NCBI RefSeq assembly: GCF_029962835.1
Contig: NC_080577.1
Span: 3,534,001-3,598,000, forward strand
Direction of reading: 5' to 3'
DNA: 64,000 nt
DNA from: Magnolia sinica
Taxonomy: Eukaryota > Streptophyta > Magnoliopsida > Magnoliales > Magnoliaceae
The notes beneath the pieces were generated by a model, which was not told the DNA's origin, did no database searches, and was given only the letters and a program-made list of their open reading frames with translations. A program made the position numbers and the translations under genes. The first letter of the stretch is position 1, and each line of letters opens with the position of its first letter. Shown here in pieces: positions 1 through 64,000 of the stretch.

Positions 1-768
1 TGCACACAATCACCCGCATACCACGTGCATTGGATAAATCAAGGGGAGGGGAATCAAAGTCGCATCTGTGGGGAGCAAACCCACGACGCTAGCCATTCAC
101 CCAAACCCCGGGCGGTTCTAATAGTCTATTACATAGGCTGATTACAATCAACAAGTTGATAACAATCAATGAGTTAAGTGGATCACATATGCGCAAAGAA
201 ATAAACATTTTAGAGGAATAAAACCAACAGTCTACATTAAGATGGATGGGTTGCCCAACTGAGGATTGGAATGGCATATTTGTAGGATATAACACATGCG
301 CTGCGTCAGGCTAAAATGACTTGAGACCAAGCTCTGCCCGGCCCATGGGCCAAGTAGTAGGTCCAAGCCAGGCCCAAAGCCAGGTTAGGTGGGCTACCCC
401 AGCCTGTTGCCACCCTTTAAAAAAAACATTTTTTTAAAAACCTATTGGGTGGTGGAATGAATCCTGCCTGACTTCCAATTTTCTTTTGCTTGACATAGCC
501 AGAAGTGTTATTTCAATTTATTTGAAAGTTTATAAATGTCAAGAAGAGTGGCAGTTGTCAGTATTATTGTTTCGAAACTGTGCAGCTTGTGCTTGACCAA
601 GCTGCTGCCAGGATGTTGCTTCCCCAATGCAGTGTGCAGGGATTCTCGGCTGGGCACTGCATGGAAATGCCTTTTGATGCGCACCTGATTTTGACTCCCA
701 AATGCCATTTTGCTGCAAAATCTGCATGAAGCCACAAGTTATAATGAAGAATTTTCTCTGATTAATAG
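1..768. other. Upstream part of an ATG6 intron, repeat debris
   Basis: No exon is recognised here. It lies upstream of the first visible ATG6 exon, so it is probably intron. It contains a GC-rich fragment of alternating 'gcccatgggcc/ccaggccc' words near 330-410 followed by a T-rich run, which looks like transposon debris. The exons for the N-terminal half of ATG6 must lie before base 1. Confidence 0.4.
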
Positions 769-3700
769 GAAGAAAGAGATGCAATCTTGTCCAAGATAGA
801 AGTTTTACAAGCACATCTGGAATTGTTGAAGCGCACCAATGTTCTGAATGATGCCTTTCCAATTTGGCATGATGGAGAATTCGGAACCATTAACAATTTT
901 CGACTTGGCCGTCTTCCTAAGATACCGGTATGCTCAGTGTCAAAACTAGCCCTACGCAGATGAATAAACTTGCTATTTGTTTGCAAAGCTCTAGTGTCAC
1001 TATTGCTCATTCTTTTTCCATTTTTCGATTGGGTTTGGATTCTCACATATGATTTGGCATCTCTCTCTTTAGGTTGAGTGGGATGAGGTAAATGCTGCTT
1101 GGGGTCAGGCATGCCTTCTCCTCCACACGATGGCTCAATATTTCCGGCCAAAGTTCCCGTATCCTTTGTAGCTTTATACCTTGTTCCTTGCTTTGGTACT
1201 TTGCCTTAATTTTGTTTCTTCAAAGGACTCCTTACTGATTAGTCTGTGCATTTACTCTTCAGCCGAATAACCTCAAATAAGTTGTGAATAAGTACACCTT
1301 GGCTCGAGCACTAACAACCTTGCTTTACACAATGATTTAAAAGTATTCACTCTTCAAACTGGTTACACGGTTCCATGTATCATATATTTTAAGAATACAA
1401 CCTTACATTGAAGCAATGTGTATGGTGTTTCACAAAGCTAATGCTTCACATGAACGGGCTAATCACTGATAATTTTTTATGGAAGAGTTTTTCTTTTCAT
1501 TATGCATTTGCATTTTTGTCTCAATGAGAAATTTACCCCACAATTGACCAGGAAATGTAAAAATCAGAAAGATTTTGGTCTTTCAACAAAAAATCTTCCC
1601 ATAATTGACAAAGAAGAATCACTACTCCAAAAGCTGTGATCTGTTGGAAATGAATCAAAATGTGGTGGAACTTCTTTATGTGAAATCTGTAGATATAATG
1701 TTTTAAGAATTTTGGCATTGACGGAAATTTCTATGTTTTTTAGGGTACATGAAAATGTAATTTTCCAGCATTCTTTAGGAGAATAGTCGCTTGTTTGCAC
1801 TTGCAGTCAGATCTAAGTCAAGCTTTTCCAATGGTCATAGTTTTGTGCTTCATATTGCTGGTTTTCCATTTAATTTTTGAGATACTTTTGTCATTATTTT
1901 TTCATGACTGTTGCAATTTTGAAACAAAATCAGCTGTCTTTTCAGCTTATCTGATCTGATATGTTGGATTTGAGTCTTTTAACACCAATCAAGATCCTAT
2001 AGGGTTTTCCAGGCTGGAAAACTCACTGTAACTGCAGTTTGATTTCCGGCCGGCAGTGTTTTCCGTATCGATATCGATGATGTATCGCACCCTGGGGATA
2101 TGGAAACATGTCGGGTATCGCATGGGAAATATTGGATGTCTCACATAATGTTTCGTTGTTTTTGCAAACATTGTGAACTTGGTCAAAAATTTTAATGAAA
2201 CTTTAGGGGATGTTAACAAGCCATCAAATACACACTTAGAAATCAAAAGATCACAAAAAACAAGTGCACATAATAAGTTTCCTTTGTACAGGGTCCTAAA
2301 CTAGATAGAAGTGATGCAACTATATTCAAAATCAATATCATTTAAACTAAGAAGACGTATGGAAATACAAGCAATTTCCCCCATTTTCCCCAAATCCCCA
2401 AATCATAGGTTGAAATCCATGATTAAGCATGCAAAACATGTAAAATCATGGATTTCCATCTTATTTCTACTGATTCCAAGTGGTTAAAAAAAGAAAAAGA
2501 AAAAAAAGTATTAAAAAAAAAAAACACACCATTTCAAAATCCGGCCCACTCATTGTCTGATCTTGATTTTTGCAAAAAAAAATAAAAAAAATCTGGTTTC
2601 TCCTCCAAATAATCAAAAGGACTTGGTTGGAGTCACCCAAGGAAGGGATTAGAATAGAAGAACTAAGAAAAACCGTGAATGTTTTTTTTTTTTTAAAGAA
2701 ACAAGAGGAAGAAGGATTGATATCGCTTTCTGTATTGAGAATATTGATGATACATACCGATACATTTGAATGTATTATTGATAGAAGCTTATATATGTTG
2801 ACAATATTTTGAAAATATCACATCGTATCGATGGTATTGTTGTTAAAATGCGATATATCGCAATACTATCATGGACATGCTGAAAGAGACGTATTTCAGT
2901 GGTGTTTCATATCACTGGAATGCGATATTGATGATATCAGCCGATATACCACAAACACTGTCATTTAGAAACCAATATTCTGCTCCACACCCCTGGAAAT
3001 CTCATTCTTCTTTTTCTGTCATGAACATTGTTGTCCAGTAGAAAAATGCTCTTGCAAAGGTAATCATATACCTTTCACTTGAAAGGCTATTTCTGTCCTG
3101 TCCACAAACTGTTGCTAATCATTTCTCCTTCATATGAAGTGCTGCTGTTATGATAGTCTGCATTTGTATTTGTGCATATGAAGTCTGTTAATAATTTCTG
3201 CAGGAATCATCCTTAATTGCAACCATTATTTCTGTATGAAGTGGTCATTGGAAATTCCTATACTTTATTTAAGGTATCGAATAAAGATTCTTCCAATGGG
3301 AAGTTACCCCCGCATTATGGACAGCAATAACAATACATATGAGCTGTGAGCAACCTTTTCATTTTCTTTTGAAATCTTTTACTTTGAGAAAAGTTCACCA
3401 TTGTTGTAGTACAAGCGTTCTTCTTTCTAACAACTCTATCCATTGTGGGATGTCCATTCCAAAGTTATTGTAACTTGTTACTTTGGCATGTAAATTGTAA
3501 AAACCTTCTGTTATGGTGTACATTCATTTTTATGTATCGGATTTTTTTTTTTTTTTTTAAACCTTGAAAATACAGTAGTACCTAAGAAACAAAATTCTGA
3601 GTTTTTTTAAACCTTAGCCGGCATGCTAATTTTTGTTATCCTAAAGCTTACATGTTTTTCTAGTATATGTTTTATCTTTCATTTTCAACAAGATAATGCT

Positions 3701-6356
3701 TCATTTCTATCATTTGGCTTTTGTGCTTCTCGAACTCTCCACATTCTTTAAACTTTCCCTACTTTTGGTAATGGTAAAAAAAGGAACCGGTTATTGGTAA
3801 TATGGTTCTTTCTGTTATATGGATGTCTCATCTCATGTTGTCACAAGGTCTTACCAAGGTGGATTATTATTATTTTTCCATGGAAATAGATTATGTTTTA
3901 TATGACATAGAAGCATAAGAACCATCTTGTGTTTCAGATTTGGTCCTGTGAATTTATTTTGGAGCACTCGCTATGACAAAGCAATGACCCTGTTCTTGGC
4001 ATGCCTCAAGGACTTTGCCGAGTTTGCAAATTCCAGGGATCAAGAAAACAACATACCACCAGAAAAATGTTTCAAGCTCCCTTACAAGTGAGTTTTTTCT
4101 TCTTCCCTCTGTTTTGTTGGTGGTCGTTCTCAATAGTATCTGAGGATCTGTTATGATCACAAGGTCCACAACTCGATTAAGCAACACTAAGGATCATCTA
4201 CTTCCATTACCTTTCAAGAACTTGTGTTGATGTCGCTATAACATCCTGCCACTGATTCTATTATCAATCTTCGTGTAAATCTAGAATCTTGCTATTTTGA
4301 CACCCTTCTTGATTTAAGCATAGCGTGGATATATTGCCTTTAGGTATGATGCCTGTATACTGCTATCGGGCTGAGGTATTTGTGCATGTATGATATTTAG
4401 GTTCACTAATCCCATATCGTGTACAGACCCCCTTGCACACCTCCATGACCATGCGGCACTGGTGCAGAACATCTGAGCCATCTATCAAGCAATCTCACGA
4501 TGTAGATGCCCAGGCTCAAAATCAGTGTGGTCCATTCCCCAGGTGGACCATATTGTACAAAATAAATGGATTGTGGAAAAAACTTGATTTGGCTGTAGCT
4601 CATGTGCTCTCACTGAATGCACGCCTCTTTTGACTTGGTCTGGCACAAAAACAGGGTCAGCTTTAGCAAGTCATGGTTCAACTTGTCGACTTGGCTAACC
4701 TTGGTCCACAGCTTATTGCCAATATGAAAAAAGAAAGAAAAAAAAGAAGGAAATGAAAAAGAAAAGAAAGAATCCAAATTATAGAACTGCTTGTGAATTA
4801 ATTTGGGATCATCAGTTGCACCATTTCTCAATGATTGCTTTTTATCTTGGCGATCTGTTTGAGATTTCTTTCTCCCATGAATGGGAATTAGGTTGACTTT
4901 GGGAAAAGTTTGGTACTCCATGAAAACTGTAATCCTTACTGTGCTGTTGGTGGCAGTCATATTTACCACGTGAAAAGTGATGAGACCCTTGATATTTCGT
5001 GTGGCCTCCTATTTCCTATTTCCTTAGCCAATGGGCAGCCATAGAGGCAGGGACTGTAGTTCTCTTCGATCACTGAACGAGGTGTCAACTTATTCCATGT
5101 TTTTTTCCTATCCATTCCCAGATGGAGCTTTTGCCCTCACCAACTTGTACTCGTAGTAGCTTCCTGATTTTCTTGAGAAGAGAAACCATCTTCTTCTTCT
5201 TCTTCCCCCCCTCAATTTATTGCATACCTCTGCACACGTTTCACTCTCATCTTACTGTAGCCTAATTGTACTTTCTCAACTTTTATGAGCTGGGTTTGGC
5301 CCGATGCATCACAAAGATTACTGACACCACATTGAAGTTGCAAGCCTCCACTACCGCTTTCGACCAATGTATTGTTCAAAGCGTAGTTGGCAGGAAATTC
5401 ATTTAATGCCACAAATTAGATATTCTTCTTGCTTCCCTATTCATGCATTTTTTTCATGCCTTCAAACTGCTACAATAAAATTCTGTAAGATGCGTCATTT
5501 CTTGAATTGTTTCCCACACCTGTTTCTTGTAAGGCAGCTGTTGGCTTAAAGTAGTAGAGGTTATTTACTGACTTCATTAACCAAGGACTGTAGACTTGGA
5601 AATTTGCTAAGCCCTCACTTCCCCATTCACATGCAAGTACACATGCCAATATAGCACATATGCGCAAGATCTGAGCTTTCCTTTAGGTGGGCCACACTAT
5701 TTATCCTTTCTTTGATAAAATGAGGCCGTTTCACTCAGGTGGGGCCACAAGGTACAAACAAATGGATGGCTAAAAGACTTGTTTTATCTGTCCATTTGTT
5801 GTACATCAACCCACATGAGTAAAATGGCCTGTTTTCCATCTCTGATGGAAAGCTGGAATCTCATGCACAGGCCATTTGCCATGTGTGCTTGCATGTGGAT
5901 GGGTAGGGCTGCATGCGTTCAAAACAAAAAAAAAAAAGCAACTCCAAATGCATAGAGTTATAGATCAAATATTCTCATGCATTTCTCTAAATGAATGCCA
6001 ATGAACTAAGCGCAGAGATGCTTTCTCCATTTGTTCATGAGCATGATTCAATATGCATATCTATTTCTAAAACATTGTTTTTGCACGGATTTTGTAGGAT
6101 TGAGAACGACAGGGTGGAGAATTACACCATCACACAGAGCTTCAACAGGCAGGAGAATTGGACAAAGGCTCTGAAGTATATGCTCTGTGATCTGAAGTGG
6201 GCACTGTTCTGGTTTGTTGGTAACACCAACTTTCAGCCACTTCCTGCAGCAGTTTCTTCTCAGAGCGAAATCTCCCTGCCCGTAAGTTCTGTGTCTGTGA
6301 AACAACACAGCACGGATTCCAAGACCCAATCTAGAAGAAGCCCGCCCAAGACCTGA
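769..6356 (+). CDS. ATG6: Beclin 1 / ATG6 autophagy protein, C-terminal part (five exons)
   Basis: Exons, all with GT-AG borders and compatible phases: 769-927, 1073-1158, 3274-3345, 3938-4087, 6098-6356 (TGA at 6354-6356). The joined product starts [20 protein letters not shown] and continues through [40 protein letters not shown] and [20 protein letters not shown]. These are the end of the coiled coil and the BARA (APG6) domain of plant ATG6. The family acts in the class III PI3-kinase (VPS34) complex that makes PI3P for autophagosome formation and vacuolar sorting. Plant ATG6 is about 500 residues; about 241 are visible and the N-terminal half lies beyond the window edge. A Gln/Ser-rich tail ends the protein. 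No break is seen, so the gene looks functional. The exons are small and the introns large (up to 2.1 kb), two of them loaded with repeats. Confidence 0.93.
1159..3273. other. ATG6 intron (2.1 kb) with repeat insert
   Basis: Intron between the second and third visible ATG6 exons. Besides AT-rich intron sequence it carries the hAT-like insert listed at 2054-2960. No exon or RNA gene was recognised in it. Confidence 0.7.
2054..2960. mobile_element. Probable non-autonomous hAT-like element in ATG6 intron
   Basis: The two ends are inverted copies starting CAGTGTTT, followed by GTAT/ATATCG-rich words. Such CA(G)TGTT ends are usual for hAT elements. The interior is AT-rich with repeated 'tatcgatatcg' words and has no transposase. 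No 8-bp target duplication is visible, so the exact ends are uncertain and an unrelated repeat is possible. Confidence 0.4.
4088..6097. other. Last ATG6 intron (2.0 kb), repeat-rich
   Basis: Holds fragments of 'gtgggccacac'-type repeats around 4,420-4,630 and 5,680-5,890, a CTT run near 5,190, and otherwise plain AT-rich DNA. The acceptor at 6096-6097 gives the phase needed to complete the lysine codon begun in the exon ending at 4087. Confidence 0.65.
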
Positions 6357-9065
6357 CATGGTGGTAGGATGCTCACTCCCCCCTGTATAAACGGAGGCCA
6401 GACATCATCTTTATAGCAATGAAAATGCAGGTATCAATATCACATAATGTTTATATTATATTGATATCTTGTTATTGATGTAATAAGCACTGACAAGTTC
6501 ATCGAGCGTGATTGTTTATTGGGTGGCTTTGCATTTGCAGATGAATAATTATAGGATCCCTGACTGGTTTTCAGGGGCTCATGGTTCAGTAATCCAGACC
6601 ATTGGTCTGCTGCATCCAACTGGAGAGACCACGCCCCAAAACTTCCTGGTTGGAAAAACCTAGCCATCAATCATGGCCCTTTTTCAATTGAATGTGGACT
6701 TTTGGTCTATTTCTCTTTTCAACCGTCCATTACTGGGCCAAAATTAGAAAGCGTATAATTATCCTATTGATGATTTTTTGAGGCATAGTCCATTATCAAT
6801 GGCCTGGATCACTGAACCGTAGACCCATCTCATCAGAAATGAAAACCCCGTCTCTAGGATCCTATAATTCGTTTCCTTTTTTCCTGTTTGTTACCAACTT
6901 TGCTTTTTGGCATGAAAAGGAAGAGAGCAGTTAATGGACAATAATGCTGTAAGTGAAAGGGTGTCTTGCAGGGAAAAAAAAGTGTGTTGGATGATACGTT
7001 GGCACTTCAAAATTGCATACGTGGAATACTGATTCAAATTTAACTGTCCAAAATTATGGGTACCAGTTCAGCTGTATTATTAACCAAAATTTAGGGCTAT
7101 GGTAAATGACGATTGATCAGGTACAGCCCGGAGCACTGAAAATTATCATCCAACCAGGCCATTCCTGTCAACATGACACCTCTGTTGAAAGGCAATGCCA
7201 TGCAAACAGTAGGCCCACCACCAAATCAGCTGAGTCTTCTCATCTGTCGTTCCATAGTTCATTATTCACACAGTTTGGCCCACCTGATGGGTGGACCGGT
7301 TAATTTTTTTTATTTTTTTGCCAGTTGATCTTCATGGTGGGGTCTAGTGGTTGCATGGTTTGGATTTCTCACACAGCTGGCATGTTTACAGGGGAACCTG
7401 CTTGGACGATAAGTCACGGTATTTCCAGCTGTACGTTATCTCAAGCTACAGATGGCATCATTCGGTGGCACTCAGTACCCGAGTTCGGCCTATTCAACCC
7501 TGACTTAGGTCCCGACTCGAATGCTGAATGAGTGCGTCCGAGTAACCAAGTTTTTGAACCATGTTTATACAATCCCAGTTTCGGTTTTCAAATTCCTACA
7601 AGGCCCACTGTTCAGTGATCCAAACCGTTGAACAAATTTTCGAGGGCGTGGCTCATGGACTCACATAAACAGAGTTGGAGGGTCAGACAGCAATCTGCTG
7701 CAACACCTGCTTGATGCAGTGCATCAAACACCCAAGTTTTTGGTGCTAACCATGTTGTAAATGTAAGATCCACTGCTATCAGGATCTCTCCTCGATGTTA
7801 GGCCCTTAGGTAATAAAAAAAGAAGAAGAGTTCAGCTTGATAAAAAAACTCAAGCGGGCCACACCGGTAATTAGCAATTTTGGGAGCAATTTTATATTGT
7901 CTCATTGCGGCCCATGCGAGTTCTTTATCAAATTCTCCTTTATTTTTTTATTTTTGGGTTTTTAATACGTGCTGTTCAAATTGTGATTTCCATATGATGG
8001 ACGGAGTAGACAACTCCAGTCCGTTATCCATCTCATCAGCTACATTTATGGGCAACACGATAATGAAATAATCCATAAATGTAGCTGAAATAGTACATTA
8101 AACAGACTAGCTACACCATTTTTCCCATTAATCAAATATATAAAGCCCATCTCACGTGTGCATTTTTCATTCACATAGTAATACTAGCATCATCAAAGGT
8201 TAAGATGGTCCACACCGTAGGCTTTATTGTGATTCTCTGGATGGTTGGTGGGCCATGACCAAAATCCGATCCTGAGATATGTGAGAAGGTAGTGAATGTG
8301 CTGCCCCCATGGCTATTCATGATTCCACCACCACGGTGTTGCCATGGGATAGACAGACCATACACGATATATGACAAAAGGTTCCCTTGAACCCTAAAAA
8401 TGGCCGGTTCGGCCAATGGACTCTTAGACACCGCTTGAGTCCAGCCCGATTAATAATCAGGCTTTAGTGTTTTGGTCCGGACTGGCCCACAGGCATTCGA
8501 CATTAGTCCAAGCTCTTTCAGAAAGCCCAGACGGTAAAGCTCTGTCCAATGACAGCTCTAGGGCCATGACCTCATGTTGAAACTCCAAGACATGAGTAAG
8601 GACCCAATTTCCTCTATCTTTCTCAATGTATTAACTTACTCATGAAAAATAATCTTTCCTTCATGAAGCACACAATAATAATTTCTATTTGCATGTAGAA
8701 CTTCGTTCGTAACAAAGATTATCTTCTACACGTTTGCTAAGCCAGTATCCGTGTCTAAGGCATCCCATCTAGAAACCACCACATGTGCCAGCATGGCAGA
8801 CGGGCATGAGATCCAAGCCATGCATCCAGTAAGGTGAGTCCCTGAGCCTGATGGCAAAGTCCCTATCCAATAACATTATACATGAATTGGACCGAACAAG
8901 CCTATCCTGTTGGACCGCCCAAATAGTTATTTTTCCGAAGTACTACTAAGCACCATCTGAAAATTACAAATTACAAATTAGCTTAATTCCTCATAGCATC
9001 ATCTAATGCCATTATCATATTTCAAGTGAGTATTTTCACCGTCAAGGTGACCAGATTGTACGCTC
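6357..9065. other. Intergenic, MITE debris
   Basis: Lies between the convergent 3' ends of ATG6 and the LRK10L kinase. It contains the MITE at 6547-6869 and degraded pieces of 'gtgggcc...catggttcagtgatcc' type repeats (about 7,120-7,330, 7,560-7,720, 8,190-8,450). No coding region with recognisable protein similarity was found. Confidence 0.6.
6547..6869. mobile_element. MITE with terminal inverted repeats
   Basis: The ends mirror each other (AATTATAGGATCC on the left, its complement on the right). Inner words also mirror, with 'ggttcagtaatccagaccatt' opposed by 'aatggcctggatcactgaacc', so the whole 0.32 kb can fold into one imperfect hairpin. There is no coding capacity. The target duplication is unclear because the terminal AATT may itself be part of it. 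The superfamily is not assigned. Confidence 0.6.
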
Positions 9066-10526
9066 TTACTCTATTTCGGAAATCACCGTTAAAACCGATT
9101 GATGAGGGTTTTCATGGGAAGGTGTGGTCGTCTTTGGTGGTGGAGGTGGAGCATTGGAAGGAAAAGGGTTGGGCGGCATGTTCAAGCTCCCTAGGCCACC
9201 TTCCAACATTTGGATCACATTCTTCATAGAAGGGCGATCTACAGGATACCACTGTATGCACCAGAGCGCCACAACCGTTAGTTTCTTTGCTATCTCAACA
9301 TCACCCTCTACTTCTACTCTAATCCCCATTTCTTCTCCTTGGATTAGACGATTATAGATCCATTCTGGGAAATACACTTGGCTAGCGTTTTCCACCTGAG
9401 CATCAATGTTCTTCCTTCCTCCAACCATTTCAAGCAACAACATCCCAAAACTATAAACATCTGATTTATAAGAGACGTTTCCAAAGTTCCTTGAAAACAC
9501 TTCGGGCGCAATGTAACCCATTGTCCCTCTGGCTGCAGTCATGGACACAACACTTTCTACCTTGGAGCATAACTTGGCTAGGCCGAAATCGGAAATCTTG
9601 GGATTGAAGTTATCATCCAGCAAAATGTTGTGGGGCTTGATATCAAAATGAAGGATGCGTTGGTCGCATCCCTGATGAAGATATTCAATTCCTCTACCAA
9701 TGCCAATAGCAATGTCACAAAGCTTCTCCCAACCAAGCAACACCCTTGTATTTTCCACCACCGAGAAAATGAATTTATCGAGCGATCTGTTTGGCATGAA
9801 TTCGTAGACCAGGGCTCTGTTGGATCCCTCCGCACAGAAGCCGAGAAGGCTAACCACATTGATGTGGTGAATTTTACCAATGGTACTCACCTCATTAATG
9901 AAGTCTTCTCCATTGCCCTTGTACTTCTCAAGTACCTTAACTGCAACCAAAGTTCCGTTCCGAAGTTTCCCTTTGAAAACGCTACCAAAACCTCCTCGAC
10001 CTAATTTTCTCTTGAATTGTTTAGTCATCCTTTTAATATCCGCATAAGTATATCTCGTGGGCTTGAGATATTTGTACTCTTTTAAGAACTTTTCAATCTT
10101 GATTTGATTTTCTTTTTCCCTCTTTAGATCTGTTTTCCACATACTGTAGACCTTAATAGTTGCAACTGCTGCTGCTAGGATAACAAAACCTCCTATGCAT
10201 ACACCTGGAAATATTACAAAGTTATAGACCAAAAATCCCTAATAAATTAATGATAGATAAAGCGTCTATATTAGTAAATTAATGATAGTGTTGAGAGCTT
10301 TACCAATAATTAACGGCTTTAGCCACCCACCTGAAAAAATAAAAATAAAATAATCATGTAAAGGAAAGATAGGCAACCTTTCGGTATAAAAGAAGTACTT
10401 AAACAACACAACCACCCACACACGCCAGTAGTGGGATTTCACCACCTATGGGTGTCAAACCCAAGACCCTATGTTGAAACTCCTCAGAGTCTATCACTGA
10501 TGTAAGGACTTGAACCCTATTTAACA

Positions 10527-10601
<75 letters not shown>

Positions 10602-10899
10602 CAGGACAGTTGGTATCCTCCACATCAAATTTGCATCAAAGAAGCGGCTTCTTTCACTTAACTGAAATCAAGCGCCGTGCTTCCATATTGGGAATTTGGA
10701 CATGGAGGTTATGGGCCCATAATGATATTTTGGTAGATCTTTAACCAAATGGAACCTTAACGATTGCCTCTCAATATTGTAAAGTTCATTCCACTTATTA
10801 AGAAATCTTAAATACTTGATGATTTTTTATGTATTAATAATAGTATTATTATTTTCATATTGGTGCCTCCAATCTCCTATCTCAAGCTTTTTTGTTTTG

Positions 10900-10930
<31 letters not shown>

Positions 10931-12137
10931 TTAAAATTTTTTTTTTCAGAGTAATGTGGGCTGTTGTTGTATTTTTCTTTGTAATTGTTTACATATCTGC
11001 TGTGGATCAAATAAGGTTAGGATTGTTTACATATCTACACTGGTTGGCATCCACGGACAGGGTCCGCTTGATGGATGGTCTGTCTCGGAACGCCCCATTC
11101 TGATCTAGCTATGCTGTAGAGCGCAGAGCAGAGGCACAAGGTAGGAGTTTGTTTTGCCTCTGTTAGGATTCAGGGTCCGGCGTGATAGACACACACTGGA
11201 GCGGACATGCTGAGTGCTCCGCCGATCAGAGCAGTTCATGTCGCGTGACAGATGCCATAAGAAACTTACGGTGAATGGATGATTGCGACCATCACCATGT
11301 GTAGATGAATCTAAAACTTTGAAAAATAAAATTTTAACAGCTGGTGTGATTATGGGACAGTATCCTACTTCTATGGTTGTAAAGAACTATGGACAGTTAA
11401 GAATCTGGATCTTGAGTCGCGAGAGAGCGGCAAAAACAAAGTTGAAAGGTAAAGAGAAGATTACCTTTGGGTGGCCAGACGTAGCATTCTGTTTCATTAC
11501 TGGTTCCACTGCTTTTGAATCTGCATCGACGGTTCTGAAATTCACACTCTCTGCATCTGGGTATATCGTTCCGTGACACCCATGTCAAACCTAAATACGG
11601 AATATCAAATGCAATGGTTCCAGTGTTATTGCAAGACAGATTGAGCATCTGTCCCATTGTATTCCAATCATTAATGGCGTAAACATAGTGGCCAGGGCTA
11701 TTCAGGCAAGAGACTGTATAGACCATTTGGTTAATTGAATGTGGTGATGGACAGTTCATGATCGTGTAATAATAGTTACTTGAACCGTAGAAAATAGAAG
11801 AAGAGAGGTTGAGAGGGCGAGAGAGAAGGCGCCTTGCAAGGCAGCCATCTGGGTCTTCGATGTATAGCACCCCGAATTCGTAATCGATGCTGTTCAGGTA
11901 GAACTCTCCCGAGTATGGAAGGTCGAGGACGGTATGATTTCCCTTGCAAGAGAGCTCGAACCCTGGATAGCCACAGTGCTGGGGCTGGCTTTTTAGCCGG
12001 AAGGGGAACCTTATCTCAGGGCCTGAGTCGCTGCACTTGGAATTCAAGCAATCGCCTTTGCTGGCTTCCGCGGCGTCTATGGAAATAAGGAGGATGAAGA
12101 AGAAGAGGAGAAATGTTTCTTTTTCTAGTCTAGCCAT
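9066..12137 (-). CDS. LRK10-like (LRK10L) receptor kinase, complete, three exons
   Basis: Exons on the minus strand: 12137-11465, 10330-10304, 10204-9066. GT-AG borders and phase 1 at both junctions give 612 residues. Residues 1-26 form a signal peptide (MARLEKETFLLFFFILLISI). A cysteine-rich GUB_WAK_bind ectodomain follows (GDCLNSKC...IRFPF...HCGYPGFELSC), then a WAK_assoc part with RCRECEFQNRRC. Exons 2-3 encode the membrane span (about 227-256), then the kinase: GRGGFG loop at ~303, AVK lysine ~323, HFDIKPHN loop with Asp ~420, DFG ~438. The catalytic loop is HFD instead of HRD, the non-RD form usual in LRK10L and linked in general to immune kinases. The C-tail carries a run of six prolines. 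The family sits in the plasma membrane; the ligand is unknown. Intron 1 (1.13 kb) carries a 70-bp TA array. The exon plan matches the paralogue at 42,614-45,441. Confidence 0.92.
10531..10600. repeat. (TA)35 microsatellite
   Basis: Uninterrupted TA dinucleotide array of about 70 bp inside intron 1 of the LRK10L gene. It is likely to be length-variable and able to extrude as a hairpin. Confidence 0.97.
10888..10925. repeat. (TTTTG)n microsatellite
   Basis: About seven perfect TTTTG units in intron 1 of the LRK10L gene. Confidence 0.9.
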
Positions 12138-13085
12138 CCCCAGTAGTTAGAGAGATTGGTCCTGGGCTAATCTAACTAAAGGAAGAAGAAGAAGAAGAGG
12201 ATGAAAAGCTTATAACGGTTGATAGGCCGGCAGGAACGCGGTTTCGCTGGTGACCCGAAGACCAGTCAGTTGGCCGGTGTCAAAGCTCTGTGGGCCCCAG
12301 GCTATCTATCCATTTTACCAGCTCGTTTTAGGGCCTGAGCCCATAAACAGGCAGATCCAAAGCACAAGTAGACCACACACAGTGGGGATAATGATGTCCA
12401 CCGTCAAGTCCTTACTTAGGGCCCACATTGATGTTTATTTGTCATCCAGAAGAATACATGTGGGCATGTGCGTACTCATAACTATGATCATAGTCAGGTG
12501 AAAATTTTGAAACACTAGTTTATTTTAAAAATAACTTAAAAATACAACATATGAAATGGTAGAATTATTACCACCTTCAACTGCATCACTTATGCGCCAA
12601 ATATGTAATTTTTAAGTTATGTCCGAGTGCCTATGTGTCAACCATTGCACAAACTGGCATGTGTCACAACATCGCCCATAGCCACAGTCACAGATATCCA
12701 GATAGTCATAACCATCTTCTTGCTCACGCTATTTGCAGAGCACTCTGCTCGTGTAACTCCCCTGTGCCTACCACTTACGAAGGACCACGTTGTGGGCGAT
12801 GTGCTTGAGATTCACAAGAAAAAAAGGAAAAAGAAAAAAGAGAGACTGATCAAGAACCCAGGTAGGCAACAATGGAGGGAACGGTTAAGATGAGACGCAT
12901 ACCTTGTGCATTGGCCACCATGGTGTTTATATGCCATCAAATCCACACATTTGTCATGCCACACCTGAATAAATGTATTTTCTGAGACTCGTATGTGCAA
13001 CACCACGTGGATTTAGAGGTTTTATGCATGATTTTCATCGTTTCCTATAACCTTGCTTGCCTATTTCATACAAATCTATGGTGGA
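12138..13085. other. Upstream region of LRK10L gene with repeat fragment
   Basis: Contains a GAA run at about 12,181-12,197 just upstream of the start codon (probable 5' UTR as CTT on the sense strand) and a TATAAG word near 12,207-12,212 that could be a weak TATA box. A degraded copy of the 'gtgggcccca...' module lies at about 12,280-12,440. No other gene is recognised. Confidence 0.5.
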
Positions 13086-13090
13086 AATGT

Positions 13091-13734
13091 TGTTGATAGA
13101 CGTCTTGATGTCATTGAGCAGACCTTGATGTCATTGAAGTCGGCTCGATGCCATTAGATTTTTCATACTTCCTTTGGTTGGTTGTTGAATATATTGGGTG
13201 CTTTTTCGATGACATCGAAGATCAAAGTTTGATGCTATCGAAGGTGGTTCAATGCAATTGAGAAAATTCGATTTTCATGTTTGGTCGCCAGAACGTTTTG
13301 GTATTAGTTTGATGCCATCGCAGTGTTGTCGATGTCAATGAATGTTAAGTTTCGTTGTCATTGAAGTATGTTTGATGTCATCGAACGATTTTATGCAGAT
13401 TTACATAGAGTTGCAAATTTACGGGATTTGTTTCTTATTTCGATTGTGATTCTTCCAAAGGTTATATATTTGAGTGTAATCGGGATTAGGAGGTATCTAA
13501 GGCTTTTTAATTTATTCCTAGGGTTTCAAGGGCTTGGAATGGAGATTTGAGGCTTGTTCGATTGGATATTCTCTCCATCTCTTATAATTTTCTACTTTCA
13601 CGATGTTTATTGTCGCTTTATGCCATAATTTTTTTGGCAAGAGTTTTTCCACGTTAAATTGGGTGTGTTTGCATTTGGTGTGATTAAATTACTCATCTTG
13701 ATTCATTTCTGTGTGCTTTTGCAGTCTCCCAACA
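13091..13734 (+). mobile_element. Solo LTR of a Ty1/copia element
   Basis: The 644-bp unit starts TGTTGATAG and ends CCCAACA. Identical 5-bp direct repeats AATGT lie just outside at 13086-13090 and 13735-13739, the target-site duplication expected of an LTR retrotransposon. The left half is built of degenerate 'gatgtcattgaa/gatgccatcgaa' words. The right half has the 'tttttccacgttaaa' block also found in the copia LTRs at 59 and 63.8 kb. No internal region is present, so it is a solo LTR left by LTR-LTR recombination. Strand follows the TG...CA orientation and shared blocks. Confidence 0.8.
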
Positions 13735-13739
13735 AATGT

Positions 13740-14644
13740 AATAGGCGCATCCGATGAACTGTGCGATCCGATTCACATTCTCCTGGTGAGGCGCTCGGTT
13801 AGTTGTCGGCACCCCTCTGTATGAATTAACCTAGTGAGTTTAGGGAGTCCATTCCTCTGGTCAAGTTTTCTACTTTCGCTTCATTTCTTTATCAACCTTT
13901 AGTTCTCAGTGATAGAATCGCTGTGCAAGGGCATCTCTATCTTATAGGGTTTCGAAGAATCCCCATCTAAGGTGGTACACATCAGATCAACCGTGTAAAT
14001 CAGTGAACTGTACTTAGCGCATTCCAACAAATCGTCATTCTTAGCCATTAGCCATAAACCGATATCCACGTGACGTTGGCCCTGCAGAGCTACTCGTTAG
14101 ACGGGCTGCTTGTTGCAGGAAACTGACGTCCCTTTCCTCCGGCCAGAGAATCTCGTTGATAGCAAACACGGACGGAAGCTACCTTGCACCTTCCTCCAGG
14201 TCTCAGCAAGTCAAGCACGCTTCGTTCTGGAAGTTCTACGGTCTAGCTGGTGCGCCATCTTGACCGGACCACCGTGATGTAACTGCAAAGACCGGACCAC
14301 CCAAACGGACTTCGGTTTCTTGTTACACCTGTTACAGGGACCTAAAGCTGCACATGGCCTACTTACGTGAAATCCAATACTTTCATCAGTTTCAGAAGCT
14401 CGTGTTATGTTGAGAGCCTAAATACAAAGTAGATTCAAGACTCAAATGAGCCACACTTTCAGAAAAAGTGGGGATTTAATGTTCACCATTGAAACCTTCC
14501 CATAGACTTACATATATTTTGGATCAGCCTTATATTTGTGTTTTCAAATCATCCTCTTGGGAATAACCTTACCAAGGGTTGGGTAGCATACAAACATTAG
14601 GTGAATTCCAGAAAAGTCCAAATAACAAGTATTTACGTACTCAC
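13740..14644. other. Intergenic, degraded module copies
   Basis: No gene seen. 14,340-14,600 is a left half of the high-copy module ('caaatgagccacactttc...cattgaaaccttcccatag'). The rest is unclassified. Confidence 0.5.
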
Positions 14645-15605
14645 CCTTTCCTGTGGTTCAACCTACTTGACACAAGTGGGCTCTCACTCAACTCGCGAGA
14701 AATTTGCGACTGTGGACCCCACCTTTTATCCAGCCTGTTTTTTGAAGCAATACATACTTAACTTGGGAACATAGACCTTCTCGTACGGACAGCGAATTTG
14801 AGAACGGAAATACCCCTCCCTTCCTTTCGAAGACTAGCGCTGACGCTCCTCCAACTGAGTATGAACGGCTCAAAAGAGAACAAAGTTACATGGCCCCACA
14901 ACTATGTATTTATTATATCCACAACGTTCATCCATATTTCGAGATCATATCGGTGCATTATCCAAAAGAAAAAAAATCATATCCAAAGATCAATTGGACC
15001 ACACCACAAAGAGCAGCGGGAAAACTGATTTTCACCGTTAAAACTTCTGTAGGGCTCACCATAACATTTATTTTCCATCCAATCTATTCATAAGGTCACA
15101 AAGGCCTGGATGAAGAGGGAAAAAATAAATAAATTCTTAATGATCCAAAACTTCTGTAACCCCTAAAAGGGTTTCAATGGTAGACGTTCAATTCCCCACC
15201 GCCTTTTACAGTGTGGTCCACTTGATAGTTAGAAATGTCTTATTTTTGGTCTCAAGCTTAATATGAGCTCTCCAAATAGATAGACGGTTTGGATATAACA
15301 CAGAGCTCATGATGGGACCCACAAAAGGCGGTGGGGATTACATTAGCAAAAAAGTAATAATAATAAATAAAAAAGGTATCTATAGCTATGGTGCTTTTTA
15401 TGGCTACGAATTATAACCGTAGCCATAGCCACAGGCCCTACTTTTTCGGTATGTCCTTTGATATGTATTGAAGGTCTTTCGATATGTACTTTGATATGTA
15501 TTGAAAGTCTTTTGATATGATTAAAAAAGGTTCAGAACTGTCCAACGAGTTTGCCTTAAAAATCCTGCAATTTTCGATACGTATCGAAGAGTATTTGATA
15601 TTTAT

Positions 15606-17440
15606 CGAAGGTATTTTTACCTATAGCTACGGATTATAACCGTAGCCATAACTGTATGCCGTGCCAGTCTATGCAATTTTTTATAAATTTTATTTTTTTA
15701 CATGGAGAACTTTATTCTACCAACAATTTTCTCTAATACATATTTATATAAATATGTATATGTAAGCATATAATTTTTTTTTTTATCTCTTTTAATTTAT
15801 TTCTTTGTCTATTTATTCAACAAGTATATCTCCTAAACTAGAATGATTTACTTAACGTACCACATATGATTTTGGGGTAGGAGAAGCTAATTTATTCAAA
15901 AAACCTAGTTATTTTCCAAGATTCCATCGGGTCGATGGTTGAAAATCCATTTCATTCACTTCGTGGTTAATTTCAATCACTTCACGGTCAAACTGGAAAT
16001 TTAGTTGGGCAAAAATGAAATTGAGCGAGGCAAACATGAAACTAGAAATTGATCGGGGCAAACATGAAATTCAGCGGGGCAAACATGAAATTGAGCGAGC
16101 GGGGCAAACATGAAATTAAGCGGGGCAAACTAGAAATTGAACAGGACAAACATGAAATTGAGCAGGGCAAACATGAGGTCTGTGTTAGGGACCAAATGCA
16201 TTTTATATAGGGGAGTGACTATGGGAGAGAGTCCACCCATTGTAGAACTTGAATCAGTGATTAAATCTTAATTTATTGAAATGCGTATGCCAACTTAATA
16301 TTTGTACTCACACTGAACATGAGCATCCTGCAATACAATTATCAAATAGGGTTTACAAATAATATTTGACGATTACAGATCATCTTCCTTTAAAAGAACC
16401 TTAGTGTATGCTCATTTGCACTGCATTACCGATTCGAAGACCCATGCGAAAAACCGTATCTTTTTCTTTCTTCAAAAATCCTTTCAAACCCTCCTCTTTT
16501 TGTTTTGGGGCAAACATGAAATTCAGTTCTCCATCGAAGGTATTTTTACCTATAGCTACGGATTATAACCGTAGCCATAACTGTAGGCCGTGCCAGTCTA
16601 TGCAATTTTTTATAAATTTTATTTTTTTACATGGAGAACTTTATTCTACCAACAATTTTCTCTAATACATATTTATATAAATATGTATATGTAAGCATAT
16701 AAATTTTTTTTTATCTCTTTTAATTTATTTCTTTGTTTATTTATTCAACAAGCATATCTCCTAAACTAGAATGTTTTACTTAACGTACCACATATGATTT
16801 TGGGGTAGGAGAAGCTAATTTACCCAAAAAATCTAGTTACTTTCTAAGATTCCATCGGGTCGATGGTTGAAAATCCATTTCATTCACTTCGTGGCTAATT
16901 TCAATCACTTCACGATCAAACTAGAAATTTAGTTGGGCAAAAATGAAATTGAGCGAGGCAAACATGAAACTAGAAATTGATCGGGGCAAACATGAAATTG
17001 AGCGGGGCAAACATGAAATTGAGCGAGCGGGGCAAACATGAAATTGAGCAGGGCAAACTAGAAATTGAACGGGGCAAACAAGAAATTGAGCAGGGCAAAC
17101 ATGAGGTCTGTGTTAGGGACCAAATGCAATTTATATAGGGGAGTGACTATGGGAGAGAGTCCACCCATTGTAGAACTTGAATCAGCGGTTAAATCTTAAT
17201 TTACTGAAATGCGTATGCTAACTTAATAGTTGTACTCGCATTGAACATGAGCATCCTGCGATACAATTATCAGATAGGGTTTACAAATAATATTTGACGA
17301 TTACAGATCATCTTTCTTTAAAAGAACCTTAGTGTATGCTCATTTACACTGCATTACCGATTCGAAGACTCATGCGAAAAATCCTATCTTTTTCTTTCTT
17401 CAAAAATCCTTTCAAACCCTCCTCTTTTTGTTTTGGGGGG
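15606..17440. repeat. 929-bp direct tandem duplication in foldback element 1
   Basis: Block 15,606-16,534 recurs at 16,535-17,440 in the same orientation with few differences. Anchors such as 'gtgccagtctatgc' lie 929 bp apart (15,661 and 16,590). Each copy includes a minisatellite cluster. The right arm has only one copy, so the duplication came after the palindrome formed. Confidence 0.85.
15990..16190. repeat. Minisatellite, ~24-bp unit (left arm)
   Basis: About eight imperfect copies of 'gcggggcaaacatgaaattga'-like units. The array recurs at 16,920-17,110 (second duplicate) and, reverse-complemented, at 17,830-18,060 in the right arm. Confidence 0.85.
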
Positions 17441-17829
17441 GGGGGGTTTAGCTTGTTAAAACAATCCACTGTCAATGCACACTCCACTATTAGCCACCCC
17501 TACTAGGAAATCAATACCAAGACCTCAATGTTGAAATGGGGTATCTTCACTTAGTCTACCACTTAAGATATGGTCCAGGGTGTAATCATTTCAAACCTTT
17601 AAGCATGTCTAGCAGTAATCCTATTATCGATTACACCAGTATGTATAATCAAAACTAGAAATAGAAACAAATTGCATAAAAACACTCAAAACTGTGTAAC
17701 CTATCTATCCATCGAGTCAATCGGTCGAAACGCTTTGATTGATCGGGTCGACATGTTAACTAAAGTTTTCGATATGTCGAAAACTCCAAAAATTGTCTAA
17801 ATTTTTTTGTCAAAAATTTAAATTTCTTT

Positions 17830-18060
17830 GATAACCTTCAACCTTCATGTTTTCCCCACTGAATTTCGTGTTTGCCCCGCTGAATTTCATGTCTACCCCA
17901 CTAAATTTCTAGTTTGCCCTGCTGAATTTCATGTTTGCCCTGCTCAATTTCTAGTTTGTCCTGCTGAATTTCTAGTTTGCCCCACTCAATTCATTTTTGC
18001 CTCACTGAATTTTTAGTTTGCCCCCGCTGAATTTCTAGTTTGCCCCGCTCAATTTCTATT
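17830..18060. repeat. Minisatellite, reverse-complement cluster (right arm)
   Basis: About ten units of 'tttgccccgctgaatttcta' type, the complement of the arrays at 15,990 and 16,920. Together they make the inner part of the inverted repeat. Confidence 0.85.
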
Positions 18061-19604
18061 TGACCATGAAATGAAGGGAATTGATTGTGAAATGCACGGA
18101 ATTGACTGTGAAGTGAAGGGAATTGACCGTGAAATGCATGGAATTGACCGTGAAGTGAAGGGGAATCACCAGGATTGACCATGAAATGCATGGAATTGAT
18201 CGCAAAGTAAATTAAATGAATGAAATTGACCGCGAACTGATTGAAATTGATCGAATTTTCGACCATCGACCTGATGGAATCTTTAAAAATAACGAGGTTG
18301 GTTGGCTAAAGTTAGCTTCTCCTACCCCAAAATCATATAGGATACGACAAGTAACTAATTTTGGTTTAGAAGATATTCTTGTCAAATGAATAAAGAAAGA
18401 AATGAAAAAAAGAGAGAAAAAAATTTATATGCCTATATATATATATTTATATAAATATGTATTAGAGAAAATTGTAGGTAGAATAAAGTTCTCATGTAAA
18501 AAAATAAATAAAAATAATAATAATATTTGCATAGACTGGCACGGACAACAGTTATGGCTACGGTTATAATCTGTAGCTATAGGTAAAATACCTTCAATAC
18601 ATATCGAATACTCTTCTATATGTATTAAAATTGCAGGATTTTTGAGGCAAACTCGCTGGACAGTTTTGGACCTTTTTCGATTATATCAAAAGACCTTCGA
18701 TACATATCGAAATACCTTTGATATATATCAAAGGACATATCAAAAAAGTACGGGCTATCGATTATAGCTAAGGTTATAATCCGTAGCAATAGGGAACCAG
18801 CTTTCAGAAGTCACATTTCTTTTGTGGGTCCCATCATGAGGTCTGTGTTATATCCAAACCGTCCATATATTTGGTGAGCTCATATTAAGGTTGAGATGAA
18901 AAATAAGATAATTCTATCTATCAAGTAGACCACACTGTAAAAGGCAATGGGGAATTGAATGTCTACCATTGAAACCCTTTTAGGAGTTATAGAAGTTTTG
19001 GATCATTATGAAATTTGTTTTTCCTCTTCATCCAGGTCTTTGTTACCCTATGAAAGAATTTAGATAGGGAGGATTTCTCACAACCATCACAGTGGGCCCC
19101 CAAAAAGTTTTTAATGGTTGACACTCATTCAACACTGTTTCCTATAATGTGGTACACTTGAGATTTGGACATACTTCATTTTTGGTCTCGTACCGTAAAA
19201 TGATGTGGAAAAATATATGGACGGCATGGATGAAAAGCATACATCATGGTGGGGCCCACAGACCACCGATCCACCGTTGGCTGGTGGCAGGGAAGTACCC
19301 AATCCGTTTCCGTGAAAGGAGGGGTATTTTCGTCCTCAAATTCGCTGTCCGTACGAGCAGTTCTAAGTTCCATAAAAGGTGGGGTCCACAGTCGCAAATT
19401 TCTTCTCAACCCACGTTAGCTGGAGAAATTGCCAGGAAAAGTGGATATCGTACGATATACAGTATTTAAAAGGAAACGCGCTTCGCGCCATGCTTTCACG
19501 CTGATTGACTTCAAAGACTTCCCCCTTTTGAATATGGGACAGTGCTCGGGCGAACTTTGATACTCATCCATAGTGTGTGATGTAGCGGTGGACCGGTGTT
19601 TCAT

Positions 19605-20055
19605 CGGACGCGGATTAGTGATACTCATTGCTGACTGACTATGATGTAAGTGTTGTATCCACACTGTCCGTCTATTTTTAGAGATTATTGTAGGACGTAA
19701 GTCCGAGTATGAGGTAAATCCAAAGCTCAAGTAGAACCCACCATTAAAAACAGCGAGGAGAGTTATGCCCACCATTAAAACCTTCCTATGTTTGTCATGA
19801 TGTTTATTTGATATCGAACATGTTCATAAGTTAACATAGACATGAAGAAGGGAAAACACAAATATCAACTTCTATAGCCCTTGAAAGTTTTCAAAGATAG
19901 GCGTTCAATTCTCACAGTTTTCTATGATGGGTCTACTCTAAGTTTGGATCTGACTTATTCTTTTGCTAATGCGTTAAAATAATCTTTCTAAAAAGATGAA
20001 CAGTGTGGATACAATAAATACATCATGGAGGGCTCACTTCAATAGGAAGTATGGC
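19605..20055. repeat. Copy of the high-copy hairpin module
   Basis: Starts 'cggacgcggatta', runs through the 'catccacactgtccgtctatttttag' and 'accttcctatgtttgtc' blocks, and ends with 'ggatacaataaatacatcatggagggc', the mirror of its start. It is a diverged full-length relative of the element at 30,385-30,801. Confidence 0.65.
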
Positions 20056-20129
20056 TACTCAACATGTAGCTAATGTGTGTTTGGTTCATCTGAGTGGGGG
20101 TTGATTATGTGTTACGCAGAAAATACCTT

Positions 20130-20349
20130 ACCCATACTGTGTGGGTTTCCCTCAATCCAAGTGTGATTGGCCTCCCCAATAGGTTAGAGATGGTAAATAA
20201 ACACTATAGTGGGATCTAGGATGCGTTTATTAGCGAGGGTTCAAATACCACTGTTTCCTGTGGTGTGGTCCACTTTAAATTTGGATCTACTTAAATTTTT
20301 GTATCACGTCTCACAATGAATTGAAAAAAAATGAACGGACAGCATGATA
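20130..20349. repeat. Left part of a hairpin module split by the LTR composite
   Basis: This module copy runs up to 'gaacggacagcatgata' and stops exactly at the start of LTR1. Its missing right end ('tgatatacaacaaatcatt', then 'ggtggcccccac') is found 18.8 kb away at 39,158-39,215, directly after LTR3. Read together, the two parts match the module consensus around 'gatggacggcatgg...acatcatggtggg'. The shared TGATA is the target-site duplication. Confidence 0.8.
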
Positions 20350-21587
20350 TGTTGCAAAAATATTGATTTTTATAAAATATATTTTAATAATAAAAAATAA
20401 TATATGATATATAAAGTTGTTTTGAAAAAACACCGTTTTGTGGGTTTTTAGGAATAGTCTTATATGAGAAAGGGAAGAGAAGAAAAAATAGTTTAAATAA
20501 AAATAGTGGAGTATTATAATATTTACTCACCTAGTCCAAGGACTATGGGCCTTGCGCACTGGAACACCCACGCTCGCGCTCGGGCTCAGTCTCGGTCACG
20601 GGCTCGTTGCGAGGGCGTGGGCATGTAAGGCAGTGTAGCTATAGAGGCGCTAGTGGCACACTTTGCACTTCGCACATGCACATCGTGTCGTAGAATGTCG
20701 CTCCCTTCGTGAGACGTGTGCGAGTCGCGGTGCGACTAAGTGGCTAAGACGGGTGACTGGTTGACAGAGAGACTAGAGGACCGGGAGAGAAATCCCTCAG
20801 TATATATAAAGGGACTGAAAAGAGCTGTTGCAGCAAAAACTGTAACAACTATGCCATTAGTGCAGAGACCAGCTGTAACTGTTGTATGGCTAGCCCAACA
20901 GCTAGAAAACGGCTAGCTGCTGTCTCACAACAGTCAGCACGCAGCAGATTAATGGCCATACACAATAGTAAAAAAACGGCCATAAAACGGCTAGTTTTCT
21001 AACAGTCAGAAATGACTTAATGGAATTTATGTCTCTGGACCATAACCCCCTAGCTACCATAGCCTATAAAATGAGGGCCTGGATGGGTTTCCAAACCATC
21101 TTACAACCCAATCCAGCACTACCATACGAATTGAGACAACTCACTACTCCTCTCTCTATACTCCAATAATTCCAGCAAGATAGCAACGGTTGAACATTTG
21201 CAAGAAGAACAGACCAGCGGTGTGGTCTAGAACGGTTCAACTAAACCAGTGACTGAAGACTTGACCAGTGCAGTGGTCTAAATCACAATTTTCTTTTTCT
21301 TTCTTTTGGGATTTTTCTTTTATTGTAGTTCTGCCAGACTGAGTGTAATAGAGTTCCAATAGGTGGGCCTTCGTGTTTGCTGAACGCAGACCCACACCAG
21401 GTTCGTCGTATCTTAGAAGCGATTTGCCTGTAACCCATCAACATACTCAATTCACTTGAGTAGGGGTGAATAATGCTTTAAGGACAGTATTTCAGACGTG
21501 CTTCAGCCTATCCATGTTTCAGATTTATTTGCAATTTTTGGTTTCCACATTATATAGAAATTATATTAATTTGTATAATTTCCAACA
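20350..21587 (+). mobile_element. LTR1, Ty1/copia long terminal repeat (1.24 kb)
   Basis: Starts TGTTGCAAAAATA and ends CCAACA. It is clearly the same family as the LTRs at 32,148-33,448 and 37,866-39,157. By eye it differs from them by about 7% in its first ~200 bp but about 15% in its last ~250 bp. Its left neighbour is a hairpin module with TGATA; its right neighbour is methyltransferase coding sequence, with no primer-binding site. It is therefore not a simple solo LTR and is probably a recombinant. Confidence 0.85.
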
Positions 21588-22336
21588 ACGTCGGCCTTGG
21601 GTATGAAAGAGAACATGTCTCCGGCAACAAACTCCACTTCTGGACAGCTGGGTGCTGTCTCTACCACATGAGGAAGATCTAGTACGGTACAGTTGATGTG
21701 GGGAAATGCCTTGGCGATGGACTGTAAGGTCGTGCCAATACCGCCTCCAATATCCACCAAAGACGTTAACCCTTGGAACACATCCCCATAGCCGTCGATC
21801 AAGGCTCGAACCACTGATCGGGCCCCACCAGCCACTGCGTTATTGAAGATGCCGTTGAGCTCAGGTTGTTTAGAAGCATAGGTCCACATTCTCTCTCCAT
21901 ACAGCCTCTCGAAGGCAGATATACCGGCCTTCCCTTGCATGCAAGAGCCTAATGTATGCCATGCAGATTAGCATTTCTCGTGCATCTGGAATCTGAACAA
22001 TGGTACTATGCTCTTCTCCTTGTTGATCAGGATGAATTTAGTGGCCGAGGTTGACCTGTATGATTCCTCCCCATCATCGGACCCTTCATTTTGGCCGGTG
22101 AAGAGCTGCATGTGCACCAAGTATCGCATGATCCGCCGGAGGATGTCGAGGTTGGTGGAAGGCGTCGGAAGTGAAGCCCCAAGTTGAGAAAGTTTTATGG
22201 GCCGCCCGTGGCCGTGGATCACCTCAGCTATTCCGGTTTCGACGGCACATTTGAGGACGAAGGAATCAATGGCTCCCAATGAATGGTTCCACGCAATTGC
22301 TTGGCCCACCAGCTCTTCTCTCTTAACATTCTCCAT
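21588..22336 (-). pseudogene. Truncated O-methyltransferase, norcoclaurine 6-OMT-like
   Basis: The reading frame starts at 22336 (MENVKREELVGQAIAWNHSL) and runs through the dimerisation region (LRRIMRYLVHMQLF) and SAM-binding motif I (LVDIGGGIG, codons ~193-201) to GDMFSFIPKADV. There LTR1 begins. This is a plant small-molecule OMT; the GDMF-FIPKAD stretch and the N-terminus recall (RS)-norcoclaurine 6-O-methyltransferase of benzylisoquinoline alkaloid synthesis. That substrate is inference from memory of the family. Two lesions are seen: an in-frame TAA at codon 123 (21968-21970), and loss of everything after about codon 249. The lost part includes the catalytic-His (HDW) region of a ~350-residue enzyme. 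No 3' half is seen beyond LTR1, where an unrelated repeat lies instead. Confidence 0.88.
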
Positions 22337-23301
22337 TTCTTAATTCCCCCTCCCGTTGGTGTACCGTACTTACATGGAAAAAGAAACAGGCAAGATTGGA
22401 ACTCAACCTACCCAACCTATAGTTCTGAAACTCAGTTACTCGACTCAAAATTCGATTGAGTCAACTTCAAAGGACCAGAAATCGAGCCAAGTCACTGTGA
22501 AACTCGGTAGCGAGCTTTGACATGGTTCAAAGTTCAAACTCTGCATGCAACCGCATGTACCAGTATGGTAGCAAATGTGTACAAGATCTGAGCCTTTCAT
22601 CAGGTCAGCCTCGCTGGTTAAATATTCTGGCCACTGCTTATATCCTCAGGTGGGCCACATTGTATTGAAATTTTTGTTTTGTACAGCGTGGCCCACCTGA
22701 GGAGTGAAACGACCGGAAATTTGGATCTAAGCAGTGTACCCACCTGATGGAAAGATGGACCTTAAAGATATGTTTATGCTGCCATGTGTTCCTGTAAAAT
22801 AATATAAAGAGGTTTTCTCGAATCCATCCCAATATACAGCAGTAAAATAAATCTTGAGTGATCTAGCCATTAGATTTGGTTTCTTTCAATGACCCAAACC
22901 GATTATTTGGTACGGCTCAGATGGGGATGCCCACTAAAACTCACAGATACAACCCTTCAAATACCCTTCAATCTCTCACACAGGTTATTGGGACCTTTCA
23001 CGTTTAAAACAAAATAGCCAAATTATCATACGGTTGAAATTAATCCAATTGAGAGTTTTTTTTTTTTTTTAATGACTTTCAACTTTATCATCAAAAGTGA
23101 GCCTAGTCAATATATAGGATTTGGATCATTAGAAGATGATCGAGATTCAAAGGCTAAAGTCCCAACCTATCATATTGCAATGGGCAAGTGGGATGTATTT
23201 CACATCATCGGCTCAATCGCAATCGCAATCACAATAGCCAATATCAATAGTAATAGCAATACGTAAGTGAGATGCATTCGAGCCAACCTATCTATATCAA
23301 A
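22337..23301. other. Upstream of OMT relic, repeat fragment
   Basis: Contains a small palindromic repeat at about 22,550-22,810 ('aggtgggccacattg...gcgtggcccacctga') and AT-rich DNA with a T-run at 23,057-23,071 and 'aatcgcaatcgcaatcaca' words at about 23,215-23,260. No gene recognised. The OMT promoter, if kept, would lie here. Confidence 0.5.
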
Positions 23302-26300
23302 GAGTGCAGATCCTCTGCCTCCCGGAGGCAGGAACTCCCTGCCTCCAGCGTTTTCATTGGTCAACGTCACTGCAAGTGCCACCTCATTAATTTTTTAAAT
23401 ATATTAGAAAAAGTACATTTAATAAAAACTATAACGGAGACGTTAAACGAAGCTGTTTGCATGCTGAGTACGGTAAGCGTAACGAGTACAGTCTGTGGAG
23501 CCCACCGTCAATGTCATTCTAGCATTGTATAAACTCCATCCATCCCTTTTATCATCTAATTTTAGGATTTTACAACAAAAATTAATCATATCCAAAGATC
23601 AAGTAGACCACACTACCTGAAACAGTATGAATTGAATTCTACCGTTGAAAAGTTTTTGGGGCCCACGGAAGTTTTATATTAAGATGATATTTGTTTTTGC
23701 CATTCATCCATGTCTTTGTGACCGTATGAACAGTTTGAATGAAAAATAAGAATCATTAGGGGCTAAGAAACACTTCAATGGTGAAAATCAATACTTCTAT
23801 TATTTCCTTTGGTATGGTCTAGTTGAGCTTTTGATATACTTCAGTTTTAGGCTCAACTCCTAAAATGATCTGAAAAAACAGATGGACGGCGTGGATAAAC
23901 CACATGAATTCACAGTAGGCCCAATAGAGTTTACTTAGTACAAAATTACTCGGTATGCAATCCGATTTCATGTTAGACACGGATTTCTGTGAAAGTACAG
24001 TAAGATCCTACGCAAGGATTCCGAATGGGCCCACTGCGACGTTTGTGATAAATCCAACCCGTTCATGCATTTTTAGATATCATTTTAGGACATCATACCA
24101 AAACTAATGAATATACAAAACTCAAATGGGCCACATGAGAGGAAACAGTGGGGATTTAGTGTCCACCGTTGAAATATTTATATGGCCACAAAAGTTTTGC
24201 ACCGGTCTAATATTTTAGTGTTTTCACTTCATCCTAGTAAAAATGACCTTATAAATAGTTTGGATGGCATATAAACATCAAGAGGCCCAGGAAGGTTTCA
24301 ACAGTAGGAATTTCTTTCCCCATTGTTTCATCTTGTATGGCCCAGTTGAGTTTTTGATTATCCTAATTTTTTGTTACATGTCTTAAAATGAGCTCTAAAA
24401 ATGGATGAATGGATTGGAATTCTTATAAACATCACGGTGGACCCCACCATACATCCCAGCGCTGGAACTTCATGCAAAAGGCTTTCCCCAGTGAATCCGC
24501 GTCCACGATTTCCATTGGAAACGTATTGGCTACTCCGCTGCCACTTGGTGCTATGTGGGCCCACCATGATGTATGTGTTTCATCCATGCTGTCCATCTAT
24601 TTTTCTAGATCATTTTATGGTCTGAGACAAAAAATGAGGTATAACCCAATCTCAAGTGGACCACATTACATGAAACAGTGTTAAATGAACGTTAACCATT
24701 AAAAACTTTTTGGGGACCATTAAAGTTTTGGATCAAGCTGATCTTTGTTTTTTCCCTTCACCTGGGTCTTTATGACCAAACCAACAGATTGGATGTCAAA
24801 TAAACAGTACGGTGGGCCTTAGGAGGACTTTAATGATGGATATCCAATCACCATTGTTTTCCTGTGGTGTGGTCCATATGAGATTTATATCCCTCTCATT
24901 TTTGGGATCAACCCCTAAAATTATATGTAAAAATAGATTAACGGAATGGATGAAACACATACATCATGGTGGGGAAGTGATGTCACCCATTTATATGGGT
25001 CCAACTATGATGTATGTTTTGTATCCACACCGTCCATCCATTTGGAGAGATCATTTTAGGGCATGAGCCAAAGAATGAATCAGATCCAAAACTCGAGTGA
25101 ACCCCATCACAGAAAATAGTGGAGAGAGTCACACCTACCATTTATTACAACTGAATCCAATCCAAACTTTGTTACTTTGTCTACTGAACCCTGTCACTTT
25201 GTACTGTAATCCCGTCACTTTGTCTACTGAACCTCGTCACTTTGTACTGCAATTCCGTCACTTTGTCTACTGAACCACGTCACTTTGTATTGCAACCCCG
25301 TCACTTTGTCTACTGAACTCCGTCACTTTGTACTGCAACATCGTCATGTTGTCTACTGTACCCCATCACTTTGTGTTGCAATCTCGTTACTTTGTCTAGT
25401 GAACCCCATCATTTTGTACTGCAACCTCGTCACTTTGTCTACTGAACCCCGCCACTTTGTCTAGTGAACCATGTCACTGTCTAGTGAACCTCGTCACTGT
25501 CTAGTGAACCCCATCACTTTGTACTGCAACCCCGTCACTTTGTCTACTGAACCCCATCACTTAGTACTGCAACATCGTCACTTTGTCTACTGTACCTAGT
25601 CACTTTGTGCAACAACCTCGTCACTTTGTCTACTTTACCTCGTCACTTTGTGAAGTATCCCGTCACTTTGTGATGGGGTTTTACTAGACACAGTGATGGG
25701 GTTAAGTAGAGTTATTGGACAAAGTGATGGGGTTAAGTATGGTTACTGGACAAAGTGACGGGGTACAGTAGACAAAGTGACTGGGTACAGTAGACAAAGT
25801 GACGACGTTGAAGTACAAAGTGATGGGGTTCAGTAGTCAAAGTGACGGGGTTACAGTACAAAGTGATGGGGTTCACTAGACAGTGACGGGGTTGCAGTAC
25901 AAAGTGACAGGGTTCACTAAACAAATTAATAGGGTTCAGTAGACAACGTGACAGGGTTGCAGTACAAAGTGACGGAGTACAGTAGACAAAGTGACGAGGT
26001 TGCAGTACAAAATAATGGGGTTCAGTAGATAAAGTGATGAGGTTGCAGTACAAAGTGACGACGTCACTAGACAAAGTGATGAGATTGCAACACAAAGTGA
26101 CGGGGTACAGTAGACAAAGTGACGGAGTATAATAGACAAAGTGACGATGTTGTAGTACAAAATGACGGAGTTTAGTACATAAAGTGACGGGATTGCAGTA
26201 CAAAGTGACGGGGTTTATTAGACAAAGTGACAAGGTTGCAATACAAAGTGACGGGGTTCAGTAGACAAAGTGACGGGGTTGTAGTTCAAAGTGACGGGGT

Positions 26301-28181
26301 TCAGTAGACAAAGTGACGCGGTTTGGATTGGATTCAGTCGTAATAAATGGTGGGCGTGACTCTCTCCACAGTTTTCTATGGTGGGGTCCACTCGAGTTTT
26401 GGATTTGATTCATTTTTTGGCTCATGCCCTAAAATGATCTCTCCAAATGGATGGATGGTGTGGATACAAAACATACATCATAGTGGGACCCAGATAAATG
26501 GGTGACATCACTTCTCCACTATGATGTATGTGTTTCATCCATTCCGTTAATATATTTTTACATATAATTTTAGGGTTGATCCCAAAATTGAGAGGGATAT
26601 AAATCTCATATGGACCACACTACAGGAAAACAATGGTGATTGGATATCCATCATTAAAGTCCTCCTAAGGCCCACCGTACTGTTCATTTGACATCCAATC
26701 TGTTAGTTTGGTCATAAAGACCCAAGTGAAGGGAAAAATCAAAGATCAGCTTGATTCAAAACTTTTATGGTCCCCAAAAAGTTTTTAATGGTTAACGTTC
26801 ATTCAACACTGTTTCATGTAATGTGGTCCACTTGAGATTGGGTTATACCTCATTTTTGGTCTCAGACCATAAAATGATTTAGAAAAATAGATGGACGGCA
26901 TGGATGAAACGCATACATCATGGTGGGCCCACATAGCACCAAGTGGCAGGGGAGTGGCCAATAAGTTTTCAATGGAAACCATGGATGTGGATTTACTGGG
27001 AAAAGCGTTTTGCATGAAGTTCTAGCGCTGGATGTATGGTGGGGTCCACCGTGATGTTTATAAGAATTTCAATCCATTCATTCATTTTTAGAGCTCATTT
27101 TAAGACATGTAACCAAAAATTAGGATGATCAAAAACTCAACTGGGACATACAAGATGAAACAGTGGAGAAAGAAATTCCTACCGTTGAAACCTTTCTGGG
27201 CCTCTTGATGTTTATATGCCATCCAAACTGTTTATAAGGTTATTTTTACTAAGATGAAGTGAAAACACCAAAATATTAGATCGATGCAAAACTTTTGTGG
27301 CCATATAAATATTTCAACGGTGGACACTAAATCCCCACTGTTTCCTCTTGTGTGGCCCATTTAAGTTTTGTATATTCATTAGTTTTGGTATGACTTCCTA
27401 AAATGATATCTAAAAAGGGATGAACGGGTTGGATTTATCACAAACGTCGCAGTGGGCCTATCTGGAATCCTTGCACAGAATCTTTATTGCAATAGGCTTT
27501 GGCAGGAAATTCGCGTCTAAAACGTGAAATCGGATTGCGTACCGAGTCTTATCGTACTGAGTAAACTCTATTAGGCCATTGTGAATTCATGTGGTTTATC
27601 CACGCCATCCATCCGTATTTTCAGATCATTTTAGGAGTTGAGCCCAAAATTGAAGTATATCAAAAGCTCAAGTATACCATATCAAAGGAAACAGTGGAAG
27701 TATTGATTTTCACCATTGAAGTGTTTCTAAGCCCCCAATGGTTTTTATTTTTCATCCAAACCCTTCGTAGGAACACAAAGACATAGGTGAATGGAAAAAA
27801 CAAATATCATCTTGATATAAAACTTTCATGTGCCCCAAAAACTATTCAATGGTAGAATTCAATTCACACTGTTTCAGCTGGTGTGGTCCACTTGATCTTT
27901 GGATATGATTAATTTTTGTGGTTTTAGATGATAAAAGAGATGGATGGAGTTGCACGAATGAGAATAACGGTGGGCTCCACAGACTTTACTCACTACGCAT
28001 ACCGTACTGAGGTACTCAGCGCGCAAACCGCTTTCGTTTAACGTCTCCGTTTTAGTTTTTATTGAATGTACTTTTTCTAATATATTTAAAAAATGACGAG
28101 GTGGCACTGACAGTGACGTTGACCAATGAAAACGCTGGAGGCAGGGAGTTCCTGCCTCCGGGAGGCCGAGGATCCACACTC
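23302..28181. mobile_element. Giant inverted-repeat (foldback) element 2
   Basis: Near-perfect mirror architecture over 4,880 bp. Ends: GAGTGCAGATCCTCTGCCTC on the left and the complement of GAGTGTGGATCCTCGGCCTC on the right. Each terminus also contains the short palindrome 'gcctcccggaggc'. Arms of about 1.85 kb (23,302-25,150; 26,335-28,181) each hold three and a half copies of the ~400-bp hairpin module in the same order. The apex is a 1.2-kb minisatellite that changes strand at about 25,670. Arm identity looks about 90-95%. There is no coding capacity. No flanking target duplication is recognisable (left flank 'tatatcaaa', right flank 'agaaatcat'). Best guess: non-autonomous foldback or Mutator-like transposon. 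Confidence 0.78.
25160..26330. repeat. Apex minisatellite, alternating 21-22-bp units, inverted at centre
   Basis: Units of 'ctactgaaccccgtcactttgt' and 'actgcaaccccgtcactttgt' alternate, giving a ~43-bp dimer. From about 25,670 the same units run as the reverse complement ('acaaagtgacggggttcagtag'). The long minus-strand open frame here is a by-product of the repeat length and not a gene. Confidence 0.92.
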
Positions 28182-29184
28182 AGAAATCATTTGTCTAATC
28201 ATAATTTATGGTCCACCCAGCAAGTTACTTCCAACCTTTCATATGAGTGTGACATTCAACTTATCTAATTGGGGTCACCTTGTGCAAAAATGAGTCACAT
28301 CTACCCATGGCATGGTCTCATTTGTGTTTCATTATCTATGGATGGCTAATTTTTGTTTTCTAGGGTGTGGCTCACCTGATGAGTTGATGGGTTTGATTTT
28401 TACAGAAAGTGGTCATCGCGGTGAGACCAATTAGGGTTGGATGTTGCACGTACATAATAAGTTGAAAGTGTTCTATGGGCAGATATCAAACTACGGTTCA
28501 AAAGAACTTACAAATGTTGCCATCAATCCCACGTCATGGCATACGTCTGCCATCAATCCCACGTCATGGCATACGTCTTCCACTATTTAAACTTTCTTGG
28601 CAACAACCAACGCCATTAAAAAGCCAGTCAAACTAAAACAGCGACGGATATCAACCACCCTCTTCTATTTAATAATAAGGAACTATTCGATGGGATTATT
28701 AGATACTCTGGCAGAGTCTGATGCCTAATGCACGGGCAATCAAAAATTGTAGATGTGGCAAAAGTTAGCTCAAATTACACCAAGTCTTGGAAACCACTGT
28801 GACTCATTAACAGTTCCAAATTCAGTTTGGTTGGGCGATCCTGACCTCTGAAATGTGGACGCTTGTTTGTTGAAATATGATTATGGGATAGTTTTTTCAT
28901 TTTTAGCCGTCCAATATTTAGATACCTATGTAAGTGTAATTTTTTGTTCGTGATACATACAAATGCATACAAAAATTTGAATAGTTTAATTTGAATTACT
29001 TGTACCCAGTATATGCAGTTTTCAATTAATTTCTTAGGGCCTGTTGTATACCACCAAATAAGTTGCTTTTTAACTTGTTTTAAGTCATTATATTACTTTA
29101 TTCACTTAAATTAGTTTGATAAATATCATTATAAAAGTAACTTGAGTGTCCAAAGCTACTCTTCTCCGTAAGAAGTAATGTGGA
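28182..29184. other. Intergenic, repeat debris
   Basis: Holds a diverged 'ggtccacccagc...gtggctcacctgatga' repeat (28,200-28,400) and half of a probable MITE at 29,035-29,150 ('ggcctgttgtataccacc...aagtaacttgag'). No gene seen. Confidence 0.5.
28520..28579. repeat. Perfect 30-bp tandem duplication
   Basis: A 30-bp unit beginning 'gccatcaatcccacgtcatg' occurs twice head to tail, apparently without mismatch. This suggests a recent slip. Confidence 0.95.
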
Positions 29185-29915
29185 GCGGGTCGCGGACAGT
29201 TTCACGGCAAGATGGATCAGAAAAGGCCCGGTCGACGATAGAAGTGATCCGGACCGTCAGACCTTAGATCGGGCGTATCTCGCAATCCAGAATGAGTTAT
29301 CTGACGTAAAATATATAATTTTGGGGTAGAACGAGCTACTTTAGCCAACCAACCCAGCTACGCCCGGTTACGCAGTTCGGAATTGCAAAAAACCCCTGGA
29401 TCGACGGTTGTTTTCCTGTTTTAATTTCATTTTTACTATAAATAGTAAGTTTTAGTTTGGTTATAACTCTTCATCCGTCAGGCTTTAGGAGTTGCGCCCA
29501 ATGTGAAAAGAGCTTAGAATAATTAGGAAAACAATTTGGTGAAGTCAAATAGGACACTATTTTTGGCCGAAAACCTTGCGCACTAGTAGACATCATGACC
29601 GTCTATAAATAATAAGTTTACTATTTATAGTAAGTCGCGGATTCTATGAGTTTGAGTTGTAGTTTGATTCTTATTTCTTTCCCATTGCTTAGTACCCCTA
29701 TTTAAAGGGTTGTGAACTCGTTTTTATTTATCAATTAATCAATTTCGAATTTATTAGAGTTTGTTTTTATTTTTTGCTTTCTTTCCTTATCAATTAATCA
29801 ATTTCGAATTTATTAGAGTTTGTTTTTATTTTTTGCTTTCTTTCCTCGTGGATTCGAGAGGTCTCTGCGAGGAGTCCAGAGAAGCTCCGTGAATTCGGAG
29901 TAGTTATCCTCATCA
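29185..29915 (+). repeat. Repeat family G, copy 1 (probable solo LTR or LTR-type fragment)
   Basis: Shares ordered blocks with the reverse-strand copies at 41,915-42,430 and 50,280-50,790: 'ggagcgggtcgcggacag', 'agtgatccggaccgtcag', 'tttaggagttgcgcccaa', 'gtcaaataggacacta', 'ataaatagtaag', and 'gaagctccgtgaattcggag' then 'tagttatcc'. No coding sequence. LTR-like by length and AT-rich 3' part, but the ends and class are not proven. Confidence 0.6.
29729..29846. repeat. Perfect 59-bp tandem duplication
   Basis: A 59-bp unit starting 'tatcaattaatcaatttcg' is present twice in a row within repeat G copy 1. It is absent from the other copies. Confidence 0.92.
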
Positions 29916-30007
29916 TGTTCATCCCTGTGTCAATATATTTTTTTCTTTTTCTTTTTTCTTTTGCTTTTTTCAATAGTTTTTCTACTTCTATCTCTCTCAT
30001 GCTCTAT

Positions 30008-30377
30008 GTCAAGGACCCACATGATGGACGGCGTGCATCACAGGTGGGTCCCACATGATGAATGATCCCATATTAACATAGGCCCACATAATAGATGGTC
30101 CACATCAAAGGTTGCCCCTCTAATGATAGATAGAGTACATCAAAAGCGTGCCGATATGATGGACAACCCACTTCAAAGGTGGGGCCTACATGATGGACAA
30201 TGCACATTAAAGGTGGGATCCACATGATGGGCAATGGACATTGAAGTGAGGCTCCATATGATGGATGTCCCACATCGAGGTGGGGCCCACATGATGAATG
30301 ACCAACATCCAAGGTGAGCATGTATGATGAGCAACCCACATCGGGGCCCACATGATGGACAATCCATATCAAAGGTG
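30008..30377. repeat. Degenerate ~30-bp tandem array
   Basis: About ten to twelve imperfect units of the form 'cacatgatggacaacccacatcaaaggtggggcc'. The array resumes at 30,802-30,968 after an inserted MITE, so it was once continuous. Confidence 0.8.
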
Positions 30378-30384
30378 GGCTTCA

Positions 30385-30801
30385 TGGACGCGGGTTGCGT
30401 CCTATCCTTGCCTGTCTCTAGCCACAAACAAGCAGTTCTGTGGGCGGTCCCACCGTGATGTATCTGTTTATCCACATCGTCCATCTCTTCTCTCATATCA
30501 TTTTAAGGTATGTCAAAAAAAAAGAAAAAAAAAAGAGGCAGATCCAACGCTCAAGTGGACCGCACTAAAGATGACTCTTGCATTTAATGCTTTATGCATT
30601 TAATGCAACCTAAACTTATCATTTGGTGTGGTACACTTGAGCGTTTGATCTACCTCATTTTTGTGCACATACCTTGAAATGATATGAGATAAGGGGTGGA
30701 TGGCATGGATAAACAGATACATCACATCACAATGGGCTTGCCCACAAAACTACCTATTCATGGCTAGAGACGGGCGGGGTTAGGATACAATCCGCGTCCA
30801 G
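30385..30801. mobile_element. Complete hairpin MITE, founder module of the window's main repeat family
   Basis: Inverted ends TGGACGCGGGTTGCGTCCTA and the complement of TGGACGCGGATTGTATCCTA. Mirror symmetry continues inward through 'tctctagcca', 'gatgtatctgtttatccac' and 'aacgctcaagtg' to a centre at 'gcatttaatgctttatgca'. So the entire 417 bp folds into one hairpin. It is flanked by 7-bp direct repeats GGCTTCA at 30378-30384 and 30802-30808, and it interrupts a tandem array. This is the cleanest copy of the 'GTGGGCCCACCATGATGTATGTG' family. No open reading frame. Superfamily unproven; hAT or Mutator-like are the candidates. Confidence 0.85.
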
Positions 30802-30808
30802 GCTTCAT

Positions 30809-30968
30809 ATGATGGATGACTCACATCAAGGTGCACCCCACATGATAGCGGTCCACATCAAAGGTCAGCCCTAATGGTGAGTGGCTCACATCCAAGGCAG
30901 ACCACACATGGTAGATGACCCACATTGAAGGTGGGGCCCACATGATTGACAGTCCATATTGTGGATGT
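30809..30968. repeat. Continuation of the ~30-bp tandem array
   Basis: About five more imperfect units ('tcatatgatggatgactcacatcaagg' type) after the MITE. Confidence 0.75.
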
Positions 30969-32147
30969 TGAATCGCATGCGGAGTCATCACTAGCTAATT
31001 ATTTAGATTTTCACATTCGGCTAAACCTTGTAAAAAAAATTTAAATAAGGAATCAGAGGATCTCTATCCTAAAATGATTCTTGATCTACTACCGAAAATT
31101 ATGGATAAGAGACCACGATGATAAAAAGGGAATGTGTTAGGCACTCTCTCTGCCCGAACAAGCATACGATCTACACTTTACATGAAAAGACAAAATAGCA
31201 GGGATTAAGTCAATTCTTGTTCAGAAATAATGAAAGTATGTGTAATACATTGTGGCGATGTGATGCCTATAACAAGCGATGGACTGAGTCAGACAAGTCT
31301 GTGAGACTCACCCACTTGGAGAAGTAGTCGAAGCCTAGTTAGTTTGAGTTTTTTATGAGAAAGATTTGGTCTATCAGTGAGTCATAGAGCATACACTTGT
31401 ACTGCTAGACCAGTGGGTGAGTTGGAGTTAAGAGGATGATGCACGATACTAATGCAAGTATGAATGAAGTTGATAAGAGTTGAATGGGTAGTGGGTGAAT
31501 GAGTTTATTGTAAAGGTTGCCTTGAGTGTATTGGATCGGCCTCTCGGCTGCTTGGATGGTTAAAATTAGGACTTGATTTATGCTAGAAGGGCTTCCTCTC
31601 TTACACTCTCCCTCTCCTTGGTAGATGGATGAGCCAGATCCCACTCTCATTCTGTCACTCTTCTCTTTCTTAGGCTCTCTTGGTAAATGGTGAGTGTTAA
31701 AAGATAATTTGAAAATAAAATGGGAAGGGCTATTTATATGATTTTGGAATGGATTTTTGCTCATTTTTGAGAAGTTTAGGGGTGAAAAGGCTCTCTAAGG
31801 ACTAGGATTAGCAGCATGAATGAGAGCACCATGTGGCATAACATGTATGGTTTGATAAGGTGACAAAAGGGTGTAATTTTGAATAAAAGTGACGGTGGGG
31901 TCATTCCACCCTAGTGAGTTGCTCCATGCATGCTTGCTAAAGTCACCTTCCCACCTAACCCCACAATAAAATGATGTGGGGTTCCATGTGGTGAGCAGCA
32001 CTTCATATGCTACCCATTACGTGGGTGGGTCGTACTACCCATTACGTGGATGGGGCCGTATTTTTTGCAGGGGTCTTCTATGGGATGGTATTTCTCCACT
32101 AGTCTAGTTGAATTTTTCTTATTATAGTTTTAAATCAAGTGGAGGAT
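30969..32147. other. Old repeat DNA; PPT-like end before LTR2
   Basis: 30,970-31,180 resembles the 'ggagtc...gaatcagag...gtgttaggcac' region often found at the edge of Ty3/gypsy TAT/Ogre-type elements (low confidence). 31,400-31,800 is unclassified. Two near copies of 'tacccattacgtgg' lie near 32,011-32,050. The last ~25 bp ('taaatcaagtggaggat') match the polypurine tract that precedes LTR3, so LTR2 is preceded by a retrotransposon 3' end. Confidence 0.45.
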
Positions 32148-33448
32148 TGTTGCAAAAATAATGATTTTTATAAAATATATTTTAATAATAAAAAATAATA
32201 TATGATATATAAAGTTGTTTTGGAAAAACACCATTTTGTGAGTTTTTAGAAATAGTCCCACATGGGAAAGGGAAGAGAAGAAAAAATGGTTTAAATGAAA
32301 ATAGTGGAGTATTATAATATTTACTCACATAGTTCAAGGACTATGGACCTTGCATGTTCCAGTGCGTAGCACTGGAACACCTGTGCTCACACTCAGACTC
32401 AGACTCAGACTCAGACTCAGACTCAGACTCGGTTACGGTCACGGTCACGGGCTCGGGCTTGGTGCGAGGGCGTGGGCATATGAGGCAGTGTGGCTGTAGA
32501 GGTGCTAGTGGTGCACTTTTCACTTCGCACGTCTGCATCGTGTCGCAGAGGGTCACTCCTTCGTAACCTTGAGTGAACGTGTGCGAGTCACGATGCGACT
32601 AAGTGGCTAAGACGGGTGACTGGTTGACAGAAAGACTAGAGGACTGGGAGAGATATCCCTCAGTATATATAGAGGGACTGAAAAGAGTTGTTGCAGCAGA
32701 AACTGTAACAGCTGTGCCATTAGTGTAGAGACTAGCTGTAACTGCTGCATGGCTAGCCCAACAGCTAGAAAACGGCTAACTGTTGTCTCACAATAGTCAG
32801 CATGCAGCAGATTAATGGCCATGCATAACAGTAAAAAAACGGCCATAAAACAGCTAGTTTTTCAACAGTCAGAAATGGCTTAATGGATCTGGACCATAAC
32901 CCCTTAGCCACCATAGCTTATAAAAGGAGAGTCTGGATGGGTTTTCAAACCATCTCTCAACCCACTCCAGCAGACCCATACGAATTGAGACACAGCTCAC
33001 TACTTCTCTCCAATACTCCACTGGTTCCAGCAAGACAGCAAGGGTTGAACCTTTGCTAGAAGAACAGACCAACGGTGTGGTCTAGAATGGTTCATCGTAA
33101 CCAGTGGCTGAAGAACTAACCAGTGCAGTGGTCTAAATCAAAAGGAATTTCTTCTCTTTCTTTCTTATTTGGGATTTTTTCTATATTGTATTTCTGTCAG
33201 ATAGTGTATACAAGAGTTTCATTTGGTAGGCCTTCGTGTTTGCTGAACGTAGACCCACACCAGGCTCATTGTATCGTAGAAGTGATTTGCCTGTAACCTA
33301 TCAGCATACTCAATCCATTTGAGTAGGGGCAAATAACGCTTTAAGGACAACGTTTTCAGACGAGCTTTAACATGTCCTTATTTAAGCTAATTTTACTTTT
33401 CGGTTTCCATATTATACAGAAATTATATTAATCTGTATAATCTCAACA
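32148..33448 (+). mobile_element. LTR2, 5' LTR of copia element 1 (1.30 kb)
   Basis: TGTTGC...CTCAACA, matching LTR3 at about 93% over the ~530 bp compared by eye. A TATATATAG box lies at about 32,664-32,672. A GACTCA hexanucleotide run lies at about 32,391-32,432. Confidence 0.9.
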
Positions 33449-36400
33449 ATCTTAAAGCGTTATTTTGTAATGGAAGCCGACAGTGTTTCATCCTTCAAGG
33501 TGATGAATCAGGACTTGATACGTCTTGATCGGTTCGATGGAATCAATTTTACAAGATGGCAAGACAAGTTAAAATTTTTCCTGACGGCGCTGAAGATCTA
33601 TTACATATTAGATCCAAATCTGCAAGCACTACCTGAAGCATCCGACAAATACACACCTGAACAGGTGACTACCCGCACCAAAAGAACCGAAGACGAACTC
33701 TTGTGTCGAGGACACATTCTGAACGCTTTCTCCGACCACCTGTATGATCTGTACCAACAGACGTCATCAACAAAGGAGATCTGGGCCACTCTAGAATTCA
33801 AATACAAGGTTGAAGAAGAAGATATCAACAAGTTTTTCATCGTCAGGTATTTTGACTTCATCATGGTAGATAATAAACCGCTGCTGCCCCAAATCCAAGA
33901 ACAACAGCTAATAGTAAACAAAATCAAAGTGATAAAAATCGATCTTCTTGAATCATTCCAAGTTGGGGCTATAATTGCCAAATTGCCACCGATGTGGAAA
34001 GACTAAAGAAAGAAGTTACTGCATAAAATTGAGGACTACACATTGGAATAAATTCAGAAACACATCATAATTGAGGAAGAATCCCGTAACCACGACAGAA
34101 AGAATGATAATGGGAATGCCTCGTCCAAGATACATGCAGTAGAGAATACTAATAACAAACATCTCGAGAAGGACATTCCCTGAAACCCAATAAAGGAAAA
34201 TTCAAGAAAAACACTGAAAAGAAAAACAGAAAGTTCAAAGGCCCATGCCATGTCTGTGAAAAAATCGAGTACTATGCTCGAGTATGTCAATATCACAAAT
34301 CTAAAAAAGAGGCAAGTGCAATAGAAGAAGGCAATATGTAGCTATGATCACTAAGGTGAATACCATCCAAGGCAAAGTTCCAGGGTGGTGGTATGATACT
34401 ACTGTTACAATAAATGTGTACTACGACAAATCAGCCTTCAAAACTTATGAGGAACTGACTGATGGTCAAGAAGTTCAAATGGGTAATGAATCCCGATCGA
34501 AGGTTGTCGGCAAAGGAACTGTCGAACTAATATTCACCTCTAGAAAGAAAGTGATTCTGACTAATGTACTGCACGTCCCAGACATGAGGCGAAACTTAGT
34601 TTCTGGTGATCTTCTGGGAAAACCAGGCATACGAGTGGTGTACGAGTCAGGTAAACTGATTCTGTCCAAGAATGAGAATTTTGTCGGAAAGGGATATGCT
34701 TGTAATGAGATGGTTAAGTTTTCTCTGGATGAAAGTAGTACTTCTGCGTATATAGTTGAATCTGCTGGACTGTGGCATGATAGGCTGGCCCATATAGGGT
34801 ATAGTACCTTGAAGTTCATGGCTAAGAATGATTTAATCTTATATATAGATAATGAAACCGATAAATGTGAAGTGTGCATAAGATAAAAAATGATGAAGAA
34901 AACTTTTTCAAGTATTGAAAGATCGTCTCAAGTATTGGATCTTGTGCATAGTGATATCTGTGAGTTAAATGGCATTCTTACTCATGGAGGTAAACGGTAC
35001 TTCATAACCTTTATAGATTATTGCTCTCTATATATATATGTATGTTTATCTGTTAAAGAGCAAAGATGAAGCATTAAACATGTTTAAAATATATAAAGCA
35101 GAAGTAGAGAATCAACTAAATAAGAAGGTAAAAATTCTCTGTAGCGATAGAAGAGGATAATACTTCTCCAATGAATTCGATAACTTCTGTGAAGAACATG
35201 GACTGATACATTAATGTACAACGCCATACACACATCAACAAAATAGAATAGCTGAAAGGAAGAATAGAATATTTATAGAAATGGTCAACACAATGCTGAT
35301 AAGAGCAAAGTTGTCACTAAGTCTATGGGGTGAAGCATTGCTTGCAGCATGCCATATAATAAACAGAATTTCATCTAAAAAAATATAAAATATCTCCATA
35401 TAAAATATGGAGAGGTAGAAAACCTAACCTAGGATATCTAAAAGTGTGAGGGTGTCTTGCGTATTGCAGAACCCCTGATCCAAAAAGAACTAAGTTAGGA
35501 CCAAGAGCTATTAAGTGCGCCTTCGTAGGGTATGCACAAAATAGTAAAGCTTATAGACTTCTAGACATAGAGTCTAATATAATAATAGAATCAAGAGATG
35601 TTGAGTTCTTTGATAACTCATTAACCTTGGAGTCAAAGGATAATGAAATTCAAACTCCCAATAGAGAATTATATAGCACAGCTCCACAAATAGTAGAAGC
35701 TCCTGTTGAACCTCGTAGGAGTCAAAGGACAAGAATAGAAAAGAGTCTAGGAGATGACTACATAGACTCACAACGCATCATTTTTCATCTTCTAGAATGA
35801 GATAGAGAAAATGTTATAAGAAAAATACCTATAGTGATGACTATAGAAGATGATCCTAAAATATATAAAGAGACTGTATTCTCTAAAGACTCGGCTTTCT
35901 TAAAAGAAGCTATAAATGATGAAATGGAATCCATATTGTCAAATTAAACATAGGAACTAGTAAACTTACCTCCAGGTTCTAGACCCATAGGTTGTAAGTG
36001 GGTATTTAGGAAGAAATATCACACTGATGGGACTATCCAAACCTTTAAAGCTCGACTAGTAGCTAAGAGTTTTAGACAAAAAGAAGGGATATATTACTTT
36101 GACACATACTATCCTGTAGTTACGATAACATCCATTAGGATATTATTTGTGCTAACTTCCATACATCATCTTTACATCCACCAAATGAATGTAAAAACCG
36201 CATTTCTGAATGGTAACCTCAATGAAGAGGTATACATGGAATAACCTGAAGGTTTTGTTCTACCAGGAAATCAAAATAAAGTATGTAGATTAGTCAAATC
36301 TTTGTATGGATTAAAACAAGCACCAAAACAGTGGCATGAGAAGTTTGATTCCAAAATACTATCTCATGGTTTCATGCATAATGTAGCTGGCAAATGCATA

Positions 36401-37865
36401 TATTCTAAAGTAGATTGTAGTTATATTGTTATTATTTGTCTGTATATTGATGACATGTTAATAATAAGTAATAAAATGGAAGGTGTGACTGAAACAAAGA
36501 TGTTTCTATCTTCCGTATTCAAAATGAAGGATCTTGGACAAGTTGATACCATCCTAGGTATCAAAGTTAAAAAATATTGTGGGGGTTATGCTTTGTGTCA
36601 ATCTCATTATATTAAAAAGATACTAAACAAAATTTAACCATCTAAATATAAAGGAAGCAAAAACTCCATTCGATCCAAGTATCAAGCTAAAAGAAAATAC
36701 TGGAAGAACAATTGCACAATTAGAATATGCGAGTGCTATAGGAAGTCTTATATATGCTATGCAATACACTAGACCTAATGTCGCATATGCTGTGAGTAAA
36801 CTTAGTAGGTTTACTAATAACCTCAATACTGAACACTGGAATGCAATCAGTAGAGTCCTTGGTTACTTAAAAGCAACCAAAGACTTATGATTATTTTATT
36901 TATAATTTCTTACCGTATTGGAAGGATATACCGATGTGAGCTAGATATCGAGTGCAAGGGACAACAAGTTTACTACAGGGTGGGTATTCACCCTAGGAGG
37001 TGCAGCTGTATCTTGGGGATCCAAGAAACAGACTTGCATAACGCATTCGACTATGAAGTCTGAATTTATAACATTGGCTGCAACAGGCAAAGAGGCTGAG
37101 TTGCTAAGGGATCTTCTATTAGAAATTTCTTTCTGTGTAAAGCCTATATCGACTGTGTCACTACATTGTGATAGTGAAGCCACATTAGCTAGAGCCTATA
37201 GCGGCACTTATAATGGTAAGTTTAGACATATCAGTCTTCGACATGATTATGTCAGACAATTAATTCGAGATGGAATCATTATTATTTCTTATGTGAAATT
37301 AAGCAATAACCTGGCAGATCCTTTCACTAAACCTCTACCGAGAGAGGCAGTAAAAACTACATCTAGAGGGATGCTGTTGAAACTCTTCAACCAAAGTTCC
37401 ATTAATGATGGTAATCCAACCTAAAGTCAGAAAATCTCTAATTTTGGGTTTAATGGGTAAGAACAAGTCACTGATATGTGGAAAGTTTTTAGCACTAAAT
37501 TATATAACATCATCCATAATAAATAAGTGTTAAGCGTTACGAAAGAGGGTTGAGTCTTAGAACTTTTAATGAAATCCAGTCTATAAGGACAAGTGTCTTA
37601 TAGTAACGGAGACACTGGAAGCTGAGCAAGATTATGGAAACTCTAACAAACACATAGCGAATACGTGTGTGATTTTTTCGACTCTGTTATTTAGGAATAA
37701 CTGGTTCAACGCTACGGTTACCAGTCATTTCGACAGAGTTTTGAGATACTTACACTAAGGAAATATTAAAATCAAAAGATATCTTTCTTTACGCATATAA
37801 GCTAATTATTCTGGCAGAATTGTTTAACCAAGAAAATATATGTTATAAAAAATCAAGTGGGAGAT
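33449..37865 (+). mobile_element. Copia element 1, decayed internal region (gag-pol)
   Basis: Fossil Ty1/copia interior. Gag starts at 33470 (RLDRFDGINFTRWQDKLKFF), followed by zinc-knuckle and protease regions, a GAG-pre-integrase stretch near 34,760-34,880, integrase core about 34,930-35,450, reverse transcriptase about 35,950-36,640 (YIDDML), and RNase H about 37,050-37,340. It ends in a polypurine tract at about 37,848-37,865. The element is broken, with on the order of ten or more disablements. LTR2-LTR3 divergence of about 7% suggests an insertion some millions of years old, more if the host is a slow-evolving tree. The leader between LTR2 and gag is only about 20 nt and has no TGG-type tRNA primer site. 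Confidence 0.88.
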
Positions 37866-39157
37866 TGTTGCAAAAATATTAATTTTTATAAAATATATTT
37901 TAATAATAAAAAATAATATATTATATATAAAGTTGTTTTGAAAAAATACTATTTTGTGGGTTTTTAGGAATAGTCCCACATGGGAAAGGGAAGAGAAGAA
38001 AAAATGGTTTAAAGGAAAACAGTGGAGTATTATAATATTTACTCACCTAATCCAAGGACTATGAACCTTGCGTGTTCAAGTGTGTAGCACTGGAACACCC
38101 GCGTGCGCGCTCACACTGGCGCTCGGACTCGGTCACGATCACGGGATCGGGATCGGGCTCGGTGCGAGGGCGTGGGCATGTGAGGCAGTGTGGCTGTAGA
38201 GGTGCTAGTGGCGCACTTTGCACTTCGCACGTCCGCATCGTGTCGCAGAGGGTCGCTCCTTCGCGACCTTGAGCGAACCGGAGCGAGACGTGTGCGAGTC
38301 GCGGTGCGACTAAGTGGCTAAGACGGGTGACTGGTTGGCAGAGAGACTAGAGGACTGGGAGAGATATCCCTCAGTATATATAGAGGGACTGAAAAGAGCT
38401 GTTGTAACAGAAACTGTAACAGCTGTGCCATTAGTGCAGAGACCAGCTGTAACTGCTGCATGGCTAGCCCAACAGCTAGAAAACGGCTAGCTGCTGTCTC
38501 ACAACAGTCAGCATGCAGCAGATTAATGGCCATGCACAACAGTAAAAAACGGCCATAAAATGGCTAGTTTTCCAACAGCCAGAAATGGCTTAATGAAATT
38601 TATGTCTCTGGACCATAACCCCCTAGCCACCATAGCCTATAAAAGGAGGGTCTGGATGGGTTTCCAAACCATCTCTCAACCCACTCCAACAAACCCATAC
38701 GAATTGAGACACAGCTCACTACTTCTCTCCAATACTCTAGTGGTTCCAGCAAGACAGCAAGGGTTGAACCTTTGCTAGAAGAACAGACCAACGGTGTGGT
38801 CTAGAACGGTTCATCTGAACCAGTGGTTGAAGAACTGACCAGTGCAGTGGTCTAAATCAAAAGGAATTTCTTCTCTTTCTTTCTTATTGGAGATTTTTTC
38901 TATATTGTATTTCTGCCAAATAGTGTATACAAGAGTTCCATTTGGTGAGCCTTCGTGTTTGCTGAACGCAGACTCACACCAAGCTCGTCGTATCCTAGAA
39001 GCGATTTGCCCGTAACCTATCAGTATACTCAATCCATTTGAATAAGGGCAAATAACGCTTTAAGGACAGTATTTTCAGACGTGCTTCAGTCTGTCCTTAT
39101 TCAAGCTAATTATACTTTTCGGTTTCCATATTATACAGAAATTGTATAATCTCAACA
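37866..39157 (+). mobile_element. LTR3, 3' LTR of copia element 1 (1.29 kb)
   Basis: TGTTGC...CTCAACA, followed by TGATA (39158-39162). This matches the TGATA before LTR1 and not the bases before LTR2 (AGGAT). Confidence 0.9.
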
Positions 39158-39215
39158 TGATATACAACAAATCATTAAGGTGGCCCCCACGGTTAGGCTA
39201 ACACCTAATCCACTT
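39158..39215. repeat. Right end of the split hairpin module
   Basis: 'tgatatacaacaaatcatt' and then 'ggtggcccccac' continue the module that stops at 20,349. See that entry. Confidence 0.75.
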
Positions 39216-40284
39216 CAGTGCGTTTGCACACATGCACCATACACATGGCAAACATGCACCTATGGGACGCCGATTTCCTGTGCCCCGGCCACGGATAGTT
39301 CCTGTGGCTGGAAGCTATGTGACGCCCACAGAGATGACCGTCACAGCTCCAACTCCGCTACGTACCTTCATCAGTTTCTAAAGGGCGCAACTAGACAGGA
39401 ATCTAAAAATTAACCGGAAGTTTTATTTGAGGATGATATTTCTGTACTCAGTGTTTTGTGTGGTGTGACCCACCTTAGTTTTGGATATGCTTGATTTTTG
39501 AATTCATGTCTACTGTGACTTTTAGAAACTGATGGACGGAGTAGATTTGTCACAAGCATCTATATTCCCACACAGCTTCCGACTACAGGAACAGGAGCTA
39601 CTTGCTATGCTATGACACGGTGCAGCCCAAAAATGATTACACAGCTTCTGGTGGCCGCCGCGGCACAGACAATTCTGATCCGTAGGTGCGGACGGGGATG
39701 GCTTACTGACACTGCCAGGAGCTACTTGCTATGCTATGACACGGTGTAGCCCAAAAATGAGGCAGATTCAAATATGATGTAGACCACACCGCGTAAAACA
39801 GTGGTGACTGAACACCCATCATTTTAAAAAAAATAAAAAAATAAAAAATAAAAAAATCTCCCATCATTAAAAACTTTTTACAACTCACTGTAATGCTTAT
39901 TTTCCATCCAACCTGTTGATTAGGTCAAGGAGACCTAGATAAAAGCAAAATACAAATGTCAGCTTAAGAAATAAAAAACTTTTATGGGCCCCAGAAGTTT
40001 TTAATGGTAGGCATTCATCAACAATGTTTGCTGTAGTGTGGTCCATCTGATATTTTGATCTGCCTCTTTTTTGAGCTCATGGTCTAAAACTAGTTAGTAA
40101 AATGGATGGGCAGCATGGATATAACGCATATCACGATGGGTTCACTGAGCACCGTCAGCATAGAGTGGACAGCTAATCCACATCCCATAATTAAACATTT
40201 AAAAAGGACTATCCCATTAGACAGGTGGTAATGAAAATAAACGTGTAGGGGCGCTCCCCTGCCAAAACAGGGAGCTTTATTTGG
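39216..40284. repeat. Module copies and direct repeats
   Basis: Contains a right half-module at about 39,420-39,570 and a further diverged module at about 39,755-40,190 ('gaccacaccgcg...gggccccagaag...cagcatggatataacgc'). A ~44-bp direct repeat, beginning 'ggagctacttgctatgctat', lies at about 39,591 and again at 39,717. No gene. Confidence 0.6.
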
Positions 40285-40292
40285 CTCGAGGG

Positions 40293-40846
40293 CAGAGGTG
40301 GCTCAAAGGGGCAGGCAGGTGAGGGAATCGCCTAAGGCTCCCTAATTATGAAGGCCCTATATTGTAGCAAAATTAAAAAAAATTAATTATGAAGGTCTTA
40401 TATTATAGTAAAATTAAAATTAAAAAGAAAAAAAAACTTAAATTTTTTGAAATAAAACTTATTGAAAGGCTTACAACATAGGAACATCTAAAAATTAGTT
40501 TACAAATTTGAAATTGAAAATAAAAAACAAATCCTAGAAACTAGCACTATCAATAATAACAGTGTAACTCTATTGTTTCTTTTCAAAATAATAGCATCAT
40601 TCCCAATAAATTCTTCTCCAAAAACTTAGGACCACAACTACCTACTTTATTGCTAATTAAGTCTTCAAAAAATTAAATTCTAACGTCATTTTTCTAAATT
40701 AAATTCTAACTTCATTTTGCATCTAAAAAGGCAAGAAGCAAATTTATGGTTTAATTTCGAATTTATTAAATTTTTTTATTTTTTAAACTAAAAAGCCTCA
40801 TTTTTATGACTTGCCTAAGGCCCCCAAAAATGTTGAGCTGCCCTTG
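40293..40846. mobile_element. Non-autonomous hAT element with 8-bp target duplication
   Basis: Inverted ends CAGAGGTGGCTCAA and the complement of CAAGGGCAGCTCAA (10 of 14 match), flanked by perfect 8-bp direct repeats CTCGAGGG at 40285-40292 and 40847-40854. CAG-type ends with an 8-bp duplication are diagnostic of hAT. Both ends also carry a 'gcctaaggc(t/c)cc' subterminal block. The 554-bp AT-rich interior has no transposase. Confidence 0.85.
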
Positions 40847-40854
40847 CTCGAGGG

Positions 40855-41914
40855 GCACCCAGGGTGCCACCGGCCATGTGGTGGCTCCCTGCCTTTTTGG
40901 AAGGGGAAGATGCAATGTATGTGAAGTCCCTCTTTTGAGATATGTAATCATGTGGAGAACCAAAAAGACTCTAGTACCCTCTCTTATCCCATTCCCCTCT
41001 CATTTCAACTATTGCAGGGCATGCAGAGAATCCCATAAAATATAAAAGCCTCCACAACATCCTTTGAACTCTTCTTCTAATCCATCACATCCCTTTACCA
41101 AGGAGAGTGACAGTAGCATGAAAGAGTCTAACTTAAGTCTAGCCTAATCTAACTACGTCCCTAACCTCTTGAGCCACTCAAGCCTTAATTCAAGCTTGAT
41201 CTAATTCTTGTGATACTACCGTCGAACCCTAACATGATTTACTTGAGTCTTGGATGTAGATCATTTTTCAGATAATGCTCTGGATTTATTTGGAAAAATT
41301 GATGGACAATGTATATTTAACAAAAAAATTATGGTGGGACCCAGAAAGTTACACATGTTAAAAGTTTGTGTTGTGTGGTTAGCAATCTATTTGCGAGAGA
41401 GCTCGAGTCATTGGAAATGACGTGGACTAATGAGAAGTTGATGACTCGGACCAATGAGAAGTGACCGCATTGGAATTTCATGTGCCGTCAACACACGCGA
41501 TCCATGCTCTTGTTATTATAAAATTTTTTTTTTCACAATGTGCCCTTGGACCTTCTTTTATATTTCTGTAACTTCTTTTATCATTACTCCCCTTCAAACC
41601 CCTCAAGCATGTTCCAATTGATTGAGCAAGAAGATGTTTAGCCACTAGTGAAGGATCTCGGCATCCCCCACCAACCATGATTCAACAAAGTACAATTTGG
41701 AATCCAGCAATGATGTTAGATTCTCTTCTTAGCTTTAATTATGGCATTTTGCTCTTCAAGCTCTTCTCATTTGCAGACAAGTGCAACCGACTTTTCGTGG
41801 GTGCTCGAAGTTTGAGAGTTGTTGTTCATGGTTTTGCGATGTTGGTTCTCTCTTTGGGAATGGCTGGATCGTGCTCTAACGCAGGGAAGGACGTGTTGAG
41901 GTCGAGCGCCGTCT
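40855..41914. other. Intergenic
   Basis: Beside the hAT element an older palindrome is visible ('ccctgccaaaacagggagct' at 40,258 and 'gtggctccctgcc' near 40,881). 41,480-41,900 has an open stretch without recognisable similarity. No gene can be supported. Confidence 0.45.
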
Positions 41915-42430
41915 TCTTAAGGGGGATAACTACTTTAAATCCATGGAGCTTCTCTTAACTCCTTATGGAGATATCTCAAATCCAAGAGAAAAATAAAAAA
42001 ATAGAAATAATTTTCTAAAAATTCAAAATAAATTAATTGCTAATTAAAAATGAGTTTGCAACCCCTTAAATAGTGATACATAGGCTACGAAGAAGTTTTA
42101 GAATCAAACTACAACTAAAACTCCCTAAAATCGTGACTTACTAGTAAACATACTATTTTATAGATGGCCATGGTTTCCACTAGACCTCATGGTTTTCAGC
42201 CAAAAATAGTAAGCGTCCTATTTGGACTAACCACTTCGTTCTCCTAATTTTTAAAAGAAATTTTCGTGTTGTACACAACTCCTAAAGCTAGGTAACTGCA
42301 TCGAATAATTAACTCCGGTTTACGAGATATGCCTGTTTTAAGCTTATGATGGTCCGGATCACTCCCGCCTCCAATCGGGCCTTCTCTGGTCCATCTAGGC
42401 TGTGAAATTGTCCAAGACCAGCTCTACATC
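41915..42430 (-). repeat. Repeat family G, copy 2
   Basis: Reverse-strand relative of 29,185-29,915 (blocks 'gggataactactttaaatcc', 'tagtaagcgtcctatttgga', 'acaactcctaaagctagg', 'atggtccggatcactcc'). It ends about 180 bp upstream of the LRK10L start codon at 42,614, so it probably supplies part of that gene's promoter region. Confidence 0.6.
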
Positions 42431-42613
42431 AAGCTCACGCAGGGCTTGGGCTGGACTATTCTGTCACGGGTCTAGTCCCGGTTTGGTCATATTTTAAAGG
42501 ATATGAGGCGGGTTCGAAGCAGCTTCTCCCGGACCTAAACTGCCTGTTGACACCCCAAGAGAGGAGGTTCTCACATGTCAGTGCTGGGTTTCTCTCTCAA
42601 AAAAATCAAGAAA

Positions 42614-45441
42614 ATGAAGAGAAACGTTGCAGCAGAGGTGGTGTCCGTTCTTCTCCTCTTCTTTCTAGCTTCCTTAGCTAAGGTAGAAATATATAGCTAC
42701 CCTTCTCGATGTGGAGATGGAGATGTCATCACCATCAAATACCCTTTCCGTTTCAAAGACGATCCTCAGGGACAAGGCAATCCTCGATATGAACTCGGAT
42801 GCGAAGCCAATCGTACCATTCTACTATTGGATTCCAAGGTATTCTATGTCAAAGCGATTTCGTACGAGAACAAAACAATTCGAATCGTCGAACCGGGTCT
42901 AAGTGACAACAACTGTTCTTCTCTGCCTCGCAATCCATTCCTAGATCCTGACAAGTTGGTGAAATATCCGTACTACTGGTCTAGAAAGCGGCTTCTTGTA
43001 TTTTTGAAATGTCAGAATTCGGTGGATGATAGTTGGTATATCGATGCCAGCCCTTGCACCAACGGTTCGGATTTTTCATCCTCGTCCTGGCAAGGCCATA
43101 CTTATGTTCGCTTGCAATATGGTTCGTCAATTGGGAAACTGCCTGTTCCCTGCAATCCTATTGCGATGATTCCGACGGATCTGCGGGAAGATATCAACCG
43201 TTCGATAATTGACATCCACATGGAGTTGATGATGGGGTTTGAGATTGCATGGTCAAAACCCCTGAATTGCAACGAAGACCCCTTTTGTGCGGAGACACAA
43301 TCCGGTAAGTTTTTTATTTTTATCTCTTGAGATTTTTCAACACAACCCCAGGAATATTTCATCTCTGCCACCATCATCATATTTTTACATATGCTGACCT
43401 TTATATTTTTTTGCATACTCAAACCATTTATATTTTTAATGTTCAATAAAAGTTGGAATATTTGTTAAATTAGCTATCAGTCGTTCAAATTCCACATGAA
43501 AAAACAGAATCCAAAGACAGTCTAGTTTGATTATTTGATCCAGTTCCATCTGACGAATGGGTAGCCACTGATGTATTAAGCCGCATCCAGTAACCCATTT
43601 TAAAAGGGTCCAAAACACTTAAATGTTTTTTATTTTTATTTTATTTTTTAATTTCCATGACACTGTATTTGGTTTCCATACTAAATTCAAGTTGTTGTTT
43701 ATATGGATTCAGGTCCGCCTACAGGTTTTAATCCAACCATACGAAGAACAACACCCAGTAAGGCCTTCAAACGCACCCTTCAATTTTTCTTCCAAGTGGT
43801 ATTGATAAAATGCTAGCTGCCTGCATAACAGCTACCAAATAGGGCCTTGTTCCCACTATTTAAAAGCATCTACTTTAGAGATTTGGGTCAATCGCTAATC
43901 AATCATATCATACTTGTATGTGAAAATAGACGGTTTGAAAATTTTCAACAGTCTAAATTCAACGTACACGTGTGGCTTATTTGAAGAATATTTCACCCTA
44001 GTTTTTCTTATATGGCGTGTTACAGAATGCGCCAACTGATCTATGGTGGGAACCAATCCCAAGTTGGTAGAAGTAAGGTGGAGCACGAGTTCTATCAAAA
44101 CCCCTTCCATGACCTAGATATGCTCATCTCTTTCTTTTTTGACTATTGTGTTTTATCTGTAATTTCTGTGACAGGATTTGGTCCAATCATCGTAGGTAAG
44201 AGCTTCTATTATCTACAAGAATACGCTAAAAAAAGGTTCTTTAATTTCATGAGTTGTGTGAGGATTGTAGAAATTCCCTTGCTATCTATCATCCATTGGG
44301 ATTTTGAAACTAACCATAATTCCATGTGTTGTATGTGATTTTAACACGGTTTGAAATGAACTTCTCCCTTGCAGGAAGTACCATGGCAGTGAGAGTTTTC
44401 TGTGGGATAATATTTATGTTTGCAGCTTTGATCTATAAACTCCAAAGGAGACGCTTAGCATTGGATGATAGAATTGAAGAATTCTTACGCGATTATAAGA
44501 GCATCACGCCCACAAGGTACTCTTATTCGGATGTTAAGAAGATAACTAGCGGTTTCAAAGAAAAGCTAGGGCAAGGCGGCTTTGGCTCGGTCTTTAAAGG
44601 AAAGCTCGTAAATGGTCATCTTGTCGCGGTAAAGATGTTAGAGAAATCTAAAGGCAATGGACAAGATTTCATCAATGAAGTCGCTACCATAGGAATGATC
44701 CACCATATCAATGTGGTGCAACTGATTGGATTCTGCTCCAATAGATCGAAAAGGGCTCTTATCTATGACTTCATGCCCAATGGGTCTCTTGATAAGTATA
44801 TCTTCTCTCAAGAAGATAAAAGTAGCCCTTTGAGTTGGGAGAAAATGTACAAGATTGCATTAGGCGTGGCACATGGGATTGAGTATCTTCATCGAGGTTG
44901 TGCAATGAAAATTCTACATTTTGATATCAAGCCTCATAACATTCTTCTCGATGAGAACTTCATTCCAAAAATTTCAGATTTTGGACTGGCAAAGTTCTAT
45001 CCAACAGAAAAGAGTATTGTGTCGGTCACTGCTGCAAGAGGTACAGTTGGATACATGGCCCCTGAATTATTCTATAGAAACATTGGAGGTGTCTCATACA
45101 AGTCTGATGTTTATAGTTACGGTATGTTGTTGATGGAGATGGCTGGGAGAAGGAAGAACATAGATGCAATGGTAGAAAATTTGAGCCAAATTTACTTCCC
45201 GTCATGGATTTACGATCAGCTCAGTGGTGGAGGGGAAATGGAAATGGGGAGTGCCATGTATGATGAGAAGGAAATGGCAAAGAAACTTGCTATAGTTGGA
45301 CTATGGTGCATACAAATGAAGCCTATTGATCGTCCTTCGATGAGCAGAGTTGTAGGGATGCTAGAAGGGGCTCTCGATCTTCTCCAAATCCCGCCCAAGC
45401 CTTTTCTATCTCCACCAGTCCACTCAAGATCATGCAATTAG
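42614..45441 (+). CDS. LRK10-like (LRK10L) receptor kinase, complete, three exons
   Basis: Exons 42614-43304, 44175-44195 and 44375-45441, GT-AG, phase 1 at both junctions, giving 592 residues. ATG at 42614 is preferred over the upstream in-frame ATG at 42575 because a clean signal peptide then starts at once ([20 protein letters not shown]). GUB_WAK-type ectodomain: [15 protein letters not shown]...[10 protein letters not shown]. The 21-bp exon and start of exon 3 encode the membrane span ([20 protein letters not shown]). Kinase: GQGGFG ~304, AVK lysine ~324, HFDIKPHN with Asp ~421, DFG ~439. The loop is non-RD (HFD). The ectodomain has a shorter cysteine-rich WAK_assoc end than the paralogue at 9,066-12,137. 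No lesion seen. The 3' end and flank were copied to 53,159. Confidence 0.92.
43305..44174. other. Intron 1 of the second LRK10L gene
   Basis: 870 bp of AT-rich DNA separating ectodomain and juxtamembrane exons. No mobile element with clear ends is seen. Confidence 0.75.
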
Positions 45442-46383
45442 CAGTGATAACATTATATTGGAAGGGTCATTTGTATAAATATTTTGTAAAATACCGCATG
45501 AATGGTTTTACCTTCTATTTCTTTCTTTTCCCTCCAAAAATCTCTCTTGATTTCTCTCTAAGACAACGAATCAAAGCTCTCAATTGAAGTATTTCAACTA
45601 TTGATAATTTGGCTCTTTTGCTTTGAACTTAAACAGTCATCATAACCTTTATACTCAAACAAGTATGAATTTTATAACATCATCCATCTATAATGAAGCC
45701 TGCTACTTGGACAGTTTAAATTGATGGCTTATGTTTACAAATTCACACTTATAAGACAATCCTATTCATTACTCACAATCACTTACCTCATAGAATGTTG
45801 ATCGCTGGCTATTTGTGTATCAATCTCCATTTAGAGAAGGGAAATTGGACAGACGGCATGAGAATTCTGATCGCAGGATCCAAATAGCATTAAAAATAGG
45901 TGGTAACTTCTTTTTGCCTCACATCAAGTGGGAATTCGGGTGACCCAATACGCCTGATTTTTTAGGCCCTGGCCAATATATGATAGGGAAGGAAAATGAG
46001 CTACTTGGATCTGGGCCCATACATATTCCACATGTTCCCATAAGAAAAATGGTCTGGAAAACCATGCAATAGGCCCGTGGACTGGAATGGACCTCATTTT
46101 CAAGAAAATGAATGGGCCAGATGCAGGCCTTTTTCTTATGGTATTTCTAGATACAGAAACCGCCAGGCCCATTTATGGTTGTCACGGTCTATGATTGGGC
46201 CTATTTCAGACCTACATCTAGAACCACATCTAAATTTTCAACCCCAGAGATAAATGCACCACACCATGGATGAGCCACCTTGGAGGCACCAACGGGAAGG
46301 CCCTGATATGGGCTTGGGCTTCGTCCAAGAGCCCGTCAGCCCAGCCTCATTTATCATTTCAATAGCATTTTGGTCAATATCTT
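45442..46383. repeat. 3' flank of LRK10L gene, copy A of a triplicated segment
   Basis: Sequence from 45,331 (end of the kinase exon) to 46,383 matches 53,159-54,493. The part from 45,655 on also matches 52,165-53,030. Copy A lacks about 280 bp present in the copy at 54,080-54,360 and stops abruptly at 'gtcaatatcttg', where other repeat DNA begins. Confidence 0.8.
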
Positions 46384-49300
46384 GTTGGGGTTGTACACCG
46401 AGTTGAGCTGAGGCCAGCTCAACTCGGCTTGGCTCGGTCCTCGAGCCTGATTAGCCAGCTTGGCTCGGTTCGGTTAGCAGGGCCAGTTCGAGTCAATTTC
46501 GAGCCAAAATTGAGCCTCTGTGGCATTTTCACAAACACATGCTGTGCATTTTCAATTTCTCACGGTATGTAAATATAATGCTCCGGATTTCGGGGGCCGA
46601 GTAAATACTCGACTACCGATATCTCTGGTGTCATTTATGCCTTGCGGAAGTGAGTGATTTGGGTTTATTTAGTTGGTGCATGAACATTAAAGGAATTAAA
46701 TGGATCATGTAAGAATGCAGAATTATTATAACATAAATCTAAACATTTAAGTAACAAAATGATAGGTATTCAATCAGCTCACGGGACTGCATCCTGGTAA
46801 GGATACACATGGTCCAATATACAAAAAAATAAACCTGCCCTACAGCCCTAACGCTGGCCCTAAGGAACAACAGTGGCCCACACAGGAGCTGAAAATAGGA
46901 GAGCTCCTCCTCCGAATCTATGGACGCTTCGTCCAGCGCGACAGACTCTATGGTACCTGCATCTAAGATGGGGTCTGGTTAATGCTTTAAAACATTGTCC
47001 CAGAGTGAGAGTGAATGATCAACTCAGTGATTCCATTAACATTAAATTATACAAACTATCAGATCCACATCCACAATTAATGAAAAATAAAATAAACATA
47101 CAGTCCTTAGACACTCTTGTTAATGCACGTGCATGCCATTATGATATGATGCATGCATTCCCCATCTAACACTCCTTCAGATCGACTCTATCTTACGTTC
47201 GCAAATGACCAACACTCCCTCATAAGGCAACCTTGACTGTCGAGTCGCAAACTTAGCAATGCAATACTATGAATATTCATATTAACCGAGTATTTAATTA
47301 AGTTCATTCATCTAGCAAGATTAGAGAAGCTGAAACGCCTCCATTTAATCAATGACTTTATCCAGATCACTTGGCCCAGGGCGGCCGTAAGGCTTTGAGC
47401 CTACGATCCATGGTCCAAATTTAGGTATTACTCAGTTATCTCACAAATCAATAATTCCAAAGATAACACATGATACCCAAAGGTATGAGGATCAACTCAG
47501 TATGGGTCGTTACTTAAACACCGAGTATGATCACTTAGTTTCGAGGTAAGAGCTTGTCACATAACTAAATCACCACAAGGAAAAGGGCTCGTCACCTAAT
47601 TCCATTCATGTACAGGTCGTTCGAATGATACTCTGGCACGGAACCATCGGCCGAGTAATTTGACGGAGCTCATTTGAACAAGGATCTATCACCTCCTGTG
47701 CTCGTTGGTCACTACGGGAAGGCTCATCACCTCAGCGTAGGCCGAAAATACCAACACAATGTCCTATACCACCATGACTAGCTCCCGAGACTTAGGGATC
47801 GTACCACTAACAATTAATAGTAGGCTTCTTAAAGGTATGGGGTGCTTCAAATTCAAGCAGGCGTGAACATACATGGTGAACACACGATAGGCCGACTAGT
47901 GGACTAATTCAGTTGACTTAGGCGAACTACAGCGCAACCGGCACAATGTGCAAGCATCCCATGTAGTCTAACTACTGTCGGTTGTTCATCTTCGGCCTAA
48001 ATAAGTCGGATTAGCTCAAGGAAGCCGCTTCAATAAGGCTGCCCTTGTGAGTTTTTCCGCTTGCTGGCCAACTCAATTGACTAATAGGCTGAAATTTAAT
48101 AGTATACCACAAACATTTTTATTTCAGGAATAAGCAAACATACATGTCAGAAAATTAGGATATCTTAATTAATATGAGCAATCAATTGGTAATGCAAGAG
48201 CATTATTCAATCATTGCAAAATTCTCAACATTAAAGTATTTGGGTGCATGTGTCGGGAAAAAGTGTAGAGCATATAGGCATGTAATTTTCAGTAGAGACA
48301 TCTATTCTAATATGCATTCAATGATAATTTATTTTAGGCAAGCTACAAGTCATGGAGGATGTTCCAACTACAAACTTCTCATTTGTTTAGCATGTAAATT
48401 TCAAATTTCACTACGCAATTATCAATTGTTACATAGGTTCGATAATTAGCAACCTAAAGGTAAACGTCTGCACCTAGGAGTAGTCCGTTGGATTTCTAAC
48501 GCCGCCACTAGGATTCGAGGTCTATGGATGAGTGTATCGAAGCCCTGCGCCGATGGGATTAGTTTGTAAAGGCACATGCAAACAACCTACAAGGATGAAA
48601 TTTAAAAAGGGCTAGAGGATTTCCTTTCTATTATCGGTGGGCTGTTCTCTATGGTGAGGTGCAATTGTGGGGTCTATTGTGGGTAGCGGCAAGAGAGATT
48701 TTTTCTAAATCAGCTCCCCCAAGGAGCTCATTCTTCCACTTCTCCCCACTCCCTCTCTCTCTTGCAAATAAAAATTCGTATGAGAGTGAGGGAGTGAATT
48801 TTCAGGCCTTATTTAGTCAAGAAATTGTGTCTAAATGACCCTGAGGGTCATTTTTCTAACATGCAAGCCCCTAGTGGGCTAAATTTTGATTTGCAGGCCC
48901 CTATGGGGGTCCGTTGGCTCATCCGCGCCATGGGGTAGGTGCCCCATCATAGGATGAGCGATTGGTCTAAATTGGGTGGAGATCAGATGCCTCAATTGAC
49001 CACGAGGGTCCCACTTGCAATGGACGGTCGTCGGTGATCGGGGCCATAGTTATACGGATATGAGTAAGAAAATATCCTTAACGTACGCATCGAGTTTGGT
49101 TGTGAACTAATGGTCAAAAATTCACAACTTTGCGAAAGAACGAAAGGTCTATTTCACTTAAGTTTTCAGATTTTAACTTAGGAGATTCGCACGTTTCAAG
49201 CACTTGGCTTCTGGCCCAAGTTGAGCAATTCTGGGCACTCTCTTGGTTCGCCACTCACAATAGACGTCAAGCCTAATGAGATGGACATTATTTTATAATT

Positions 49301-50135
49301 TCAAAACTAGTGGCCCACTAACGAGCGGTCTAAAACTTGTTCGGATAATCGAGGTATTTTTCGCATGAATTGGGTAGGGAGATTTCTTAGCGTAGTAGTT
49401 AGGGTTTATATTAACTATATTCATATTGTGGCCTATTCGTAATTAACAGAAATAACAATTCAGTCATAATCACTCTAAATCATTGGTTCGTAGGCTAAAT
49501 GAGTAACCTGGTCGATTTGGTTTATTAATTAAGATCTAACCCATAGTCATCTCAGCTTTAGGTAGGTCTTTATTTGGTTATGGTTGTCTCGATTGGTCAA
49601 ATGTTTGATGAAATGTCTGTGTAACGCCCCAAATTTTTTGCCATATCGGTCAAATTCATTGACTTTTTACGGTTGATCAATCTTATTTGTACAGTTCTTT
49701 ATCGATACCGCCAGCGTATAAGCTCATTTCGAGCATCAAACATTAGTAAGTGATGACGTAGGCTAGTTATATAAAAAAATATTTAAGAATTTTTAGAAAT
49801 CCAAAATGGCAAAAAGTCATGATGTTTCAGTAAAACAGTAGCAACTGTTTACAAGTATTTCATCAAACACCTTGTAGGCAACATCAAAATTAAGATAAAT
49901 GATATTTGTTTCATATACATACATTCCTTGCCACTAGCCAACACTTCGTTGAGTCATTTCATCAAACACTCGGTGAGCAACATCAATATCAAAGTTACCG
50001 AGTCACCGAACTAGTTCGATTCAAGTTCGATTCGAGTTGGGGTTCAACGAGTCGAGTCAAGCTCGGTTCGAAATTTTTTCAAGCTCAAAAAATCAGCTTG
50101 ACTCGGCTCGAACTCAACTTGTACATTGAGTTATA
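46384..50135. mobile_element. Composite block of old transposon sequence
   Basis: Outer parts (46,384-46,560; 49,900-50,135) are rich in 'gagccgag/ctcggctcg' words in opposite orientation, as in a known style of plant terminal-repeat element starting GG(T)TGTACAC. Between them, 46,567 begins 'tgtaaatataatgctccgg', and a region with 'ccgagactta', 'agagtgaatgatcaactcag' and similar words runs to about 49,618. There a second 'tgtaacgccccaaat' start occurs. Such TGTAA-GCYCC starts are typical of LTR elements. No gag or pol was recognised, so it would be a fossil large non-autonomous LTR element, broken and old. Confidence 0.4.
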
Positions 50136-50279
50136 AATTAACCCAAGTTGAAGGGTACTATTTATGGCTTAATAGTAGACATTGTTTTCAACATTGAGGT
50201 CATGGATTCAAGTGCCCATGTAGTGTGTGTGGGTGTAAGTGTGTGTAAACTGATGTAGGGATGAACGTGATAAGGTTGA
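50136..50279. repeat. Short dispersed repeat (SINE-like?)
   Basis: 'cattgaggtcatggattcaa' plus a GTGTGT tail is the complement of copies near 52,000-52,120, 10,390-10,520 and 8,560-8,600 ('cccatgacctcgtgttgaaactc...gagtaaggaccca'). It may be a tRNA-derived SINE, but promoter boxes are not convincing. Confidence 0.4.
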
Positions 50280-50790
50280 TCACCGTATTCCTCAAGGGGA
50301 TAACTACTTTGAATCTACAGAGCTTCTCTGGATTCCGCATAGAAATACCTCGAATCCATGAAAAGGAAAATAAGAAAATAAAAATAAATTCTAGAAGTTT
50401 GAAATTTCATTATAAATAATAAATTTACTATTTATAGTAAGTGTCCTATCAGACTTAACCACGTTATTCTCCTAATTTTCTAAGCACTTTTCATGTTGGA
50501 CACAACTCCTATAGATCAAAGGATTAAGAGTTATATTCAAACTAATACTTACTATAAATAGTAAAAACAGAAACAAAATATATTTTCGACCGTCGAATTC
50601 GGCATAGGTAGCCCAGCTTAGCCGAGTTGGTTGGCTAAAGCAGCCTCTCCTACCCCAAATCATATATGGTACATCAAGTAACTCATTTCGATTTGTAAGA
50701 TATGCGTGTTTTAAGGTTTTGACAATCTTGATGACTTCGGCCTCCAATCAGGACTTCTCTAGTCCATCTTGGACTTGAAAGTGTCTGCAA
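50280..50790 (-). repeat. Repeat family G, copy 3
   Basis: Reverse-strand relative of 29,185-29,915 and 41,915-42,430. It also contains the block 'ggttggctaaagcagcctct'/'ctaccccaaatcatatatgg', which is found in both arms of foldback element 1 (about 15,870 and 18,300). Confidence 0.6.
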
Positions 50791-50864
50791 CCGCTCTACA
50801 TCCTAAACCTAGAAGAACTTTTAAAAAAAAAAAAAAACTCAAGTTGAACCGTTCAAACTGTATG

Positions 50865-51425
50865 ACCCATTGTTATGAGTCACCATCTAGGAGTTATCAA
50901 TGAAGATGTGAATCTTACACCAAGTCATTAATTAACTCAAGTTAATCTGTTCAAATTGTGGGACTCTTTGTAGATAGGTGGATACCATCTAGAAGATTGA
51001 TTTATTGATGAAGATGGGAATCTCACATCACCCATTGTAGATGAGTCACCATCCAAACCGTTTGATTTATCAATGAAGATGAGAATCTTACACCAAGTCA
51101 TTAATTAAGTCGAGTCAAATTGTCCAAATTGTGGGAGTCATTGTAGATAAGTCACCATCTAAAAGTTGGATGTATGAAGATGAGAATCTTACACCAAATC
51201 ATAAAGCAATTCAAGGCAAACTGTCCAAATTGTGGGACCCATTGTAGATATGTCACCATCTAGAAGTTGGATTTATTATGCCAAGTCTTAAGTTAATCAT
51301 CCACGTTGGGAGACCCATTGTAGATAGGTCACCCTAAAAATTTTGGATTTATCATGAAGATGGAAATACTATACAAAGTTGGGAATTAACCTGAGTTAAA
51401 CTATACAAATTCTGCAATCCTACCC
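50865..51425. repeat. Degenerate tandem array, ~100-bp unit, about five copies
   Basis: Repeating order: 'cccattgtagataggtcacc', 'atctagaagttggatttat', 'gaagatgagaatcttacacc', 'aagtcattaattaa', 'ctgttcaaattgtggga'. Units differ by small indels. No gene. Confidence 0.8.
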
Positions 51426-52164
51426 TCTACCTTTGATCATATCAACAGGAAGAAAGCGCTAGATGTGGACGTCACATGCTGATGCCGTACCTCATAGGGT
51501 TAGACCGTGTGGGATGTTAAATTTTGTGTTTGGTATGCTAACAAGCTATGCTCATAACAAAGTTAGCAAAATAGCAACACACTGCTTTGTCATATTTGAA
51601 TAGGAAAAATCTCAAAATAAATAAATAATAATAATAATAATAACAAAGAACAAGAAAAGGTGTAATGTATGTAAATGAAAGATTAAAAGGGTCCTCATTG
51701 CATGGGAAGCATGAAGTAGGTGTCCAGTTGGGGTGAAGCTCGGGCATGTAATAGAGGGCTATGGATCACGTGGGCTTGATTTTGGAGACTGAGCCCAAAA
51801 CAACCCTGTAGGTGATGATACTGCAGGGAATATGGCAAAACCATAATCATATATTACACGTGATAGGATTATCTTCCGATCAAGATTATCCATCTAGTGG
51901 GACCCACTGTATAAAAGTTTAAATTGATCATACATGTATAAATGTATAAATTGGATAATCATAGCCATCTAAACAGCAACTTTCATTTCTTTTTTTCACA
52001 CGCACTCACACATCCACACATTCACACACCACAGTGGCTTTTTATACAACAATGGGTACTCGCACCCATGACCTCGTGTTGAAACTCTTGAGAGTCTGCA
52101 GCTAAGGCATGAGTAAGGACCCAACAACCTTCAAATTGATCAAAAGCAGGAAAGTAAAGTGATG
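51426..52164. other. Intergenic
   Basis: Contains a short TAA run at about 51,627-51,643 and the SINE-like repeat at about 51,990-52,130. No gene recognised. Confidence 0.5.
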
Positions 52165-53030
52165 GTATACCACAACAAGTATGAATTTCAAAACGTCGTC
52201 GTTCTGTAATGAAGCCTGCTAGTCGGACGGTTCAAATTGATGGCCTATGTTTACAAATTCACACATATAAGACAATCCTATTCATCACTCACATTTGCTT
52301 AGCTCCACTGAATGTTGCTTGTTGGCTATTTTTGCATCAATCTCCATTCAGAGAACATGAAACTGGATAGATGGCATGAGTATTTCAATCTGAGAATCTT
52401 AACTACAATATTGGAAGAGGGACAAAAATAGGTGGTAATTTCTTTTTGGCTCACATCAAGTGGCTAGGACTTGAGAATTAGGGTGATCCACTGGGCCTTA
52501 TTTTTTAGGCCCTGGCCCATATATGATGGGAAAGGATAATGAGCTATTCGGATCTAGGTCCATAGATATGCCAGATGTTCCCATAAGAAAAATGGGCTGG
52601 AAAACCATGCAAGAGGCCGATAGACTGGAGTGGACCTGATTTTTCCTATGGCAATTCTAAATATGAAAACCACCAAAATCTAGACCCACTTATCCTTCAA
52701 GGCTAGGATCGGGCGTATTTAAGACCTACATCTGGGCCCACATCTAAATTTCAGCCCCAAAGATAAATGGACGGGGATCAAGCAGACCATAGCCTCACTA
52801 GAGTTAGGCCTTTCCAAAGGGAGTTTCTCTGCTCTAAGTTTGACACCTCGGTCCATGTCTAAATTTTCGCCCCAAAAATAAGTAGATGATGATCAGGCAG
52901 GCTTTAACTCTACATAGGCCCATCAATTGCAGCCCCAATCAAGGTGAAAGGAAATTTTATTTAGTGTTGTGCCCAACTCTCAACTGGTGGTAACCTAATC
53001 TAGCCTCGTAAATGGGCATGCCCCAAAACA
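52165..53030. repeat. Triplicated segment, copy B
   Basis: Matches 45,655-46,240 and 53,485-54,350 ('acaagtatgaatttc...aatgaagcctgctag...gatttttaggccctggcc'). It lacks the kinase end that starts copies A and C. It lies head to tail with copy C. Confidence 0.75.
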
Positions 53031-53158
53031 TTTATGTCTCGTGTGCCTTATTCAAGAATGACCGGCAACTTAATGTATGTCATGGTCTGTATAAGACCAG
53101 ATATTTTACTGGAAGGCAGTGAAATAGTTACTTCGATATTTCAAGGTACACAGAGCTA

Positions 53159-53271
53159 CGTCCTTCGATGAGCAGAGTTGCAGAGATGCAAGAAGGGACC
53201 GTTGATCTTCTCCAAATCCCGCCCAAGCCTTTTCTATCTCCACCACAGTCCACTCAAGATCATGCAATTAG
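53159..53271 (+). pseudogene. LRK10L 3'-end fragment
   Basis: 113 bp matching the last coding bases of the kinase at 45,331-45,441 (RPSMSRV...[13 protein letters not shown]). A 2-bp gain before the final residues shifts the frame, and no upstream kinase sequence exists, so it is a dead fragment. It starts at 'cgtccttcgatgagcagag' with unrelated DNA before it. Confidence 0.88.
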
Positions 53272-54493
53272 CAGTGATACCATTATATTGGAAGGGTCAT
53301 TAGTGTAAATAATTTGTAGAATATCGCATGGATGGGTTGACCTTCTATTTCTTGCTTTCCCCTCCAAAAATCTCCCTTGATTTCTCTCTAAGACAACGAA
53401 TCAAAGCTCTCAATTGAAGTATTTCAACTATTGATAAATTGGCTATTTTGCTTTGAACATAAACAATCATCATAACCTTTGTAATCTAACAAGTATGAAT
53501 TTCATAACATCATCCATCTATAATGAAGCCTGCTAGTTGGACAATTTAAATTAATGATGGCTTATGTTTACAAATTCACACATATAAGACAATCCTATTC
53601 ATTACTCACATTCACCTGGCCTTCCGAATGTTGATCGTTGGCTATTTTTCCATCAATCTCCATTTAGAGAAGGGAAATTGGACAGAGGGCATGAGTATTC
53701 AGATCCGAGGATCCAAACAGCATTAAAAACCAGTGGTAACTTCTTTTTGCCTCTCATCAAGAGGCTAGAACTGGGAACTTAAAAGTGACCCACTACGCCT
53801 GATTTTTTAGGCCCTGGCCAATATATGATGGGGAAGGAAAATGAGCCATTTGGATCTGGGCCCATACATATTCCACATGTTCCCATAAGAAAAATGGTCT
53901 GGAAAACCATACAATAGGCCCGTTGACTGGAATCGACCTGGGCCGGATGCAGGCCTTTTTCTTATGGCATTTCTAGATACAGAAACTGTGCCAGGCCCAT
54001 TTATGATTGTCACGGTCCATGATTGGGCCTATTTCAGACCTACATCTAGACCCACATCTAAATTTTCAGCCCCAGATATAGATGGACCGGGACCAAGCAG
54101 ACAGCCTCACTAGTGTTAGGCCTTTCAACATCGTTCCTTTCCAAAGGGAGTATCTCGGTTCTAAGTTCTACGTCTGGGCCCATGTCTAAAACTTTCACTC
54201 CAAAGTTAAACACGCCTATGATCAGGCAGGCTTTATCTCTCCACAAGCCCATCAACGGCCATCCAATCAAGGTGAAAAGAAATTTTATTTATTGCCGTGC
54301 CCAACTCGCGAATGGTTGCAACCTAATCTAGCCTTGTAAATGGACATGCCGTCTAGCTGGAGGACCACACCATGGTTGAGCCACCTTAAGAGGCATCAAC
54401 GGGTAGGCCCTGAGATGGGCTTGGGCTTTGTCCAAGAGCCCGTCAGCCCAGCCTCGTTTTTTTATTTCAATAGCATTTTGGTCAATATCTTGC
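53272..54493. repeat. Triplicated segment, copy C (duplicated LRK10L 3' flank)
   Basis: Continues from the kinase fragment with the same 3' flank as 45,442-46,383, plus about 280 bp that copy A has lost. It ends with 'gtcaatatcttgcatgatga', so the sequence beyond copy A's break can be read here. Confidence 0.8.
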
Positions 54494-55099
54494 ATGATGA
54501 AGCAGTTGAATGAGCAGCCCAAATGCTGCACAAAAGTGTATGGCCATGTTCCAGCTCAATCCTGTTTCTTGTGGCCCATCACAGGCCGGGACCCACCTCA
54601 GCCCTTGGTTTTATTTCCAACCCGGGCTTGGACATACTTTCGCCTGGTCCAAGCCCTTGGTAATGCCCTCCTGGTCTGGCAATGTATGGGCCTGTTTGAG
54701 TAAGCCCGGCACAACCATTTCAAAAAGCAGGCCTAAAGCCAGCCCACACATTGCTGTCCTTAACTTGCACTACTTGTATTCGATCCTGGCAACCAAACAC
54801 AGCTACAATCGATTGCTTTTTCAGTTTTCATAGCTACCGTGATTATGGCTGCAGTGGGCCATCCCTAATTTTGAATAGACCAGGCCTAGCCGAACAGTTC
54901 AAAACCTAGGCATAAGCAAATCTGAGTCTCGACCTATTGACAGCCCCACCAATTACAGCATTCCGCACGGAAACTGTATGATTGAATGACTCATCTATTC
55001 TCTCCAGCACGACACGTCAACACAATTATCATTTGCATGTAGCATCATGCCAAATGCATGCTTAAGCTAAGCTAATCACCCCACTCATGTTTCACATTC
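54494..55099. other. Upstream region of the lipid-transfer gene
   Basis: Repeat-like 'gcccggc...aagcccggcacaacc' words up to about 54,940, then non-repetitive DNA that probably holds the promoter. No other gene. Confidence 0.5.
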
Positions 55100-55107
55100 T
55101 ATATAAA
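55100..55107 (+). promoter_or_regulatory. TATA box of the lipid-transfer protein gene
   Basis: TATATAAA lies 67 bp upstream of the ATG at 55174, a normal spacing for a short plant 5' UTR. Confidence 0.7.
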
Positions 55108-55173
55108 CCACACCTTCCATGACACATCTGTGCACAAAATCTATTGCAAGATTTAGCTATTTAATCTCCTCCC

Positions 55174-55635
55174 ATGGCCCACCTTGCTCTGTCCGTAGCA
55201 ATCCTCATGATAGTGATCTGCACATCAGCTGCAGAACTTCCCAGCTGTCAAGATATGACCGTTGAGGTCATACCTTGCGTACCATACCTAAGGGACCTGG
55301 CGACCAACCCGTCGAGTGATTGTTGTAAAGGCATCGCAGACCTAAAAGCCATGGGGGTCACTGTTGAAGATCGAAGAGCCATTTGCAAGTGCCTTCAAAG
55401 CCAGGCGAAAAAGGTAATAGGGCTTGATGCTGGCCGTGTCGCCGGTCTTCCCAGCAAGTGTGGGGTGGACGTACCACCTTTCTCGAAAAATACCGATTGC
55501 AACAAGTTAATCTCTGCCCCTTTCTATATATATACATATCAATAGATGCATTAATATAATTTTGTATATTGACTAACTTATTTTATTTTTTTTTCGTGCA
55601 GGATTTCGGCTGTTAATATCATGGCCCGCGCTTAA
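55174..55635 (+). CDS. Non-specific lipid-transfer protein, type 1
   Basis: Exon 1 is 55174-55505 and exon 2 is 55602-55635 (GT at 55506, AG at 55600-55601; the junction completes a Lys codon), giving 121 residues that end NTDCNKISAVNIMARA. A late intron right after the last cysteine is usual for LTP1 genes. Signal peptide about 1-20 (MAHLALSVAILMIVICTSAA). All eight cysteines of the nsLTP fold are present in order C, C, CC, CxC, C, C (SCQDM, IPCVPYL, DCCKG, ICKCL, KCGV, TDCN). The protein would be secreted to the cell wall, where the family binds lipids for cutin deposition and defence. If the intron were retained, a stop at 55,543-55,545 would give a 123-residue form with a different tail. 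No disabling change is seen. Confidence 0.92.
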
Positions 55636-55663
55636 TCACATGACTTTAATATATTTGTATTAT

Positions 55664-55669
55664 AATAAA
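55664..55669 (+). promoter_or_regulatory. Poly(A) signal of the lipid-transfer protein gene
   Basis: AATAAA lies 28 bp after the stop codon. Confidence 0.55.
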
Positions 55670-55985
55670 AAATGCACGTGTATTGACAGGTGAAATTATC
55701 TCCCTTATTAGGGTAGAAGAATAAGTTGCTGTGACTTTCCATGGTATTAGACTTTCTATGGCCAATATCTACTTTCAATATTAATTTTCCATCGTGGCCC
55801 TAAGCACTAGTTTGTAGATGTGAGTCACTGTTTAAATCCAAGCCATATGTATGTTGACTCCTATTGATGATGTATAAGTTGGAAGATCTTAGCCTTTGAA
55901 TATTTGGTCTTTCTTCCATTGAATGTGGCTTATTGGTGCAGTTATTCTTGACCATGTACTTGCATGCCCCAACTAAGGAAAGTTG

Positions 55986-56478
55986 AGCCTGAATGTATGG
56001 AATGTGGGATTAAATGGTATAGAATTGCATTTGATGGAATTAGCACCATTATTATACAATGATTATATGATTGGAAATACCATGGCATTTTGACTGTCCA
56101 GATCCACATTTGGAATCAAAGTCTTCCTATGGGAAAACATTGTATTAAGTGTGCATGGGTTTAAACTATGGACTGATAATTAACAAAATCAATTTCACAA
56201 CTAATGATGGTCACATGTATAAATATACAAATTGATTATCACATGGAAAAGTTGAGTATGGATGAATAGCATAGATACAATATATGCATCAATATGGGGC
56301 CCATAAATGTAGTGGATTTTGAAATCCACTAAAAATCCCACTAAATCTTCCGTTGGAGATTGGATTATATGATACCTAGATTAATCTAATCATTCTCACT
56401 ATTTATGAACACTAGATAGAATTTACACTGGACTAAATGAAATACTGTGCCACCTAATCTCACATCCCAAACAAGCCT
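55986..56478. mobile_element. Probable MITE
   Basis: Imperfect inverted ends: 'gcctgaatgtatggaatgtg' and the complement of 'ggcttgtttgggatgtgag'. 0.49 kb, no coding sequence, no clear target duplication. Confidence 0.45.
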
Positions 56479-57211
56479 TTAGAGTTTGCCAATCGAGGGT
56501 ATTTCTTGCGCGTGGTCAATCTATGATGAGGGTCCTCATGCATACTTGTTTTGGATAAATCAATCATGGATACTGTATGGTACAAACTAACTGGAAAGTT
56601 GGAACAAGGAACTTAACCCCTCATTACAATTATGAGAACTAATCACTTACAACTAGTATGCTGACTTAACCAAGGTTTGCCAGGATGCATCCCGCCATGT
56701 TGATTTAAGGATCCATTGGGACTTTATCTATCATGCATGTGGTCATCTTTCAATGATCTATCTCATCTATGTGATAGGACTGGTATTGAATGAAAAATAG
56801 CCAAAGGTAGATGAATAAATAAATACTCTTAAGAATATTTCAACCCTTGGACCATTTTAACACTCTTTTATGAATAATGAGTCTCTTTGACCTTTGAATA
56901 AGCAAAGGATAATAGTATTTCAATATAGATTTCCTTTGGATATCTTGTATGCATGAAAGGTTCGAGTGATTGTTAGGACTGGCTGTGAGGGATAAGTTTC
57001 AATGCATTCTATCAATATTCATCCATATGTATTCTAGTAACCCTTTAATCGTCCACTCATTTTTACAAACATTTCTTCGTTGGCGATATCAGATACTGCA
57101 AGGCCAAAACTGAAAAGAATTGAGCAGTAGATTGAGTTAACCTACAACAATCAGCTGGCTGTAAGTTTTGATACATGAGATTTACTAAGCGTGACCATGG
57201 CAAATTCTTGG
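56479..57211. other. Intergenic
   Basis: AT-rich DNA without a recognisable gene or repeat structure. Confidence 0.5.
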
Positions 57212-57550
57212 GCCTGTTTGTTTTGCCTCTTTTCCTAGTAATGAAGGTAACTGTGTCATCATAAATATTTTAAAATGGTCAAATCAAACACAGGAATGAT
57301 TGGTCAAATAGGAATAAATGTATTCAGCTAATTGGTAGCATTCAAGCAACAAAATAATTTTTTTATGATGATTTGACATTAATGGAATGTAAAATTATTA
57401 TCATTACGGATTTTGCCATAGATAAATTAAATAATACAAATTTGTCATTATTGTGATCAAGTGCAGCTGTTGTTGGGAGACAAAGAGAATAAATTATAAT
57501 TTTTACTCATTTCATTTTCTTTACCATGGTAATAGGCAAAATAAACAAGC
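57212..57550. mobile_element. MITE with ~17-bp inverted ends
   Basis: 'gcctgtttgttttgcct' on the left faces 'aggcaaaataaacaagc' on the right. AT-rich interior, 0.34 kb. The target duplication is not clear. Confidence 0.6.
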
Positions 57551-57562
57551 TATAATTAGTGT

Positions 57563-57862
57563 GTGTTTGGTTTCCAATTTCTTATGTAATACAAAGTAAA
57601 CGAGTCATCGCCAACATATCAATGTGTTTGTTTGAACAAAATTTACATCTCATAAGTTAAGATTTAATTTACTTATATAAAAAAGGCATGAAAAAAAAAA
57701 TTGTAATGATTACATTTTTTATGTTATGTAACTATCATTCTTATGTGAACAATAGTAGCAAACCCATAATTATAGTCAAATGTGGATAATGTCACTGCAC
57801 AGTTACAAAAAGTATCATTACTCATTTTTAGTCAATTGCTATTGTAATTGAAAACCAAACAC
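57563..57862. mobile_element. Second MITE, directly adjacent
   Basis: 'gtgtttggtttccaatt' faces 'aattgaaaaccaaacac'; 0.30 kb, AT-rich. It lies about 12 bp from the preceding MITE, which suggests a shared target preference. Confidence 0.6.
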
Positions 57863-58288
57863 CCTATAAACATTTCTTAGGATCTTATAATGAAAGATAA
57901 AAGATTAATATAACTTGTGCAAAGAGATTACAAATACCATGTGTGTGCCAATGTGGCACTTACATGCAAGATCCAAGTCGCTCATCACGTGAGGGCCACC
58001 TTAAGCATGTCTTGTCCCGAAAAAGAAGAAGAAGAAGAAGAAGCTGTTTTACAATTCAGGTGTGCCCTTGTTAAATTGGGTAGCAGTTCTATCTCAAGTT
58101 GTTTCCTTTGATGTGACTCACAAAAGTTTTGAATCTCCAATGAATATTCAGCCTTCGGGTTTCATAATTCATCTAATGGATGAATTGGACGGTGAATACA
58201 TCATGCAGGCCCATGTCTAGGGTGGTATTGGTGATTTTAGAAAAAGATAAAAAGGAAAAAAGGTTGGCACTGGTGCCCTTCGAGCACG

Positions 58289-58339
<51 letters not shown>

Positions 58340-58944
58340 AGAACTGATGACCTACGGCCATATTTTTATGTATCCTACATGTTTAGGATATCTAATTTGT
58401 GCTAAAGGTGGGCCCACATAAAGATTGCTTGTATTAGGAACTAGGCTAATCAGCGGATCACGTGGATCACCTTTCCATCTAGAGTTAGATGTTCGGTTGT
58501 CCATTGATTTCAATGGTCTTTTTAGCCTAACTTTGGCATTGATGCTTTATGGCAGGGCCAGCAATTGTCCCACACAAGAGACAATGGTGGGTGAGAGGGT
58601 TGCATGCTAAGATATAGCATGCAGCGGGCTTAGGTGTTCATTTCTTATATTCATGAACACGGATAAATGCATCAATGGACTGCTTGGATCAGGGCCCGTT
58701 TGGACAGTGGTATTAAATGGGATTGCATTACTAATCCCACTTATTCAGAATAACATGTTTGGAAGGAATGTGAGATGGGATTAAAATTAACTTTGTAGGC
58801 TTTGGAAAATGAGCCTTGTGTTGGAAAGTGTGAGAAGGGATCACTAATCCCACGGTTGATGAATATTTGCTTCATCCGGTTCAATTTAAATGCAATTTGA
58901 AAGTAAAATTTAGGCTTTATTTTTTAATGTATGCATTCTATATT
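57863..58944. other. Intergenic with microsatellite and MITE half
   Basis: A GAA run lies at about 58,022-58,042. 58,688-58,860 ('gggcccgtttggacagtggt'...'actaatcccac') resembles one end of a 'GGGCCCGTTTGG' MITE and abuts the truncated copia LTR. No gene. Confidence 0.5.
58289..58340. repeat. (CA)n(TA)n compound microsatellite
   Basis: About 19 CA units followed by about six TA units. Confidence 0.95.
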
Positions 58945-59207
58945 GTTCGTCTGTTTATGCGTGAGTGAAGAAGGCTTGATCCAAGCAGTGTGTGCTTATG
59001 ATCGGTTGTAACGTTCCGCTTCATAGTGAATTGTTGATCTGGACGAGGTCCCGTGGTTTTTACCTCTTTGAGGGTTTTCCACGTAAAAATCTCTTGTATT
59101 GTGTGGTTTATGATTTGATTTATTGATTTATTTCATTGCTTTATTATCCCATAATTCTGTTGTTTTTTGGAAGCTAGATTTTAAGGTTTTGTGCAAAGCC
59201 CCCAACA
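58945..59207 (+). mobile_element. Copia element 2, truncated 5' LTR
   Basis: The last ~260 bp match the end of the LTR at 63,181-63,891 ('tgatcggttgtaacgttcc', 'gagggttttccacgtaaaa', CCCAACA). The outer part is missing and is replaced by MITE-like DNA. Confidence 0.8.
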
Positions 59208-62200
59208 AAGTGGTATCAGAGAGTTTACGTTGGTTGAACGGATTGGGATTGATTCTGAATTATGGAAGGTGACTCATCAAAGATGATTAACCTAAATGGT
59301 TCTAACTGGACTATGTGGAAGGCTAAGATGGATGACTTACTTTTATTGCAAGGACTTGTATTCTCCAATTAAAGGCATATCGGCAAAGTCAATGGATATG
59401 TCAGATGATGATAGAAAGAAGTTGGACCAGAAGGCAGTGAAGTTTATTAGATAATGGCTGGACAATTCTGTATTTCACCATGTGTCTACAAAAACCTCAG
59501 CTGTTAGCCTATGGCTGAAATTGCAAGGGCTGTATGAGAAGAAGACAGCCGACAATAAAAATTTTCTGATAAGATGATTTGTGAATCTCAAGTTCAAAGA
59601 TGGTGGTTCTGTAACTGAGCACATGAATGACGTCAACAATATATTGAACCAGCTCTCCACTATAAAGATAGTTTTGGATGATGAATTACAGGTTTTGTTA
59701 TTGCTTAGCTCATTCTTGATAGTTAGGAGACATTAGTGGTGTCTCTGAGTAACTCCGCGCCAGACGAAAAGGTGTTCATGGAACAGATAACTAGTTGTCT
59801 TTTTAATGAGGAGACAATGAGAAAGTTTTAGGAGTCTACTCAGCAAGAGGCTCTTATGACACAAGATCGGGGGAGAGGAAAAAACAGAAAGGGCACGAAG
59901 GCCCGAGATAAATCAAGAGGCAAGTCGAGTACAAGGAAGGATGTTGAATGCTGAAATTATAACAATAAGGGTTACTATAAGCATGAATGTCATAAGAAGA
60001 AGAATGACAAGAAAGAAAAAAGAAAAGAGAAGAAAGATGAATCAGATTTTACTACGGTCGCTTCAGATGGCGACGTTGTAGTTATTCTTTCAGCAGAGAT
60101 ATTTGTCTCATGGCTACGAGTCAAGACACCGAATGGGTGATAAACTCGGGAGCCCTGTTTCATATGACTCCATGCAGGGATTTCTTCACAAGCTACAAGT
60201 TAGGTAACTATGAGACCGTGAAGATGGAAAATTCTAGCATATCGAAGATCGTTGAGGTTGGTGATATTTGTGTGAAGACCGATGTGGGCTCCACATTAGT
60301 TTTTGGGGATGCGAGATACATTCCAGACTTCGCCTTAACTTGATATTGATGGCAAGGTTAGATGATGATGGCTGTGATAGCCAATTTGTTGGTGGGCGCT
60401 GGAAGCTCATCAAGGGTTCGTTGATCGCAATCAAAGGAAAGAAGTGTTACACCCTTTACAAGGTAAGTGTCAGTGTGTGCAAGGGTGGGTTGAACACAGC
60501 GGAAGATTTAACTATTAACATGTGACACATGCATCTAGGCCACATGAGTGAAAAGGGGCTTCAGCTACTAGTAAAGAAGCGGCTCCTTTCAAACGTAACA
60601 GGTATACCTCTCAAAACCTGTATTGACTGTTTATCAGGAAACAACATAGAATTTCATTTATTAAAACTATTTCTCACGTTAATAAAGTACATGCATTATA
60701 TTTGGTTTATTATAATGTTTGTGGTCCTATGAGGACAAAAACCTTGGGTGGGGCATTATATTTTGTTACTTTTATAGATGATGCATCTAGGAGGGTTCGG
60801 GCTTATGCTTTGAAATCCAAGGACGAGGTCTTCGGTGTATTTAAATTGTTTCATGCTATGGTCGAAAGAGAGACATGTGGATCATTAAAGTGCATCCGCA
60901 CTGACAATGGTGGTGAATACATCTGTGACTTTCATGAGTATTGTAGGTCCCTGGGTATACGGCATGAACAAATGGTTCTCAAGACCCCTCAACATAATGG
61001 TGTGGCCGAGTGAATGAATCGTATAACTGTATAGAGAATCAGATGCATGTTATCCCATGCGAATTGCCCAAGACGTTATAGTAAAAAGCAATGCACACGG
61101 CAATGTATTTGATAAACATGTCTCCGTCAGCCCCGTTGAATGGAGTACCTGAGAAGGTATGGACTGGACAAAATCCATCGTATACTCATCTCAGAGTATT
61201 TAGATGTAGGGCATCCGTTCACGTACCAAAGGACGAGAGGTTCAAGCTCGATATGAAGATCAGGCAATATGTGTTCTTGGGGTACGGTGATGAAAATGTT
61301 CGACTATAGATTGTGGGATCCAACTGAGAAGAAGCTCGTCAGGAGCAAAGGTATAGTTTTCTTTGAAGACCAATGTATTGAAGACATTTGTAAGCCAGAG
61401 AAGTCCAAGCCTAGTTCAAGTGAGCTAGAAGACATGAATCCAGTTATTCTTCTCGTAATGCCTGATGACGGGGGAGTACAGTAAGGTGCAGAGGACGAGG
61501 GAGTTCCTACAAAAGATGGATCGGGGGAGTAGCCTCCATTCGATCCACCTGTTAAGCCACAGGTGAGGAGGTCATCTAGGGACAGGCATCCATCCAAGAG
61601 GTACTTGCCGCATGAGTAAATTATACTCACTGATGGGGGAGAGCCAGAAGATCATGCTGAGGCCCTAGCCGACGAGCATAAGGAGTGGTTGAAAGCTATG
61701 TAAGAGGAAATGAAATCCTTACATAAGAATCACACTTATGATATAATGAAATTGCTTAAGGATAAGAAAGCTCTAAACAACAAGTGGGTGTTTAGAAAGA
61801 AGATTGAGCAGGAGAATTCACAAACAATGTTCAAGGCCAAACTTGTAGTAAAAAGATTTGGTCAAAGGAAAGGTATACACTTCGAGGAGATATTCTCACT
61901 AGTGATGAAGATGACATCCATACGGGTGTTACTTGAGTTGGCGGCTAGCATAGATTTAAAGTAGAACAATTAGATATTAAAACTGCCTAGAGGGGTTCGA
62001 AGTCAAGAGCAAATAGCATATGGTGTGTAGGCTAAGGAAGAGCTTGTATGGGCTGAAACAATCTCCACGGTAATGGTATAAGAAGTTCGACTCGTTCATG
62101 TTAAAGCATGGATATGATAGAACGGAGTCGGACCAATGTGTGTTCACGCGCAAGTTCTCATATGGTGATTTCTTAGTTCTGTTGTTATACGTTAATGACA

Positions 62201-63180
62201 TGCTTATCATGAAAAAATACATCAAGAAGATTGACAGACTGAAGCGGGAGTTGGACAAGTCATTTGGGATGAAAGACTTGCGTCCGGCTAAACAGATCGT
62301 AGGAATGTAGATAACCTGTGATAGAAACAGCAAGAAGCATTAGTTATCATAAGAGCGGTATATTGCAAAAGTCGTAGAGTGGTTCAATATGAATGCAGCG
62401 AAGCTGGTCAATACTCCACTGGATAGTCACTTTAGATTGAGCATCAGACAGTGTCACAAGACGAAAGCAGAGGTGGATGAGATGCAGAAGATACCCTACG
62501 TGTCAGCGGTAGGAAGTTTGATGATGCTATGGTGTATACACGCTCAGACATAGCATATGCGGTTAGTGTTGTCAGCCGGTATCTTGCCAATCTTGGCAAA
62601 GAATATTGGGCAGCGGTGAAATGGATACTGCAATATCTAAGAGGCTCATACAGGTTGAGCCTATGCTATGATGACGGAAAACCTGTGTTAGAGGGCTACA
62701 CAGATGCAGATATGGCAGGTGACATAGACTTCAGGAAGTCTACATCAAGGTTCATGTTCACGTTTGCAGGGGGGAGCAGTCTCTTGGTAGAGCAAGCTAC
62801 AGAAGGTCGTAGCATTGTCGACGATAGAGGCCAAGTACATTTCAGTCACAGAGGCATGTAAAGAGATGCTTTGGATGAAGATGTTCCTAAAGGAACTTAG
62901 CCTAAAGTAGGAGCAGCGCGCGGTCTATTGTGATAGTCAAAGTGCTATATACTTGAGCGAAAATCAAAGTCAGCACTCCAAGTCGAAGCACATAGAGATT
63001 CGGTATCACTGGATCAGGGATACTTTGGAATAGAAAATGTTACAGCTTGAGAAGGTTCACACGGACGATAATGAGTTAGACATGATGACCAAGGCATTGC
63101 TCAAGGGCAAGTTTGAGGTTTGTAAAAACCTAGATAGTTTGAAGAAGGTAAATTTCTCCTGAGTTGAAAAGGGAAAAATT
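59208..63180 (+). mobile_element. Copia element 2, decayed internal region (gag-pol)
   Basis: Fossil Ty1/copia, Tork/Tnt1-like by its gag start (MINLNGSNWTMWKAKMDDLL at about 59,280). Protease region about 60,110-60,350, GAG-pre-integrase about 60,520-60,650, integrase about 60,700-61,020 (TDNGGEY), reverse transcriptase about 61,690-62,330 (ending near QCVFTRKF...LLYVNDMLI), RNase H about 62,530-63,110. A polypurine tract (gaaaagggaaaaatt) precedes the 3' LTR. It is broken, with well over ten disablements. The LTRs differ by about 13-14% over ~170 bp by eye, so it is about twice as old as copia element 1. Confidence 0.88.
59211..59226 (+). other. Primer-binding site of copia element 2
   Basis: TGGTATCAGAGAG begins three bases after the LTR end and matches the 3' end complement of initiator methionine tRNA (TGGTATCAGAGC), the usual copia primer. 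Confidence 0.85.
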
Positions 63181-63542
63181 TGATGAAGATTTTCTCCTCA
63201 GACTCGACCGGTCGAGTGCCTCGCATGACTAGTCGAGGGTGGTGCTTGACCAGTCGAGTGGCGCTTGACTCAAAGTCCAGTGACCAATTGTATTAATTCT
63301 GCCGCGTTGCTCTACCAGTTAAGGAGTCTGCTCGACCGGTCGAGGGTCCGCTCGACTAGTTGAGGTTACGCAGATTCATGTCCGAATTGTGTGCGGACTG
63401 CGTAAATTTGAGGTGATTTTCACAGAGGTGCGGAAATGAGTTTCCTAAACTATAAATATGGGTCCCAAGGGCTATTATAGGGCATATAAGAGAGTTTCCT
63501 AAAGCTTTGCAAGGGTTTGCTAAAGGGTTTAGAGCTATCAAA

Positions 63543-63577
<35 letters not shown>

Positions 63578-63891
63578 GCTTGTGGAAGAGAGGTTCTGAT
63601 CGTAGAGGTGATATACCGTGCACTCGACCTCTCAGCGCTTTTACGTTCTCTTGATCGGTGAGATCTTTCCGTTTTTCCATTATTCTTTTATTGTTCATCC
63701 GCTCATACGTGAATGAAGAATGTTTGATTCAAGTGGTGTGTGCTTGTGATCGGTTGTAACATTCTACTTCATAGTGTATTGTTGCTCTGGACGAGGTCCC
63801 GTACTTTTTACCCCTTTGAGGGTTTTCCACGTAAAAGTCTCTTGTGTCGTGTGGTTTATGCTTTGATGTTCTGTGCAACGGTCCCCCAACA
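63181..63891 (+). mobile_element. Copia element 2, 3' LTR (0.71 kb)
   Basis: TGATGAAG...CCCAACA. The left half has 'ctcgaccggtcgag' palindromic words repeated several times and a (GA)15 run at about 63,545-63,574. The right half matches the truncated 5' LTR. Confidence 0.8.
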
Positions 63892-64000
63892 TTCAAAATA
63901 TATAATTAGAAAACATGAGATACACTCAATTTAGGGACAATACCTTATACATGCATTTATTGTAACTTTTACAATTGCATCTACCTTAATCCCTCCGAAT
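63892..64000. other. Flank of copia element 2
   Basis: 109 bp of AT-rich DNA. No feature recognised. Confidence 0.5.

What the first reader, a model, noticed from the sequence alone, without database searches (positions are those of the whole stretch)
20345..39162. A 10.6-kb DNA segment sits inside a retrotransposon insertion, bounded by a third LTR
Three LTRs of one copia family lie in line. The outer flanks, not those of the obvious full element, share the target duplication: TGATA at 20345-20349 and at 39158-39162. The outer flanks also read as the two halves of one hairpin-module copy. So 20,350-39,157 behaves as one insertion. Yet between LTR1 and LTR2 lie 10.6 kb (21,588-32,147) of unrelated DNA: a truncated methyltransferase, a giant foldback element and other repeats. 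That segment starts directly after an LTR end without a primer site and finishes with a polypurine tract before LTR2. The simplest model is that a segment lying between two LTRs elsewhere (possibly as an extrachromosomal circle) recombined into the left LTR of the TGATA element. The alternative is a large non-autonomous element sharing an LTR with its partner.
Basis: partly seen in the sequence, partly recalled or inferred. Interest (0 to 1): 0.85.

Follow-up and report, generated by a model that had tools for sequence, protein, structure and literature searches.

The report
Retrotransposon insertion holding copied chromosome segment
A plant retrotransposon insertion with three long terminal repeats contains a copy of a stretch of another chromosome (part of a methyltransferase gene and its upstream DNA), most likely captured by a related element and slotted in by recombination between terminal repeats: an unusual variant of known processes.

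Summary
Three LTRs of one copia family lie in line, the outer flanks share TGATA, and the joined outer flanks restore one repeat module, so 20350-39157 behaves as one insertion. The "unrelated" 10.6 kb is now explained: a collinear copy of C1:141013256-141018110 (94.7% identical), i.e. the 5' half of an O-methyltransferase gene plus about 4.1 kb upstream, with two further insertions absent at C1 (a 4.9-kb foldback and a 0.76-kb repeat). C1 is uninterrupted at the joint, and no family LTR was found in the 38 kb read there. The copy starts at an intact LTR end and finishes, through 4-bp microhomology, 12 bp before LTR2 at the family's polypurine tract. LTR1 is a two-subfamily chimera (best break 596-611), and outer LTRs 1 and 3 differ too much to stem from one reverse-transcription round. 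Best reading: an element in the methyltransferase gene captured flanking DNA, and LTR-LTR recombination placed it in the left LTR of the TGATA element. Whether capture went through RNA or through DNA repair is open.

The parts
20345..20349 (+). TGATA, left copy of the target duplication
20350..21587 (+). LTR1, chimera: left ~600 bp of subfamily A, right ~630 bp of a second subfamily (like L075, L076 and L077 = C12:60258130-60259480)
21588..23301 (+). copied C1 DNA, part 1: O-methyltransferase 5' half on the minus strand (to 22339) and upstream DNA; begins directly after the LTR1 end
23302..28183 (.). foldback insertion (arms ~2.4 kb, 88% alike), absent at C1 (empty site; AAA on both sides)
28184..29176 (+). 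copied C1 DNA, part 2
29177..29937 (.). 0.76-kb repeat insertion absent at C1; parts of it recur, inverted, at 41996-42288 and 50440-50567
29938..32135 (+). copied C1 DNA, part 3; ends in AAAT shared with the element
32136..32147 (+). polypurine tract of the copia family (CAAGTGGAGGAT) directly before LTR2
32148..33448 (+). LTR2, subfamily A, shared between the captured segment and the gag-pol unit
33449..37865 (+). internal region of a copia element (gag, Pol beta-barrel, gag-pre-integrase and RVT_2 matches in separate open stretches)
37866..39157 (+). LTR3, subfamily A
39158..39162 (+). TGATA, right copy of the target duplication

Best explanation
Shown: a copia insertion at TGATA carries, between LTR1 and LTR2, a copy of a 4.9-kb stretch of chromosome C1 (5' half of an O-methyltransferase gene and its upstream DNA), joined to an intact LTR end on the left and to the family's polypurine tract on the right; LTR1 is a recombinant of two LTR subfamilies. 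Inferred, in order: (1) an element of the second subfamily inserted in that methyltransferase gene (expected 5-bp duplication RCGTC), in a state not present in this assembly. (2) DNA downstream of its 3' LTR was captured. I favour read-out transcription from the LTR into the gene and beyond, with reverse transcriptase switching at AAAT between that RNA and a family RNA just upstream of the polypurine tract; this gives LTR - C1 DNA - polypurine tract - LTR. (3) Because reverse transcription alone would put the gag-pol unit first, the module was placed by homologous LTR-LTR recombination (a one-LTR circle, or a cDNA followed by LTR-LTR deletion) in the left LTR of a resident TGATA element; this left LTR1 chimeric and LTR2 shared. 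(4) The foldback and the 0.76-kb repeat are separate insertions. The confidence below is for steps 1-3 as a whole with the RNA route. For the core alone (copy of C1, delivered by LTR-LTR recombination) I would say 0.8.
For: Collinear source. Divergence from C1: 154 transitions and 99 transversions at 4782 sites; transversions per site 0.0207 +- 0.0021, against 0.0173 +- 0.0037 for LTR2-LTR3 (0.022 in that call's larger alignment), so capture and insertion are of similar age. Left joint at the LTR end without the family's ATCTTAAAG start; the 5 distinct methyltransferase loci printed read GCATAACAG|CGTCGG there, so the window departs from the gene at AACA + A/G + CGTC. Right joint: C1 ...CTTAAAT|GCTAATGG, family ...AAAAAAT|CAAGTGG, window ...TTTTAAAT|CAAGTGG; 4 or more shared bases occur at a random joint in 1.7% of 20000 trials. 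The family's polypurine tract precedes 13 of the 37 other sampled LTRs (one search prints 15; I take L009 and L021 as chance matches in flanks). LTR1 chimerism: best break 596-611, 31 of 152 informative sites off, 0 of 20000 shuffles as good. Outer LTRs 1 and 3 differ at K 0.19 in the right part, against 0.08 for LTR2-LTR3 (0.21 and 0.10). Transduction of host DNA by plant LTR retrotransposons is documented (review PMC13317346, passages).
Against: No LTR of the family was found at the C1 methyltransferase today, so the supposed first insertion is not seen. No second copy of the LTR-C1 joint turned up, so no donor is known. The order (captured DNA left of gag-pol) cannot come from reverse transcription plus integrase alone. 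LTR1's left end should be the sibling of LTR3 under docking; over LTR1 361-660 LTR3 is the nearest copy, but over 1-210 LTR3 ranks only 36th among the sampled copies. The family also forms plain tandems: at C8:4114787-4122304 an LTR is preceded by the polypurine tract and followed by gag, so a resident tandem whose first unit was replaced by repair would also fit. One sampled copy (L036) has an LTR followed by gag without ATCTTAAAG, so loss of that start by deletion does occur. The A-to-B switch at LTR1 702-753, which I first read as a jump at the RNA start, is shared by C12:60258130-60259480 and is no evidence. LTR3 has four sampled copies nearer than LTR2, although LTR2's nearest is LTR3, so the pairs cannot be dated apart.
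Confidence: 0.45

Rival explanations
1. DNA repair in a resident tandem. The TGATA insertion was a three-LTR tandem of two gag-pol units.
For: Given a resident tandem and an element in the gene, one repair event suffices; it explains the chimeric LTR1, the LTR end without primer site and the microhomology. A tandem of this family exists in the genome (C8), and tandems are common in plants (PMC11899658: abstract, passages and discussion).
Against: The right joint would fall within 16 bp of LTR2, at the border of the polypurine tract, by accident (about 16 in 4417 bp of internal region). No trace of a first unit beyond those 12-16 bp. It also needs the unseen element in the gene.
Confidence: 0.33
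2. One heterodimeric reverse-transcription product inserted whole by integrase (the model of Sabot and Schulman 2007).
For: Outer target duplication.
Against: That model makes the outer LTRs identical at birth (PMC1950507, results section); here LTR1 and LTR3 differ at K 0.19 in the right part while LTR2 and LTR3 differ at 0.08, and X offers no primer site for the left LTR.
Confidence: 0.08
3. A large non-autonomous element (LTR1-X-LTR2) that shares an LTR with its partner.
For: Polypurine tract before LTR2.
Against: The family's post-LTR sequence ATCTTAAAG..., present after 11 of the 12 sampled LTRs that are followed by gag, is absent after LTR1; LTR1 and LTR2 are not a pair (K 0.14 overall; 0.19 in the right part); no third copy of the non-coding parts of X above 90% was listed.
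Confidence: 0.04
4. Assembly join of two loci.
For: Repeats lie at both joints.
Against: X differs from C1 at 5.3% of aligned sites and carries two insertions that C1 lacks; the joined-flank test and the chimeric LTR1 fit a biological event. Reads were not available.
Confidence: 0.03

Closest known systems
Transduction of host DNA by plant LTR retrotransposons (Rider at tomato SUN; Bs1 of maize)
   Same: An LTR retrotransposon carries a copy of host DNA from one chromosome to another: a 24.7-kb duplication from chromosome 10 to 7 mediated by Rider (PMC4034497, passages); Bs1 and Rider listed as transductions (PMC13317346, passages). That Rider is copia-type and that read-through from its LTR was proposed is recalled.
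   Different: Here the module sits in the left LTR of a gag-pol unit, and the LTR beside it is a two-subfamily recombinant, which points to a second, recombination step.
Tandem LTR retrotransposons sharing internal LTRs
   Same: Three LTRs, two inner regions, one outer 5-bp target duplication (PMC11899658: abstract, passages and discussion).
   Different: In the two rice loci described there in detail both inner regions are element sequence (94% and 99% alike); here one is host DNA from another chromosome.
Complex elements by abnormal template switching (Sabot and Schulman 2007)
   Same: Shared internal LTR with an outer target duplication (PMC1950507: abstract and results section).
   Different: Their criterion of highly alike outer LTRs is not met.

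Membership tests
Tandem LTR retrotransposon | single outer target duplication, none at the inner LTR | tested here: met
Tandem LTR retrotransposon | both inner regions are element sequence | tested here: not met
   X is C1 DNA
LTR-retrotransposon transduction | host sequence copied from an identifiable donor locus | tested here: met
LTR-retrotransposon transduction | donor locus carries, or carried, an element next to the copied DNA | tested here: inconclusive
   no match above 60 bits in the 38 kb of C1 read; another allele may have carried it
LTR-retrotransposon transduction | RNA intermediate | tested here: inconclusive
   polypurine border fits; gaps above 5 bp in X against C1 are 29, 19 and 11 bp, so no intron-sized loss to judge by
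Template-switch complex element (Sabot and Schulman) | outer LTRs highly alike | tested here: not met
Non-autonomous LTR element | primer site after the left LTR | tested here: not met
Non-autonomous LTR element | further copies with an LTR pair | tested here: not met
   for the non-coding parts of X only the window and C1 exceed 90% in the lists (40 scored candidates each); the methyltransferase exon has paralogues at 87-92% on C1, with no family LTR in the stretches read
Ty1/copia, TAR lineage | primer site complementary to the element's own LTR (self-priming) | tested here: met
   15-base complement, perfect in 5 of 11 sampled 5' LTRs and with one or two differences in 6; lineage rule from PMC6317226, passages
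Ty1/copia, TAR lineage | reverse transcriptase phylogeny | not tested
   no reference set used

The most novel reading that the evidence does not exclude
Gene capture by a self-primed copia element proceeds in two steps: read-out RNA is copied with a template switch at the polypurine tract, and the resulting LTR-gene-LTR module then docks by homologous recombination in a resident LTR, so that resident retrotransposons act as landing sites for captured genes.
Probability: 0.33. Interest if true: 0.65.

Novelty: new variant of a known kind. Interest (0 to 1): 0.45.

Why it matters
Donor and acceptor of a retrotransposon-borne copy of host DNA can both be read to the base, with both joints and with empty sites for the insertion and for the foldback inside it. 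Such cases let one test whether captured host DNA moves by reverse transcription, by recombination between LTRs, or by both. The mismatch of the outer LTRs also shows that an outer target duplication alone does not prove that a three-LTR array arrived in one piece.

Tried and rejected
First idea dropped: the A-to-B switch at LTR1 702-753 next to a TATA box looked like a reverse-transcription jump at the RNA start; none of the 37 sampled copies showed it (with L020 and L022 poorly aligned there). One search then listed three places at 92-93% across that stretch. The one locus I could still fetch (C12:60258130-60259480, L077) shows the same switch, so it belongs to an existing subfamily. The remaining chimerism of LTR1 was re-derived against that copy (near-equal breaks range from about 577 to 729 in the two site sets).

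Looked for and not found: a donor copy of X elsewhere (each list scores 40 of 61, 399 and 1368 candidates); a family element in 14 stretches from the methyltransferase loci on C1. Dating the LTR pairs against each other failed: in 5 of 6 other intact pairs at least one LTR does not have its partner as nearest copy (one of these, L034, is badly aligned in its right part). tRNA and Rfam scans of the window found nothing. Eight literature searches, of which I saw listings and starts of abstracts, listed no title or abstract start describing host DNA in one unit of a three-LTR array with a chimeric outer LTR; the library is open-access only. PMC12975422 (passages) added nothing used here.
Full report
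What was checked. The window lies in a plant genome assembly of 1.84 Gb in 127 contigs, at C5:3534001-3598000 (that it is a plant is my reading of its genes). A 5-bp match alone is weak, so I tested the flanks. Joined over one TGATA, they run on into one copy of the local hairpin module: 10 of 23 non-self matches cross the joint by 15 bp or more on each side and six more by 7-13 bp, while two control joins give 0 of 22 and 0 of 1. The outer unit is therefore one insertion, and LTR2-LTR3 is not an insertion of its own.

What the inner segment is. A genome search with the methyltransferase end found one other place that has the upstream DNA as well, C1:141013257-141014214; the exon alone also matches a cluster of paralogues at C1:140.0-140.2 Mb at 87-92%. 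A search with the other end found C1:141016984-141018110 at 94%, and one with the middle found C1:141014982-141015947 at 93%. For these non-coding parts nothing else above 90% over a comparable length was listed. Read against 38 kb of C1, the segment is collinear from 21584 to 23301, 28184 to 29176 and 29938 to 32135. Over 4782 aligned sites it is 94.7% identical. The two gaps in the match are insertions in the window copy: the foldback, for which C1 shows the empty site with AAA on both sides in the window, and a 0.76-kb repeat. So 4.9 kb were copied from C1 and 5.6 kb are other inserted DNA. The copied gene part matches the Pfam dimerisation and O-methyltransferase domains, with one stop between two open stretches; the C1 gene is itself broken in frame.

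The joints. On the left, LTR1 keeps its CAACA end and the methyltransferase begins one base later; C1 and four other loci printed read GCATAACAG|CGTCGG there (three further loci did not match the pattern used). The family's usual post-LTR sequence, present after 11 of 12 sampled LTRs that are followed by gag, is missing. This is what lies beyond the 3' LTR of an element inserted in the gene; the single A could be a changed G of the target duplication or the first base of the element's internal region. On the right, C1 homology ends in AAAT and the next 12 bases are the family's polypurine tract, then LTR2. Four or more shared bases at a random joint occur in 1.7% of trials. A joint within 16 bp of an LTR by accident in a 4417-bp internal region is about a 0.4% event (arithmetic on these lengths).

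The LTRs. I fetched the 37 other LTR places, two found by the right part of LTR1 (of the 39 others listed) and one found by the stretch around its middle (of). LTR2 and LTR3 are of one subfamily throughout. LTR1 belongs with them in its left part and with the second subfamily (L075, L076, L077) in its right part; against LTR3 and L077 the best break is 596-611, with 31 of 152 sites off and 0 of 20000 shuffles as good (the sites are linked, so this is not a probability). LTR3 is its nearest copy over 361-660 but not over 1-210, where LTR3 ranks 36th. Over its full length no other place exceeds 87% among 40 scored of 3049 candidates. Outer LTRs 1 and 3 differ at K 0.19 in the right part, LTR2 and LTR3 at 0.08 (0.21 and 0.10). 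By the criterion of Sabot and Schulman (PMC1950507, results section) the array was not made in one reverse-transcription round. A result against my earlier reading: a switch at 702-753 beside a TATA box is shared by the C12 copy and says nothing about this locus.

How it most likely arose. A second-subfamily element sat in the methyltransferase gene; its LTR end and the DNA beyond it were captured; the capture ended at a polypurine tract; and LTR-LTR exchange put the module into the left LTR of the TGATA element. The polypurine border favours reverse transcription of read-out RNA with a template switch. Since reverse transcription alone would leave gag-pol on the left, an exchange step is needed, which the chimeric LTR1 supports. 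The main rival is break repair in a resident tandem, made credible by a plain tandem of the same family at C8. Ages agree with one episode: transversions per site are 0.0207 +- 0.0021 for X against C1 and 0.0173 +- 0.0037 for LTR2 against LTR3. The three LTRs are about equally far apart in their left parts (K 0.089, 0.092, 0.113), so the order of steps cannot be dated.

Known relatives. Transduction by LTR retrotransposons (Rider at SUN, Bs1) and tandem LTR arrays are known kinds. This case combines them and adds an outer LTR that is recombinant. The strand-transfer reasoning and the notion of read-out transcripts are from general knowledge; integrase-independent integration into resident elements is mentioned for yeast in PMC11899658 (passage).

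Noticed in passing
33451-33465 and LTR3 positions 1185-1199: The sequence just after the 5' LTR (CTTAAAGCGTTATTT) is a 15-base complement of a segment in the LTR about 90 bp before its end; perfect in 5 of 11 other sampled 5' LTRs and with one or two differences in 6. This fits self-priming, as predicted for the TAR lineage (PMC6317226, passages).
   Followed up: partly
G000 C8:4114787-4122304 (L048, minus strand): A plain tandem of the same family: LTR, internal region, LTR, then 212 bp of gag start again at the end of the stretch.
   Followed up: partly
L039 and L040 (C6:311320-313139 and 294680-296500): Two solo LTRs with the same near flanks and GTACT on both sides, 16.6 kb apart: the locus was probably duplicated after insertion.
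   Followed up: no
G000 C1:140007000-140202999: A cluster of methyltransferase copies about 0.8 Mb from the copied gene, some partial or with inverted pieces.
   Followed up: no
23302-28183: Foldback with ~2.4-kb arms; its core reads as short tandem repeats (GTCACTTTGT...; period not measured); AAA on both sides against the C1 empty site.
   Followed up: partly
9066-10238 (-) and 44320-45441 (+): A kinase-domain gene (Pfam match for the first) and a similar open frame in opposite orientation (71% over 676 bp), on either side of the insertion.
   Followed up: no
60627-61013: Integrase core match, probably remains of another copia element.
   Followed up: no
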